Origin: Lunularia cruciata
Lineage: Eukaryota > Streptophyta > Marchantiopsida > Lunulariales > Lunulariaceae
Assembly: GCA_948567375.1 (NCBI GenBank)
Contig: OX419756.1
Coordinates: forward strand, 24,318,333-24,382,332
Direction of reading: 5' to 3'
Length of the DNA stretch: 64,000 nt
Below the pieces are notes generated by a model that was given only the letters and a program-made list of their open reading frames with translations, had not been told where the DNA came from and searched no databases. Below are positions 1 to 64,000 of the stretch, piece by piece. A program made the position numbers and the translations under genes. Every line of letters begins with the position of its first letter. Within the stretch, counting starts at the first letter, position 1.

Positions 1-699
1 ACAGAGGAAGAACTCCACCATGGGGTTAAACCCCGGTACCACACCACCTCCTACAATGGTATCTCCACTCATAGTAGCACTATCTCCAGCTAGTGCACCT
101 CCACTAGCTTCACCCACACTACTCGAGCTAGAACTCGTAGGTACAGCCGATCTACTCCTGGCCAATGAGCCTGAAGTGATGGAGACATAGTGTGGAGACC
201 AATACTGTCTCCATAACTCAATCTCCTCCAAATGAGCTCTCCTGAACTCATGGTAGTCATCCATTGGCAGACCCTCTAAGTGCTGAAACAACCCCTTCTA
301 TGCCATGAAAGGTGTGAACAAAGTCGGGTTCCGCATCTACTGCAGATCACACCAACTATCAAACTCTTGGATGAAGTCATCCAACTCAATGGCACCCACT
401 ATACCAAAGTAACGGCTAGGGCCTTCGGAGGCTCCATAAATCTCGTCCTTGTCCCACAACAACGGTGTGGACACAACAAGTGCACTCTCAACTGAATCAA
501 CTCTTGTGTCGAACTCCAACTTAGAGTCAATCTCCTCTCTCATTGGGACTTGAGATACAAGCTGATAACGAGCACCACTCCAAGTAAAACCATTGGGTAT
601 TGTAGGGCTAACTCCTTTGGAATCTCCAAAGACCTCCCTTGTGACAAAGTAACCACAACAGCAAACCCAAACCACCAACTGCAACCGCAAGTACCCCAC
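1..699 (-). pseudogene. gag: gag of element D' (N-terminal part)
   Basis: The minus-strand frame from 699 to 337 reads 120 codons and continues to the window edge after stops. It aligns with the gag of element D (from 38195). Shared blocks include an acidic stretch around ELEFDT, the segment ELDDFIQEFDSWCDLQ, and a Ser/Gly-rich linker. Stops sit at 337-339 (TAG, where D has Gln CAA) and in MA*KGL (TGG to TAG; D has Trp). The natural start is either the ATG near 699 or the ATG of MREEID near 540; D has GTG at the latter. Gag should form the particle that houses reverse transcription. The zinc knuckles are outside the window here. Confidence 0.75.
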
Positions 700-1028
700 T
701 AAGTGCCAATACTAACTAAGCACCACCCACTAATGTAACTCTAACCGAGATAACTACACTAGGGTAAAAGGCAACATGTAACCTGCCATCATAACATGCA
801 CTCTCACGATCTGCAAGTCATCACTTCCTGCCTCACCAGAGAGAAACAAAGGTAGTATGACTGGTCATCACTCTAGCCTCACCACCAAGAGCACACCAGA
901 GGACCAACGCTCAAAAGTCAGGGCACCTCACACAAACGTGGTGCACAAACAGGAAGTAGAGAATGGAGGGGGTCCAATCACAAGAAATCTAAACAAAAAC
1001 CCTCCATCTCATAACACAACACGAGATT

Positions 1029-1041
1029 GACTCTGCCACCA
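1029..1041 (-). other. Primer binding site of D'
   Basis: On the minus strand the bases TGGTGGCAGAGTC follow two bases after the LTR end ...AAATGCCA. They resemble the initiator-tRNA-Met primer site TGGTATCAGAGC used by many plant LTR elements, with some mismatches. The same string occurs at the same place in D (29857-29869). Confidence 0.6.
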
Positions 1042-1043
1042 TT

Positions 1044-2402
1044 TGGCATTTGACATAAGAGAAGTTTGTATCTAAGTCCTAAGCTACCAGGATCACCAAG
1101 AATGGGATCAAACTGCCTCTCCTAGCCAAAGCTACATGTGTATAAATAACAATGGCACAATCACTATGACAACAAGTGAGGGTGGACCAGTTGGCTAGGG
1201 CACCAGTCTAGGAACAAGAGATCTAGGGGTCAACCCTGCTGCGCACAATCTAGCAAGAAAGGTAGATTTTGCCAACCAATGACCAAGATCTACTTTAAAT
1301 TAGCTAGCTTCACGCTAGCATGTTGGCTTGCTGGTCCTTCTAGGCCTTTGTGACCTCTCATAGCCCACAGCCCTATGCCTTGAAGCCTCAAAACACCAAA
1401 ATTTAGCCAAATGAGGCCTTTCTCCTTGCCACTTTGAACCTCCTCCAAAATTGGCAAAACTTCTCCAAATCTACGAAAGTCCCCCAAATCAACAAAAGTC
1501 CTCCAAAATCTGACATAAATTCCAACCAAAATCTAATGTAAAATCTAACATAAATGCTAAAGTTTGTTGTCCGCCAAATACCTTGCTAACTTTCTACTTG
1601 AGCCAAATTGACAACACGGGTTTCTCCAAATCACAAATTCATGAGAATAGCTTCACAACTCCACCTTCAATTTGACTTTTTGAACCCAACTCGTAGCAAA
1701 TTGGTCTTGCCTTCACCTCTTGAGCTCAAAATCACAACCACTACTCAAAATTTGCTCCTTCTTTGCTCAAAATTGGCCAGCGCTTCCACACACTATCCGC
1801 CTAACTGCCAAATCTGTATCAATTGATTGAGCTTCTGCACACTAGGGAAACACTAAACTTGAATCAAGCTACCAACAATCCACCAAGCTTGGAGATACCA
1901 CCAACACTCAAAGTTCTTGCACCCGATTTCCCCCTCACTTCACTTCTCTGATGTAATCAGATTGCTTACCACTCTCAACTCAACTCAAGTCATATCAGTA
2001 CTTGATCTGTCACTCTATAAACTGTCAACAACTGGGCACTGATTACAGTCAAGCCACACCCACTCAAGCATAGAGAATCTAGGTGATGCTTGCCGGCCTC
2101 TGTCCACCATAGCCAAGAACTCAAAGGCTCAACATCAGAGAAGTGAGCTCTCTGGAGCTCACTTCTAAACTATACCCCCTTGACTCAAGCTAGCTCTTAA
2201 ACCCTAATGGTCCCGCTGATGGCACACTCAATGGTGCAAATGGCGCGAAGTGACGGTGGGCCCCACTGTGAAGTCAGTACCCTGAACACAAAATCTGACC
2301 GTCGGAAAGTAGTCTCTGAGAAACTGCTGAAATAACTCTAACTACTATCACCGGAACTCCAATGTCCAAGCATCTAGATGTGGCACTACAAATGGCGTGA
2401 CA
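1044..2402 (-). repeat. 5' LTR of D'
   Basis: 1359 bp, matching 28609-29854 of element D in reverse. It begins TGTCACGCC at 2402 and ends AAATGCCA at 1044. It is about 113 bp longer than D's LTR, mainly in the stretch around 1400-1560. It contains a conserved hairpin (GTGAGCTC/GAGCTCAC near 2140-2160) and an antisense tRNA-like block (about 1165-1250, + strand). Confidence 0.85.
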
Positions 2403-3030
2403 CCTTTTCACTCTACTTTGCAATCTGAATTTGCTCCCATCCTCCTATGCCTATTCAATTCCAAGAATTATTTGAGAAGATGGTTGCTTCTGTCCTACTT
2501 CCGTGTTCAAATGCAACAAGCAAAGGTTTGAAGGGTGTGTTTGGACAAGCACATAGTAAGGAAGGGATAGGGATTACCATCCACCCACTAAGTAGCAGTT
2601 TGGGCAAAACAATGAAGGGTGAAGATGACAGATATAGGATGGCTTCTCGTCCCTACTCACAAATATTTGCTCATTTAGAGGATCCTTAGCACTTTAGTCA
2701 GATCCATGGAGGAAAAAGTAAAAAACCTGTCCAAAAATGCATGACATTCAGCTACATGGTCACTTACTTAGTTCAAAATTGGTTAGGATTTCCATCCTCC
2801 ATGAATGGTGATATGCTTTACAAAAATGGGCAAGATATGTGAAATCACACAGATACTTGAGAATGGAAAAAAAGCTGCACTAAGGAGGGTCTCATTGACA
2901 AGGACTTGAAGCAAGGATGGAGAACAATCAACAATAAACTCAATCATCTTTGTCTAGTTTTTGAAAGAACAGATTTAATGCTTGGGGCAAAGCCAATATC
3001 TCCTCCTGCATTGGTAAGTATTGGTGGTAC
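2403..3030 (+). pseudogene. U, left half: decayed reading frame of unknown identity
   Basis: One + strand frame (ATG at 2447) reads to 3030 with only three stops (TAG 2687, TGA about 2840 and 2858). It continues in the same frame after element F is removed: ...SIGG at the left edge joins TLLLYHKRG from 62828. The protein is not recognised. It has no gypsy motif, signal peptide or obvious membrane segment. It may be a host gene remnant or an accessory gene of another element. Its 5' side is cut by D'. Confidence 0.5.
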
Positions 3031-3707
3031 TATGAGCCAACCTATCTCTCACTCAGGATGAACCTCTGATTGCTATTATGATAATGCACCATGGACTAAG
3101 AATACAAAGAACCCCAACTCCATCTTACTCCTCCAAGGCTAGCACTCTAATACTCAAGACATTGCTCACTAGAGAACTCAATGAGAGAGAGATATTGCAA
3201 ATGAAAGGATGATGAGTACCTCCTCACTCCTTGTTTATATACTTTTGAAATAGTTACGCACCAAAGTTACTAATTATTGGAGTAACTCAAGTTACTAGGC
3301 TAAAAGTCAAATAAAGTCAAAAAGCTAAAGTAATATCCATATTCATGGGAATATTCTCCTCAGCATGAGGTCTTATCTTGACCCGACCCCTAAGTCAAGG
3401 ATTCCTTCACATGGACTATCCTTGGACTATAGAAGAATCTGAAACAGAAAGGCTTGTGGGTCCAAGACTTCTCAACTCTTCTCTCAAAGCCACACAACAA
3501 GTCAATACACTAGAATCCAAAATAGTGATGCTCATCTTTTCCACTTCCTCTAAAGTAAGGTCCTCTTTGTTTTAGCTATGAATAACTTTACCTAATCATG
3601 ACTAAGGTAGAAACATCCTTTATCTTTACATAAATAATATTTCTCAAGTACTTGTAATACCAAACTAAATATCATAATACCACACACATGCACAAATGGG
3701 TGTCACA
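3031..3707 (-). repeat. 3' LTR of F
   Basis: 677 bp, matching the A-family LTRs (for example 42705-43383) with scattered substitutions. The terminal dinucleotides are degraded at one end (TATGAGCC for TGTGAGCC). A TATA box lies at 3234-3241 (minus strand TATATAAA). The PPT is the reverse of the C-rich run just after 3707. Confidence 0.85.
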
Positions 3708-5896
3708 TTTACCCCAGGACTAAATTTTCACTTTGTCCTCAAAGTGAAGGTCTCTTTACCTTCTATGATGCATCTTCAACTTATCATAGTTAATCCTACC
3801 AAAGTGACTTCCTCCCAACTCCTTGAGATCATAGGTATAATTGCCCCATACCTTCTCCACTATGAAAGGTCCAAAGTACTTAGGCAAAAACTTCTTTTGC
3901 ACCCTCTTGAATCAAATGGAATCAAATAACAATATCTAATCACCTTCTTTGAAAGGTTCCACCTTCTTCTTGCCTTGCCTCTTATCATAGCTCTCCTTTT
4001 GTTTCCTTTGGGCTTGCTCTACTCGAACCATATCAATTGCTCTTGCCTCTTCCAATTCCATGAGTTGATCCTTTCTTGACTTCTCTACATCACCTCCTTG
4101 TGCTTTCTTCAATCTCCTATGAATGCTTTGGAAGGTAGGAAGATCAAAGTGAATAGGTAAGGTAGACTCAATACCATATGCCAATTGAAATGGAGAATAT
4201 CTGGTGGAAGTCTTCATGGTTGTCCTATACTCCCACAAAACTGCATGAATCCTAGTGTCCGAATGATGTTTAGCTCCTTCCATTTTTGCATCTTTAGCCA
4301 ACATCATGCACAAGGTCTGATTGGTTCTCTCTACCAAGCCATTGGAATTTGGTTTATAGGATATTGTTACTCGATGTGTGATAAAGAAATGTCATAGCAC
4401 GGCTGTAGTAATGCTTCCTATAAACTCTCCTCCCCTATCAAAAATTAACTCCTAAGGGCACCCAAACCTAGTGATAATGTGTTCATAAAGAAATCTCTCA
4501 GCTTCATCTTCATCTTCATTCTTGACCCTCAATCGTCTAGCCTCAACCCACTTGGTAAGATAATAAGTAGCTAGAACAATGTACCTATTGTTCCTTGGGG
4601 TTTTATTGAGAGGACCTACAAAATCAATTCTTCACTTCTCAAAAGTTCTTAGCAATAGAATTGATCTAAGAGGTAGAGTGGAGGTAGACTTTTTAGCAAA
4701 AGCTTGCAAACATGACAAGTTTTGCAATACTCAAGACAATCCTTGAAAACCCCTCTCCAGTGGTAACTTGTATCTAGAATCTTGAAAGCAATCACCTTTC
4801 TTGCAAAGTGTCCTCCACACACTAAATCTTCATGAAACTCATTTATGAGTAAGATAGACTCTTCCTTACCCACAACTCTTTGAAGTAGACCATCTACTCC
4901 TTGGTGAAAAAGAATATCCTCCACCATTACATGACGTTTAGATCTTGCTGCAAGGGCCTTCCTCTCCCTAGCATGCATCCCTTTTGGATAGTTACCTCTT
5001 GTAACAAAGTCTCAAATCTCCTTGTACTCCATTGGAACCTCTTGAGTGACAGAGATTTTCATGAGCTCCTCATCTAAGAAGGAATCATCTAGAGGCTCAT
5101 CTCCATCATGATTATAGTCCCTAGATAACGCATCAACATTTGCATGTTTTGTTCTTGGCCTGTTCTCAATGGTGTAGTCATATTCATACAAGAGTATCCT
5201 CCACCTTGCTAGCCTCCCTTCCACATTAGGCTTCTTGAAGATGTACTTCAAAGCCTTGTGATCCATGCCAATGGTGGCTTTCCCTCCAATTAAGTAGTGT
5301 CTAAACTTCTTCAGATCAAAGATCATTGCCAACCTTTCTCTTTCTGTGATAGAGTAATTCTTTTTTGTTGAAACCATCTACCTACTAGCATAAGCTATTG
5401 GATGATCATGCCCATCTTGGTCTAATTGACTAAGAGAGCATCCTATAGCTACATTGGAAGCATAAGTGTAGAGGATGAAAGGCTTACTCCAATCAGGTTT
5501 AGCAAGAATTGGAGCTACACAAGGGATTGCTAGAGCTCCTCGAAAGCTTTGAGAGCCTCCTTATCCTCCAAAATCACCATGTATTCTACACCCTTATTCA
5601 TATAGATGGTCAATGCATAAACCTTGTTGGAAAATGAGAGGATGAACCTTCTATAGTATCCAACCATCCCCAAGAATTGGCGTATCTTTGTCAAGCTTGA
5701 AGGGAATGGAAGGTATGAGATTTTCTTCATCTTCTCAACGTCAATTGCTAATCCATCCTTAGAGATGATGTGCCACAAAATTAGACTTTCCTTACAACCA
5801 AAAATGCACTTCTTTGGGTTGAGTGATGCATTTGCTTCATCCAAGCATTGCAAGACCTTGATCAGATGCTCAAAGTGCTCTTCCTTGCTCCCATAG
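3708..5896 (-). pseudogene. pol: F pol, right part: RT C-terminus, RNase H, integrase
   Basis: Minus-strand frames 5530-5891, 5012-5377, 4649-4978 and 3936-4337 together cover the end of reverse transcriptase (GMVGYYRRF thumb motif), RNase H (YSITERERLA, DHKALKYIF) and integrase (zinc region with CKTCHVC near 4700, then NQTLCMMLAKD around the catalytic Glu). They align with A2 pol at 43432-45600. Several frameshifts and stops separate the pieces, so it is not functional. E1 inserted inside the RT just after the FIDDFCVY active-site block, which continues at 19594. Confidence 0.85.
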
Positions 5897-6472
5897 TGTG
5901 GTTCCCACATTTTTGTTTTTTTTCTTAATTTTGAAGAAGAAGTGTACAAAAGAAGTCATATTGCGCTTGTATGGCAAAAGAAGGCAAAGAAAGGTGTCCT
6001 CAAGTTGTAACCCAAGTTAAAGTAACTTCATGTTGGAAGGCAAGGTACTCAGAATTGCCCTATCAGCATACAACCCAAAGTAAGGAGACTTTGTCTCATG
6101 GGTGCTCAACCCGAGGTGAGGACAATGTAACAACTTTCCTTTGGGGTGAGACATTCAAGAAGGTACCGCTCACAAAAATGGTGGTCATACGTGTGAGGGA
6201 AAATTCACAATGATAGGAGCATGCAAGAGGTGTGATTTCTCTATAGAAACTCGGAGTGAAGAAAGACGGAGAAGGCACGCCACAATAAAATTTGGGCTAG
6301 AAACAAAGCAATGACAAGTAATTTTCCATTGCCGTTAAGAAGTCACCTTGCAAGAGATCAAGGGAAGGGAAGTGTAGTCGCAGACGTATTGGTGTATCAA
6401 GAGGAAGTTGAGAGAGTTAATCCGGGAATCAGTAGGAAGAATAGCCCCCACCCCAACGTGGAATAGAGAAAG

Positions 6473-8849
6473 ATGGAAGGTGAGAAGAAGAACTCCAAAT
6501 TTGCAGTGAGAAATCATGCAATTTGGAGGTTAGATGTGATCGCAAGAATTGAGGCTCTGAGCAGGCTTTGGATCACATTCTTGGCATTGAACTGGAATGT
6601 TAGTTTTCCAGGTTTCATGACTGAGATCATCAAGAGTAAGTGTCTCGATGGCCTTGAGGAAGAAGGGAAGAGAGGAAATCTAGCTCGATGGACAGAGTCG
6701 GATTGGAGATTAGAACTCGGGAGAGAGGTAGGCACAGAGCATGGTGCTACATTCTTGGAGAAGGGAGAAGTAGCCAAAGAAACCCAAGAACTGAGAGATG
6801 CCTTCTCTTTGAAGCGCACGAAGAATGGCTACAAAGTGGAGAGCTATAAAGATCTTGTAAAGAGAGGGATTGTAAGTGCACTAATGGTGATCTTGAAGCC
6901 GGAGAGAACAACCTATGTGATGAAGCACAAAGTGGTGTTTTTCCACAAGATGTTTGCAGGAGAGCCAATTAATTGGGCAAAGTGTTTCCATCAAAGGACA
7001 AGACACATGGTGTCGGATTTGCGAGACAAGTCGCCTCCACATAACATTGTGTCATTTGCAGCCCACTTCTATCTAGGGCTGAACTTGCTCAATGCGGCAA
7101 AGAGACACAAGATGGTGTCCCATTTCTACCCCAACTTGAGAAGAGATGTCGATGCGGAGGACCAATAGTATATCCTGCAAATCAAGAGCAACGACGAGTA
7201 TTATGCACAGATAGGGTAGAGTGTGCAGTTGAAGGTGAGCACTCCAAAGTCAAAGAAGAGGACTTGACAAGGAGAAGAAGAAGAAGTAGCAACGGCAAGA
7301 CCTCAGAAAGCTAGAAGGATGAACCCAAGGAGAGAACTGGTGGTAATCGCGTCATCAAACAAAGAGTCTGAAGGGGAGGCTAGAACCCGAGTTCATGCTG
7401 CAAAGTGGGGACACAAGTAGCAATAGTGATGATGGAGTGGAGATGCAGTCTGTACCCAAAGAGGAGGAAGCAAAGATGGAGACGGAGGACAAAGGTGACC
7501 TAAAACCTGAACACAAGGTTCTTGAGCAAGAGGAGAAGAGGGTGACAATTCAGAGGGGAGTCCGTTCCAAACGTAAGGTGAAGTATGAAGTGGGGCCAAG
7601 TAAGGTAAGAGAAGTTGAGAGTGGAAGTTTGGGGAGCAAAGAATCCATTCTTATAAGGCAATTGCGGCTGAGAAGGCGAGTGTCGAGTGAGGAAGAGGTG
7701 AAGAAGGAGACAAGTCTGCAAGACAAGGTAACTCCAAGTGAAGGAGTGGAGTATCTATGGGAGATTGTGTGCCCATTGTTAGTAAAATTGGAGCACAAGA
7801 AGAAGGAGATGCAGTCAAAGTGTCCGAAGGTGAAGACTATATTGCAGGTGTTGGCTTGATTAGAAGAAGAGAACTCGGAATTGAAGAAGAGTATAATCCG
7901 AGGTGAGGAGGAAAGGAAGTGCTACAAGTAGATGCAATAGTACAAAATCAAGTACTGGAGAACTTGAAGAGGGAAGTGGGGAGTAGAGAGAAAATCATAG
8001 AGCAAAATGACATAGCAATAGAAAGACAAGTAGCTGAGTATGAAATCTTGAAGCAGCAATTTGCTGATTCACGATTAGAGATTATCCATGCTATGGCAAG
8101 GGTAGCAAAGAAGGAGCAAGAGCTCAATAGAATGATGGAGAGTGTAGAAGAGAAGAAGCAGCTCTGGCAAAGGGAGTTGACTGTGAGATATAGAGAGGAA
8201 GAAAGATTAAGGGAGTAATTTGGAGGAAAGATTGCATAAAAGGAGAAGGAGAAGGAGACAGTGAAAGCCGAGTTTGAGGCGGAACTGGCAATGTATAGAG
8301 GAGATTGGCTTGTAGATCAAGAACAGGAGAGAAGAATGTGATTGGAGCCATTGAAGGAGATTGTGACAAAGATGAATGCTGAGTAGAGAAGCCAACGTGC
8401 AAATTGAAGAGACAAGACTACACGAGTTGAAGTTTTTGGTGCAAGAGACGAGGAGGAGAAATGCGAAAGATAAGGAGTTGAATGCCTTACTTATCAGTCT
8501 CAAAACTTGCATAGATAGGAAGATATTGGAAGTGGAAGACAATATCACGATTAGATTAGACTTAGTGAAATTAGAGATAGATAAACTTCAAAAGGATGTG
8601 AGAGCAAAGCCCGAAGTAGATGACATAAGAGTACAAATATCTTTGGAATCCCCTTTGGAGATATTAGAGAAGAGTGGGTCGGGAGATAAAGATTTAGAAG
8701 GATTAACTATGACAAGGATTGTAGATCAGAGTGAAGAAGTAGTAGAATTGGTAGAGGAATTAGGAGTTGTGAAACCCGAGGATAGAGTAGTGAGTGAAGT
8801 TACTTTTGGATTGGAAGCCAAGGAAGAAGTAGACATCAGATCAGAATAG
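6473..8849 (+). pseudogene. U3-encoded ORF of E1 5' LTR (globular plus coiled coil)
   Basis: Starting at the ATG at 6473, 231 codons are open to 7168. They hold a conserved globular part with RNHAIWRLDVIARIE, WTESDWRLELG, and VFFHKMFAGEPINWAKCFHQ. An acidic linker (from about 7395) and a long Glu/Lys coiled coil follow (7919-8849; VRYREEERLRE, LHELKFLVQETRRR). Breaks: TAG at 7166 (Gln in E2), TGA in KKRT*Q (Arg in E2) and frame changes near 7380, 7860 and 8220. The same protein is encoded in the E1 3' LTR and in the E2 LTR. Its function is unknown. The N-terminal layout recalls the plant-transposon-associated domain found in extra ORFs of Tat and Athila elements; that relation is inference. 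Confidence 0.75.
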
Positions 8850-8967
8850 TAATAAATTTGAGATAGGAAGAGGCAGATATGAAGAGGTGTATTGTCAATT
8901 TGGATCTGTAGGTAGGAAAAGTTGTTGTAGAAATGGTATAGTTGTTAGTAATTGTTGTTTACTTCAC

Positions 8968-8975
8968 TATTTCAA
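8968..8975 (+). promoter_or_regulatory. Degraded TATA position of E1 5' LTR
   Basis: TATTTCAA aligns with TATTTAAA in the E1 3' LTR (18916-18923) and E3 (60477-60484), and with CTATTTAAGA in E2 (minus, about 22300). It lies downstream of the U3 ORF, so genomic transcription would begin after the ORF. Confidence 0.45.
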
Positions 8976-9660
8976 GGTGGCATTTGCAGTCATATGTTGT
9001 TCAGTGCTCATAATTTTTGAGAATAGATAAAGCAAAGTGTTGTGAAGCAATGCTCGTCGTTTGAGCTTAATTTTGAGTATCAATTCTGTGTCTATGTTTA
9101 TGAGTGTGTGGAGAATTTTGAAGTGCAAGTCAGTGTGTTTTTTGGATGTTGAATTCTATAGCCTTGATCTTCATTTTGTGTGTTTAATCCTGAGTGAAGA
9201 GCAATTGGAGCAATGCCTTGAAAGATCTGAGAGAATTGTAGTGTTGATGTGAAGTGTTTGTAGTATTTTGCATTTGTGAGTGCAATGTAGTGTTGATGTG
9301 AAGCAATTTTGATCGAGGAAGTTGTGCCTTCAGTGGAGGGGTAGAACACAATTTTGAGGTGAAGTCATTTTGCAATGAAGTGCTGTTTTTGGGAGAGCCT
9401 GAATCATCACAATAAAGGTTGTCTGGAAAGATTTGATGGAGTTGTGATTAAGGAGTGTCAATTCGTGACGAGACTGAGAGTCAATGCTTGTTACTCTCTT
9501 TTGGGTGTGGTTTCTACTTGAGAGATTAAAGACAAAACCATGAAGAACTACATTGTGACATTTGACTTTGTATTTGGACATTTCTAAACAGCATCTCTGC
9601 GAGAACAAACTTTACTTACCCAATTACCACAAAAGTGATATTTGCCGGGTTGTCACATGA

Positions 9661-9681
9661 TTTTTGGTGCCACTGCCGGGC
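9661..9681 (+). other. Primer binding site of E1
   Basis: TTTTTGGTGCCACTGCCGGG follows the LTR end TTGTCACA within a few bases. It resembles the tRNA-Asp-type site (TGGCGCCGTTGCCGGGGA) typical of Athila/Tat elements, with mismatches. Confidence 0.6.
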
Positions 9682-9790
9682 ATGCAAATCTCGGAAGTGG
9701 AAGAATATAAAGCCAAATTCAAAATTGGGTGTCAAAGCAATATGAATGTATGCATCGAGAGAACAACGAGAAGAGAGAGTTTGAAGACAA

Positions 9791-11618
9791 ATGTTGCATT
9801 GTGAAGAAGATGAATGCTTGAAGATCCAATCTACTTTTGATGAAAGTAAACGAGAGGCATTGGACTTTCAACTTCTCCACAAAATGCAAGAAGCCCTACA
9901 AGAACTTGACCAAAAGAAACATGAAGGCGGTTGGCAAGGCTACTTCTTGTCTCCCTCTTCCAAGAAGAAGAAAGATTTGAGCGGGCAGACATATTCATTA
10001 CGGCTCAGTACATTGACTTCCCTTAGAGCTATAAAGGGATTTCATTTTTAAAGAACTTTGTTTGAGAAAGACAACATGGACACTAACGGAAGAAGAGTGT
10101 TAACAGCTTCTACACACAATTCCTTGATTGTCTCATAGGAATTTTGAAGAACACTCCAAAGGTGTTGAGCCTAAGTCTTCCACTCGGGTTGAAGTCGACA
10201 CCCTCAGAGAAGAAATTGTCAAAGAAAGCCTGACTTTGAACTTGACCAATTGGAACCCCTGAGCTGTCAACACGGTGTTGATACCAACCAGCTCCTTGGT
10301 TCCATCAAGTTCAAACTTACCATAGCCAATTCCATCCAGTCAAATGATGACTTTGTTGCTTGTCACCCAACACGCCTATCAAAAATACAAGGGGACAGAA
10401 CAAGACAAAGACCCCAATTCAAAGAATTCAAAGGCATCTCCTTTGCCAACAAGGAACATGACTTGGCGGATTGACTGCAAATTTTCCCAAGTCTGCTCCA
10501 AAAGAAAGCTTGGAGCTAGTACACCCATGTAACCCAAAAGGGGTTTGTATTGGCGGATTGGGCAGACTTGAGAAACAATTTCGTGGAACCCTTCTGGGAA
10601 GTTGATTACAACACGAGTGTCTTTGTGGCACTTAAAGCTTTGGACAGAGGCAAGAAGGAGAAGTTGAGAGACTACTCTGAGCGGTTCATGGTGCTTTGAA
10701 CCGAGTCCTAAAGCAATCGGGTGTGGTGGGTTACTCTGATGCCCAAGCCATTACCTGGTTCTTGGGAGGACTTTCATTAGAGATTCAGATCTTTGCTAGG
10801 GAGAGGAATGTAACTTCCTTGGACAAGGTACTCAAACATGTTGCTCGACATGAGGCGACTCACTCTCATTCTGCCAGCAATGAAAGAAACTGGGAGAAGA
10901 AAGGCAAGAAGCCCAAAAGGAGAGCTTCTCGCAATACATCCCCTTTTTTAGAGGAATCCTCCACGTCTTCAAGTTCCTCTTTGGAGTCCAAAGAAGAATC
11001 AAAGCCAAGAAGAATACGAAGACATGGGAGTAAAAAACCATTGACACCCCCAGCAAAGAGTGTATATAAGGTAGATACCAAGCTAGATGCCATCATAAAC
11101 AAGTTTTTGGATTTTAAGTCCATATGATTGGGGCGAAGGATCAAAGGAAGCCTCCATCATTTGGCAGATACAATGTATGGTGCACCACATGTGGCAAGTC
11201 AGGCCATGAAAACACGAAATGCAATACTTGTAATGCATTCTCGGTGCAACAAATTGATTGGGTTTTGGGATGGAACCAAGAAGAGGAAGAGGAGGCTGTG
11301 TACCAAACCCAAGAGGTAGAGCCTCACGCAAGCACATCGTATCAAGGTCCGAGGTACGGACCAAGGGAGTATAACCCCAATGCTCCTCCACGAAGACCAC
11401 CGATGAGCAACCAAAATCAACCTCAAAATGTCGCACCCGGGGCATGTTACAATTGTGGCTCAATGGGACATTTTGCTTTAAACTGTCCAGAGCCAAGAGG
11501 GCGAATTGGGTATGTTCCCTTGTGTGGAAATTGCAAAGGATCAGGTCATATGGGCAACCAATGCCCTCACCCCCCAAAACCTAAAGCCGCATGTAAAATA
11601 TGTACAGACCTTGGCTGA
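9791..11618 (+). pseudogene. gag: E1 gag with three zinc knuckles
   Basis: A degraded gag. The capsid-like core lies at about 10530-10860 (ADLRNNFVEPFW, then VVGYSDAQAITWFLGGLS, a retrotransposon gag pattern) and is broken by a stop and frameshift near 10697. A basic Ser-rich linker follows to 11127. A nucleocapsid part (11124-11618) has three CX2CX4HX4C knuckles: CTTCGKSGHENTKC, CYNCGSMGHFALNC and CGNCKGSGHMGNQC. The reading frame changes at least twice. The third knuckle is also kept in E2 (54869-55093). Confidence 0.75.
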
Positions 11619-11639
11619 GTGTGCGGCACTTTAGGCAAA

Positions 11640-12465
11640 GGGTGATACAAATGTAAATTGTATAACACTTGAGGAGGAGAGACATTAGGAAGGAAGCCCG
11701 GCCTCGGAAGGAGAATGGCTGGACCTCAAAATTTTGAAGGTTGAGACACACACAAGTAAGAAGAAGCGTGATCCCAAAGAGTTGAGTATGACCTCGTTGT
11801 CCTCAAGAAAGGCAAAGAGGTCGTGCCCAAAGTCAATCCTTTCTGCCAAGGAGGAAAAGGTCCTGGCAAAAGCCAAAGCTAAAGCTTTGCAGAAAGAACT
11901 CAAGGAAGTGATACTTTGGACCTGAGAATTGAGTTTGGAGGAGGAGACAAAGATGAAGCCTCCAGTTTTTCCGGTGGACATCCGATCCAAAGTAAAGGAT
12001 TTGATCCAAGCCAAGGTGGGCCAACTCGAGGAACCTTGGGTTACGACCACTAGTACCCCCATCACCATCATGAAGCATCTTGAAGTCAAATTTGAACATG
12101 GAAAGACTATGAACCCGAAGCCAAAGATGAAGACAATGAAATTAGAGGGGGTACCCAATATGACATTATAGTGGATTTGGCAGCCACAAATGCAAACGTC
12201 ACATTTAAGCAATTGTGGGAAGACAATAAGTTGTACAAGAGGCAGCTGAATTCTACCCACAAGAAAGTAAGGGCAATGTCTAAGAAAGAACTGCCCGCCA
12301 TATATGGTATTGAACAAGATGATTTGGGATCTCCCGAGGTTGATGCAGAGATTGCAAGGTGCATGATCACATTGATACCCATTGATTCGGGTTCCGGTGT
12401 GAACATCATGACCAAAGATACTGCAAATGGACTGGGGTATCATACGTTTGAGCCAACACGTTGAG
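11640..12465 (+). pseudogene. pol: E1 protease region
   Basis: A Lys/Glu-rich linker (11734-12170; repeated KAKAKALQKEL-like helix) leads into an aspartic protease segment at 12171-12464. The active-site triplet is in IPIDSGSGVNIMTK, near 12385. Stops at 11923 and 12169 and a frame change interrupt it. E2 has the same segment with DFG in place of DSG (54116-54853). The protease would release gag and pol products from the polyprotein. Confidence 0.75.
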
Positions 12466-12539
12466 TCTTGAAATTTGCAGACCAAACTAGGAGATGGTCA
12501 TTGAGCATGCTATCAAACATTACCATGATCATTTGAGGG

Positions 12540-14434
12540 GTGCCCTTCAAGTTGAATTACATTGTGTTGCGACCAGTGACCAAAACTAGTTACCCACTGT
12601 TGATCGAAAGACCCTGGTTGTACAGTGCCCAAGTTGTGGTGGATTGGCACCAACAAAAGTTGCGGTTCAAGGACATTTTGTCCAAAGATCAGAAGCTGGT
12701 GATTGTGAGTTGGACAAAGGTTGCCCATCTTGGGGAAACAAGTTTGTTTGAAGATGAGGACAAATCCAAAGACACCTCGTCTTCATCCTCAAAAGACTTC
12801 AAAGACAAAGTCTAAGTCAATTACTTGGAATGTTACGAGGTGGATGTAGAAGACAAAGACCCATCTTACCTCACCTCGGATGAACATGACTTGGAGGAAA
12901 GGGGTTTGATGGCAGCCCGACTCGGATTAAGCCAAGTAAGCCACGTCAAAGGGGGCATTAACCCCGATGACTGTCAAGATGTTGTCTTGACTGAAGGAAA
13001 AATTTCAAAAATTTTGAAGATAGTCACTTTGGAGGAGTTGGTAAGATACACTGCCCTATTTATAGAATCCCAAGATGTACTTGCTTGGTCTATTGATCAA
13101 ATGCCGGGTATTCCACAAGAATTTGGAGAACATTGGATTGATCTGGTTGAAGGCTCATTTCCGGTTTGGTAGAGATAATACCGCCTGAACCCAAAGTACT
13201 CGCTTTTGGTGAAAGATGAAATCAAAAAGTACTTGGGAGCCAGAATAATCTTTCATGTCTTAAGCAATGAATGGGTTTCACCTATTGTCATTGCACCAAA
13301 GAAGAACATGGAAAAGATGTGAGTGTGCAAAGATTTCCGCAAGTTAAATGTAGTCACAAGGAAGGACCATCATCCCTTGCCTTTTACTGATAAAATTTGG
13401 ACCAAGTAGCTGGTCACCCTTGTTATAGTTTTCTTGATGGATTTTTAGGGTACAATCAAATGTCCATCCGAGAAGAGTACAAGGACAAGATCACATTCAC
13501 AACCGATTGGGGCACTTTTTCTTACAATCAAATGCCCTTTGGATTGTGTAATGCTCTTGCTACTTTCCAGCGGATGATGAATTCAATCTTCAAGGATTTC
13601 TTGCACAAATTTGTGGAAGTCTTCATTGATGATTTTTGTGTGTTTGGGCAAAGAGATGTACATTTGGATTACCTTCACCAAACTTTTGAAAGGTGTTGTT
13701 TTGCCAATTTTTCATTACACCTAAAGAAATGTTTCTTTGCAATGAAGGAGGGAATTCTTCTGGGGCACCGGATGTCAAGCCGAGGTATTGAAGTAGATGT
13801 CAAGAAAGTAAAAGTTATCTCAGCTTTGGAATCCTTGAAAAATATCCGAGAGCTAAGAGCCTTCTTGGGACATATCGGATACTACAGACGCTTTGTTTCA
13901 AACTATGCGGTGCTTGTTGCACCCCTTACAAAGCTTTTGAAGAAATCCGAAGACTACCTATAGGAAGCAAATCAAGAAGAAGCTTTCCAGGTATTGAAGA
14001 AGAAACTGGTTGAAGCACCAGTCATGAGGGCCCCAAATTGGGATGCCCTTTTTTATATATATGTGGATACTTTGTCCATGGCAATTGGAGAAGTCTTAAG
14101 TCAAAAGGACGACAAGAAGAAAGATTACCCCATTTATTAAGCTAGCCAAAAACTTTTAGTTTTAGAAAAGAACTATTTGACAACTGAAAGAGAAGCACTC
14201 GGAATGGTATATGACTGCAAGAAATTTTGCCACTACCTGCTGGGATACAAGTTTGTCTTCTATGTTGACCATTATGCATTGCAACATTTGGTCACGAAGG
14301 CAGATTTGTCTGAGCAAATTGCAAGATGGATCTTGTTGTTACAAGAATTTGCATATACTGTACAAGTACGGAAGGGAGCCTCACATTTGAATGCGGACTT
14401 CCTGTCCAGGTTGGAAACTCAAGACCAGGAATAG
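12540..14434 (+). pseudogene. pol: E1 reverse transcriptase and RNase H
   Basis: Pieces at 12540-12815, 12825-13172, 13397-13963 and 14177-14434 align with the open E2 frame at 26480-28604. RT motifs: FLDGFLGYNQ, QMPFGLCNALATFQ, and the active site FIDDFCVFG (the YxDD box here begins with Phe), then GHIGYYRRF. RNase H: LTTEREALGMVYDCKKF and FYVDHYALQHL. A frameshift near 13385 and stops near 13171, 13321, 13962 and 14138 make it inactive. Confidence 0.85.
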
Positions 14435-15807
14435 GAGATCAACGATTGGTTCCTTGATGAAGAGTTATATCAATTAACAACAATGTGAAATACAAGGTAT
14501 GCAGCCGAATATCATTATCTGCATACTCTCTAGTGTCATGAAGGGCTGGATCCGGAGCAGAGGGCAGTCTTTCTCAAGAAAATGGGGCTGTATCATTTTA
14601 TACAAAAACGCAACATTTTATTCAAGATGGGCAAAGACAAAGTACTTCGGTGATGCTTGGAGTCATATAAAGTCGAAGGTGTAATTGAGTCTTTACACTA
14701 TGAAGCATGGAGGGGGACACTATGCTCTAAAGAATACTATAAAGAAGATTCTTTCTTTGGGGTACTGGCGGCCTATTGAGTACAAAGACACGCATGCCCA
14801 TATCCAAAGTTGTGACGCTTGTCAGAGAATGGGAAAGCTGATGGCTACTTCCCAATGGCCTTTGAGACCAATTTTACCCTTGGCCCCATTTGAGAAACGT
14901 GGAATTGATTTTGTGGGGCCAATACAATCGGTAACCCGCGTCACAAGAAAACAATACATTTTGGTTTGCACTGACTATTCTACCAAGATGGTTGAAGCTG
15001 AAGCAACTCACGGAGATGATGCAAAAACAGTGGCAGAATTTTTCTTTTGAAACATTATCTCCCAATATGGATGTCTTCTAGAATTGGTCAGTGATAGAGG
15101 GACATATTTCTTGAACTTTGTGATAGGGGCGTTAACAAAATACTTTCAGATTAAACATTGGAAGATGATTCCTTTTAATCCAAAAGCAAATGGCTTAACT
15201 GGAAAGGTGAATGGGTTACTTTGCAAAATTCTGAATAAGGTGACTGTCAATTATGCTTATGACTGGGATACAAAGTTACCACCCACGTTGTGGGCATATT
15301 GAACAACATAAAAGATCACAACCAAGCAAACTCCATACTTCTTGGCATACAGCTTGCACCCCATACTACAAGTTGAATTTGAAGTCCCAACATATTGGAT
15401 TCTTTGCAAAGAACAATTGTCGGAAGAAGAAAGTCGGGATCTTTGAATCCATCAACTAATGTGGTTAGAAGAGAAAAGAGATGATGCAATGCAAACCATG
15501 AAAGAAGTACAAGAATAGAGGAAAGTTAGGCACAATAAGCACATCAAGCTTGTGATTGTTCACGAAAGAGATTTGGCATTGTTATACAACAATTGCCAAA
15601 TATGTTTTCTAGGCAAAGTGCATTTGAGATAGATGGGTCCCTATCAAGTTCTTCATCTTTATGACAATGGGTCCAATCAACTTGCAGATTTGGAAGGGCA
15701 ACCATTTGCCACTCGAGTGAACCGGTGGAGAGTTTGGAAATATTGGACCATAGACTCGGAAGTCTCTAAGACACCTGAGGTCTATGTTTGCAGGGATGCT
15801 CACATTT
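14435..15807 (+). pseudogene. pol: E1 integrase
   Basis: The zinc part lies around 14700-14840 (GGHYALK, SCDACQRMGK, giving an HHCC pattern). The catalytic core has IDFVGPIQ near 14910 and LVSDRGTYFLNF at about 15087-15122, and continues past NGLTGKVNGLL, where the expected Glu of AEKANG-type motifs has changed. The tail is near 15630 (MGPYQVLHLYDNG). Multiple stops are present. E2 carries the same domain at 25405-26432. Confidence 0.8.
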
Positions 15808-15820
15808 GAGGAAGGAGGTA
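15808..15820 (+). other. Polypurine tract of E1
   Basis: GAGGAAGGAGGTA sits immediately upstream of the 3' LTR start TGTGGTACCC at 15821. It is the expected plus-strand primer. The reverse of a C-rich equivalent borders the E2 LTR at 25390-25402. Confidence 0.7.
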
Positions 15821-16206
15821 TGTGGTACCCACATTTTTGTTTTTTTCTTAATTTTGAAGAAGAAGAGTACAAAAGAAGTCATATTCCACATGTATGGTAG
15901 AAGAAGGCAAAGAAAGGTGTCCTTAGGTTGAAACCCAGGGTAAAGTGACTTTGTGTCAGAAGGCAAGGTACTCAAAATTGCCCTGTCAGCATACAACTCG
16001 AAGTAAGGAGACTTTGTCTCAAGGGTGCACAACTTTCCTTTGGAGTGAGACATTCAAGAAGGTACTGCTCACAAAAGTGGTGGCCATATGCATGAGGGAA
16101 AATTGACAGTGGTAGGAGCATGCAAGAGGTGTGATTTCTTAATAGAAACTCAAAGTGAAGAAAGACAGGGAAGGCACGCCACTATAAAATTTGGGCTAGA
16201 AACAAA

Positions 16207-18800
16207 GTGATGACAAGTAATTTTCCATCGCCGTTAAGAAGTCACTCTATGGGAGATCGTGAGAAGGGAAGTGTAGTTGTAGATGCGCTGGTGTGTCAAG
16301 AGGAAGTCAAGAGAGTTAATCCGGGAATCAATAGGAAGAAAAGCCTCCAACCCAAAGTAGAAGAGAGAAAGATGGGAGGTGGGAAGAAGAACTCCAAATT
16401 CATAGTGAGAAATCATGCAATTCAAAGGTAAGATGTGATTGTGAGAATCAAGGTCCTGAGCAGGCTTCGGATCACATTCTTGGCATGAAACTGGAATGTT
16501 AGTTTTCCAAGTTTCATGACTGAGATCATCAAGAGTAAGTGTCTCGATGTCCCTAAGGAAGAAGGGAAGATAGGAAATCCGGCTTGATGGACAGAGTCAG
16601 ATTGGAGATTAGAACTCGGGAGAGAGGCAAGCGTAGAGCATGGTGCCACGTTCTTGGAGAAGGGAGAAGTAGCCAAAGAAACCCAAGAACTGAGAGATGC
16701 CTTCTCTTCAAAGCGCACAAAGAATGGCTACAAAGTGGAGAGCTATAAAGATCATGTAAAGAGAGGGATTGTAAGTGCACTAATGGTGATCTTGAAGCCA
16801 GAGAGAATGACCTGTGTGATGAGGCACAAAGTGGTGTTTTTCCACAAGATGTTTGCAAGAGAACCAATTAATTGGGTGAAGTGTTTCCATCAGAGGACAA
16901 GACAGATGGTGTGGAATTTGCGAGACAAGTTGCCTCTTCATTACATTGTGCTGTTTGCAGCCCACTTCTATCTGGGGCTGAACTTGCTCAATGGGGCAGA
17001 GAGACACAAGATGGTGTCCCATTTCCACCCTAACTTGAGAAGAGATGTCAATGCGGAGGAGTAGTAGTACATCCTACAAATCAGGAGCAGCGACAAGTAC
17101 TACGCACAGACGGGGCAGAGTGTGCAATTGAAGGTGAGCACTCAGAAGTCAAAGAAGAGGAGTTGACAAGGAGAAGAAGAAGAAGAAGTAGCAACGGTGA
17201 GACCTCAAAAATCTAGAAGGGTGAACCCGAGGAAAGAACTGGTGGTAATTGCATCGTTGGACAAAGAGTCAGAAGGGGAGGCTGAATGCAAGTCCAAAGA
17301 CTTGGAGAAGGAGGAAGAACCCGAGTTCACGTTTGAGTGAGGACACGAGTAGCAACAGTGATGATGGAGTGGAGATGCAGTCGGTACCCAAAGAGGAGGA
17401 AGCAAAGATGGAGACGGAGGAGAAAGGTAACGCAAAACCTAAAGATGAAGTTCCATAGCAAGAGGAGAAGAGGGTGACAATTCAAAGGGGAGTCGGTTCC
17501 AGACGTTAGGAGAAGTATGAAGCAGGGCCAAGTAAGGTAAGAGAAGTTGAGAGTGGAAGTTTGTGGAGCAAAGAATCCATTCCTATAAGGCAATTGCGGT
17601 TGAGAAGGCAAGTTCTAGTGAGGAAGAGGTGAAGAAGGAGACAAGTCCGCAAGATGAGGTAACTCAAAGTGAAGGAGTGAAGTATCTGTAGGAGATTGTG
17701 TGCCCGTTGTTAGTAAAATTGGAGCACAAGAAGAAGGAGGTGCAGCCAAAGTGTCCGGAGGTGAAGATTGTATTGCAGGTGCTAGCTTGATTAGAAGAAG
17801 AGAACTTGGAATTGAAGAAGAGTATAATCTGAGGTGAGGAGGAAAGGGAAGTGCTACAAGTAGATGCAGTAGTACAAAATCAAGTAGTGGAAAACTTGAA
17901 GAGAGAAGTGGGGAGTAGAGAGAAAATCATAGAGCAGAATGACATAGCAAGAGAAAGACAAGTAGCTAAGTATGAAATCTTGAAGCAACTATTTGCTGAT
18001 TTGTGATTAGAGATTATCCATGTTATGGCAAGGGTAGTAGAGAAGGAGCAAGAGCTCGATAGAGTGATGGAGAGTGTAGAAGAGAAGAAGCAACTCTAGC
18101 AAAGAGAGTTGATTGTGAGATATAGAGAGGAAGAAAGATTAAGAGAGTTACTTTGTAATCTGGAGGAGAAGATTGCACAAAAGGAGAAGGAGAAGGAGAC
18201 AATGAAAGCCGAGTTTGAGGCGGAATTGGCAATGTATAGAGAAGATTGGCTTGCAGATTGAGAATGGGAGAGAAGAATGCGGCTAGAGCCATTGAAGGAG
18301 ATAGTGATGAAGATGAATGCAAGGCTGAGTACAGAAGCCAGCGTGCAAATTGAAGAGACAAGACTGCACGAATTGAAGTTTTTGGTGCAAGAGATGAGGA
18401 GGAGAAATGCAAAGGATAAGGACTTAAATGCCTTACTTATCAATCTCAAAACTTGTGTAGATAGGAAGATATTGGAAGTGGAAGACAATATCACGATTAG
18501 ATTAGACTTAGTGAAATTAGAGACAGATAAAATCCAGAAGGATGTGAGAGCAAAGCCCAAAGTAGATGACATAGGAGTACAAATATCTTTGGAATTCCCT
18601 TTGGAGATGTTAGAGAAGAGTGGGGGTCAGGAGATAGAGATTTAGAAGGATTAACTATGACAAGAATTGTAGATCAGAGTGAAGAAATAGTAGAATTGTT
18701 TGAGGAATAAGGAGTTGTGAAACTAGAGGATAGAGTAGTGAGTGAAGTTACTTTTGGATTGGAAGCCGAGGAAGAAGTAGACATCAGATCGGAGTAGTAA
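16207..18800 (+). pseudogene. U3-encoded ORF of E1 3' LTR
   Basis: Second copy of the U3 protein. Open pieces are 16207-16431, 16654-17064, 17249-17458 and 18277-18645. The globular block keeps GYKVESYKDHVKRGIVSAL and INWVKCFHQRTRQMVW. The C-terminal coiled coil keeps RLHELKFLVQEMRRRNAKD and KILEVEDNITIRLDLVKLE. Stops (TAG near 17062, TGA near 16587 and 17338) and indels break it. In a genomic RNA that starts in R, this 3' copy would be the one transcribed, downstream of pol. Confidence 0.75.
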
Positions 18801-18915
18801 TAAATTTGAGATAGGAAGAGGCAGATATGAAGAGGTGTATTGTCAGTTTGGATCTGCATGTAGGAAAAGTTGTTGTAGAAACGGTATAGTTGTTAGTAAT
18901 TGTTGTTTGCTTCAC

Positions 18916-18923
18916 TATTTAAA
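18916..18923 (+). promoter_or_regulatory. TATA box of E-family LTR
   Basis: TATTTAAA, conserved at the same place in E3 (60477-60484) and nearly so in E2. It lies about 3.1 kb into the LTR and 100-120 bp after the end of the U3 ORF. Confidence 0.5.
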
Positions 18924-19593
18924 GGTGGCATTCATAGTCATATGTTTTTTAGTGCTCATAATTTATGGGAATAGATAAAGTGAAGTGCTATGAAGTAGTG
19001 CTTGTCATTTGAGCTTAATTCCAAGTATCAATTCTGTGTCTATGTTTGTGAGTGTGTAGAGAATTTTGAAGTGCAAGTCAATGTGTTTGTTGGATGTTGG
19101 ATTCCACAACCTTGATCTTCATTCTTTGTGTTTGATCTTGAGTGAAGTGCAATTAGAGCAATGCCTTGAGTGATCTGAGAGGAATTGTAGTGTTGGTAGT
19201 ATTCTACATTTGTGAGTGTAGCGTAGTGTTGATGTGAAGCAATTTTAATCAAGGAAGTTGTGCCTTCAATGGAGGGGTAGAACTCAGTTCTAAGGCAAAG
19301 TCGTTTTGCAGTGAGGTGCTGTTTTTTGGGAGAGGCTGAATCATCAAAATCAAGATTGTTTGGAAAGAGTTGATGGAGTTTTGATTAAGGAGTGTCAATT
19401 CATGACGAGATTGCAAGTCAATGCTTGTTACTCTCTTTTGGGTGTGGTTTCTACTTGAGAGATTAAAGATGCAACCAAGAAGAACTACATTGTGACATTT
19501 GACTTTGTATTTGGACATTTCTAAATAGTATCTCTATGAAATGAACTTTACCTACCCAATTACCGCAAAAGTGATATTTGCCAAGTTGTCACA

Positions 19594-21630
19594 CATAGAC
19601 ACAAAAGTCATCAATGAAATCTCTCACAAATTTCCTAATGAAAGGGTCAAACACCTTGTTCATGAACCATTGGAATGTGATTGGAGCATTGCAAAGCCCA
19701 AAAGGCATGACCTTGAAAGCATAAGTTTCACAAGGTGTGGTGAATGTGGTAAGTTGTTGATGCTTTGGTGCAATCTTGATTTGGTTATGCCCATTATAAC
19801 CATCTCCAAAACTGCACCTCTCATGACTTGCAACCTCTTCCAAGATCTCATCAATGAATGGTAAAGGTTAGAAGTCCTTCTTGGTGACAACATTGAGCTT
19901 CTTGGAATCCACACGTACCCAAAGTTTACCATTCTTTTTCTTCACAATGACAATTGGAGACACTCATTTTGAATTCTCCACCTCAAAGATAAATCCAACC
20001 TCCTTAAGCTTATCAATCTCCTCCTTCACAACCAAAGCTATTGGGAGGCTAATGTGACATTGCTTCTGGCAGACTAGTCTTGCATGTGATTCCACCTCTA
20101 TCTTGTGCTCCTCCAAAGTGACTTCCTTCAAATCCGTGTAACAAAAAACAAACACATGGATGAACTTGCAAAAAATCTCCTCAAATCTTATCTTCTCCTC
20201 CTTGGTAACATTTGGACCATACTTGAGGGTAGATAACCTCCTCTCTGTCTCCTCAACTGTCAATGGTGATTTATTTGGGTCCTTCAGAACCTCTAGCTTA
20301 GGTGCAATATCTATAGCACACAAGGGATACACATTTGAATCAGATTCAGATTCATCCTCCTTCATGGAAGTCTCCTCCTCCATGCTTGTGTCTACCCTTG
20401 AAGCTCCTTCTTCTGAATCTGATTTGCAATAATCAAAAGATGATGTATCTTAATGTGAAGTGTTGGTGGTGTTAATGACTAGAACTATAACTCTATCATT
20501 TGATGGCTAAATCCTCAATTACCCTTTGTGTCATCAATCAATTGTGCATGCTGCTCTCAACCATGGCCTCCCAAGAAGCAAATCATAGTTTGACTCTTTC
20601 AAGACTTGGAAAATCATGAGATTTCAAACTCCCATAACTAAAACTACCACCTTATCCATTACCCCTATTGCTTGAACTTGTTGCTTGTTTGCCTTGCTCA
20701 CCATAAATTTTGAAGGTCTAGAGGGTATCTTACCCAACTTCTTCATCAATCTTTCTGACATGGCATTCAATGTTGATCCTCCATCAACCAATGCATCCTT
20801 GATGTTATGACCATTCTCTCTTATATTTACAAGCCTCCCATGGTGTTGGTTTGGCATCCACCACCCCATTGATACTGGAGCTTTTTCCTTCTTCTTCCTC
20901 TTGTTCCTTGTAGAAATCAAACCACCTCTCATCTCCTTTCTCAAGGTAGGGTTCAAAGCAATCAATTGGCCCATTGTGATGTTAGCCTTGTGACTACCAA
21001 CATCCTCCAATACATTGTAGTTCCATTGTTGCTTGGAGATCAAGAAGTCCTCCATCCCCAACTTCTTTCTTGGAGTCTTTGTTTTTGATGGTGTTGAGGT
21101 GTGAGTGCTCTAAGTAGACATGAGAGTATCCTTGCTTGGAGTAAATCCTTGAGAAGAGTGCACATCCTTTGCAAAACGAGCTCTCTTTTTCTCTTGTGCC
21201 AAAAGCTCCAAATTAAGACCCTTGGAGTTTGAGCACTTTCCCTTCTCATACTTGCTCTCAACCACATCTACAGATGCTATCCCCTTACCTTTGTTTGGAT
21301 TAGAAGCCACTTGAGTTTCACTACCTCCCTCTTTCACTCTATTGGCTCCCTCATAACCCCTTCCTTCATGGTAAGTGGAATTTGGGCAATTCCTTTGGAT
21401 ATGGCCTCTTCCATAATCTAAACAATTTCTATCATTGAAATTGTGGGTTGGTTGGTCTCCTCTATATGGATAGTTTCCATAACTTTTAGTCCCTCTCTCT
21501 ACATTCTAATCCACCTCTCTCTTCTCCTATACTTGCACCACATTGATCTTGAGATCTGCAAGTTGTTTTGTGATGGTTTGAAATCGATCTTTTGGTAGAG
21601 GTGCAAGAACTGGAGAAACTACTACTTGTG
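19594..21630 (-). pseudogene. pol: F pol, left part: gag tail, protease, RT N-terminus
   Basis: Continuation of F beyond E1. Minus-strand pieces 21110-21337, 20624-21061, 19964-20383 and 19589-19843 align with A2 at 45600-47600. They include the protease segment ALVDGGSTLNAMSERLMKKLG (DGGS active site), a conserved acidic linker (EDESESDSN), and RT up to FVRDFIDDFCVY. Frame changes and stops separate them. E2 inserted at 21631, just after the ...ACTTGTG sequence that A2 continues with GTGCAACCC. Confidence 0.8.
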
Positions 21631-22299
21631 TGTGACAACTCGGAAAATATCACTTTTGCAGTAATCGGGTAAGTAAAGTTTGTTCCCGCAGAGATACGAG
21701 TTAGAATTGGTCAAATACAAAGTAAAGTAACAATTTCAGTTCTTCTTGAGTTCTTCTTTAGTCTCTCAAGTAGAAACCACACCCAGAAGAGAGTAACAAG
21801 CACTGACTCGCAGTCTTGTCACAAATTCACACTTTTTAATCACAACTCCATCAAATCTTTCCAAACAATCTTGATTGTGATGATTCAGGCTCTCTAAAAA
21901 ACGGCACTTCACTGCAAAACGACTTCGCCTTAGAATTGTGTTCTACCATTCCACTGAAGGCACAACTTCCTCGATCAAAATTGCTTCACATCAGCTTTGC
22001 ACTGCACTCACAAATGCAGAATACTACCAACACTACAATTCCTCTCAAATCTGTCAAGGCATTGCTTTGATTGCACTTCACTCAGGATCAAACACACAGA
22101 ATGAAGATCAAGGCCGTGGAATCCAACATCCAACAAGCACTCTGACTTGTACTTCAAATTTCTCCAAACATTCACAAACACAATCACAAAGTTGATACTT
22201 AGAATCAAGCTCAAGCGACGAGCACTGCTTCATAGTACTTTGCTTTATCTATTCTCAGAAATAATGAGCACAAAACAACAATTTCTTGCAAATGCCACT

Positions 22300-22307
22300 C
22301 TTAAATA
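22300..22307 (-). promoter_or_regulatory. TATA-like box of E2 LTR
   Basis: On the minus strand the sequence reads CTATTTAAGAG at the position of TATTTAAA in the other E-family LTRs, downstream of the U3 ORF. Confidence 0.45.
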
Positions 22308-22530
22308 GTGAAGCAATCGACAATTCTAACAACTATACCGTTCTATAACAACTCTTCTAACCTGCAGATCCAAAATGACAATGCACCTCTTCATATCTGC
22401 CGCTTCAAATCTCAAATCGGTTATTACTCCGATCCGATGTCTACTTCTTCTACGGCTTTCAAACCCGAACCCAAAGTAATCTTACTTCCTACTACTCTGT
22501 CCTTGGGTTTCAGATCTTCTACTTCTTCTA

Positions 22531-25030
22531 CTAGATCAAGCAATTTTCTTTTTCCTGATCTGAAATTCCACTAGTGGGTAATCTTTCTAACTCCTTATCT
22601 CTTGACCCACTCTTCTCTAATGTCTCTGATGGCAACTCCAAAGACATTTGCACTCCTATGTTATCTACTTCGGGTTTTGCTTTAATATCCCTCCAAAGTT
22701 TTTCTAGCTCTACTTTCACTAAGTCTAATCTAATGGAAATGTTGTCTTCTACTTCTAATATCTTCCTATCTACACGAGTTCTTAACTTAATCAACAAGGC
22801 ATTCAAATCAGTGTCTTTTGCCTGTCTTCGCCTTGTCTCCTGCACCAACAACTTCAACTCGTGTAGCCGCGCTTCTTCAATTCAAACGCTGGCCTCTGTA
22901 CTTAACATCGCGTTTACTCTGAGGACTATCTCCTACAATGGCTCCAATCTTGTCTTCCTTTCTCGTTCCCGATCTGCAAGCCATTCCTCTCTGTACATCG
23001 CCAATTCTTCCTCAAATTCGGCTTTCATCGACTCCTTCTCCTTCTCTTTCTGGACAACCTTCTCTTCCTGATTACGAAGTTACTCTTGTAATCTCTCTTC
23101 TTCTCTATATCTCGCAGCCAACTCTTGTTGCCAGAGTTGCTTCTTCTCCTCCATACTCTTCATCACTCTATCGAGCTCTTGATCCTTCGCTGCTACCCTT
23201 GCCATAGCATGAATAAGCTCTACCCTTGAATCAGCAAACAGCTGCTTCAAGATTTTGTATTCAGCTACCTGTCTCTCTCTTACGATATCACTCTTCCTCG
23301 CAAGATCCTCTCGATAGCTCACTTCCCTCTTCAGGTCTTCAATTACCTGACTTCTCTCTACTGCCTCCGCTTGCAGTACTTCTCTCTCCTCCTCACCTCG
23401 GGTTACACTCCTCTTCAACTCCGAGGTCTCTTCTTCTAATCTTGCTACCACCTGCAATACCGTCTTTACCTCGGGACAAGTCAACTGAATCTCCCTCTTC
23501 TTCTACTCCAACTTCACCAACAACGGGCACACTACTTCTTGCAGGTACTCCACTCCATCACTGGCAACTTCTTCCTCCCACGGACTGGTCTCTCTTTTCT
23601 CCTTGTGTTCTCCTGATACTCGCTTTCTTCTCTGGAGTCTTCGTATCGGGATTGATGCTTCACTGCCCGAGCTCTCTTCTACCTTAGCCTTCACTCGACT
23701 CGGTCCCGCCTCACACTTCACCTTACGTCACGAGCAAACTCCTCGCTGCACTGCAATCTTCTTCTCCTCTGGCACATCCAGCGCTGTATTTCTACCTCGG
23801 CGTGCACTTCTTCTTCGTATTCTTCAGCCACTGGCGCCGAGGTCATCTCTCCACCGTCCTCACTATCACTGCTCGTATCTCCGCTCTGCAATGTCAGCTC
23901 AAGTTCTTCCTCATGTTCCGAGTCCTCCGTCTTGAGCTCGGCCTCGCCTTCTAAGTCTTCATCTTCTGACTCAATTACCACCATTCCTTGCCTTGGGTTA
24001 CTTCTCTGCATCTACTGAGGTTTCTTGTTTTCTTCGGCTTCTGCTTGCCGAGTCCTCTTCTTTGTTGGGGTACTCACTACGACCTCCGCATTTTTCCTTG
24101 TTTTCGCATAGTAGTTGTCCGTGCTCCGGATTTGGAGAATGTATTGCTGCTCCTTGACATCGACCTCCTTTCGCACATCAGGATGGAAGTGCCACACCAT
24201 CCGATTCTGCTCCGCCAAGTTCAGCAAATTGAGCCCAAGGTAGAAGTGCACTACAAACGGCACAATGTAATGTGGAGGCGACTTATCCCACAGATTCCAC
24301 ACCATCTGCCTCGTTCTCCCGTGAAAACACCTTGCCCAATTAATTGGTTCTCATGCAAACAATTTGTGAAAGAACACCGCTTGGTGTTTTATCACATATG
24401 TTGTTCTGTCCGGCTTTAGGATTGCCATCAAAGCACTCACAATTCCTCTCTTGATAGGGTCTTTATAACTTTCTAGCTTGTACCCATTCTTTGTTCTCTT
24501 TGACGAGAAGGCATCTCTCACCTCTTGAGTTTCTTGGGCTATCTCTCCTTTCCCCAAGAACATGGCTCCCTGCTCTGAGCCCGCCTCCTTCCCGAGTACG
24601 AGTCTCCAATCCGACTCTGTCCAGCAAGCCGGATTTCCTCTCTTCCCTTTCTCCTCGGGTCCATCGAGACACTTACTCTCAATGATCTCTTCATGAATCC
24701 TAGAAAACTTACGTTTCAGTTCCATGCCAGAAAGGTGATCCAAAGTCGGCTCAAGACTTTGATCCTTGCTACTACATATAATCTCCGAATTGCATGATTT
24801 CTCACTACGAATTCGGAGTTCTTCTTCCTTCCTCCCATCTCTTCTGCTTTCTCACTTTCTCTCAATTTCACTCTCGCGACTTCTTCCTTACGCACTAACA
24901 TGAGCCCAACTCTATTTCCCTTTCCCCGATCACCTGCAAGACGACTCCTCAACGACAAAGGAAAATTGCTTGACATTTCATCGTTGCAGTTTTGATTTTT
25001 ATAGAGTTGTGCTTCTTTGTCTTCCGTCAC
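22531..25030 (-). pseudogene. U3-encoded ORF of E2 LTR (about 830 codons)
   Basis: Best copy of the LTR-borne protein. Minus-strand frame 24743-23718 is contiguous apart from two or three single stops, and 23721-22531 continues in one shifted frame. The upstream part (25030-24716, including EEMGGRKKNSEFVVRNHAI) is displaced by one base; E1 stays in frame there. Order: Lys/Arg-rich start, globular domain (WTESDWRLVLGKEAG, GIVSALMAILKPDRTTYVI, FVVHFYLGLNLLN), very acidic Glu/Asp linker (about 24000-23850), then coiled coil (VARLEEETSELKRSV, ELIHAMARVAAKDQELDR, RYREEERLQE). No catalytic motif is seen. Function unknown; a structural or gag-accessory role is a guess. Confidence 0.78.
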
Positions 25031-25389
25031 TTCAAGTTTCTACCGAGAAATCATACCTTCGGCATGCACCTGTCACTATCAATCAACCTTCGTGCGTATG
25101 AGCCGCCAGTTTTGAAATGGCCCCTTCTTGAATTTCTCGCCCCGACGAAAGGTTGTTAGACTGTCTTCGCCTCGGGTTGAGCTCCCCCCGATCCGAAGAC
25201 AATTTACTTCGTTTTGTATGCTGACAAGGCATTTCCGAATACTTCACCTTATGACCCAAAGTCACTTTACTTCGGGTTTCAACCCGAAGACTCTTTTCTT
25301 TGCCTTCTTTGGCCATATAGGCGCAATCCGACTTCTCTATACACTTCTTCTCCTTTATTCTAAAAAAAACAAAAAATGTGGGCACCACA

Positions 25390-25402
25390 TACCCCCTCCC
25401 TC
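25390..25402 (-). other. Polypurine tract of E2
   Basis: On the minus strand GAGGGAGGGGGTA lies directly before the LTR start TGTGGTGCCC at 25389. Confidence 0.65.
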
Positions 25403-25404
25403 AA

Positions 25405-26470
25405 ATGTGAGCGTCCCCGCAAACATAGATCTCGGGTGTCTTAGAAACTTCCGAGTCTATGGTCCAATATCTCCAAACTCTCCACCCATTTACTCAAGTG
25501 GCAAAAGGATTACCTTCCAAGTAGACGAGCTGCATGGATCCGTTTTCGTAAAGATGAAGAACTTGATAGGGACCCATCCATCTCAAATGCAACTTTCCTG
25601 GAAAAAATATTCGGCAATTGTCATATAACAAAACCAAATCCCCTTCTTGTATAGTCACAGGCTTGATTCTCTTATCGTGCCTGACTTTCCTCTGTGCTTG
25701 TACTTCTTTTGTGGTTTGCATTGCATCGTCTCTTTTCTCTTCTAACCACATTAGTTGATGAATCCAAAGATCCTGAATTTCTTCCTCCAACATTCATTCT
25801 TCGCATAGAACCCGATATGTCAGAACTTCAAATTCAACTGGCAGTATGGGATGCAAGTCATATGTCAAGAAGTATGGAGTTTGTTTGGTTGTAATCTTCT
25901 TTGTCGTTCGATATGCCCACAATGCGGCTGGTAATTTTGTATCCCAGTCATAGGTATAATTGACAGTAGCCTTATTCAAAATTTTACAAAGTAACCCATT
26001 CGCTTTTTCCGTTAAGCCATTTGTTTTTGGGTTGTAAGGAATCGTCTTCCGATGTTTAATCTGAAAGTACTTGGTTAACGTCTCCATTACTGAGTTCAAA
26101 AAATGTGTGCCCCGGTCACTGACCAATTCCAGAGGACACCCATATCGGGAGATGATGTTTTAAAAGAAAAATTCCGCCATAGTTTCCGCATCATCTCTGC
26201 GAGTTGCTTCCGCTTTGACCATCTTGGTAGCATAGTCAGTGCAAACCAAAATGTAGCGCTTTCTTGTGACTCGGGTCACTGGTTGAATGGGGCCCACAAA
26301 ATCAATCTCCCATTTCTCAAATGGGGCCAAAGGCAAAATTGGTCTCAAAGGCCATTGAGAAGTAGTCGTCGGCTTCCTTGTTCTCTGACAAGCATCACAG
26401 CTTTGGATATGAGCATGTACATCTTTGTACATTGTAGGCCACTAATACCCTGCTGAAAGAATTTTCTTTA
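25405..26470 (-). pseudogene. pol: E2 integrase
   Basis: Minus-strand pieces 26160-26432, 25794-26126 and 25494-25793. The zinc finger ends in QSCDACQRTRK. The catalytic core has WEIDFVGPIQPV (first Asp), MVSDRGTHFLNSVM (second Asp) and NGLTEKANGLLCK (Glu). The tail has MGPYQVLHLYENGS. A TAA at 26159-26161 and a stop near 26443 interrupt an otherwise well-kept domain. It would insert the cDNA into the genome. Confidence 0.85.
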
Positions 26471-26479
26471 CAATATTCT

Positions 26480-28312
26480 TCAGAGCATAGTGTCCTCCGA
26501 TGCCTTGGAGTGTAAAGATTCAATTACTCCTCCTACTTCGTATGACTCCAAGCATTGCTGAAGTACTTTGTCTTTGCCCATCTTAAATAAAATGTTGTGT
26601 TTAAGCTGGTACAGCCCCATCTTCTTGAGAAAGACTGCCCGCTGTTCCGGGTCCATCCCCTCAAGACAATAAAGAGTATTCAGATAATTATATTCAGCTA
26701 CATACCTCGTACTTTGCATTGCTGATAAGTGATACAACTTTTTGTTAGGGAACCAATCGTCAATTTCCCACTCCTGGTCTTGAGTCTCTAACCTGGACAG
26801 GAAGTCCGCATTCGAATGCAAAGACCCCTTCCTTTCTTCTACAATATACATGAACTCTTGCAATAACAAGATCCATCTTGCAATTCGTCCCGATAAATCT
26901 GCCTTCTTGACCAAATGTTGCAATGCGTAATGGTCAACATAGAAGACAAACTCATACCCCAACAAATAATGACGAAATTTCTTGCAGGCATACACCATTC
27001 CGAGTGCTTCTCTTTCAGTCATCAAATAGCTCTTTTCAGAAATTGAAAGTTGTCGGTTGGCATAATACACCGGGTAGTCCTTCTTCTTCTCGTCCTTTTG
27101 ACTTAATATGACTCCGATGGCCATGGACAAAGAGTCCACATATACATGAAAAGGGACATCCCAATTTGGAGCCCTCATGATAGGTGCTTCAACCAGTTTC
27201 TTCTTCAACACCTGGAAAGCTTCTTCTTGATTTGCTTCCCACAGATAGTCTTCGGATTTCTTCAAAAGCTTTGTAAGTGGTGCAGCAAGCACTGCATAGT
27301 TGGACACGAAGCGTCTGTAATATCCGACATGTCCCAAGAAGGCTCTTAGCTCCCGGATGTTCTTTGGGGATTCCAAAGCTGCGATTATCTTAACCTTCTC
27401 AACATCGACTTCAATACCTCGGCTTGACACCCGATGCCCCAAAAGAATTCCCTCCTTCATTGCGAAGAAGCATTTCTCCGGGTGTAATGACAAGCCGGCA
27501 AAACAACACCTTTCAAACGTTTGGCAAAGGTTATCTAAATGTACATCACTTCGCCCAAACACACAAAAGTCATCAATAAAAACTTCCACAAATTTGCGCA
27601 GGAAATCTTTGAAGATTGAATTCATCATCTGCTGGAAAGTAGCGGGAGTATTACACAACCCAAAGGGCATTTGATTGTAAGCAAAAGTGCCCCAATCGGT
27701 CGTGAATGTTGTTTTATCCTTGTCTTCTTCTCGAATGGATCCTTGATTGTACCCTAAAAATCCATCGAGAAAACTATAACAAGGATGCCCAGCTACCTGA
27801 TCTAAGATTGTATCGATAAAAGGCAAGGGAAGATGATCATTCCTTGTAACTGCGTTCAACTTTCGGAAGTCTTGGCACACTTGGATCTTCCCTGTTTTCT
27901 TCTTTGGGACAATGACAATGGAGGAGACCCATTCACTGCTTAAGACAGGGAAGATGATTCCGGCCCCTAAGTACTTGTCAATTTCATCTTTTACCAAAAG
28001 CAAGTACTGTGGGTTCAGGCGGTATTGTCGCTGCCAAACCGGAACTGCACCTTCAACCAGATCAATCCGGTGTTCTCCAAATTCTTGTGGAATACCCGGC
28101 ATTTGATCAATCGACCAGGCGAATACATCCTGGAATTCTATAAACAGGGCAGTGTATCCTACCAACTCCTCCGAAGTAACTGTCTTTGAGATTTTTAAAA
28201 TTTTTCCTTCAATTAATAAGACATCTTGACAGTCATCGGGATTGATGACTCCTTCAACGTGGCTTACTCGGCTTAACCCGAGGCGAGCGGCCATCAAACC
28301 CCCTTCCTCCAA
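26480..28312 (-). CDS. pol: E2 pol segment: RT and RNase H, 610 codons open
   Basis: The longest intact E-family frame. Residues 1-105 are the linker (QDVFAWSIDQMPGIPQEFGE). Reverse transcriptase follows with DFRKLNAVTRNDHLPLPF, FLDGFLGYNQ, QMPFGLCNTPATFQ and the active site FIDDFCVFG near residue 250, then GHVGYYRRF. RNase H has YVDSLSMAIGVILSQ, MTEREALGMVYACKKF and YVDHYALQHL. The end enters the pre-integrase linker. The L(V/A)xDGxxGYNQ style and FIDD box place it in the Athila/Tat side of plant gypsy elements. The ATG at 28312 is not the natural start: the polyprotein continues upstream to 28604, broken at 28325. Confidence 0.85.
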   Translation of the reverse strand: MEEGGLMAARLGLSRVSHVEGVINPDDCQDVLLIEGKILKISKTVTSEELVGYTALFIEFQDVFAWSIDQMPGIPQEFGEHRIDLVEGAVPVWQRQYRLNPQYLLLVKDEIDKYLGAGIIFPVLSSEWVSSIVIVPKKKTGKIQVCQDFRKLNAVTRNDHLPLPFIDTILDQVAGHPCYSFLDGFLGYNQGSIREEDKDKTTFTTDWGTFAYNQMPFGLCNTPATFQQMMNSIFKDFLRKFVEVFIDDFCVFGRSDVHLDNLCQTFERCCFAGLSLHPEKCFFAMKEGILLGHRVSSRGIEVDVEKVKIIAALESPKNIRELRAFLGHVGYYRRFVSNYAVLAAPLTKLLKKSEDYLWEANQEEAFQVLKKKLVEAPIMRAPNWDVPFHVYVDSLSMAIGVILSQKDEKKKDYPVYYANRQLSISEKSYLMTEREALGMVYACKKFRHYLLGYEFVFYVDHYALQHLVKKADLSGRIARWILLLQEFMYIVEERKGSLHSNADFLSRLETQDQEWEIDDWFPNKKLYHLSAMQSTRYVAEYNYLNTLYCLEGMDPEQRAVFLKKMGLYQLKHNILFKMGKDKVLQQCLESYEVGGVIESLHSKASEDTML

Positions 28313-28604
28313 GTTAGGTTCACCCTAGGCGAGGTCATATGGATCTTCATCTTCAACATCCACCTCGTAGCATTCCAAGTAATTAACTTGGACTTTGTCT
28401 TTGGATTTGTCTGAGGACAAAGACGATGAGTCTTTGGATTCATCCTCCTCTTCCGACAAACTTGTTTCCCCGAGATGGGGAACCTTTGTCCAACTCACAG
28501 TCACCAGCTTCTGATCTTCAGATGAAATGTCCTTGAATCTTAACTTCTGCTGATGCCAATCCACTACAACTTGGGCACTGTACAACCAGGGTCTGCTGAT
28601 CAAC
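28313..28604 (-). pseudogene. pol: E2 protease-RT linker, left of element D
   Basis: The minus strand reads RPWLYSAQVVVDWHQQKLRF and an acidic Ser/Asp stretch up to YEVDVEDEDPYDLA, matching E1 at 12600-12880. It ends abruptly at 28604, where D begins. The missing upstream residues (TKTGYPL) are found at 54000-54040, which proves the split. Confidence 0.85.
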
Positions 28605-28848
28605 AAAGTGTCACGCCATTTGTAGTTCCGCATCTAGATGCTCGGACACTGGAGTTCTAGTGATGGTAGTTAGAGTTATTCTAGCTGTTTCTCAGGGACT
28701 ACTTTCCGACGGTTAGATTTTGTGTTTGGGTTACTGACTTCATGGTGGGGCCCACCGTCACTTTGCACCGTTTGCACCGTCGAGTGTGCCGTCAGTGGGA
28801 CCATTAGGGTTTCAGGGCTAGCTCGAGTCCAGGGGTATAGTTTCGAAG

Positions 28849-28868
28849 GTGAGCTCCAGAGAGCTCAC
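28849..28868 (+). promoter_or_regulatory. Conserved hairpin in D-family LTR
   Basis: GTGAGCTC-CAGA-GAGCTCAC is a perfect 8-bp inverted repeat with a 4-base loop. It is kept in the 3' copy (about 53672-53691) and in D' (with a TCTG loop in reverse). It could be a palindromic protein-binding site or an RNA hairpin if transcribed. Confidence 0.4.
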
Positions 28869-29647
28869 TTCTTTGATGTTGAGCCTTCGAGTTCTTGGCT
28901 ATGCTGGACAGAGGCCGGCGAGCGTCTCTTGGATTCTCTATGCTTGAGTGGGTGTGGCTTGATTGTAATCAGTGCCCAGTTGTTGGCAGTTAATAGAGTG
29001 ACAGATCAAGTACTGATCTGAGTTGAGTTGAGTTGAGAGTGTTAAGCAATCTGATTACATCAGAGAAGTGAAGTCAGGGGGAAATCGGGTGCAAGAACGT
29101 TGAGTGTTGGTGGTATCTCCAAGCTCGGTGGATCGTGGTAGCTTGATTCAGGTTCTGGGTTTCCCTAGTGTGCAGAAGCTCATGTAGTTGATGCAAATTT
29201 GGCAGTTAGGCGGACGGTGTGCGGAAGCATTGGCCAAATTTTGAGCAAAGAAGGAGCAATTTTTGAGCAGTGTTGTGATTTTGAGCTCAGGAGGTGAAGG
29301 CAGGACCAATTTGCTGTGAGTTGGGCTCAGAAAGTGAAATTGAAGGTGGAGTTGGAAAGCTCTTCTCATGAAATTGTGATTTGGAAAAACCCGTTTTGTC
29401 AATTTGGCTCGAGTGGAAAGTTAGCGGGGGATTTGGCGGACATCCATCTTTAGGGTTTACATCAGATTTTACGTCAGATTTACATCAGATTTTGGGCCGA
29501 GGCTTCGAGGCATAGGGCTGTGGGCTATGAGAGGCTACAAAGGCCTAGAAGGGCCAGAAGGGCTAGCAAGCCAGCTTGCTAGCGTGAGGCTAGCTAGTTT
29601 AGTGTAGATCTTGGTCATTGGTTGGCAAAATCTGCCTTTCTTGCTAG

Positions 29648-29738
29648 ATTGTGCGCAACAGGGTTTGACCCCTAGATCTCTTGTTCCTAGATTGGTGCCC
29701 TAGCCAACTGGTCCACCCTCACTTGTTGTCATAGTGAC
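29648..29738 (-). other. tRNA-like block, antisense in the D LTR
   Basis: The minus strand reads GTGAGGGTGGACCAGTTGGC (an A-box-like TGGACCAGTTGG) and, about 50 bases on, GGGTCAAACCC (B-box-like), ending in TGCGCAC. The same block is on the + strand of D' near 1165-1250. The arms are imperfect, so this is a tRNA-derived relic or an RNA polymerase III-type promoter, not a functional tRNA gene. Confidence 0.4.
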
Positions 29739-29856
29739 TGTGCCACTGTTATCTATACACATGTAGCTTTGGCTAGGAGAGGTAGTTTGATCCCATTCTT
29801 GGTGATCCTCGTAGCTTAGGACTTAGATACGAACTACTCTTATGTCAAATGCCAAA

Positions 29857-29869
29857 TGGTGGCAGAGTC
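29857..29869 (+). other. Primer binding site of D
   Basis: TGGTGGCAGAGTC two bases after the LTR end, identical to that of D' and similar to the initiator-tRNA-Met site TGGTATCAGAGC. Confidence 0.6.
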
Positions 29870-30325
29870 AGTCCCGTGTTATGTTATGAGATGGAGGGTT
29901 TTTGTTTAGATTTCTTGTGATTGGATCCCCTCCATTCTCTGCTTCCTGTTTGTGCACCACGTTTGTGTGAGGTGCCCTGACTTTTGAGCGTTGGTGCTCT
30001 GGTGTGCTCTCGGTGGTGAGGCTGGAGTGATGACCAGTCAGACTACCTTTGTTTCTCTTCGGTGAGGCAGGAAGTGATGACCTACAGACCATGAGAGTGC
30101 ATGTTAGGATGGCAGGTTACAGGTTGCCCTTCCCCTAGTGTAGTTATCTCGGTAGAGTTACATTAGTGGGTGGTGTTTAGTTGGTGTTGGCACGTGGTGG
30201 TGTTGGCACTTGGTGGGGTACTTGCGGTTGCAACTTACGGTTGCAGTTGGTGGTTCGGGTTTGCTGTTGCAGTTACGTGGTCACGACGGAGTTCTTTGGA
30301 GATTCTAGAGTTAGCCCTGCAGTAC
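29870..30325 (+). other. Leader of D up to the A1 insertion
   Basis: 456 bp between the PBS and A1, matching D' in reverse (about 610-1028). It contains GT/TG-rich coding-like sequence (GGTACTTGCGGTTGCA) corresponding to the MGYLRLQ start proposed in D'. No convincing gene of its own is seen. Confidence 0.5.
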
Positions 30326-31006
30326 TGTAACACCCATTTGTGCATGTGTGTGGTATTGTGATATTTAGCTTGGTATTACAAGTACTTAAGAGATATTATT
30401 TATATAGAGAGATAAAGGATGGTTCTATATTAGTCATGGTTAGCTAAAGTTAGTCATAGCTAAGATAGATGGGACCTTACTTTAGAGGATGTAGAAAAGA
30501 TGAGCACCACTATTTTGGATTTTAGTGTGTTGACTTGGTGTTATTCCTAGGTGTTTGGCTTTGGGGAAAGAGTTGAGAACTCTTGGGCCCGCAAGCCTTT
30601 TTGTTTTGGATTCTTCTTTAGTCCAAGGATAGCCCATGTGAAGGAATCCTTGCTTTAGTGGTTGGGTCAAGATAAGGGGAATATGCCCATGTGAATGGAT
30701 ATTCCTTCCTACTTTTTGACTTTACTTGACTTTTAGTCTAGTAACTTGAGTTACTATGGTAATTAGTAACTTTGGTACGTAACTATTTCACAAGTATATA
30801 AACAAGGGGTGAGGAGGTACTCATCATCCTTTCATTTGCAACTATCTCTCTCTCATTGAGTTCTCTAGTGAGCAATGTCTTGAGTCTTGGAGTGTTAGCC
30901 TTGGAGGAGTATGATGGAGTTGGGGTTCCTTGCCTTCTTAGTCCATGGTGCGCTACCATAATAGCCATCAGAGGTTCATCCTGAGTGAGAGACAGGCCGG
31001 CTCACA
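30326..31006 (+). repeat. 5' LTR of A1
   Basis: 681 bp, TGTAACACCC to GGCTCACA. TATA box TATATAAA at 30795-30802. The same LTR appears eight times in this window counting A1, A2, F and partial matches in ORF fragments; the full-length ones are at 3031, 30326, 37459, 42705, 49825 and 62176. Confidence 0.95.
30795..30802 (+). promoter_or_regulatory. TATA box of A-family LTR
   Basis: TATATAAA in the context CAAGTATATAAACAAGG. It is conserved in the A1 3' LTR (37926-37933), both A2 LTRs (reverse, 42909-42916 and 50029-50036) and F (reverse, 3234-3241). Genomic transcripts should start about 30 bp downstream. Confidence 0.65.
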
Positions 31007-31010
31007 TTTT

Positions 31011-31027
31011 TGGTTCCGTTGCCGGGA
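31011..31027 (+). other. Primer binding site of A1
   Basis: TGGTTCCGTTGCCGGGA starts four bases after the LTR. It resembles the tRNA-Asp-type site TGGCGCCGTTGCCGGGGA used by Athila/Tat elements. The reverse equivalent in A2 is at 49804-49820. Confidence 0.65.
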
Positions 31028-31047
31028 CCTCTCTAGAAGGCAAGATA

Positions 31048-31218
31048 ATGTTCCGCGTCCAATTCTACATTAGGCAGAAGGAGGCTATGAGAGCTCACTT
31101 GGAGAGAACATTAGGAGAGGAGAGGGCTGAACTTATGTTAGAGAACCAAGATCCATTTGTATACCCTATAGTTCATTATGATGTCTTTGAGGTGATTTTG
31201 TACATCTTGTACACATGA
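31048..31218 (+). CDS. Small leader ORF of A1 (56 aa)
   Basis: ATG at 31048, 20 bases after the PBS, open for 56 codons (MFRVQFYIRQKEAMRAH... to VILYILYT). A2 keeps it at 49783-49613 with two amino-acid changes (EER to EEK, PIVHY to PVVHY). Conservation fits coding, though the copies are so young that little drift is expected. No known domain. It may be a short upstream frame or the remains of a longer gag N-terminus. Confidence 0.4.
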   Translation: MFRVQFYIRQKEAMRAHLERTLGEERAELMLENQDPFVYPIVHYDVFEVILYILYT

Positions 31219-31640
31219 GAGGAATTGGAGAGATTGTGTGAGGTGGATTGCAGATTTTGGGGATTAAGGTGATTTTGGGCAAAATCTCAAGTTTGAGATC
31301 TGGACTTGAGATTTCTACACATGATAGCTTGGGTTATCTTTCAGTTAGCACACTTGAAATTATTGAGAGAGCTTCTATGCGCACTGGGCTAGAAGTTTTG
31401 AAAGTTGATAGGGTAAAGTGCTCCCGCAACTGCATGCTCTTTGGAAAATTGTACAGAGTCTGCCATTTCTTCAATTTTCAGTTTATTGTCTTGAAAATTT
31501 CCAAGAGAATTTCCAAATTTCCAATTAGTTTATTGTATCCTACCTGCTGCCACAAAAATTAGGGAGAGATCGTTTTTGCGCAGGGCGTTATGAGTTTTTG
31601 AAGTGAGGGGGGTGGTTTTCAGACCAAATCTGAAATATGG
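31219..31640 (+). other. A1 leader with degenerate coding-like sequence
   Basis: A frame of about 100 codons (31248-31562; ISTHDSLGYLSVSTLEIIERA) is open here and mostly open in A2 (49593-49351). No domain is recognised. It is probably untranslated leader or a decayed ancestral ORF. Confidence 0.35.
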
Positions 31641-32353
31641 GTGCTAAATAGAAAGGTGTCTAGGCCAAATGGCTCGATGAAAAGATTTGAAATTTTGCAA
31701 GGGGGACGCCCTGGAGTTGTGATCAAGTGTGGAAAATTTCAGAGGACTGTGAATTATTGGTTGGGAGATTTGAGTGACATTGTGAGGAAGGGTCAATTCT
31801 GCAGAGTGGAGATCTCATGCATGAGAAGTTTGAGATCAACAAAAAGCATGTTTGAGTGTTTAGATTCATCTTGGGGAACATGGAGTGTCATCAAGAGTGG
31901 AAATTGAGATTATGCAAGGTTCCCCAAGGGTTTGAGGTGATTGTAGGGGTGGATTTGAGGAAAAGAGAGTTTACAATAGAATTTGAAGAGAGTGTTAAGA
32001 GGATTCAAAAACCTACACCACTTGGAGGAAAGAGTGAGTCTAAGTGCTTTCTATGTGGAGAGAAGGGACATAAAGCAAGTTCATGTCCATTGACCTTTGA
32101 GAGCAAGAGATTGAGGGAAAGGAGAGGCTTACTTGACTTGGGTTTGCATGTTGGACCTTCTTCACCAAGATTGGGAGGGAGAAGATCTAAGACCAAGGAG
32201 TTGTGTGAGGTTTGTGGAGTTGAAGGACTTCCAAAAGGACATGAGTGTAGTGGAGTAAAAGCACTTTTGGAAACTTTGGTGAAGGATCTTGGAGAGAGTC
32301 TAAGTACAGCTACAAAAATACTACCACCTTCATCAGCTAGTTCTCAAGATTAG
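31641..32353 (+). CDS. A1 upstream ORFs: overlapping frames ending in a CCHC knuckle protein
   Basis: Two frames overlap. The first, 31641-31907, contains GRPGVVIKCGKFQRTVNYWL and CRVEISCMRSLRSTKSM. The second, 31856-32353 (165 codons), contains WKLRLCKVPQGFEVIVGVDL, the zinc knuckle CFLCGEKGHKASSC, a basic region and the pair CEVCGVEGLPKGHEC. A2 has both in the same arrangement (49126-48938 and 48989-48492), so the overlap is ancestral to both copies. The two may be one protein joined by frameshifting, or two proteins. The style recalls plant zinc-knuckle (DUF4283-like) proteins. It is distinct from the gag ORF downstream, which has its own knuckle. Confidence 0.6.
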
Positions 32354-32511
32354 TGATGGAAATAATCTTTCAACTTATGGATAAACTATCCATGAGAGTT
32401 AGATTAGTATGCACTCTAGGATTTGATGTTGCTATAGAAATCTTGGAGCAACCTGAACCTTTTGTGTTCCCTAGAGTGGATTATTCTCAGATGGTGTTAG
32501 TCATGTATATA

Positions 32512-32587
32512 CTCTATTAGTAATAGAGTGAGAGAAAAAAAAAGAGAAAAAAAAATTGAGAGAAAAGAAAGATAGTGAGGAGTTAAG
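32512..32587 (+). promoter_or_regulatory. Inverted repeat and purine-rich leader before A1 gag
   Basis: CTCTATTA-G-TAATAGAG (32512-32528) is a perfect inverted repeat. It is followed by about 55 bases of almost pure A/G ending at the gag ATG (32588). A2 keeps both (48258-48335, reverse). It may be a hairpin and A-rich leader that help ribosomes start at the second ORF, or a secondary polypurine primer; both are inference. Confidence 0.4.
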
Positions 32588-34588
32588 ATGGGGAAACTTC
32601 CGGTTTTCTTTGGCAAGGATGGAGAAGATGTGGAGGCCTTTGTGAGAGACTTCAAGAGAGCTTGCATAGGAAACAATGAGAGGAGGAAGAATGAGTGGGC
32701 CTCATTATTACCAGATTTCTTTGAGGATGCAGCACTTACATGGTATGAGTCAGAATACCAAAAGAGAGAGAGGAGAGAGGGGGAAGAGGAGTCTTGGGAG
32801 ACTTTGACTTCAGCACTCATTGAGAACTTTCTTCTTGATGAGATTTATGAGAGATTGATGAGTGAGGTTACATTTCTCAAGCAAGGAGATGGAGAGAAAG
32901 TGAGGGTCTATGTGGAAAGAGTGGAAAAGTTGGAGTCCAGATTTCGCATAGTGTTGAGGAAGGGTGGGGATGATGTGGAGACTACAATGATTGGCATAGG
33001 GGCCATGCTCACCAAGAATTTTGTGGGAGGATTAAGACCACAAATTAGAAGCAAGGTGAGATATGAGAAACCTTCTTCCAAGGTTGAAGCTATCAAGATT
33101 GCAATTTGTATGGAGGAGAGTTTGGAAGGGGATGAGAGTGATTTGGTGGTGAAGGAGGTTGTGCATCCTCGTCAAGGCTACAAGTATGGTGGAACTTCTG
33201 ATACTTTGGTGACAAGGGTTGCACCACAAGTAGTAGTTGCTCCAGTTCTTGCACCTCCACCAAAAGATCCACTCCAAACCATCACAGAACAACTTGCGGA
33301 TCTCAAGATCAATGTGGTGCAACTATGGGAGAAGAGAGAGGTGGATCAGAATGTAGGGAGAGGGCCTAGGAGTTATGGAAACTATCCATATAGAGGAGGC
33401 CAACCAGCCAACAATTTCAATGATAGAAATTGTTTTGGTTGTGGAGGAAGAGGCCATATCCAAAGGAATTGCCCAAATTCCACTTACCATGGAGGAAGGG
33501 GTTATGAGGGAGCCAATAGAGGGAAAGAGGGAGGTAGTGAAACCCAAGTGGCTCCTAATCCCAACAAAGGTAAGGGGATAGCATCCATAGATGTGGTTGA
33601 GAGCAAGTATGAGAAGGGAGAGTGCTCAAACTCCAAGGGTCTTAATTTGGAGCTTTTGGCACAAGAGAAGAAGAGAGCTCGTTTTGCAAAGGATGTTCAC
33701 TTTTCTCAAGGATTTACTTCAAGCAAGGTTACTCCTATGTCTACTAGGAGCACTCGCACCTCAACACCATCAACAACAAAGACTCCAAGGAAGAAGTTGG
33801 GGATGGAGGACTTCTTGATCTCAAAGCAACAATGGAACTTCAATGTGTTGGAGGATGTTGGTAGTCACAAGGCTAACATCACAGTGGGCCAATTAATTGC
33901 TTTGAACCCTACCTTGAGAAAGGAGCTTAGAGGTGGTTTGAGTTCTACAAGGAGCAAGAAGAAGAAGAAGGCAAAAGTTCCAATATCAATGGGGGTGGTG
34001 GATGCCAAGCCAGCACCATGGGAAGCTTGTGAATATGCCTCCAAGATTGATGTGAGAGTGAATGGTCACAACATCAAGGATGCATTGGTTGATGGAGGAT
34101 CAACAATGAATGCCATGTCAGAAAGGTTGATGAAGAAGTTGGGTATGATACCCTCAAGACCTTCAACATTTGTGGTGAGCATGGCAAACAAGCAACAAGT
34201 TCGACCAGTAGGGGTGATGGATAAGGTGGTAGTTTCAGTTATGGGAGTTCAAAATCTCATGACTTTCCAAGTCTTGAAGGATTCAAGCTATGACTTACTT
34301 CTTGGGAGGCCATGGTTGAGAGCAGCACGCACAATTGATCGATGGCACAAAGGGTACTTGAGGATTGGGCCATCAAACCATAGAGTCACTGTTCCTATGA
34401 CTAACACCACCAACACTTCACATTCAGATACACCATCTTCTGATTATTGGGAATCAGATTCTGAAGAAGGAGCTTCAGGTGTGGACACAAGCATGGAAGA
34501 GGAGACTTCCACGGAGGAGGATGAATCTGAATCTGATTCAGATGTGTATCTTTGTGTGCTTATTTTGCACCTAAGCCAGAGGTTTTGA
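32588..34588 (+). CDS. gag-pol: A1 gag and protease (666 codons)
   Basis: Residues 1-200 are a retrotransposon gag core (LPVFFGKDGEDVEAFVRDFK at the start, ALTWYESEYQ, FVGGLRPQIRSKVRYE). A zinc knuckle CFGCGGRGHIQRNC lies at residues 282-295. A Lys/Ser linker and the aspartic protease follow; its active site is DGGS at residue 502, in place of the usual DTG/DSG. LLLGRPWLRAA is the protease C-terminal motif. The end is acidic (TEEDESESDSD). The frame stops early through a 4-base loss near 34550 relative to A2; pol continues in another frame from 34552. ATG at 32588 is the same start as in A2. Confidence 0.85.
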   Translation: MGKLPVFFGKDGEDVEAFVRDFKRACIGNNERRKNEWASLLPDFFEDAALTWYESEYQKRERREGEEESWETLTSALIENFLLDEIYERLMSEVTFLKQGDGEKVRVYVERVEKLESRFRIVLRKGGDDVETTMIGIGAMLTKNFVGGLRPQIRSKVRYEKPSSKVEAIKIAICMEESLEGDESDLVVKEVVHPRQGYKYGGTSDTLVTRVAPQVVVAPVLAPPPKDPLQTITEQLADLKINVVQLWEKREVDQNVGRGPRSYGNYPYRGGQPANNFNDRNCFGCGGRGHIQRNCPNSTYHGGRGYEGANRGKEGGSETQVAPNPNKGKGIASIDVVESKYEKGECSNSKGLNLELLAQEKKRARFAKDVHFSQGFTSSKVTPMSTRSTRTSTPSTTKTPRKKLGMEDFLISKQQWNFNVLEDVGSHKANITVGQLIALNPTLRKELRGGLSSTRSKKKKKAKVPISMGVVDAKPAPWEACEYASKIDVRVNGHNIKDALVDGGSTMNAMSERLMKKLGMIPSRPSTFVVSMANKQQVRPVGVMDKVVVSVMGVQNLMTFQVLKDSSYDLLLGRPWLRAARTIDRWHKGYLRIGPSNHRVTVPMTNTTNTSHSDTPSSDYWESDSEEGASGVDTSMEEETSTEEDESESDSDVYLCVLILHLSQRF

Positions 34589-35703
34589 AGGACCCAGATA
34601 AATCACCATTGACACTTGAGGAGGTAGAGAGAAGGTTATCTACCCTCAAGTATGGCCCAAATGTTACCAAGGAGGAGAAGGTGAGATTTGAGGAGATTTT
34701 CCGCAAGTTCATCCATGTGTTTGCTTTTAGTTACAAGGATTTGAAGGAAGTCACCTTGGAGGAGCACAAGATAGAGGTGGAGTCACATGGAAGACCAATC
34801 CGCCAAAAGCAATGTCGCATTAGCCCACCAATATCTTTGGTTGTGAAGGAGGAGATTGATAAGCTCAAGGAGGCTGGATTTATCTTTGAGGTGGAGAATT
34901 CAAAATGGGTGTCTCCAATTGTCATTGTGAAGAAAAAGAATGGCAAGCTTCGGGTATGTGTGGATTACAAGAAGCTCAATGCTGTTACCAAGAAGGACTA
35001 CTACCCATTGCCATTCATTGATGAGATCTTGGAGGAGGTTGCAGGTCATGAGAGGTACAATTTTGGAGATGGTTATAGTGGATATAACCAAATCAAGATT
35101 GCACCAGAGCATCAACAACTCACCACATTCACCACACCTTGGGGAACTTACGCTTTCAAGGTCATGCCTTTTGGGCTTTGCAATGCTCCAGCCACATTCC
35201 AATGGTTCATGAACAAGGTATTTGAACCTTTCATTGGGAAATTTGTGAGAGATTTCATTGATGACTTTTGTGTCTATGGGAGCAAGGAGGAGCACTTTGA
35301 GCACCTAATCAAAGTCTTGCAACGCTTGGATGAGGCAAATGCATCACTCAACCCAGAGAAGTGCATTTTTGGATGTGAAGAAGGTCTACTTTTGGGGCAT
35401 ATCATCTCCAAGGATGGAATAGCAGTTGATCCTAAGAAGGTGAGGAAAATCTCAGACCTTCCATTCCCTTCAAGCTTGACAAAGTTATGCCAATTCTTGG
35501 GGATGGTTGGGTACTATAGGAGGTTCATCTTCTCATTTTCCAACAAGGCTTATGCATTGACCATCTACATGAAGAAGGGTGTAGATTACATGGTGATTTT
35601 GGAAGACAAGGAGGCTCTCAAAGCTTTTGAGGAGCTCAAGCAATCCCTTGTTGTAGCTCCAATTCTTGCTAAACCTGATTGGAGTAAACCTTTCATCCTC
35701 TAA
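34552..35703 (+). CDS. pol: A1 reverse transcriptase (383 codons, out of frame with gag)
   Basis: RT motifs in order: DYKKLNAVTKKDYYPLPF, FGDGYSGYNQI, VMPFGLCNAPATFQ, and the active site FIDDFCVYG (catalytic Asp pair at residues 237-238; the first position of the YxDD box is Phe), then GMVGYYRRF. The frame ends at TAA 35701 where A2 reads Tyr (ILYTDASN). It is separated from gag-protease by the 4-base deletion near 34550, so it would not be made as a fusion in this copy. Confidence 0.85.
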   Translation: MCAYFAPKPEVLKDPDKSPLTLEEVERRLSTLKYGPNVTKEEKVRFEEIFRKFIHVFAFSYKDLKEVTLEEHKIEVESHGRPIRQKQCRISPPISLVVKEEIDKLKEAGFIFEVENSKWVSPIVIVKKKNGKLRVCVDYKKLNAVTKKDYYPLPFIDEILEEVAGHERYNFGDGYSGYNQIKIAPEHQQLTTFTTPWGTYAFKVMPFGLCNAPATFQWFMNKVFEPFIGKFVRDFIDDFCVYGSKEEHFEHLIKVLQRLDEANASLNPEKCIFGCEEGLLLGHIISKDGIAVDPKKVRKISDLPFPSSLTKLCQFLGMVGYYRRFIFSFSNKAYALTIYMKKGVDYMVILEDKEALKAFEELKQSLVVAPILAKPDWSKPFIL

Positions 35704-37410
35704 ACTGATGCTTCTAATGTAGCTATAGGATGCACTCTTAGTCAATTAGACCAAGATGGGCATGATCATCCAATAGCTTATGCTAGTAGGCAGATGGTTT
35801 CAGCAGAGAAGAACTACTCTGTCACGGAGAGAGAAGGGTTGGCAGTGATCTTTGGTCTCAAGAAGTTTAGACACTACTTGATTGGAGGGAAAGCCACCAT
35901 TGTCATGGATCACAAGGCTTTGAAGTACATCTTCAACAAGCCTAATGTTGAAGGGATACTAGCAAGGTGGATGATACTCTTGTCTGAGTATGACTACACC
36001 ATTGAAGATAGGCCAGGAAAGAAACATGCAAATGCTGATTTATTATCTAGAGCCTATGATCATGATGGAGATGAGCCAGTGGATGATTCCTTGCCGGATG
36101 AGGAGCTCATGACAATCTCAGTCACTCAAGAGGTTCCAATGGAGTACAAGGAGATTGTGGATTTTGTGACAAAAGGTAACTATCCAGAAGGGATGCATGC
36201 TAGGGAGAGGAAGGCCCTTGCAGCAAGATCTAGACCTTACACAATGGTGGAGGATATTCTTTTTCACCAAGGAGCAGATGGTCTACTTCGAAGAGCAGTG
36301 GGTAAGGAAGAGTCTATCCTACTCATAAAGGAGTTTCATGAAGGTTTAGTATGTGGAGGACACTTTGCAAGAAAGGTGACTGCTTTCAAGATTCTAGATG
36401 CAGGTTACCATTGGAGAGGGATTTTCAAGGATTGTCTTGATTATTGCAAAACTTGTCATGTTTGTCAACCTTTTGCTAGAAAGTCTACATCCACTCCACC
36501 ACTTAGATCAATTCCATTGCTAGGACCTTTTGAGAAGTGGGGAATTGATTTTGTAGGACCTCTCAATAGAACCCCAAGGAACAATCGGTACATTGTGATA
36601 GTTACTGATTACCTTACCAAGTAGGTTGAGGCTACACCATTGAGGAACAAGAATGAAGATGAAGTGGGTAGATTTCTTTATGAACGCATTATCACTAGGT
36701 TTGGATGCCCTTTGGAGTTGGTTTCTGATAGAGGAGGAGAGTTTACAGGAAGCATTACTACAGCCATGCTATGACATTTCTCTATCACACATAGAGTAAC
36801 TACATCCTATAAGTCAAATTCCAATGGCTTGGCAGAGAGAACCAATCAGACCTTGTGCATGATGTTGGCCAAAGATGCAGAAATGGAGGAGGCTAAACAT
36901 CATTGGGACAAGAGGATTCATGCAGTTTTGTGAGAGTATAGGACAACCATGAAAACTTCCACTGGATATTCTCCATTTCAATTGGTGTATGGTATGGAGT
37001 CTACCTTACCTATTCACTTTGATCTTCCTACCTTCCAAAGCATTCATTGGAGATTGAAGAAAGCACAAGGAGGTGATGCAGAGAAGTCAAGGAAGGATCA
37101 ACTCATGGAGTTGGAAGAGGCAAGAGCAGTTGCTATGGTTCGAGTGGAGCAAGCCCAAAGGAAACAAAAGGAGAGCTATGATAAGAGGCAAGACAAGAAG
37201 AAGGTGGAGCCTTTCAAAGAAGGTGATTGGGTAATGTTGTTTGATTCCATTCGATTCAAGAGAGTGCAAAAGAAGTTTTTGCCTAAGTACTTTGGACCTT
37301 TCATAGTGGAGAAGGTGTGGGGCAATTACACCTATGATCTCAAGGAGTTGGGAGGAAGATACTTTGATAGGATTAACCATGATAAGTTGAAGATGTATCA
37401 TAGAAGGTAG
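35704..37410 (+). pseudogene. pol: A1 RNase H and integrase
   Basis: RNase H: YSVTEREGLAVIF and MDHKALKYIF, then RPGKKHANADLLSR. Integrase zinc region: FHEGLVCGGHF ... CKTCHVC. Core: WGIDFVGPL (Asp), LVSDRGGEFTGS (Asp), NGLAERTNQTLCM (Glu). C-terminal module: FKEGDWVMLFDSIRF. Stops at 36622 (TAG where A2 has Trp), about 36772 (TGA for Arg) and about 36931 (TGA for Trp) inactivate it. A2 has this stretch as one open 538-codon frame. Confidence 0.88.
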
Positions 37411-37458
37411 AGAGACCTTCACTTTGAGGACAAAGTGAAAACTTAGTCCGGGGGTAAA

Positions 37459-38137
37459 TGTAACACCCATTTGTGCATGTGTGTGGTATTGTGATATTTA
37501 GCTTGGTATTACAAGTACTTAAGAGATATTATTTATATAGAGATAAAGGATGGTTCTATATTAGTCATGGTTAGCTAAAGTTAGTCATAGCTAAGATAGA
37601 TGGGACCTTACTTTAGAGGAAGTAGAAAAGATGAGCACCACTATTTTGGATTTTAGTGTGTTGACTTGGTATTATTCCTAGGTGTTTGGCTTTGGGGAAA
37701 GAGTTGAGAACTCTTGGACCCGCAAGCCTTTTTGTTTTGGATTCTTCTTTAGTCCAAGGATAGCCCATGTGAAGGAATCCTTGCTTTAGTGGTTGGGTCA
37801 AGATAAGGGGAATATGCCCATGTGAATGGATATTCCTTTCTACTTTTTGACTTTACTTGACTTTTAGTCTAGTAACTTGAGTTACTACGGTAATTAGTAA
37901 CTTTGGTATGTAACTATTTCACAAGTATATAAACAAGGGGTGAGGAGGTACTCATCATCCTTTCATTTGCAACTATCTCTCTCTCATTGAGTTCTCTAGT
38001 GAGCAATGTCTTGAGTCTTGGAGTGTTAGCCTTGGAGGAGTATGATGGAGTTGGGGTTCCTTGCCTTCTTAGTCCATGGTGCGCTACCATAATAGCCATC
38101 AGAGGTTCATCTTGAGTGAGAGACAGGCCGGCTCACA
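37459..38137 (+). repeat. 3' LTR of A1
   Basis: 679 bp, preceded by the polypurine tract GGGGGTAAA (37450-37458) and followed by GTAC. Confidence 0.95.
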
Positions 38138-38194
38138 GTACGCAGTGGGTTTACTCGGAGTGGTGCTCGGTATCAGCTTGTATCTCAGGTCCCA

Positions 38195-39763
38195 GTGAGG
38201 GAGGAGATTGACTCTGAGTTGGAGTTCGACACAGGAGCTGATTCAGTTGAGAGTGCACTTGGTGTGTCCGCACCGTTATTGTGGGACATGGATGAGATTT
38301 ATGGGGCCTCCAAAGGCCTTAGGCGTTACTCTGGTACAATGGGTACCATTGAGTTGGATGACTTCATCCAGGAGTTTGATAGTTGGTGTGATCTGCAGCA
38401 AATGCGGAACCCGACCTTGTTCACACCCTTCATGGCATGGAAGGGGTTGTTTCAGCACTTGGAGGGTCCACCGATGGATGACTACCATGAGTTCAGGAGA
38501 GCTCTTTTGGAGGAGATTGAGTTATGGAGACAGTATTGGTCTCCACACTATGTCTCCATCACTTCAGGCTCGGTGGCCAAGAGTAGATCGGCTGTACCCA
38601 CGAGTTCTAGCTCGAGTAGTGTTAGTGGAGCTAGTGGAGGTGCACTAGCTGGAGATAGTGCTACTACGAGTGGAGATACCGCTGCAGGAGGTGGTGTGGT
38701 ACCGGGGTTTAACCCCATGGTTGAGTTCTTCCTATGTTTGAGGCAGAACTACCAAGGAGTGCGGACAGACAAGCTGAGGAGCTTGCAGGAGTTCCAACGG
38801 AAGGCTGGAAAGAGCCTACGCGAGGCATATAATCGCATGAGGCGGCTGATTAGTTTCACTCAGGGAGTTACTGAGGCCCAAGCAGTCCAGTTTTTGTATG
38901 GGATACTGGATAGGGAGTTGCGACGTAGAGTTCGTGATGCTACGTTGTTGTAGGGTACTTCGCCCACTTTGGCAGTAGTCTTTGGTTTGGCTGAGCGTAT
39001 TGAGCTCAACATGGTGGAGGAGAGAGTGGTGACAGCTGGATTTGGTAGGGAGACCTCATCCACAGTTGTGACTTCTTCTAGAGTTCAGCAGAGTGCACCA
39101 CGCCCAGTTGGTTTTCAAGGACAGGGTGGACAGCCCAGATCCTATGGAGCGAGTGGAAGGCCTAGTGGAGTTAGACCCTTACCCTCATTTTCGGGTCAGC
39201 AGTAGCCAATGAGTGGTGGTGTTGCTTGTTGGACTTGTGGTGGACCTCACCATAGGAGAGAGTGTACTCAGGGCAGCGGACCTGATACCTATGGTGCATC
39301 ACAGCCAACACAGAGGCAGTGTGAGCATTGCCACAGATTTGGTCACACTAGTGACCGGTGTTTTGACCTACACCCGGAGTTACGGAGTGGTAGGGCTGTT
39401 ATGGCAGGTAGTAGAGGTGGTGGTAGAGGATCTACACCTAGTAGGGGTGCAGCACCTGCCCTTACTTTTGACACAGCTATGGCTACTCGGATTGAGCAGT
39501 TGGAGCAGAGATTGGCTAGTATGGCTATTGCTTAGAGGAGATCAGATTCGGGTGCTGAGGCTTCCACCTCATATGCTGGTGATAGAGATGCTTTGGACTT
39601 CATGTGCGGAGCAGCACAGGTGGATGCATCTGCAGCAGTGACTAGGAGTGCAGTACGTGCTCCAGAGCCTAGAGGAGCATCAGTGGAGTTGGACCCACAG
39701 AGAGGAGAGGTTGGGAGACAAGTCAGACTTCCCCAGTCTTCCACGCTATTTGAGGCATTGTAG
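38195..39763 (+). pseudogene. gag: D gag with two zinc knuckles
   Basis: A single frame interrupted only by TAG codons at 38951, 39203, 39533 and 39761. The N-terminal part matches D' (ELDDFIQEFDSWCDLQ). A Ser/Gly-rich linker and a capsid-like core follow (VEFFLCLRQNYQGV, YNRMRRLISFTQGVTE, FLYGILDRELRRRVRDATLL). Two knuckles come next: CWTCGGPHHRREC and CEHCHRFGHTSDRC, then a Gly/Arg-rich stretch. 38195 is GTG here; D' has ATG at that codon. All four stops fit a lost glutamine. The 3' side joins protease in the same frame, so D probably had one gag-pol polyprotein. Confidence 0.82.
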
Positions 39764-40945
39764 ATGACATCCATGGTTCCTAGACGTCCCAGTGCAGGTG
39801 TGGTAGGTGGTGATGGAGTACCTGATGGAGTACCTGCTAGTCAGCCACCTACTATTACACAGACTGAGTCTAGCATGATGTTGGGGGCGGCTCAGCTGAT
39901 TATGCGGCATCCTTTATTTTCAGCCAGTGACATGTTTACATTGGGAGTTGACCCAGCCCCAGTGTTTCGGTTGGCAGCCACATTGTGTGAGAGTAGAGAT
40001 GGTGCAGTTCCTACTACTAGAGCAGAGGTGGTTGGTAGTGGAGCTGACTTGGTTGAGGAGCATGGGATCCGTTCAGCGACCAGTGGTTTATGGCAGGCAG
40101 CTAGACTGGAGGAGTTGCCAGCTAGACTGGCCTTTGAGAGAGCGCGGTTTACACCTGGTGTTGTCCTATTGGATAACCAGAGGGGGATCTTTTGTTTAAT
40201 GGGACCTTCAGGGAAGGTCTATACACCACAGAGAGTCTTGTTAGACTCTGGTGCGCAGCCCCTTATGTTGGGGAAGGCTGCAGTTGTTGGTCTGGAGTTA
40301 CAGAAGACCGATGTGGAGAGGTGTCCATTTCAGATCCAAACATCTCTAGGTGGTGGTTCGACACAGTACATCACACGTGGGGAGCTTGTTGTCCAGGTTC
40401 AGCCTGGTCATCCGACTGATAGCTCGGTGGTGAGAGCTCAGGCTATTGCAACGATAGCTGAGTCATATGATGTGCTAGTTGGGGGAGCAGTGTTATACCC
40501 TATGGGTTTCAGCATTGACTATTGGGAGGAGACAACATCTTATAGACCTGGTTGGCAGTCTGGTGAGGGACGGGTATGTCGCCTACCAATACGCTGCAGT
40601 AGTGGTAGTCTTGGCTCACTACAGTCCGGGACCATGGCAGCATCAGTTTTAGCTTTCAACGGTGCAGTTACTTGGCATGGTGACTTGTTGGAGGGGAACG
40701 CCCATGCAGAGGATACTCCAGTACCAGAGGAGATCACTTGGCTATGGAGAATGAGTGGGATTGTTCCATCCACCTTGGATGTTCCATTGTGGAGTTCAGA
40801 GGAGGCATTGCAGCAGCATGCAGATCAATTGGTACAGCAGGCTTGGAGTGGAGCCTTCGTACCATCAGGAGATGAGTGTGAGGATGAGCCTCCAGAGGCG
40901 ATTGCTTTGACACCTTTGGATACCACACTCATTGCTTGGCAATAT
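39764..40945 (+). pseudogene. pol: D aspartic protease region
   Basis: First 394 codons of the 492-codon frame 39764-41242. The protease active site is VLLDSGAQPLMLG (Asp at residue 161, codon 40244), followed by GLELQKTDVERCPFQIQT and a Gly-rich flap-like segment. ESYDVLVGGAVLYPMGFSID is the C-terminal protease motif. The stretch after residue 210 is a spacer of unknown fold leading to the methyltransferase. It is in frame with gag (upstream TAG 39761) and with the methyltransferase. Confidence 0.78.
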
Positions 40946-41920
40946 CCAGTAGAGGGGATATGTCTATTGGAGTTGTTTGGTGGGATCAGCACCGGACTAG
41001 CTGCGGTGTTACAGGCGGGTATCCGAGTACAGAGGTACTTGTATGTAGAGAGAGATGAGACTGCTAGGCGAGTCTCTCTACATCATGTGGCACACTTGGC
41101 CTATCGGTATCCGGAGTTATTACCGATGTCAGCAGTCAGAGGTTACCAGAAGGCCTTACCAGGAGACATTTCCTTACTGGGGGCGCATGACCTAGAGAGA
41201 CATGGGCCTATTTACTTGGTGATTTTTGGATGGCCATGTTAGGGACATACATGTGCGGGCCGTGGTTTGGGTCTTCAAGATCCTTGTTCTGGTGTGTTTT
41301 GGGAGATGTTACGGATACTACGACATCTCCAGGTTCATTAGTCTATTTCTCCAGCTTACCTTTTGGAGAACGTTCCATTGATGGGTGATTCTCGCACTAG
41401 AGTGGTGGCAAGTACACATCAGGTCCATTCATGGATGGGACCTGCTGTATTGTTAGATGCAGCCAGAGTGGGATCACGGGCTCATCGTCTTTGTCTTTGG
41501 TGGACGAACCTCTTACCCAGAGAGGTTCTACAGCGTAGTTATGATGGGATTAAGCGACTAGACCACATTCTTGTTGATGATATCTTAGATGCTGGACGTC
41601 AGTCTCAGACAGTGGTAGTGGCTGATAAGTCACCTATGGCAGTGGTGAACCTAGTTGGACAGCCTAGAGCTGCATTTCCCACACTCATGAGTTTCCCAGG
41701 CTCTCATGCTTTTCGAGAGAGAGGACCTGGACTTGTTTGGGACTCACAGTTATAGCAGTTGTTGGAGCCCAATGCTGATGAGAGAGAGCGGGCGATGGGT
41801 TTTTGCACCGGTATTACCGCTGTTCCAGCAGTGTCAGAGGCATCCAGGCGTCAGGTGTTAGGTCAGGCTATGGACCTGAACTGTTTGACCTGGATTGTGA
41901 GCCTTGGTTTGGCAGAGCAG
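40946..41920 (+). pseudogene. D C5-cytosine DNA methyltransferase domain
   Basis: All the main C5-MTase motifs occur in straight order. I: LLELFGGISTGLA (AdoMet binding, Phe at residue 405). II: YVERDETARR. III: PGDISLLG. IV: FGWPC then TAG then GHTCAGRG, where the stop replaces the Gln of PCQ right after the catalytic Cys (41237-41239). VI: LLENVPLMG (catalytic Glu at 41366). VIII: SRAHRLCLWWTNLL. A target-recognition stretch follows, then IX: ERERAMGFCTGIT and X: LGQAMDLNCLTWIV. The straight order excludes the permuted DRM type. Motifs I, VI and VIII resemble DNMT3. Stops are TAG at 41240, 41339 and 41753, so this copy is dead, but no motif is missing. It lies in frame between protease and RT, so it belonged to the polyprotein. 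Expected role: methylating cytosines, perhaps on the element's own cDNA. Confidence 0.9.
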
Positions 41921-42349
41921 CGTAGGATGCACTTGATAGGCATCACCACTCGGACATTTGTGAGCCATGTGCCTATCGAGACGATTCAGGCACATGCTGG
42001 GGGCGATGGACCGAGTGGACATGGTATTCTTGGGACACATCCAGTAGCTACTAGGGAGAGTGGTCTACTTGGAGTCCATCCAGGTGAGCGTGGGCTACTT
42101 GGATTACACCCTTGGTCCACATGGGATGCAGCCAGAGGACGTATGGAGCTTGCAGCCAGAGTGGAGGGAGTTTTTCACACAGAGGTTGGGACCTCTAGTG
42201 GTCGGGAGCATGACACCATTGCTCCCAAGGGCCCAGTGTAGCAGCCAGTCAATACGTCTTCCACTCCTACTACAATTACAGAGGATACTTGGGAGCCAGA
42301 TCTTGGACCCAAGCTTACTGGAGAGGAAAGACGGAGGGTTTGGAGGTTC
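41921..42349 (+). pseudogene. pol: D linker between methyltransferase and RT
   Basis: The same frame continues. It contains three spaced repeats of a G(I/L)LGxHP motif (about 42025-42113), then a Thr/Pro-rich stretch and a TAG at 42239. It ends in an Arg/Trp-rich segment (EERRRVWRFLRSH) that opens the RT domain. No known domain. Confidence 0.55.
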
Positions 42350-42704
42350 TTGAGGAGTCACACGAGTTGTTTTGCCTTCAGTATGAAGGATTTGGGTGCT
42401 CTGAAGGGACCTGGTATACGGATTGAGCTGACTAGTGACACACCAGTTTTCCGACGTCCTTATCAATATAGTGAGATGGAGAGGACATTGATTCAGAGCC
42501 GGAGTATTGACCTTTTTGAGGTTGGTTTGGTGGAGATTTCACATGGAGAGTATGCATCAGCGACAATGATGCCAGCCAAGAAGGATATGCATGGCAACTA
42601 TACAGATAGGCGGATGTGTGGAGATTACCGTCCTATCAACCGACAGACCAGGGCTGATCAGTATGCCATGCCTACACTGGAGGAGATTTTTGATGCGATT
42701 GGGC
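42350..42704 (+). pseudogene. pol: D RT N-terminal part, left of A2
   Basis: FAFSMKDLGALKGP, FRRPYQYSEMER, CGDYRPINRQTRADQYAMP and LEEIFDAIG are gypsy RT fingers motifs. A2 inserts after ...GATTGGGC. One GGGC copy removed, the frame runs on as GHAKVFSTLDLRAGYHQ at 50508. Confidence 0.88.
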
Positions 42705-43383
42705 TGTGAGCCGGCCTGTCTCTCACTCAGGATGAACCTCTGATGGCTATTATGGTAGCGCACCATGGACTAAGAAGGCAAGGAACCCCAACTCCATCAT
42801 ACTCCTCCAAGGCTAACACTCCAAGACTCAAGACATTGCTCACTAGAGAACTCAATGAGAGAGAGATAGTTGCAAATGAAAGGATGATGAGTACCTCCTC
42901 ACTCCTTGTTTATATACTTGTGAAATAGTTACGTACCAAAGTTACTAATTACTGTAATAACTCAAGTTACTAGACTAAAAGTCAAGTAAAGTCAAAAAGT
43001 AGAAAGGAATATCCATTCACATGGGCATATTCCCCTTATCTTGACCCAACCACTAAAGCAAGGATTCCTTCACATGGGCTATCCTTGGACTAAAGAAGAA
43101 TCCAAAACAAAAAGGCTTGCGGGCCCAAGAGTTCTCAACTCTTTCCCCAAAGCCAAACACCTAGGAATAATACCAAGTCAACACACTAAAATCCAAAATA
43201 GTGGTGCTCATCTTTTCTACTTCCTCTAAAGTAAGGTCCCATCTATCTTAGCTATGACTAACTTTAGCTAACCATGACTAATATAGAACCATCCTTTATC
43301 TCTATATAAATAATATCTCTTAAGTACTTGTAATACCAAGCTAAATATCACAATACCACACACATGCACAAATGGGTGTTACA
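42705..43383 (-). repeat. 3' LTR of A2
   Basis: 679 bp, TG...CA, with TATA box (reverse) at 42909-42916. The PPT is the reverse of the TTTACCCCC run following 43383. Confidence 0.95.
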
Positions 43384-43431
43384 TTTACCCCCGGACTAAG
43401 TTTTCACTTTGTCCTCAAAGTGAAGGTCTCT

Positions 43432-45048
43432 CTACCTTCTATGGTACATCTTCAACTTATCATGGTTAATCCTATCAAAGTGTCTTCCTCCCAACTCCTT
43501 GAGATCATAGGTGTAATTGCCCCACACCTTCTCTACTATGAAAGGTCCAAAGTACTTAGGCAAAAACTTCTTTTGCACTCTCTTGAATCGAATGGAATCA
43601 AACAACATTACCCAATCACCTTCTTTGAAAGGCTCCACCTTCTTCTTGCCTTGCCTCTTGTCATAGCTCTCCTTTTGTTTCCTTTGGGCATGCTCCACTC
43701 GAACCATAGCAACTGCTCTTGCCTCTTCCAACTCCATGAGTTGATCCTTCCTTGACTTCCCTGCATCACTTCCTTGTGCTTTCTTCAATCTCCTATGAAT
43801 GCTTTGGAAGGTAGGAAGATCAAAGTGAATAGGTAAGGTAGACTCAATACCATACACCAATTGGAATGGAGAATATCCAGTGGAAGTCTTCATGGTTGTC
43901 CTATACTCCCACAAAACTGCATGAATCCTCTTGTCCCAATGATGTTTAGCCCTCTCCATTTCTGCATCTTTGGCCAACATCATGCACAAGGTCTGATTGG
44001 TTCTCTCTGCCAAGCCATTGGAATTTGGCTTATAGGATGTAGTTACTCTATGTGTGATAGAGAAATGTCGTAGCATGGCTGTAGTAATGCTTCCTGTAAA
44101 CTCTCCTCCTCTATCAGAAACCAACTCCAAAGGGCATCCAAACCTAGTGATAATGCGTTCATAAAGAAATCTACCCACTTCATCTTCATTCTTGTCCCTC
44201 AATGGTCTAGCCTCAACCCACTTGGTAAGGTAATCAGTAACTACCACAATGTACCGATTGTTCCTTGGGGTTCTATTGAGAGGTCCTACAAAATCAATTC
44301 CCCACTTCTCAAAAGGTCCTAGCAATGGAATTGATCTAAGTGGTGGAGTGGATGTAGACTTTCTAGCAAAAGCTTGACAAACATGACAAGTTTTGCAATA
44401 ATCAAGACAATCCTTGAAAATCCCTCTCCAATGGTAACCTGCATCTAGAATCTTGAAAGCAGTCACCTTTCCTGCAAAGTGTCCTCCACATACTAAACCT
44501 TCATGAAACTCCTTTATGAGTAGGATAGACTCTTCCTTACCCACTGCTCTTCGAAGTAGACCATCTGCTCCTTGGTGAAAAAGAATATCCTCCACCATTG
44601 TGTAAGGTCTAGATCTTGCTGCAAGGGCCTTCCTCTCCCTAGCATGCATCCCTTCTGGATAGTTACCTCTTGTCACAAAATCCACAATCTCCTTGTACTC
44701 CATTGGAATCTCTTGAGTGACTGAGATTGTCATGAGCTCCTCATCCGGGAAGGAATCATCTACTGGCTCATCTCCATCATGATCATAGGCTCTAGATAAC
44801 AAATCAGCATTTGCATGTTTCTTTCCTGGCCTATCCTCAATTGTGTAGTCATACTCAGACAAGAGTATCATCCACCTTGCTAGTCTCCCTTCAACATTAG
44901 GCTTGTTGAAGATGTACTTCAAAGCCTTGTGATCCGTGACAATTGTGGCTTTCCCTCCAATCAAGTAGTGTCTAAACTTCTTGAGACCAAAGATCACTGC
45001 CAACCCTTCTCTCTCTGTGACAGAGTAGTTCTTCTCTGCTGAAACCAT
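43432..45048 (-). CDS. pol: A2 RNase H and integrase, open 538 codons
   Basis: RNase H second half (YSVTEREGLAVIF, TDHKALKYIF with the catalytic Asp), then integrase. Zinc-binding HHCC: FHEGLVCGGHF with CKTCHVC. Catalytic DDE core: WGIDFVGPLN, LVSDRGGEFTGS, NGLAERTNQTLCMM. The GPY-like C-terminal module (FLPKYFGPFIVEKVWGNYTY) ends at KMYHRR shortly before the PPT. A1 has the same region with three stops. It is separated from the RT frame by a TGA at about 45106 (TGC in A1). Confidence 0.92.
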   Translation of the reverse strand: MVSAEKNYSVTEREGLAVIFGLKKFRHYLIGGKATIVTDHKALKYIFNKPNVEGRLARWMILLSEYDYTIEDRPGKKHANADLLSRAYDHDGDEPVDDSFPDEELMTISVTQEIPMEYKEIVDFVTRGNYPEGMHARERKALAARSRPYTMVEDILFHQGADGLLRRAVGKEESILLIKEFHEGLVCGGHFAGKVTAFKILDAGYHWRGIFKDCLDYCKTCHVCQAFARKSTSTPPLRSIPLLGPFEKWGIDFVGPLNRTPRNNRYIVVVTDYLTKWVEARPLRDKNEDEVGRFLYERIITRFGCPLELVSDRGGEFTGSITTAMLRHFSITHRVTTSYKPNSNGLAERTNQTLCMMLAKDAEMERAKHHWDKRIHAVLWEYRTTMKTSTGYSPFQLVYGIESTLPIHFDLPTFQSIHRRLKKAQGSDAGKSRKDQLMELEEARAVAMVRVEHAQRKQKESYDKRQGKKKVEPFKEGDWVMLFDSIRFKRVQKKFLPKYFGPFIVEKVWGNYTYDLKELGGRHFDRINHDKLKMYHRR

Positions 45049-45105
45049 CTGCCTACTAGCATAAGCTATTGGATGATCATGCCCATCTTGGTCTAATTGA
45101 CTAAG

Positions 45106-47298
45106 AGTTCATCCTATAGCTACATTAGAAGCATCAGTGTAGAGGATGAAAGGCTTACTCCAATCAGGTTTAGCAAGAATTGGAGCTACAACAAGGGATT
45201 GCTTGAGCTCCTCAAAAGCTTTGAGAGCCTCCTTGTCTTCCAAAATCACCATGTAATCTACACCCTTCTTCATGTAGATGGTCAATGCATAAGCCTTGTT
45301 GGAAAATGAGAAGATGAACCTCCTATAGTACCCAACCATTCCCAAGAATTGGCGTAACTTTGTCAAGCTTGAAGGGAATGGAAGGTCTGAGATTTTCCTC
45401 ACCTTCTCAGGATCAACTGCTATTCCATCCTTGGAGATGATATGCCCCAAAAGTAGACCTTCTTCACATCCAAAAATGCACTTCTCTGGGTTGAGTGATG
45501 CATTTGCCTCATCCAAGCGTTGCAAGACTTTGATTAGGTGCTCAAAGTGCTCCTCCTTGCTCCCATAGACACAAAAGTCATCAATGAAATCTCTCACAAA
45601 TTTCCCAATGAAAGGTTCAAATACCTTGTTCATGAACCGTTGGAATGTGGCTAGAGCATTGCAAAGCCCAAAAGGCATGACCTTGAAAGCGTAAGTTCCC
45701 CAAGGTGTGGTGAATGTGGTGAGTTGTTGATGCTCTGGTGCAATCTTTATTTGGTTATATCCACTATAACCAACTCCAAAACTGTACCTCTCATGACCTG
45801 CAACCTCCTCCAAGATCTCATCAATGAATGGCAATGGGTAGTAGTCCTTCTTGGTAACAGCATTAAGCTTCTTGTAATCCACACATACCCGAAGCTTGCC
45901 ATTCTTTTTCTTCACAATGACAATTGGAGACACCCATTCTGAATTCTCCACCTCAAAGATAAATCCAGCCTCCTTGAGCTTATCAATCTCCTCCTTCACA
46001 ACCAAAGATATTGGTGGGCTAATGCGACGTTGCTTTTGGCGGATTGGTCTTGCATGTGACTCCACCTCTATCTTGTGCTCCTCCAAGGTGACTTCCTTCA
46101 AATCCTTGTAACTAAAAGCAAACACATGGATGAACTTGCGGAAAATCTCCTCAAATCTCACCTTCTCCTCCTTGGTAACATTTGGGCCATACTTGAGGGT
46201 AGATAACCTTCTCTCTACCTCCTCAAGTGTCAATGGTGATTTATCTGGGTCCTTCAAAACCTCTGGCTTAGGTGCAAAATCCATAGCACACAAGGGATAC
46301 ACATCTGAATCAGATTCAGATTCATCTTCCTCCGTGGAAGTCTCCTCTTCCATGCTTGTGTCCACACCTGAAGCTCCTTCTTCAGAATCTGATTCCCAAT
46401 AATTAGAAGATGGGGTATCTGAATGTGAAGTGTTGGTGGTGTTAGTCACAGGAACAGTGACTCTATGGTTTGATGGCCCAATCCTCAAGTACCCTTTGTG
46501 CCATCGATCAGTTGTGCGTGCTGCTCTCAACCATGGCCTCCCAAGAAGTAAGTCATAGCTTGAATCCTTCAAGACTTGGAAAGTCATGAGATTTTGAACT
46601 CCCATAACTGAAACTACCACCTTATCCATCACCCCTACTGGTCGAACTTGTTGCTTGTTTGCCATGCTCACCACAAATGTTGAAGGTCTTGAGGGTATCA
46701 TACCCAACTTCTTCATCAACCTTTCTGACATGGCATTCACTGCTGATCCTCCATCAACCAATGCATCCTTGATGTTGTGACCATTCACTCTCACATCAAT
46801 CTTGGAGGCATATTCACAGGCCTCCCATGGTGCTGGCTTGGCATCCACCACCCCCATTGATACTGGAACTTTTGCCTTCTTCTTCTTTTTGCTCCTTGTA
46901 GAACTCAAACCACCTCTAAGCTCCTTTCTCAAGGTAGGGTTCAAAGCAATTAATTGGCCCACTGTGATGTTAGCCTTGTGACTACCAACATCCTCCAACA
47001 CATTGTAGTTCCATTGTTGCTTTGAGATCAAGAAGTCCTCCATCCCCAACTTCTTCCTTGGAGTCTTTGTTGTTGATGGTGTTGAGGTGCGAGTGCTCCT
47101 AGTAGACATAGGAGTATCCTTGCTTGAAGTAAATCCTTGAGAAGAGTGAACATCCTCTGCAAAACGAGCTCTCTTCTTCTCTTGTGCCAAAAGCTCCAAA
47201 TTAAGACCCTTGGAGTTTGAGCACTCTCCCTTCTCATACTTGCTCTCAACCACATCTATGGATGCTATCCCCTTACCTTTGTTGGGATTAGGAGCCAC
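45106..47298 (-). CDS. pol: A2 protease and reverse transcriptase, open 729 codons
   Basis: Begins after the frameshift in the gag tail. Protease active site ALVDGGSAVNAMSERL, then LLLGRPWLRAA. RT: DYKKLNAVTKKDYYPLPF, VMPFGLCNALATFQ, FIDDFCVYG, GMVGYYRRF. The start of RNase H follows (LYTDASNVAIG), and the frame ends there in TGA where A1 has TGC. Upstream it overlaps the gag frame by 34 bp, which marks the site of the lost base. Confidence 0.92.
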
Positions 47299-48257
47299 TT
47301 GGGTTTCACTACCTCCCTCTTTCCCTCTATTGGCTCCTCATAACCCCTTCCTCCATGGTAAGTGGAATTTGGGCAATTCCTTTGGATATGGCCTCTTCCT
47401 CCACAACCAAAACAATTTCTATCATTGAAATTGTTGGCTGGTTGGCCTCCTCTATATGGATAGTTTCCATAACTCCTAGGTCCTCTCCCTACATTCTGAT
47501 CCACCTCTCTCTTCTCCCATAGTTGCACCACATTGATCTTGAGATCCGCAAGTTGTTCTGTGATGGTTTGGAGTGGATCTTTTGGTGGAGGTGCAAGAAT
47601 TGGAGCAACTACTACTTGTGGTGCAACCCTTGTCACCAAAATATCAGAAGTTCCACCATACTTGTAGCCTTGACGAGGATGCACAACCTCCTTCACCACC
47701 AAATCACTCTCATCCCCTTCCAAACTCTCCTCCATACGAATTGCGATCTTGATAGCTTCAACCTTGGAAGAAGGTTTCTCATATCTCACCTTGCTTCTAA
47801 TTTGTGTTCTCAATCCTCCCACAAAATTCTTGGTGAGCATGGCCCCTATGCCAATCATTGTAGTCTCCACATCATCCCCACCCTTCCTCAACACTATGCG
47901 AAATCTGGACTCCAACTTTTCCACTCTTTCCACATAGACCCTCACTTTCTCTCCATCTCCTTGCTTGAGAAATGTAACCTCACTCATCAATCTCTCATAA
48001 CTCTCATCAGGAAGAAAGTTCTCAATGAGTGCTGAAGTCAAAGTCTCCCAAGACTCCTCTTCCCCCTCTCTCCTCTCTCTCTTTTGGTATTCTGACTCAT
48101 ACCATGTAAGTGCTGCATCCTCAAAGAAATCTGGTAATAATGAGGCCCACTCATTCTTCCTCCTCTCATTGTTTCCTATGCAAGCTCTCTTGAAGTCTCT
48201 CACAAAGGCCTCCACATCTTCTCCATCCTTGCCAAAGAAAACCGGAAGTTTCCCCAT
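47265..48257 (-). CDS. gag: A2 gag, 330 codons
   Basis: ATG at 48257. Gag core (VEAFVRDFKRACIGNNERR, ALTWYESEYQ, FVGGLRTQIRSKVRY) and zinc knuckle CFGCGGRGHIQRNC. It runs out of frame at about 47320 (A1 reads GAGGGAGCC, A2 GAGGAGCC), so gag and protease are separated here. Confidence 0.9.
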   Translation of the reverse strand: MGKLPVFFGKDGEDVEAFVRDFKRACIGNNERRKNEWASLLPDFFEDAALTWYESEYQKRERREGEEESWETLTSALIENFLPDESYERLMSEVTFLKQGDGEKVRVYVERVEKLESRFRIVLRKGGDDVETTMIGIGAMLTKNFVGGLRTQIRSKVRYEKPSSKVEAIKIAIRMEESLEGDESDLVVKEVVHPRQGYKYGGTSDILVTRVAPQVVVAPILAPPPKDPLQTITEQLADLKINVVQLWEKREVDQNVGRGPRSYGNYPYRGGQPANNFNDRNCFGCGGRGHIQRNCPNSTYHGGRGYEEPIEGKREVVKPKWLLIPTKVRG

Positions 48258-48335
48258 CTTAACCCCTCACTATCTTTCTTTTCTCTCAAATTTTTTTTTT
48301 CTTTTTTTTTTTCTCACTCTATTACTAATAGAGTA
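48258..48335 (-). promoter_or_regulatory. Inverted repeat and purine-rich leader before A2 gag
   Basis: The reverse of the A1 element at 32512-32587, with slightly different A-run lengths: CTCTATTACTAATAGAG on the + strand, then the T/C-rich complement of the purine tract. Confidence 0.4.
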
Positions 48336-48491
48336 TATACATGACTAACACCATCTGAGAATAATCCACTCTAGGGAACAAAAAAGGTTCAGGTTGCTCC
48401 AAGATTTCTATAGCAACATCAAATCCTAGAGTGCATATTAATCTAACTCTCATGGATAGTTTATCCATAAGTTGAAAGATTATCTCCATCA

Positions 48492-49126
48492 CTAATCTTG
48501 AGAACTAGCTGATGAAGGTGGTAGTATTTCTGTAGCTGTACTAAGACTCTCTCCAAGATCCTTCACCAAAGTTTCCAAAAGTGCTTTTACTCCACTACAC
48601 TCATGTCCTTTTGGAAGTCCTTCAACTCCACAAACCTCACACAACTCCTTGGTCTTAGATCTTCTCCCTCCCAATCTTGGTGAAGAAGGTCCAACATGCA
48701 AACCCAAGTCAAGTAAGCTTCTCCTTTCCCTCAATCTCTTGCTCTCAAAGGTCAATGGACATGAACTTGCCTTATGTCCCTTCTCTCCACATAGAAAGCA
48801 CTTAGACTCACTCTTTCCTCCAAGTGGTGTAGGTTTTTGGATCCTCTCAACACTCTCTTCAAATTCTATTGTAAACTCTCTTTTCCTCAAATCCACCCCT
48901 ACAATCACCTCAAACCCTTGGGGAACCTTGCATAATCTCAATTTCCACTCTTGATGACCCTCCATGTTCCCAAAGATGAATCTAAACACTCAAACATGCT
49001 TTTTGTTGATCTCAAACTTCTCATGCATGAGATCTCCACTCTGCAGAATTGACCCTTCCTCACAATGTCACTCAAATCTCCCAACGAATATGTCACAGTC
49101 CTCTGAAATTTTCCACACTTGATCAC
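48492..49126 (-). CDS. A2 upstream overlapping ORFs with CCHC knuckle
   Basis: 48989-48492 (165 codons; CFLCGEKGHKASSC, CEVCGVEGLPKGHEC) overlaps 49126-48938 (62 codons; CGKFQRTVTYSLGDL) in another frame, exactly as in A1 (31641-32353). The protein differs from A1 at only a few positions. Confidence 0.6.
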
Positions 49127-49824
49127 AACTCTAGGGCGTCCCTCTCTGCAAAATTTTAGATCTTTTCATAGAGCCATTTGGCCTAGACACCTTTCTATTC
49201 AGCACCCATATTTCAGATTTGGTCTGAAAACCACCCCCCTCACTTCAAAAACTCATAACGCACTGCGCAAAAATGATCTCTCTCTAATTTTTGTGGCACC
49301 AGGTAGGATACAATGCACTAAATTTTCTTGGAAATTTTCAGGACAATTCACTAAAAATTGAAGAAATGGCAGACTCTGTACAATTTTCCAGAGAGCATGC
49401 AGTTGCGGGAGCACTTTACCCTATCAACTTTCAAAAATTCTAGCCCAGTGCGCATAGAAGCTCTCTCAATAATTTCAAGTGTGCTAACTGAAAGATAACC
49501 CAAGCTATCATGTGTAGAAATCTCAATTCCAGATCTCAAACTTGAGATTTTGCCCAAAATCACCTTAATCCCAAAATCTGCAATCCACCTCACACAATCT
49601 CTCCAATTCCTCTCATGTGTACAAGATGTACAAAATCACCTCAAAGACATCATAATGAACAACAGGGTATACAAATGGATCTTGGTTCTCTAACATAAGT
49701 TCAGCCTTCTCCTCTCCTAATGTTCTCTCCAAGTGAGCTCTCATAGCCTCCTTCTGCCTAATGTAGAATTGGACGCGGAACATTATCTTGCCTTCTAGAG
49801 AGGTCCCGGCAACGGAACCAAAAA
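49127..49824 (-). other. A2 leader with the 56-aa ORF and PBS
   Basis: Contains the small ORF 49783-49613 (MFRVQFYIRQKEAMR), a further frame at 49593-49351 and the PBS at 49804-49820. It matches A1 31007-31640. No other gene is visible. Confidence 0.45.
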
Positions 49825-50503
49825 TGTGAGCCGGCCTGTCTCTCACTCAGGATGAACCTCTGATGGCTATTATGGTAGCGCACCATGGACTAAGAAGGCA
49901 AGGAACCCCAACTCCATCATACTCCTCCAAGGCTAACACTCCAAGACTCAAGACATTGCTCACTAGAGAACTCAATGAGAGAGAGATAGTTGCAAATGAA
50001 AGGATGATGAGTACCTCCTCACTCCTTGTTTATATACTTGTGAAATAGTTACGTACCAAAGTTACTAATTACCGTAATAACTCAAGTTACTAGACTAAAA
50101 GTCAAGTAAAGTCAAAAAGTAGAAAGGAATATCCATTCACATGGGCATATTCCCCTTATCTTGACCCAACCACTAAAGCAAGGATTCCTTCACATGGGCT
50201 ATCCTTGGACTAAAGAAGAATCCAAAACAAAAAGGCTTGCGGGCCCAAGAGTTCTCAACTCTTTCCCCAAAGCCAAACACCTAGGAATAATACCAAGTCA
50301 ACACACTAAAATCCAAAATAGTGGTGCTCATCTTTTCTACTTCCTCTAAAGTAAGGTCCCATCTATCTTAGCTATGACTAACTTTAGCTAACCATGACTA
50401 ATATAGAACCATCCTTTATCTCTATATAAATAATATCTCTTAAGTACTTGTAATACCAAGCTAAATATCACAATACCACACACATGCACAAATGGGTGTT
50501 ACA
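49825..50503 (-). repeat. 5' LTR of A2
   Basis: 679 bp, almost identical to 42705-43383, TATA (reverse) at 50029-50036, followed by GGGC. Confidence 0.95.
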
Positions 50504-50507
50504 GGGC

Positions 50508-51670
50508 ATGCAAAGGTCTTCAGTACTTTGGATCTTCGAGCGGGATATCATCAGTTGCCGATCAGGGAGGAAGATAAGTCCAAGATAGCATTTTGGGCTA
50601 TTGATCCTCACGGCAAGGATGTGTTATATCAGTGGAGGTTCTTACCATTTGGGTTGAAGAATGCTCCCGCTGAGTTCCAAAGGGTCATGGATAGGATCCT
50701 AGCTGGATTGGAGTTTGCTCGGTGCTATATTGATGACATTTTGGTTTATAGCACTACTGTGGAGGAGCATGAGAGACAATTGTTGGAGGTGTTTGAGAGG
50801 TTGAGATCTCATGGACTCAAATTACATCCGGGGAAGTGTAGGTTCTTCCATGAGCAGGTTGAGTATTTGGGTCACACTATCTACTCCGGAGGACTTGGTG
50901 TTCAGCAGACCAAGGTGGAGGCTATTGCACGTATTCCTTGGCCTACGGATGTGAGCAGAGTGCGAGCATTCCTTGGGTTGGTGAACTTCTATCGCCGCTA
51001 TGTTAGAGGATTTAGTGCCATTGCCAAGGCCTTGACGAAGCTGACCAAGCTTACACAGGAGTGGTGTTGGGGAGATGAGCAGGAGAGAGCTTTTGTAGAG
51101 CTCAAGGAGAGGTTGACATCTGCTCCTATTTTGAGGAGACCGATCAAGGGACGACCATTTCAGGTTCACACTGATTGGAGTATGTTGGGGCTTGGAGCGG
51201 TGCTCACCCAACATGATGATGAGGAGAAGGAGTTTGTGGTGGCCTATGCTAGTCGCTCCAACAATTCAGCAGAAGCAAAGTATAGTTCATATGAGGGAGA
51301 GTGCTTGGCCGCAGTTTGGGCAGTAGCACATTTCCGATATTACCTGTTTGGTAACCCCTTCACTCTCATCACTGATCATCAGCCGCTGAAGTGGTTGATG
51401 GAGTCCGACAAGCTTTCAGGGAAGCTTGCACGATGGGCTCTGATTTTATAGGAGTATGATTTCATGGTTGTTCACAGACCTGGAGTGGTGAACCGTGATG
51501 CAGATGGGTTGAGTAGAAACCCATGTCCCAGCCAGCAGGATCAGACCGGAGCACGTTGGCATGGTGAGATAGATGAGGAGATGGTGCCAAGTTGGCATGC
51601 ATCGACCTTTCTGTGTATATTTGCAGAGACTTTGGTGGTATCTCTCTCAGCGCATACAGGAGGAGTTATT
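50508..51670 (+). pseudogene. pol: D RT C-terminal part and RNase H
   Basis: STLDLRAGYHQLPI, FLPFGLKNAPAEFQRVMD, and a canonical YIDDILVYS active site, then FLGLVNFYRRYV. RNase H: VHTDWSMLGLGAVL, YEGECLAAVWAV, ITDHQPLKWLM, VNRDADGLSRNP. TAG at 51449 (Gln expected in LILQEYDF). The canonical YxDD and the GKDVLYQW-type insertion distinguish this family from A and E. Confidence 0.88.
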
Positions 51671-52857
51671 TAGGTCACAGATCCAGAGAGTGAAGATATT
51701 GGTACAGTTCAGCGAGACATTCATGATGATGTCTTAGTGATGGACTATCTTCGCACTGGTGTTGTGGGTGGCACAGTTGGGGCCAAGGAGAGAGACCGTG
51801 TTCTTCAGCGAGCCAGACGGTTCAGATTGGAGGGTAGACACCTTTTGCGTGTATGGGAGGATGGTAGAGTGCGAGTAGTACCACTTCTATCATAGAGACC
51901 ACAGTTGGTCCATCATGCTCATGAGGAGCTAGGACATTTTGGAGTAAAGCGTACATATAGCTTACTCCAGAGTCATTATTGGTGGCGCGGTATGCAGACC
52001 AAGGTACAGCAGTTTGTTGCCAGATGTGTGGTTTGTGATTGAGTTAGAGCATCATTCAATGCTCCTACGCCATGGTTACACCCATTACCTATCATGGGAT
52101 TGGGTTACCGTTGGAGTTTGGACTTTGCCGGACCTTTACCGCTGACTATGAGACATCATCGGTATGTTTTGGTGATGGTGGAGCACTTCTCCAAGTGGAT
52201 TGAGTTGGTGGCACTTCCTGACAAGTCTAGTGAAGGGACAGCTTACTCGTTCCTGGATCAAGTTCTTAGTCATTTTGGTGCACCAGCTGAGGTTTTGACT
52301 GATCAGGGTACAAAGTTCTTGGGAGAGTTTTAGGTCTTGTGTGACAAGGCTTGATTGATCATCGTACTACATCCCGAGATCACCTTGAGGTAGATGGCTT
52401 AGCAGAGAGAGTGGTTCAGACGGTGAAGAGAGGATTGCGAAAGTATGGTTTGCAGAGAGGCCACTTGGGAGATTGGGATCTCCAGTTACCTTGGTTGGCC
52501 ATGGGCTATCGGTTTGGCCGGCAAGCCTCCTTAGCATCCTTCTCTCCATACTTTCTACTCTATGGACGAGATCCAGATTTACCTGCAGCCATTTGTTGAG
52601 ATGCTACTGTAGTTTTGGACTTGGATGACCCCGATGTATGGATGAGCGCATGTTCTCAACGGGCAGAGATCTTTCGAAGAGTGATGCCGATGGCTTTTGA
52701 GAACTTGGCAATTGCTCAGCATAGAGATACTTTATGCTATGCTACCATTCGAGGAGGAGGTTATAGACCCTCGATTTGTTGATTTCATCCAGGCGACTAT
52801 GTATATCTACAGCAGACAGCACCGACAACACTTGATGTTTCTACAGGCCGCACTATC
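51671..52857 (+). pseudogene. pol: D integrase and tail
   Basis: Zinc region: QLVHHAHEELGHFGVKRT with ARCVVCD (HHCC). Core: WSLDFAGPLPL (Asp), VLTDQGTKFLGEF (Asp), DGLAERVVQTVKRGL (Glu). A GPY/F-like module follows: FHPGDYVYLQQTAPTTLD. Stops: TAG 51671, 51893 and 52331; TGA 52040, 52597 and near 52783, each at an expected Gln or Arg. One T is lost near 52351, shifting the frame by one. The tail leads directly into the PHD finger. Confidence 0.83.
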
Positions 52858-53157
52858 TTGACAGTGCGCGAGGTTTTGCCATCAAGAGTCCTTGTGTTAG
52901 AAGGACGTGATGGTGTTGTTTGGAAGGATCATGTGCAGAATTGTGCACCATGCCACCTTCCAAACATTGATGGTACTATGGACCCAAGCTTGGCACTTGT
53001 ACGTGCAGGCTTGAGGTGTATGTTATGTGGCTCTTCTGGTGGAGCTGTTACTATGTTAGTGTGTGATAGCTGTTCGAGAGGATGGCATATGGCATGTATG
53101 ACTCCTCCCCTCACGGTGGTTCCTCAAGGACAGTGGTTATGTCCTAGATATACTTGA
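52858..53157 (+). pseudogene. D C-terminal module with PHD finger
   Basis: After VREVLPSRVLVLEGRDG and the block NCAPCHLPN comes a PHD-type zinc finger: CMLC, 11 residues, CDSC, four residues, HMAC, then QGQWLCP. That is Cys4-His-Cys with the last pair reading CPRY, so seven of the eight zinc ligands remain (the eighth TGT would be TAT). PHD fingers read histone tails, often H3K4, so it probably guided integration, as chromodomains do in chromoviruses. The NCAPCHLPN block plus PHD is familiar from green-algal gypsy elements as far as I recall. Confidence 0.82.
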
Positions 53158-53325
53158 CCTATAGCTAGTTCATTCATTATATGGTATAGATTGCAGACAG
53201 CCGACTAACGATGGGGCTCCATAGCACCCGGCCTCATGATCTTTGCCCATTAGAGGGTATACCATATACTTAGAGTAGATGGCTATTTGGAGTTAGAGGG
53301 ACCTAACCGCCAGCTAGGGGGGCGA
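53158..53325 (+). other. D 3' noncoding stretch with polypurine tract
   Basis: A short decayed coding tail is followed by AGGGGGGCGA (53316-53325), the best PPT candidate. It precedes TTGTGGCAC of the 106-bp repeat, not the LTR start at 53434. Confidence 0.5.
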
Positions 53326-53431
53326 TTGTGGCACTTTAGAGTCTATGTATGACTTATGTGTGAGTTGTGCTTTTATAGTGTATGATGTTGACTGCGATGT
53401 ATGTTGTGTATCGATGTATATACGCACGACA
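53326..53431 (+). repeat. 106-bp direct repeat, copy 1
   Basis: TTGTGGCACTTTAGAG to ACGCACGACA. Nearly identical (about three differences) to 53883-53988. It lies between the PPT and the LTR fragment. The unit itself starts TGTGG and ends CGACA. Confidence 0.9.
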
Positions 53432-53433
53432 GC

Positions 53434-53882
53434 TATCACGCCATTTGTAGTTCCGCATCTAGATGCTCGGACACTGGAGTTCTAGTAATGGTAGTTAGAA
53501 GTATTCTAGCAGTTTCTCAGGGACTACTTTCCGACGGTTAGATTTTGTGTTTGGGGTACTGACTTCATGGTGGGGCCCACCGTCACTTTGCACCGTTTGC
53601 ACCGTCAAGTGTGCCGTCAGCGGGACCGTTAGGGTTTCAAGGCTAGCTCGAGTCTAGGGGTATAGTTTCGAAGGTGAGCTCCAGAGAGCTCACTTCTTTG
53701 ATGTTGAGCCTTCGAGTTCTTGGCTATGGTGGACAGAGGCCGGCGAGCGTCACCTGGATTCTCTATGCTTGAGTGGGTGTGGCTTGACTGTAATCAGTGC
53801 CCAATTGTTGGCAGTTTATAGAGTGACAGATCAATTACTGATCTGAGTTGAGTTGAGTTGAGAGTGTTAAGCAATCTGATTA
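53434..53882 (+). repeat. Truncated 3' LTR of D
   Basis: 449 bp matching the first part of the 5' LTR (28609-29056) at about 96%, beginning TATCACGCC. It stops after GCAATCTGATTA, losing about 800 bp of the LTR including U5. Confidence 0.88.
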
Positions 53883-53988
53883 TTGTGGCACTTTAGAGTC
53901 TATGTATGACTTATGTGTGAGTTGTGCTTTTATAGTGTATGATGTTGACAGTGATGTATGTTGTGTAGCGATGTATATACGCACGACA
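53883..53988 (+). repeat. 106-bp direct repeat, copy 2 (right end of D)
   Basis: Second copy of 53326-53431. It ends ...GCACGACA directly against E2 sequence (AGAGGGTAACC). The D left end TGTC and this right end GACA form an inverted pair. Confidence 0.88.
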
Positions 53989-53992
53989 AGAG

Positions 53993-54853
53993 GGTAACCA
54001 GTTTTTGTCACTGGTTGCAAAACAATGTAATTCAACTTGAAGGGTACTCCTCCAATGATCGTGGTAATGTTTGATAGCATGCCCAATGGCCGTCTCCTAG
54101 TTTGGTCTGCAAACTTCAGACTCGGGTTGTGGGTTCAAACGTATGAAACCCGAGTCGATTCGCAGTATCTTTGGTAATGACATTCACACCGGACCCAAAG
54201 TCAATGGGTATCGATGTGATCATGCACCCTGCAATCTCTGCGTCTACCTCGGGAGATCCCAAATCTTCTTGTTCAATACAATAAATAGCAGGCAAGTCCT
54301 TCTTTGACATTGACCTTACCTTCTTGAGGGCTGAATTCAGCTGTCTCTTGTACAGCTTGTTATCTTCCCACAATTGCTTGAATGTAACGTTGGCATTTGT
54401 GGTGGCCAGATCGGCTACAATATCATATTGGGGAACTCTTCCCAATTTGACCGTCTTCATCTTTGGCTTTGGGTCCGAAGTCTCTCCATGTTCCCTCTTG
54501 ACTTCGGGATGCTTCAAAATGGTGACGGGCTTGCTGATGGCCTTAACCCAAGGTTCCTCGGGTTGGCCCACCTCGGCTTGGATCAGACCCTTTACTTCAG
54601 ATCGGATGTCCGCCAAAAAAATTGGAGATTTTGTCTTTGTCTCCTCTTCCAAACTCAGTTCCCGAGTCCTGAGTAATGCCTCCTTTAATTCTTTCTGCAA
54701 GGCTTTAGCTTTGGCTTTTGCGAGGATCTTTTCCTCCTTGGCCAAAAGAATAGCTTTTGGGCAAAGTCTCTTCACCTTTTGGTAGGACGACGAAGTCGTA
54801 CTCAGTTCTTCAGGATCACGCTTCTTCTTACTGGAGCGTGTCTCAACCTTCAA
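53993..54853 (-). pseudogene. pol: E2 protease and linker, right of element D
   Basis: Minus-strand 54853-54116 is open for 245 codons: Lys/Glu-rich helix (LAKAKAKALQKELKEAL), then protease with IPIDFGSGVNVITKDTAN. The active-site triplet is DFG instead of the DSG seen in E1. After a stop, the linker 54086-53993 (GVPFKLNYIVLQPVTKTGY) ends where D begins and resumes at 28604. Confidence 0.82.
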
Positions 54854-54868
54854 AATTTCAAGGTCCGG

Positions 54869-55090
54869 CTATTCCCCTTCTGAGGCCGGACTCCCTTCTT
54901 GAGGTCTTTCTTCCTCAAGAGTAATACAATTTACATTCGTGTCTCCCTTTGGCTGAAGTGCTGCACGCTCAGTGGGGGTTTGTACATACTTTACAGGCGG
55001 CTTTGGGTTTGGTGGGTGAGGGCATTGGTTGCCCGTATGCCCCAATCCTTTACAATTTCTGCATAGAAGAACGTACCCAATTCTTTCGTG
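54869..55090 (-). pseudogene. gag: E2 gag remnant (last zinc knuckle)
   Basis: The minus strand reads IGYVLLCRNCKGLGHTGNQC, the third knuckle of E1 gag, then a Pro-rich tail. Homology to E1 ends near 55084. The rest of gag is deleted. Confidence 0.8.
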
Positions 55091-55800
55091 CATAGTGGAG
55101 AATTTTGTGTTTGATTGTGAACGTTACTTTGAAGTTACCAATCTTCAAGATGAACAAAAACAAATTCTCTTGGCCTCTAGCCAATTAGATGGTATGGCAA
55201 AAATTTGGTGGCAATTTTGAGTGGAGCAAGCAAAACGACAGATTGTTGCACCAATTTTGACATGGGTAGAATTCAAGGATGCAATATTAGGTCGGTTCAA
55301 ACTATAAATGCCACCCGAGCCGCACGAGATAAATTGGCGGAGTTGAAGCAAGTTGGCTCAGTAAGGAGCTACATCACATAATTTTAGAACATCATGATGT
55401 AGATTCTAGATATACAAGAAGGTGAAGTTCTAGATCAATTTGTGCAGGGATTGAAGTCACAAACTAAATTGGAGGTGACCATGCAAGAACCACAAAACGT
55501 AGAAGAAGCCATGCAATTGGTTGAGCGCTTTGATTTCTTGGTTGCAACAACTTGGTCTTGACCTCGACCTACACAAGGCCTACCAGTACACTATGCACGG
55601 GTGGAAGAACCGGCACCAATGGAGATTGATGCTATCCAACAGAGACCACTTGGTATAGCGGATAGAGAAAGATTGTGACAAAATGGAGGTTGTTTTTATT
55701 GTCACCAAGTTGGACATCGCATTGCTGAATGCCCACTTAGGAATGGAAGACCTTGACAAGTTGCCGAGATGGAGTTTGTGAAATAGAATGATCAAGGAAA
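55090..55800 (+). pseudogene. gag: G gag fragment
   Basis: Gag core VENFVFDCERYFEVTNLQDE, GMAKIWWQF, TWVEFKDAILGRF. Then a matrix-like stretch with QFVQGLKSQTKLEV and AMQLVERFD, and a zinc knuckle CFYCHQVGHRIAEC near 55690-55730. Several stops and frame breaks. Confidence 0.78.
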
Positions 55801-55849
55801 CCAAGAATCCTAGTAGGAGATTTTGAGCAGCCTATTTGGAGCTTGATTA

Positions 55850-56194
55850 GTTTGAATGGGATTGAGGGCTTGACCTATGCAAGTTTGCTTTACTTGCAAG
55901 GTATGATATCTAATCTAGATTGTAGGATTTTGGTTGATTTTAGAAGTTCAAAGAATGTCTATGCAAGTAACAAAGGAATAGGGTATTCCTATCAAGCTAG
56001 TGATTGGAAGTAGTTTGATGATGGCGGATGGTAGAAAGGGTTCTACATTCTACACCTCGCATCCTGTTACCTTCAAGATTGGGAAGGACTATTTGGAGTG
56101 TATGAGATTTGTAGTGGCACCTCTACACTTTGATATCATTCTAGGTCTACCTTGGCTTGAACGTCATAAGGTTCAATTTAATTGGACCCAATGA
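55850..56194 (+). pseudogene. pol: G protease
   Basis: The expected DSGSS box reads VDFRSS near 55930, a mutated active site. The C-terminal motif FDIILGLPWLERH is clear in the 65-codon frame ending at 56194. Confidence 0.7.
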
Positions 56195-56403
56195 CAAATT
56201 CAAGTACAACACCAAGGTAGGAATTTCTGATTAGGTTGTCTGGCATCTCTGAGTAGGACACCTAAGAATAGTCAGTCCCAAGATGGGAAGTTTGTTGAGA
56301 AGGTAGCCATAGAGCGAACCTTGAAGGGAGATGAGTCCCAAGATGGGAAGTTTACCATGAAGGCAACCATGGAGCAAGCTTGGAAGAGAGATGAGTCCCT
56401 GAA

Positions 56404-57894
56404 GTGAAGTTGGTTAGTAAAGCAGCCATAGAGCAAGCTTTGGAGGAAGATAAGTCTGTATTCGCTGTGTGGATCAAGCCGATTGCACAAGAACAATCTA
56501 AGGAGGGCCAAGGGCCTCATCAAGCAATGGTTGATTGGATAGTTCAGGAGTTTGCAAACGTGTTTTCAGATGATCTGCCAAAGGGATTACCCTCTGATCA
56601 AGGTATGCCCTTCAAGATCGAGCTATTGCCAGGAAGTACTCCAATGAGTAGACTGATCTATCAACTCTCACCAAAGGAGTTGGAGGAGTTGCGAACAACA
56701 CTTACAAAGTTGTTGGAGAAGGACTTCATACAACATAGTACCTCTCCTTGGAGAGCATCAGTACTATTTGTTCCAAAGAAGGATGGAAGACTTCATTTTT
56801 GTATTGATTACCATAAGCTCAATAAGCAAACCGTGAAGAATGCATATTCCTTGCCTCAGATCTATGACTTTCTTGATCAACTAAGTGGAGGACGCTACGT
56901 TTCCAAGTTAGATCTTTGTAGTGGCTATTAGCAAATTCCTATTGATAGAGAAGATGTGCAAAAGACTACCTTTCGCACAAGGTATGGGCATTTCAAGTGG
57001 AGAGTTCTACCTTTTGGACTCACTAATGCCCCAACAATCTTCATGGATCAGATGCATTGGGTGTTAGATGGACTATTGGATTGGTCCGTGGTGGTGTTCT
57101 TGGATGATATCTTAATCTATAGTAAGACAGAGGCAGAACACGTGAATCATGTGCAAGAAGTCCTAAGACAACTACGACAATGGAAATTTTACTGCAAGAA
57201 GTCAAAGTGTGCCTTTTGGCAGAAGGAGGTTACCTTCTTGGGTCATAAGATCTCATTAGAGGGGATCAAGATGGAAGAAGAGAAAATAAAGGCCATTATT
57301 GATTAGCCTGCCCCAAAGGATGCTATAGAAGTACAAGCGTTCAATGGATTGGCTAGTTTTTACCGATGGTTTATCCATTGTTATGCTCATGTGGCTGCAT
57401 CATTGATTGACCTCTTGGGAAAGAACTTGAGCTTCTAGTGGACCACCAAGCATGAAGAAGCATTCCAAAAGTTAAAGCATATGGTGTCTTCAAGACCCAT
57501 TCTTCAACCATATGATCCTCAAATACCTTGTGTGGTTGATTTTGATACTTCTAACTTTGCAATTGGAGTTGTGTTGCAACAAGAATTCCCATATGGACTA
57601 CATCCCATTGCCTTTGTGTCTTGCCAACTAAATACAACTGAAAGAAATTTCTCTACTTGAGATCAAGAACAACTTGCAATGGTATATGCCACCAAGGTAT
57701 GGAGCCATTATCTCTTGGGGAAACAAGTGATCATGCAAACTGATCACAAGCCATTGTTGCAGACCTTACACTTGGAACACATGAAGAGTTGATATCGTCG
57801 ATGGGAAGAGCAATTCCAATTGTTTGACATCAAACTTGAGAACAAACTAGGTTGGTTCCATGTCATCCCTGATGCTCTATCACAATGACCTGAT
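56404..57894 (+). pseudogene. pol: G reverse transcriptase and RNase H
   Basis: [46 protein letters not shown], active site FLDDILIYS. RNase H: DTSNFAIGVVLQQ, TDHKPLLQTL, HVIPDALSQ. One main frame with TAG at about 56930 and 57304 (TGG in relatives), and TGA at about 57659, 57790 and 57888 (CGA expected at some). Confidence 0.85.
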
Positions 57895-59454
57895 TTGAAG
57901 TCTCTTCCTCTCATCACAACGGCAATTACAATGGTGTCAATTGATCCCAAGGTCCATAAAAAGTTTTGGTCAGCTCTACAACAAGATCCCTTCTTCCAAA
58001 TGGTACATGGTTGTCTGACGGTAGGTGACAAGGAATACAACACCTTCTCCTTCAAGGAAGGCCTTCTATTCCATGCAAACCGGATCTATGTTCCAACCAA
58101 AGGTGATCTCCGACTTGTGTACCTTCAAGAAGCCCATGATCTACCAATAGTTGGTCACATGGGAGTGGACAAGACCTTGGGTACCCTCCAATGCCAATGG
58201 TGGTAGCCCAACATGACACGAGATGTTTGTGAGTTTGTCCAATCGTGTGAGAGTTGTCAATGCAACAAGGCCAATAACCAAAAGCCGAGTGGACTCCTTC
58301 AGCCACTTCCCATTCCAACTACTCATTGGGAACATGTGAGCTTAGATCTCATCACCTCCTTGCCCGAGACACAACAAGATCATACAACAATTGTGGTGTT
58401 TGTGGATAAGCTTAGTAAGCAAATCCATTTGGCACCAATGGTTGATATTGTGGATGCTCCAACCTTGGCGCAACTCTACTTTGTCAATTTATTCAAACAT
58501 CATGGGATGCCATGTGTACTCATCTCCGACCATGATCCTTGCTTCACTGGAAAGTTTTGGCAAGCCCTCTTCGAGATACTTGGCACCAAGCTTGCTTTTT
58601 ACACAGCCTATCATCCTCAAACTAATAGACAAACTGAACGTGCAAATCACACCTTGGAAGATATGTTGTATGCCTTTGTCAACATACACCATACCAATTG
58701 GGATGAATATCTTGCAGCTGCGGAGTTTGCATATAACAATTTTAAACAAGCAAGCACCGGATTCTCTCCTTTCTTTCTCAATTTTGGCCAAGATCCACTT
58801 GTCCCAAATTCTCTTCTTTCTCCTCTCCCGTCTCAGGTCCCTCATACTTCAACCTTCTTGATCACCATATCCAAGCCTCTCTTTCAAGCCAAATCTCACC
58901 TCCTTGTTGCTCAAAATCATCAAAAGAAATATGCAGACCACCATCGTCGTGATCTCACCTTCAAAGTTGGTGATAAAGTTATGGTATCCTCTAGTAATCT
59001 ACCCCTCCCACTTGAGACCCAAGTTCATAAACTTGCCTCTAATTGGATAGGACCTTTTGATGTCACCTAAATTGTCTCTTGTGTTGCTTATCAACTTGCC
59101 TTGCTTTGTCATATGCGCAACGATCTTGTCTTTCATGTTTCCAAGTTGAAACCCTTTGTTCCTAACCCCTCTTCTTTTTCCTCTCGAGTCCAACTTCCTC
59201 CTCCCCCTATCCCTATCAATGATCATGAGGAGTACAAAGTTAATCGTATCCTTGCGCGTCGCCACATCCAACAAGGACGCCGACAACATACGGAGTACAA
59301 GGTCCTTTGGAAAGAGTATCCCCTTCATGATGCCACATGGGAACCTCTTTCTCACCTCCAGAATGCACAAACGGCCATCCAAGATTTTGAACAACAAGGA
59401 CGTCACCAACTAGCAATGGGGGAATATGTAACAATATGGAGTTTAGCGACGTAG
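57895..59454 (+). pseudogene. pol: G integrase and chromodomain
   Basis: Zinc region: HDLPIVGHMGVDKT ... CESCQCNK. Core: SLDLITSLPE (Asp), LISDHDPCFTGKFW (Asp), TNRQTERANHTLED (Glu). GPY/F module: GDKVMVSSSNL, WIGPFDV. The chromodomain at about 59230-59400 (YKVNRILARRHIQQG, YKVLWKEYPLHDATWEP) is of the plant chromovirus kind and would read methylated histones to target integration. TAG at 58204 and TAA at 59068. Confidence 0.87.
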
Positions 59455-59837
59455 TTAGTAAGGCTAACAAAGTAGAGAATAAGCCAAATTAGCCTAGAAT
59501 ATTCTAGAAGCATCTAGGAAGCTTCTTAGGAAGCTTCCCAACTAGTTAACTTGTGCCCCAAGCAGGAAGCTTCTATAAGCTTTTAACTAGCTTAGCTTGC
59601 ACCCCAAGTAGGCAGCTTCTAGAAGGAAACTTCTTGAGAAGCTTCCTAGTTAACTTGGCTTGCACTCTAAGAAAGTGGCTCAAGGAAGCTTCTTGAGAAG
59701 CTTCTCAAGGGCTTTGTATGTTACCTATAAATACCAAAGCCAAAGCTCATGCTAGGCATTCAGAGTTTTCCCTCATTCAAGTGTCTCAATGTGAGTTTCC
59801 ATTCTCCTATTTCTCTCCTTGATCTTGGTCTTTTACA
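59427..59837 (+). repeat. 3' LTR of G
   Basis: 411 bp, TGTAACAATATGG to CTTTTACA, preceded by the PPT GGGGGAATA (59418-59426). TATA box TATAAATA at 59726-59733. Dense in GAAGCTTC palindromes. Confidence 0.87.
59726..59733 (+). promoter_or_regulatory. TATA box of G LTR
   Basis: TATAAATA, conserved in the H LTR (reverse, 63840-63847). Confidence 0.55.
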
Positions 59838-61149
59838 ACAAGAGATAGTTAAAGAAGTAGTGGTGAGGGTGAAAGCAATTCTTGGAAAAATGTTTGAGTG
59901 TCAATTGGAGGAATTGGGAGTGCATGAGTTGAAGTTTTTGGTGCAAGAGACAAGGAAGAAGGAAGCAAAAGACATAGAGTTGAATAAATTATTGATTTTC
60001 TTAAGAGATCAAGTAGATAAGAAAATGTTAGAAGTAGGAAACAGCATGTGTCTCGAATTAGATTTAGTATATTCAGATTTAGAGAGACTTTGGAGTAGTG
60101 TGAAGGGAGATAAGAAGTCTGAAGTAGCAAACATAGGAGTGCAAGTGTCTTCAGATTAATTACCTGAGACAATAGAGAAGAATGGGTTAGAAGATAAAGA
60201 CATAGATAGATTACACATGGTCTTAATTATAGAATGTAGTGGAGAAGTGATAGAATTGGTAGAAGGTGTAGTAGAAGAAGATAGACTCAAAGAAGGAGGA
60301 GTGATAGGAGCCAAAGTTTGGAAGCCAAAGTCAAGGTTGACATCAGATTGGAGTAGTAACAATTTTGAGATTTAAAGAGGCAGAGATGAAGAAGTGCATT
60401 GTCATTTTGGATCTATAGGTTGGTAAAGTTGTTGTAGAGCGGTATAGTTGCTAGTTAATTGTCAAAGTGCTCAGCCTATTTAAAGGATGCATTCACAATT
60501 TTATGTTGTTAAGTATTCATAATTTTTGAAGATAGATAAAGCAAAGTGTTGAGTTTGGTGCTCGTTGCTTGAGCTTAATTCCAAGTATCAAGTTTGTGTT
60601 TGTATTTCTAAGTGTGTGGAGAATTTTGAAGTGAAATCAGTGTGCTTGTTGGATGTTGGATCCGCAGCCTTGATCTTCATTCTGTGTGTTTGATCCTGAG
60701 TGAAGTGCAATTGAAGCAATGTATTGAAAGATTTGAGAGGAATTGTAGTGTTGGTAGTGTTTTGCATTTGTGAGTGCAACTTTCATGTGAAGCAATTTTT
60801 TGTTGAGGAAATTGTGCCTTCAGTGGAGTGATGGAACACAATTTTAAGGAAAACTCATTTTGCAATGAAGTAGCCATCTTTGGGAGAATCAGGATCATCA
60901 CAATCAAAGTTGGTTTGGAAAGATTGGAGAAGTATTATGATTATGGAGTGTTAATTTGTGATGAGACTGCAAATTAGTGCTTGTTACTCTCTTTTGGGTG
61001 TGGTTTCTACCAAAGAGTCTAAAAAAAACTCAAGAAGAACTAAATTGTTATTTTTTGCTTTGTGTTTGACCATTTTTGACTCATATCTCTATGAGAACAA
61101 ACTCTATATACCTGATTATCACAAAAGTGATACTTGTTGGGTTGGCACA
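59838..61149 (+). repeat. E3: E-family LTR fragment with remnant of the U3 ORF
   Basis: Matches 18290-19593 of E1. It begins inside the U3 ORF coiled coil (59838-60360; ELGVHELKFLVQETRKKEAK, the same block as in E1 and E2), includes TATTTAAA at 60477-60484, and ends GTTGGCACA at 61149 against F sequence. The body and the rest of the LTR are deleted. It is more diverged from E1 than E2 is. Confidence 0.82.
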
Positions 61150-62175
61150 AAATGCACTTAGACTCACTCTTTCCTCCAAGTGGTGTAGGTTTTTGGATCC
61201 TCTCAAAACTCTCTTCAAATTCTATTCTAAACTTTCTTTTTCTCAAATCCACCCCTAAAATCACCTCAAACCCTTACGGAACCTTGCATAGCCTCAATTC
61301 CACTCCTAGTGACCCTCCATGTTCCCAAGATGAGTCTAAACACTCAAACATGCTTTTTGTTGCTCTCACACTCCTCATGCATGAGATCTCAACTTTGCAA
61401 AATTGATCCTTCCTCACAATGTCACTCAAATCTCTCAATTGGTATGTCACGGTCCTCTAAATTTTTCACACTTGATCACAACTCTAGCGCATCCCTCTTT
61501 GCAAAATTTTAGATCTTTTCATTTGGCCATTTGGCCTAGGCACCTTCCTGTTAAATATAAATGTTCAGATTTGGTCTAAAAACCACTCCCCTCACTTTAA
61601 AAACTCATTACTCCTTATGCAAGAATAATCTCTCTCTAATTTCTACACCAAAAGGTAGGATACAATGCATTGAAGTTTCTTGGAAAGATTCAAAACAGTC
61701 CATTGAAAATTGAAGAAATGATAGACGGTGTACAATTTTCTAAAGAGCATACAATTGCAAGAGCAGTATACCCTATCAACTTTCAAAAATTATAGCTCAA
61801 TGTGCATAGTAGTTCACAATAATTTTAAGTGTGCTAATTGAAGGATAACCCAAGCTAATATGTGTAAAAATTTCAAGTCCATATCTCAAACTTGAGATTT
61901 TGTCCAAAATCACCGTAATCTCCAAATTTTGCAATCCACCTCACACAATCTCTCCAAATCCTCTTATGTGTACAAGATATACAAAATCACCTTAAAGACA
62001 CCATAATGAACTATAGGGTATAAAAATGGGTCTTGGTTCTTTAACATAAGTTTAGCACTTTCATCTCCTAATGTTCTCTCCAAGTGAGCTCTCATAACCT
62101 CCTTCTGTCTAATATAAAATTGTATGCGGAACATTATCTTGCCTTATAGAGAGGTCCTCGCAACGGAACCAAGAA
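61150..62175 (-). pseudogene. F upstream CCHC ORF remnant and leader
   Basis: Reverse of A2 48800-49824. It begins in the knuckle ORF (GGKSESK), followed by the leader and PBS remnant (CAACGGAACC near 62161). No open frame longer than 75 codons. Confidence 0.75.
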
Positions 62176-62823
62176 TATGAATCACTCTGTCTCTCACTTA
62201 GGATGAATCTATGATGGCTATTATGGTAGCTCACCATGGACTAAGAAGGCAAAGAACCCCAACTCCAAGACTCAAGACATTGCTCATTAGAGAATTCAAT
62301 AAGAGAGAGATATTGCAAATGAAAAGATGATGAGTACCTCCTCACCCCTTGTTTATATACTTGTGAAATAGTTACGCACCAAAGTTACTAATTACTAGAG
62401 TAACTCAAGTTACTAGACTAAAAGTCAAATAAAGTCAAAAAGCTAAAGGAATATCCATATTCATGGGAATATTCTCCTAAGCATATGGTCTTATCTTGAC
62501 CCAACCCCTAAGTCAAGGATTCCTTCACATGGACCATCCTTGGACTATCAAAGAATCTGAAACATAAAGGCTTGTGGGTCCAAGAGTTCTTAACTTTCTT
62601 CAAAGCCACACACCAAGTCAATACACTAGAATCCAAAATAGTGGTGCTCATATTTTCCACTTCCTCTAAAGTAAGGTCCTCTCTACTTTAGCTATGACTA
62701 AATTTAGCTAATCATGACTAATATAAAACTATCCTTTATCTTTATATAAATAATATTTCTCAAGTACTTGTAATACCAAACTAAATATTACAATACCACA
62801 CACATGCACAAATGGGTGTTACA
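62176..62823 (-). repeat. 5' LTR of F
   Basis: 648 bp, matching the other A-family LTRs with more substitutions and a few deletions. Followed by ATAC (62824-62827), the partner of GTAC at 3027-3030. Confidence 0.82.
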
Positions 62824-62827
62824 ATAC

Positions 62828-63640
62828 CTTGTTGTTATACCACAAGAGGGGGCAGATGACAAAATGGGAAAATCCTCTTGATGAATCAATTCCTATTAAC
62901 ATCCTAAGCATCCAAGGACCCTTGGATTGCATGTGTACATATGGCAATTGTGAATGTATATCATTGGGAATTCTAGATGAGTGAGTTTTAGATGAGGTTG
63001 ACAGTCCTTGTTCGACAAGAAACAAAGTTGAGCAACACTCCCATACTTCATGAGCAACCAAGAATCATTTAAGAGGGAATGGAGTACCAAGAGAAGAGGA
63101 GAATCAAAGAGAGGGAGAGAATTATGAATTTTATAGGGAGGAGCTAACTAGAGATTCCTCCAAGGAGAAAGAAGAGTGCAATAATACTAAAGAAACATCC
63201 AATGAGAAGGAAGTTGATTCTCAAAAGAGGAGAAGGAACTCAAAAGCTTCCAAGATAGCCCTTGTACTCACACTTGGTCTGAATTCATTGTCGTAGAATC
63301 TAGCATCTTACATGAAACTGAGAATTGAATCAGTAGAATCAAAGGAGAGATGTAAAATAGCATAGATTGAAGCTGTGCAAGTGGTAGATCTTGAGAAACA
63401 CAAGAGAGAAGTAGAGTCAAACAAGATCTTAAAGGTAGAGAAAATTAGGTCCAAAGTAGAGAAGTTCCAAATCAAGAAGAGTGAGGCCAAATCAAAATGC
63501 TTTTATGCCATGACACTTAGATGAAACATGTCCATGGTTCTCTATAATTACTGCCGGAAATACCAAGGGTTCCTCAGACAAGGTGATTGCATCTGGAAAA
63601 TTATGCCCACAATGTGAGGTGATGAACTATGTGAAATGAT
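62828..63640 (+). pseudogene. U, right half: decayed reading frame of unknown identity
   Basis: Continues the frame of 2447-3030 across F. About 270 codons with six stops. It begins TLLLYHKRGQMTKWENP, then has a Cys-bearing stretch (GPLDCMCTYGNCEC), an acidic Glu-rich part, a Lys/Arg-rich part and a helical Lys/Glu region (KILKVEKIRSKVEKF). No family recognised. It lies on the strand opposite to element H. Confidence 0.5.
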
Positions 63641-64000
63641 GCTTAGGTAATACTCGGACACAAAAATCCCAATGGTTTGGTGGAAATAGATTTGGTGGTC
63701 CATAAATTCCATCCATCCCAGTCCTACTCTAATACCAATGTAAAAGATCAAGACCAAGGAGGGAAATAGGAGAATGGAAGATCACATTGGGACACTTGAG
63801 TAGGAAACTTCAAATGCCTAGCATGAGCTTTGGCTTTGGTATTTATAGGGAGCATACAAGGCTCTTGAAAAGCTTCACAAGAAGCTTCTTTGAGCCATTT
63901 TCTTGGAGTGCAAGCCAAGTTAATTGAGAAGCTTCTCACTAAGCTTTCTTTTGTAAGTTGTCTACTTGGCTTACAAGCTAAGCTAGTTGGAAGCTTCTAG
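63641..64000 (-). mobile_element. H: 5' end of a G-family element, cut by the window edge
   Basis: On the minus strand: LTR 64000 down to 63739, PBS TTGGTATTAGAGTAGGA (63738-63722, close to the initiator-tRNA-Met site), then internal sequence. The LTR matches G's 3' LTR (TATA at 63840-63847, end CTTTTACA). No gag is visible on the minus strand in the 900 bp that follow; instead the + strand frame U lies there. Confidence 0.75.

What the first reader, a model, noticed from the sequence alone, without database searches (positions are those of the whole stretch)
40946..41920. A DNA methyltransferase inside a gypsy polyprotein
Seen: a C5-MTase with motifs I, II, III, IV, VI, VIII, IX and X in straight order, in the same frame as and between an aspartic protease (DSG at 40244) and reverse transcriptase (from 42350). 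Known: host defence silences elements by cytosine methylation, and, as I recall, elements with captured methyltransferases have been described in dinoflagellates and charophytes. Inference: the element could methylate its own cDNA or new insertions to hide from, or exploit, host methylation. The straight order and DNMT3-like motifs separate it from plant DRM enzymes.
Basis: partly seen in the sequence, partly recalled or inferred. Interest (0 to 1): 0.92.

Follow-up and report, generated by a model that had tools for sequence, protein, structure and literature searches.

The report
Plant retrotransposon carrying a DNA methyltransferase
A jumping gene in an unnamed plant genome carries its own DNA-methylating enzyme of the animal DNMT3 kind, as relatives in mosses, liverworts and green algae do, which matters because methylation is what hosts use to silence such elements.

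Summary
Window 40928-41980 encodes a straight-order C5 DNA methyltransferase between protease and reverse transcriptase of a Ty3/gypsy element; closest solved relatives are DNMT3A/B, by sequence and predicted fold. It is no stray insert: the window copy and four others, found by searching for the domain, carry it at the same place, and relatives occur in Calypogeia, Marchantia, Sphagnum, Closterium, Klebsormidium and, elsewhere in pol, in chlorophytes. The kind is published as KnitGypsy-Dnmt3 (PMC5890265), with the same DIRS-like termini. New here: presence in land plants, denied in one paper (PMC6338049); one retro-MTase clade (100/99), with a separate Klebsormidium capture from plant Dnmt3 rejected; two pol layouts that follow the RT tree; a PHD finger behind the integrase; and a TAG-CAGCCA stop of leaky UAG-CARYYA type before RT, which would put the enzyme on the Gag side. 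Some relatives lack the domain. The window copy is dead. Activity and use (methylating the element's own cDNA) are inferred. The genome machine answered once, so few copies were read.

The parts
28605..28608 (+). 4-bp target-site copy (left), one mismatch to the right copy
   Evidence: flanks match a related, unfilled sequence at 11.5-13.2 kb (minus strand) on both sides of a 4-bp stretch; that stretch differs from the left copy at two bases and from the right copy at one
28609..29057 (+). terminal repeat A1, begins TG
   Evidence: 96.2% identical over 447 bp to 53436-53882
29058..30325 (+). leader / 5' part of the element
   Evidence: colinear with a second copy on the minus strand, 29499-30325 against 1389-597
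30326..38137 (+). nested gypsy element 1 (later insertion, not part of this element)
   Evidence: its terminal repeats 30326-31006 and 37459-38137 are 98.97% identical
38138..39763 (+). gag region, same frame as PR and MTase, 4 stops; CCHC knuckle at 39320
   Evidence: Retrotrans_gag 0.006, 17.2 bits, under Pfam's cut-off of 24.1; frame and knuckle
40124..40600 (+). aspartic protease, DSG at 40244 (limits approximate, by eye)
   Evidence: relative P0017 has PF13650 before the MTase
40928..41980 (+). DNMT3-type C5 DNA methyltransferase, three premature stops in this copy
   Evidence: identity from copy L006
42239..42241 (+). TAG stop followed by CAGCCA (UAG-CARYYA context) between the MTase and RT reading frames
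   Evidence: 5 of 5 copies read
42242..42704 (+). reverse transcriptase, first part
   Evidence: phmmer 1.5e-101 to the RT of copy L005; RVT_1 3.6e-21 in L005
42705..50504 (-). nested gypsy element 2 (later insertion, not part of this element)
   Evidence: its terminal repeats are 99.85% identical
50505..52700 (+). rest of RT, RNase H and integrase, with stops and a frame shift (limits approximate)
   Evidence: RVT_1 2.2e-30, RT_RNaseH 5.3e-35, Integrase_H2C2 9.6e-18, rve 3.7e-11 in its open pieces
53017..53154 (+). PHD finger behind the integrase; last zinc-ligand Cys is Tyr in this copy
   Evidence: PF00628 8.7e-11; CHD4 6.4e-14, PHF12 5.9e-13 and others
53317..53325 (+). purine-rich tract directly before repeat B1
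   Evidence: read from the sequence
53326..53431 (+). terminal repeat B1, ends CA
   Evidence: 97.2% identical to B2 over 107 bp
53434..53882 (+). terminal repeat A2, separated from B1 by GC
53883..53988 (+). terminal repeat B2, ends CA
53989..53992 (+). 4-bp target-site copy (right)

Best explanation
The window holds a dead copy of a multicopy Ty3/gypsy element whose first reading frame is gag-protease-DNMT3-type methyltransferase, and whose second (RT-RNase H-integrase-PHD) lies behind a leaky-type TAG. The methyltransferase is an old component of this element clade, not a late insert (supported by shared place and by trees; some clade members lack it). Inferred: the TAG is read through at low rate, so the enzyme is made at Gag level and packed into the particle. 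There it methylates the element's newly made double-stranded DNA before integration, so that the new copy enters chromatin already marked. The split A-...-B-A-B termini suggest a DNA form with joined ends that the integrase opens at the B-GC-A junction. The PHD finger on the integrase would read histone H3 at the target.
Against: The Klebsormidium enzyme gave no activity in the published yeast test, called inconclusive there. Ka/Ks among the five own copies is 0.27-0.74, not the published < 0.2; private changes look like decay. These are highest at both CG and CHG sites, 0.29 and 0.25 per site against 0.095 at CHH: as host-type methylation of dead copies would give, no CG-only signature. The element is less CpG-depleted (0.39-0.63) than nested element 1 (0.13), the reverse of what heavy CG self-methylation might leave. 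The domain is not needed by every relative: P0314, P0322 and P0329, in the type II clade, reach from RNase H to integrase without it, and P0316 (Klebsormidium) shows none in 291 residues before RT. Readthrough rests on five related copies. The full terminal structure was seen in one copy, its 5' part in two.
Confidence: 0.5

Rival explanations
1. The enzyme works on the host or on rival elements: it methylates host promoters or competing retrotransposons and so alters silencing, or it restrains the element's own later expression so that the host is not harmed.
For: PMC5890265 discusses slowed retrotransposition as a possible benefit. A Gag-level enzyme would be abundant (inference).
Against: No methylome of this host was available. 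PMC5890265 reports a land-plant-like methylome in Klebsormidium.
Confidence: 0.2
2. The enzyme protects element DNA from cytosine deaminases or sensors of foreign DNA, or defends against DNA viruses, rather than setting silencing.
For: Proposed in PMC5890265 and PMC6338049.
Against: PMC6338049 tied the antiviral idea to the absence of such elements from land plants, which the Calypogeia, Marchantia and Sphagnum proteins contradict. No direct evidence either way.
Confidence: 0.12
3. The domain is a chance passenger: a host or bacterial methyltransferase inserted once into one gypsy copy.
For: The window copy is broken.
Against: Same place in five copies and in several plant lineages, catalytic residues kept, separate from host Dnmt3 and DRM in the trees.
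Confidence: 0.01
4. Type I and type II elements captured related methyltransferases separately, from an unsampled virus or lost host gene, instead of one capture with a later move inside pol.
For: The position differs cleanly between the two RT clades; both clades hold rows without the domain; the retro clade has a long stem and no known donor.
Against: All 40 retro enzymes are one side of a branch (100/99), and both types share the RT-RH-INT-PHD backbone.
Confidence: 0.25
5. RT is translated separately, by re-initiation or from a shorter RNA, and the TAG is an ordinary stop.
For: Proteins of relatives often end before RT or begin shortly before it; P0325 and P0248 show MTase and RT in one predicted protein without the stop.
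Against: Same frame on both sides, and a six-base CARYYA match, about 1 in 512 by chance (own arithmetic, equal bases).
Confidence: 0.25

Closest known systems
KnitGypsy-Dnmt3 of Klebsormidium nitens (PMC5890265)
   Same: Ty3/gypsy element with a non-rearranged Dnmt3-type enzyme, DIRS-like repeat structure with gypsy domains, homologous MTase clade
   Different: Here a TAG of leaky type stands between the enzyme and RT, whereas the K. nitens protein P0325 has both in one predicted protein; the word PHD does not occur in the paper's main text; other host, probably a bryophyte
SymbioDIRS-Dnmt3 and SymbioLINE-Dnmt of Symbiodinium (PMC5890265)
   Same: Retroelements with a C5 methyltransferase in their coding region
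   Different: Tyrosine-recombinase or LINE elements; here gypsy RT and rve integrase
DNMT3A/DNMT3B catalytic domain
   Same: Motif order, fold, best PDB matches
   Different: 19-27% identical over the aligned fold; Pfam shows no other domain in the 623-aa frame of L006; part of a retroelement protein
Host plant Dnmt3 (L001) and DRM (L002) in the same genome
   Same: C5 methyltransferases; Dnmt3 also in straight order
   Different: Separate from the retroelement clade in the trees; DRM is rearranged
Chromodomain gypsy elements (chromoviruses)
   Same: A chromatin-reader domain at the integrase end (recalled)
   Different: PHD finger instead of chromodomain

Membership tests
Ty3/gypsy LTR retrotransposon | RT of gypsy type with order gag-PR-RT-RNase H-integrase | tested here: met
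   window pieces in this order, split by insertions; same order of RT, RNase H and integrase in relatives
Ty3/gypsy LTR retrotransposon | Two like full LTRs at the two ends | tested here: not met
   A1 at the left, B1-GC-A2-B2 at the right; called gypsy by its pol, with atypical termini, as PMC5890265 does for KnitGypsy
KnitGypsy-Dnmt3 | Dnmt3-related DNMT domain without rearrangement in a gypsy polyprotein | tested here: met
KnitGypsy-Dnmt3 | DNMT and RT in the same open Pol frame | tested here: inconclusive
   same frame, but a TAG-CAGCCA lies between in 5 of 5 copies
KnitGypsy-Dnmt3 | DIRS-like repeat arrangement A-coding-B-A-B | tested here: met
   one copy whole, the 5' part in a second; the published arrangement is known to me from a legend and the Symbiodinium description only
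[quoted passage not shown]
   0.27-0.74 over 10 pairs of 5 young, mostly decayed copies; the published figure was not reached
DNMT3 family | Nearest among C5 methyltransferases by sequence and fold | tested here: met
   animal DNMT3 not in the trees
DNMT3 family | De novo DNA methylation activity | not testable with these tools
   needs expression
Plant DRM | Rearranged motif order (VI-X before I-IV) | tested here: not met
   straight order here, rearranged in host L002
DIRS retrotransposons | Tyrosine recombinase instead of DDE integrase | tested here: not met
   rve and H2C2 integrase in the window and in relatives
UAG-CARYYA readthrough signals | Stop followed by CARYYA with an open frame behind | tested here: met
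   TAG CAG CCA, RT frame behind; readthrough itself not tested

The most novel reading that the evidence does not exclude
One ancient capture of a DNMT3-type enzyme founded or joined early a green-lineage clade of PHD-bearing gypsy elements, in which the enzyme later changed place within pol. In members like this one it is made at Gag level by a leaky stop, marks the particle's DNA, and works with a DDE integrase that opens joined-end DNA at an internal junction while its PHD finger reads the target chromatin: a retroelement with both a writer and a reader of chromatin.
Probability: 0.4. Interest if true: 0.85.

Novelty: new variant of a known kind. Interest (0 to 1): 0.68.

Why it matters
Cytosine methylation is a main way in which plants silence retrotransposons, so elements that carry a de novo-type methyltransferase with its catalytic residues kept challenge the simple picture of host writer and element victim. 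A 2019 paper states that land plants lack such elements (PMC6338049); they are present in liverworts and Sphagnum and look numerous in this plant genome. A single old origin would replace the published view of an independent capture in the Klebsormidium lineage, and it makes the purpose testable: copies with and without an open enzyme frame in one genome can be compared for methylation. Gypsy pol with split, DIRS-like termini also raises an open question about replication.

Tried and rejected
Rejected: a chance passenger or separate insert; origin from the host's own Dnmt3 or DRM (AU test p 5e-5 for Klebsormidium-type rows with plant Dnmt3 and 1e-7 for all type I rows with plant Dnmt3, groups chosen after the tree was seen); a DRM-like rearranged enzyme. 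A scan of viral contigs gave 35 loci with 26-47% identity in the best segment; they were not examined for retroelement features, and four served as outgroup rows. Pfam on the window's own broken pieces found no methyltransferase. Type II is one group in one tree but with weak support (51/4), and an earlier tree put an 11-row type II set inside type I; the direction of the move inside pol is therefore open. In the RT tree 80 of 114 ingroup rows show no methyltransferase. 73 of these 80 have at most 210 residues before RT, so a separate upstream frame cannot be excluded for them. P0314, P0322 and P0329 of the type II clade, however, show the stretch from RNase H to integrase without it, so loss or original absence occurs. 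VIA-align's list shows no plant DRM or CMT chain among its 50 rows; that excludes nothing. The host could not be named: its Dnmt3 is 49% identical to Sphagnum and 52% to Diphasiastrum over half the query, and the best named match of its element's enzyme is Calypogeia (72%); a bryophyte is likely, a charophyte not excluded.

Not done: more genomic copies, their termini, TAG context and Ka/Ks between old subfamilies, because the genome search answered only and the fetch from genomes never.

Full report
What was checked. The finding names a C5 methyltransferase at 40946-41920 in frame with a protease and a reverse transcriptase. The frame 39764-42709 was translated: DSG at 40244; methyltransferase motifs from LLELFGG through GWPC, LLENVP and RVGSRAHR to PNADERERAMGF and GQAMDLN (motifs recognised by eye); then an RT start. 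Stops stand at 41240, 41339, 41753, 42239 and 42707. Pfam sees nothing in the four broken pieces of this frame. The one genome search that answered scored 123 of 2161 PF00145 candidates in the 566-Mb assembly. By my count 114 of the 123 begin at profile position 44-50, as the four element copies do, and many lie in long open frames; only the first eight were read. Of these eight, four are host genes: two Dnmt3-like genes (L001, L004), DRM (L002) and a CMT-like exon (L003); L001 and L002 are supported by Pfam, the names of L003 and L004 rest on reading by eye. Four are copies of this element (L005-L008) with the domain at the same place, behind the protease and before RT. Because a search for the domain found them, they cannot show how many copies lack it.

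The element. Terminal repeats and insertions were mapped by self-comparison. The element runs from 28609 to 53988, flanked by 4-bp target copies with one mismatch between them. A related, unfilled sequence at 11.5-13.2 kb (about 82-86% identical) matches both flanks around a 4-bp stretch, which differs from the left copy at two bases and from the right at one, so the duplication is likely, not certain. The element was split by two younger gypsy elements, 30326-38137 (+) and 42705-50504 (-), whose own repeats are 98.97% and 99.85% identical, against 96.2% for A1/A2 (K2P 0.037 for A and B together). The order is A1 - leader - gag - PR - MTase - TAG - RT - RNase H - integrase - PHD - purine tract - B1 - GC - A2 - B2; Pfam confirms RT, RNase H, H2C2 and core integrase and PHD in the window's open pieces. 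A second copy on the minus strand at 2406-1 also shows A followed directly by the leader. This A-coding-B-A-B order is the DIRS arrangement that PMC5890265 describes for Symbiodinium, and its Fig. 4 legend says that the K. nitens element has the same. It can be read as a joined-end DNA opened at the B-GC-A junction; that reading is inference. A primer-binding-like stretch after A1 was compared with a recalled plant sequence only.

The stop before RT. In 5 of 5 copies read, the stop at the MTase/RT boundary is TAG followed by CAG CCA, the UAG-CARYYA context known to promote readthrough, especially in plant viruses (PMC4132726, passages). The Calypogeia protein P0002 ends 64 residues after its enzyme domain and has no RT, as a stop near this place would give; its DNA was not seen. 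The five copies share ancestry, so they are not independent. If readthrough occurs, the methyltransferase is a Gag-side product made in excess over RT.

Relatives and history. A protein search with the domain listed 107 relatives at E <= 1e-3, 8000 candidates scored: Calypogeia fissa 72%, Marchantia polymorpha (many), Sphagnum troendelagicum and S. jensenii, Klebsormidium nitens, Monoraphidium neglectum, and many metagenome proteins; the last rows are probably ordinary bacterial enzymes. An RT-based search found 1078, of which 120 were listed, adding Closterium, Volvox, Haematococcus and Riccia. HMMs built here were run on 344 proteins, and the 224 were tallied: 21 have the MTase before RT (type I), 30 have it after RNase H or directly before integrase (type II), 86 have RT and no MTase in reach, 84 are MTase alone, 3 other; none has both places. 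Both types carry the PHD finger behind integrase (P0248 and P0294 show all domains in one protein). In the RT/RNase H tree of 117 rows (quick method, SH-aLRT), all 18 type II rows fall in one clade of 29 (100) and all 16 type I rows in its sister of 82 (91) (rows with short RT were left out and P0253 used as outgroup). 80 rows show no MTase; 73 of them begin at most 210 residues before RT, but P0314, P0322 and P0329 in the type II clade span RNase H to integrase without it. In the MTase tree of 58 rows, the 40 retroelement rows are one side of a branch against 18 others (plant Dnmt3, host DRM, bacterial, phage) with 100/99; type I is one group (97/93), type II only weakly (51/4). Holding the Klebsormidium-type rows with plant Dnmt3 is rejected (p 5e-5; the group was named after the tree was seen). 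This argues against the statement in PMC5890265 that the K. nitens lineage acquired the domain independently, if P0092 and P0325 are its elements; its locus list was not seen. Sampling leans towards relatives of the query, and animal, dinoflagellate and giant-virus enzymes are absent.

State of the copies. Ka/Ks over 10 pairs of five copies is 0.27-0.74 at Ks 0.04-0.14. Of 106 private changes, 56 are replacement, 39 silent and 11 stops, and 82 are C-to-T or G-to-A; 18 shared changes are 10 silent and 8 replacement. Private C-to-T or G-to-A changes per site, five copies pooled, are 0.29 at CG, 0.25 at CHG and 0.095 at CHH. This is what plant-type methylation of silent copies followed by deamination would give; it says nothing for CG self-methylation. 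CpG observed/expected is 0.39-0.63 in the element and 0.13 in nested element 1, unexplained.

Novelty. The kind is known since 2018 (PMC5890265: abstract, passages, sections 9 and 11; supplements and figures not seen). A 2025 paper repeats it for streptophytes and dinoflagellates, naming LTR Copia and DIRS (PMC12344493, passages). PMC6338049 (passages) states that transposons encoding DNA methylases are absent from land plants, such as tracheophytes. My searches listed no paper that by title or abstract start deals with such elements in bryophytes, their PHD finger, the second layout or the TAG-CARYYA stop; I opened only the papers named here, plus a passage of PMC9033089. KnitGypsy occurs in one held paper, whose main text holds neither PHD nor Marchantia. 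Subscription journals are mostly not held.

Mechanism. Shown: domain identity, place, several copies, shared ancestry with other retroelement enzymes, termini of one copy, stop context. Inferred: activity, Gag-level expression, packing, methylation of element DNA, joined-end integration, chromatin reading by the PHD finger. I hold the cDNA-marking reading at about 0.5.

Noticed in passing
window 30326-38137 (+) and 42705-50504 (-): Two nearly identical young gypsy elements sit in opposite orientation inside the same older element; arms 98-99% complementary.
   Followed up: partly
window 28609-53988 against 30326-38137: The methyltransferase element has a CpG observed/expected of 0.39-0.63 while the younger nested element 1 has 0.13.
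   Followed up: partly
window 1-2406 (-): A second, partial copy of the methyltransferase element (repeat A, leader, start of gag) runs off the window's start.
   Followed up: partly
L001, L004, L002, L003 (host genome): The host seems to have two straight-order Dnmt3 genes besides a DRM and a CMT-like gene.
   Followed up: partly
P0057 (Marchantia Mp_7g09570): An annotated Marchantia gene model joins a piece of the element's methyltransferase with its PHD finger; it may be a broken element or a domesticated gene.
   Followed up: no
PMC12344493 passage: The paper names Copia and DIRS for elements with DNMT3 while the 2018 source says Gypsy for the K. nitens one.
   Followed up: no
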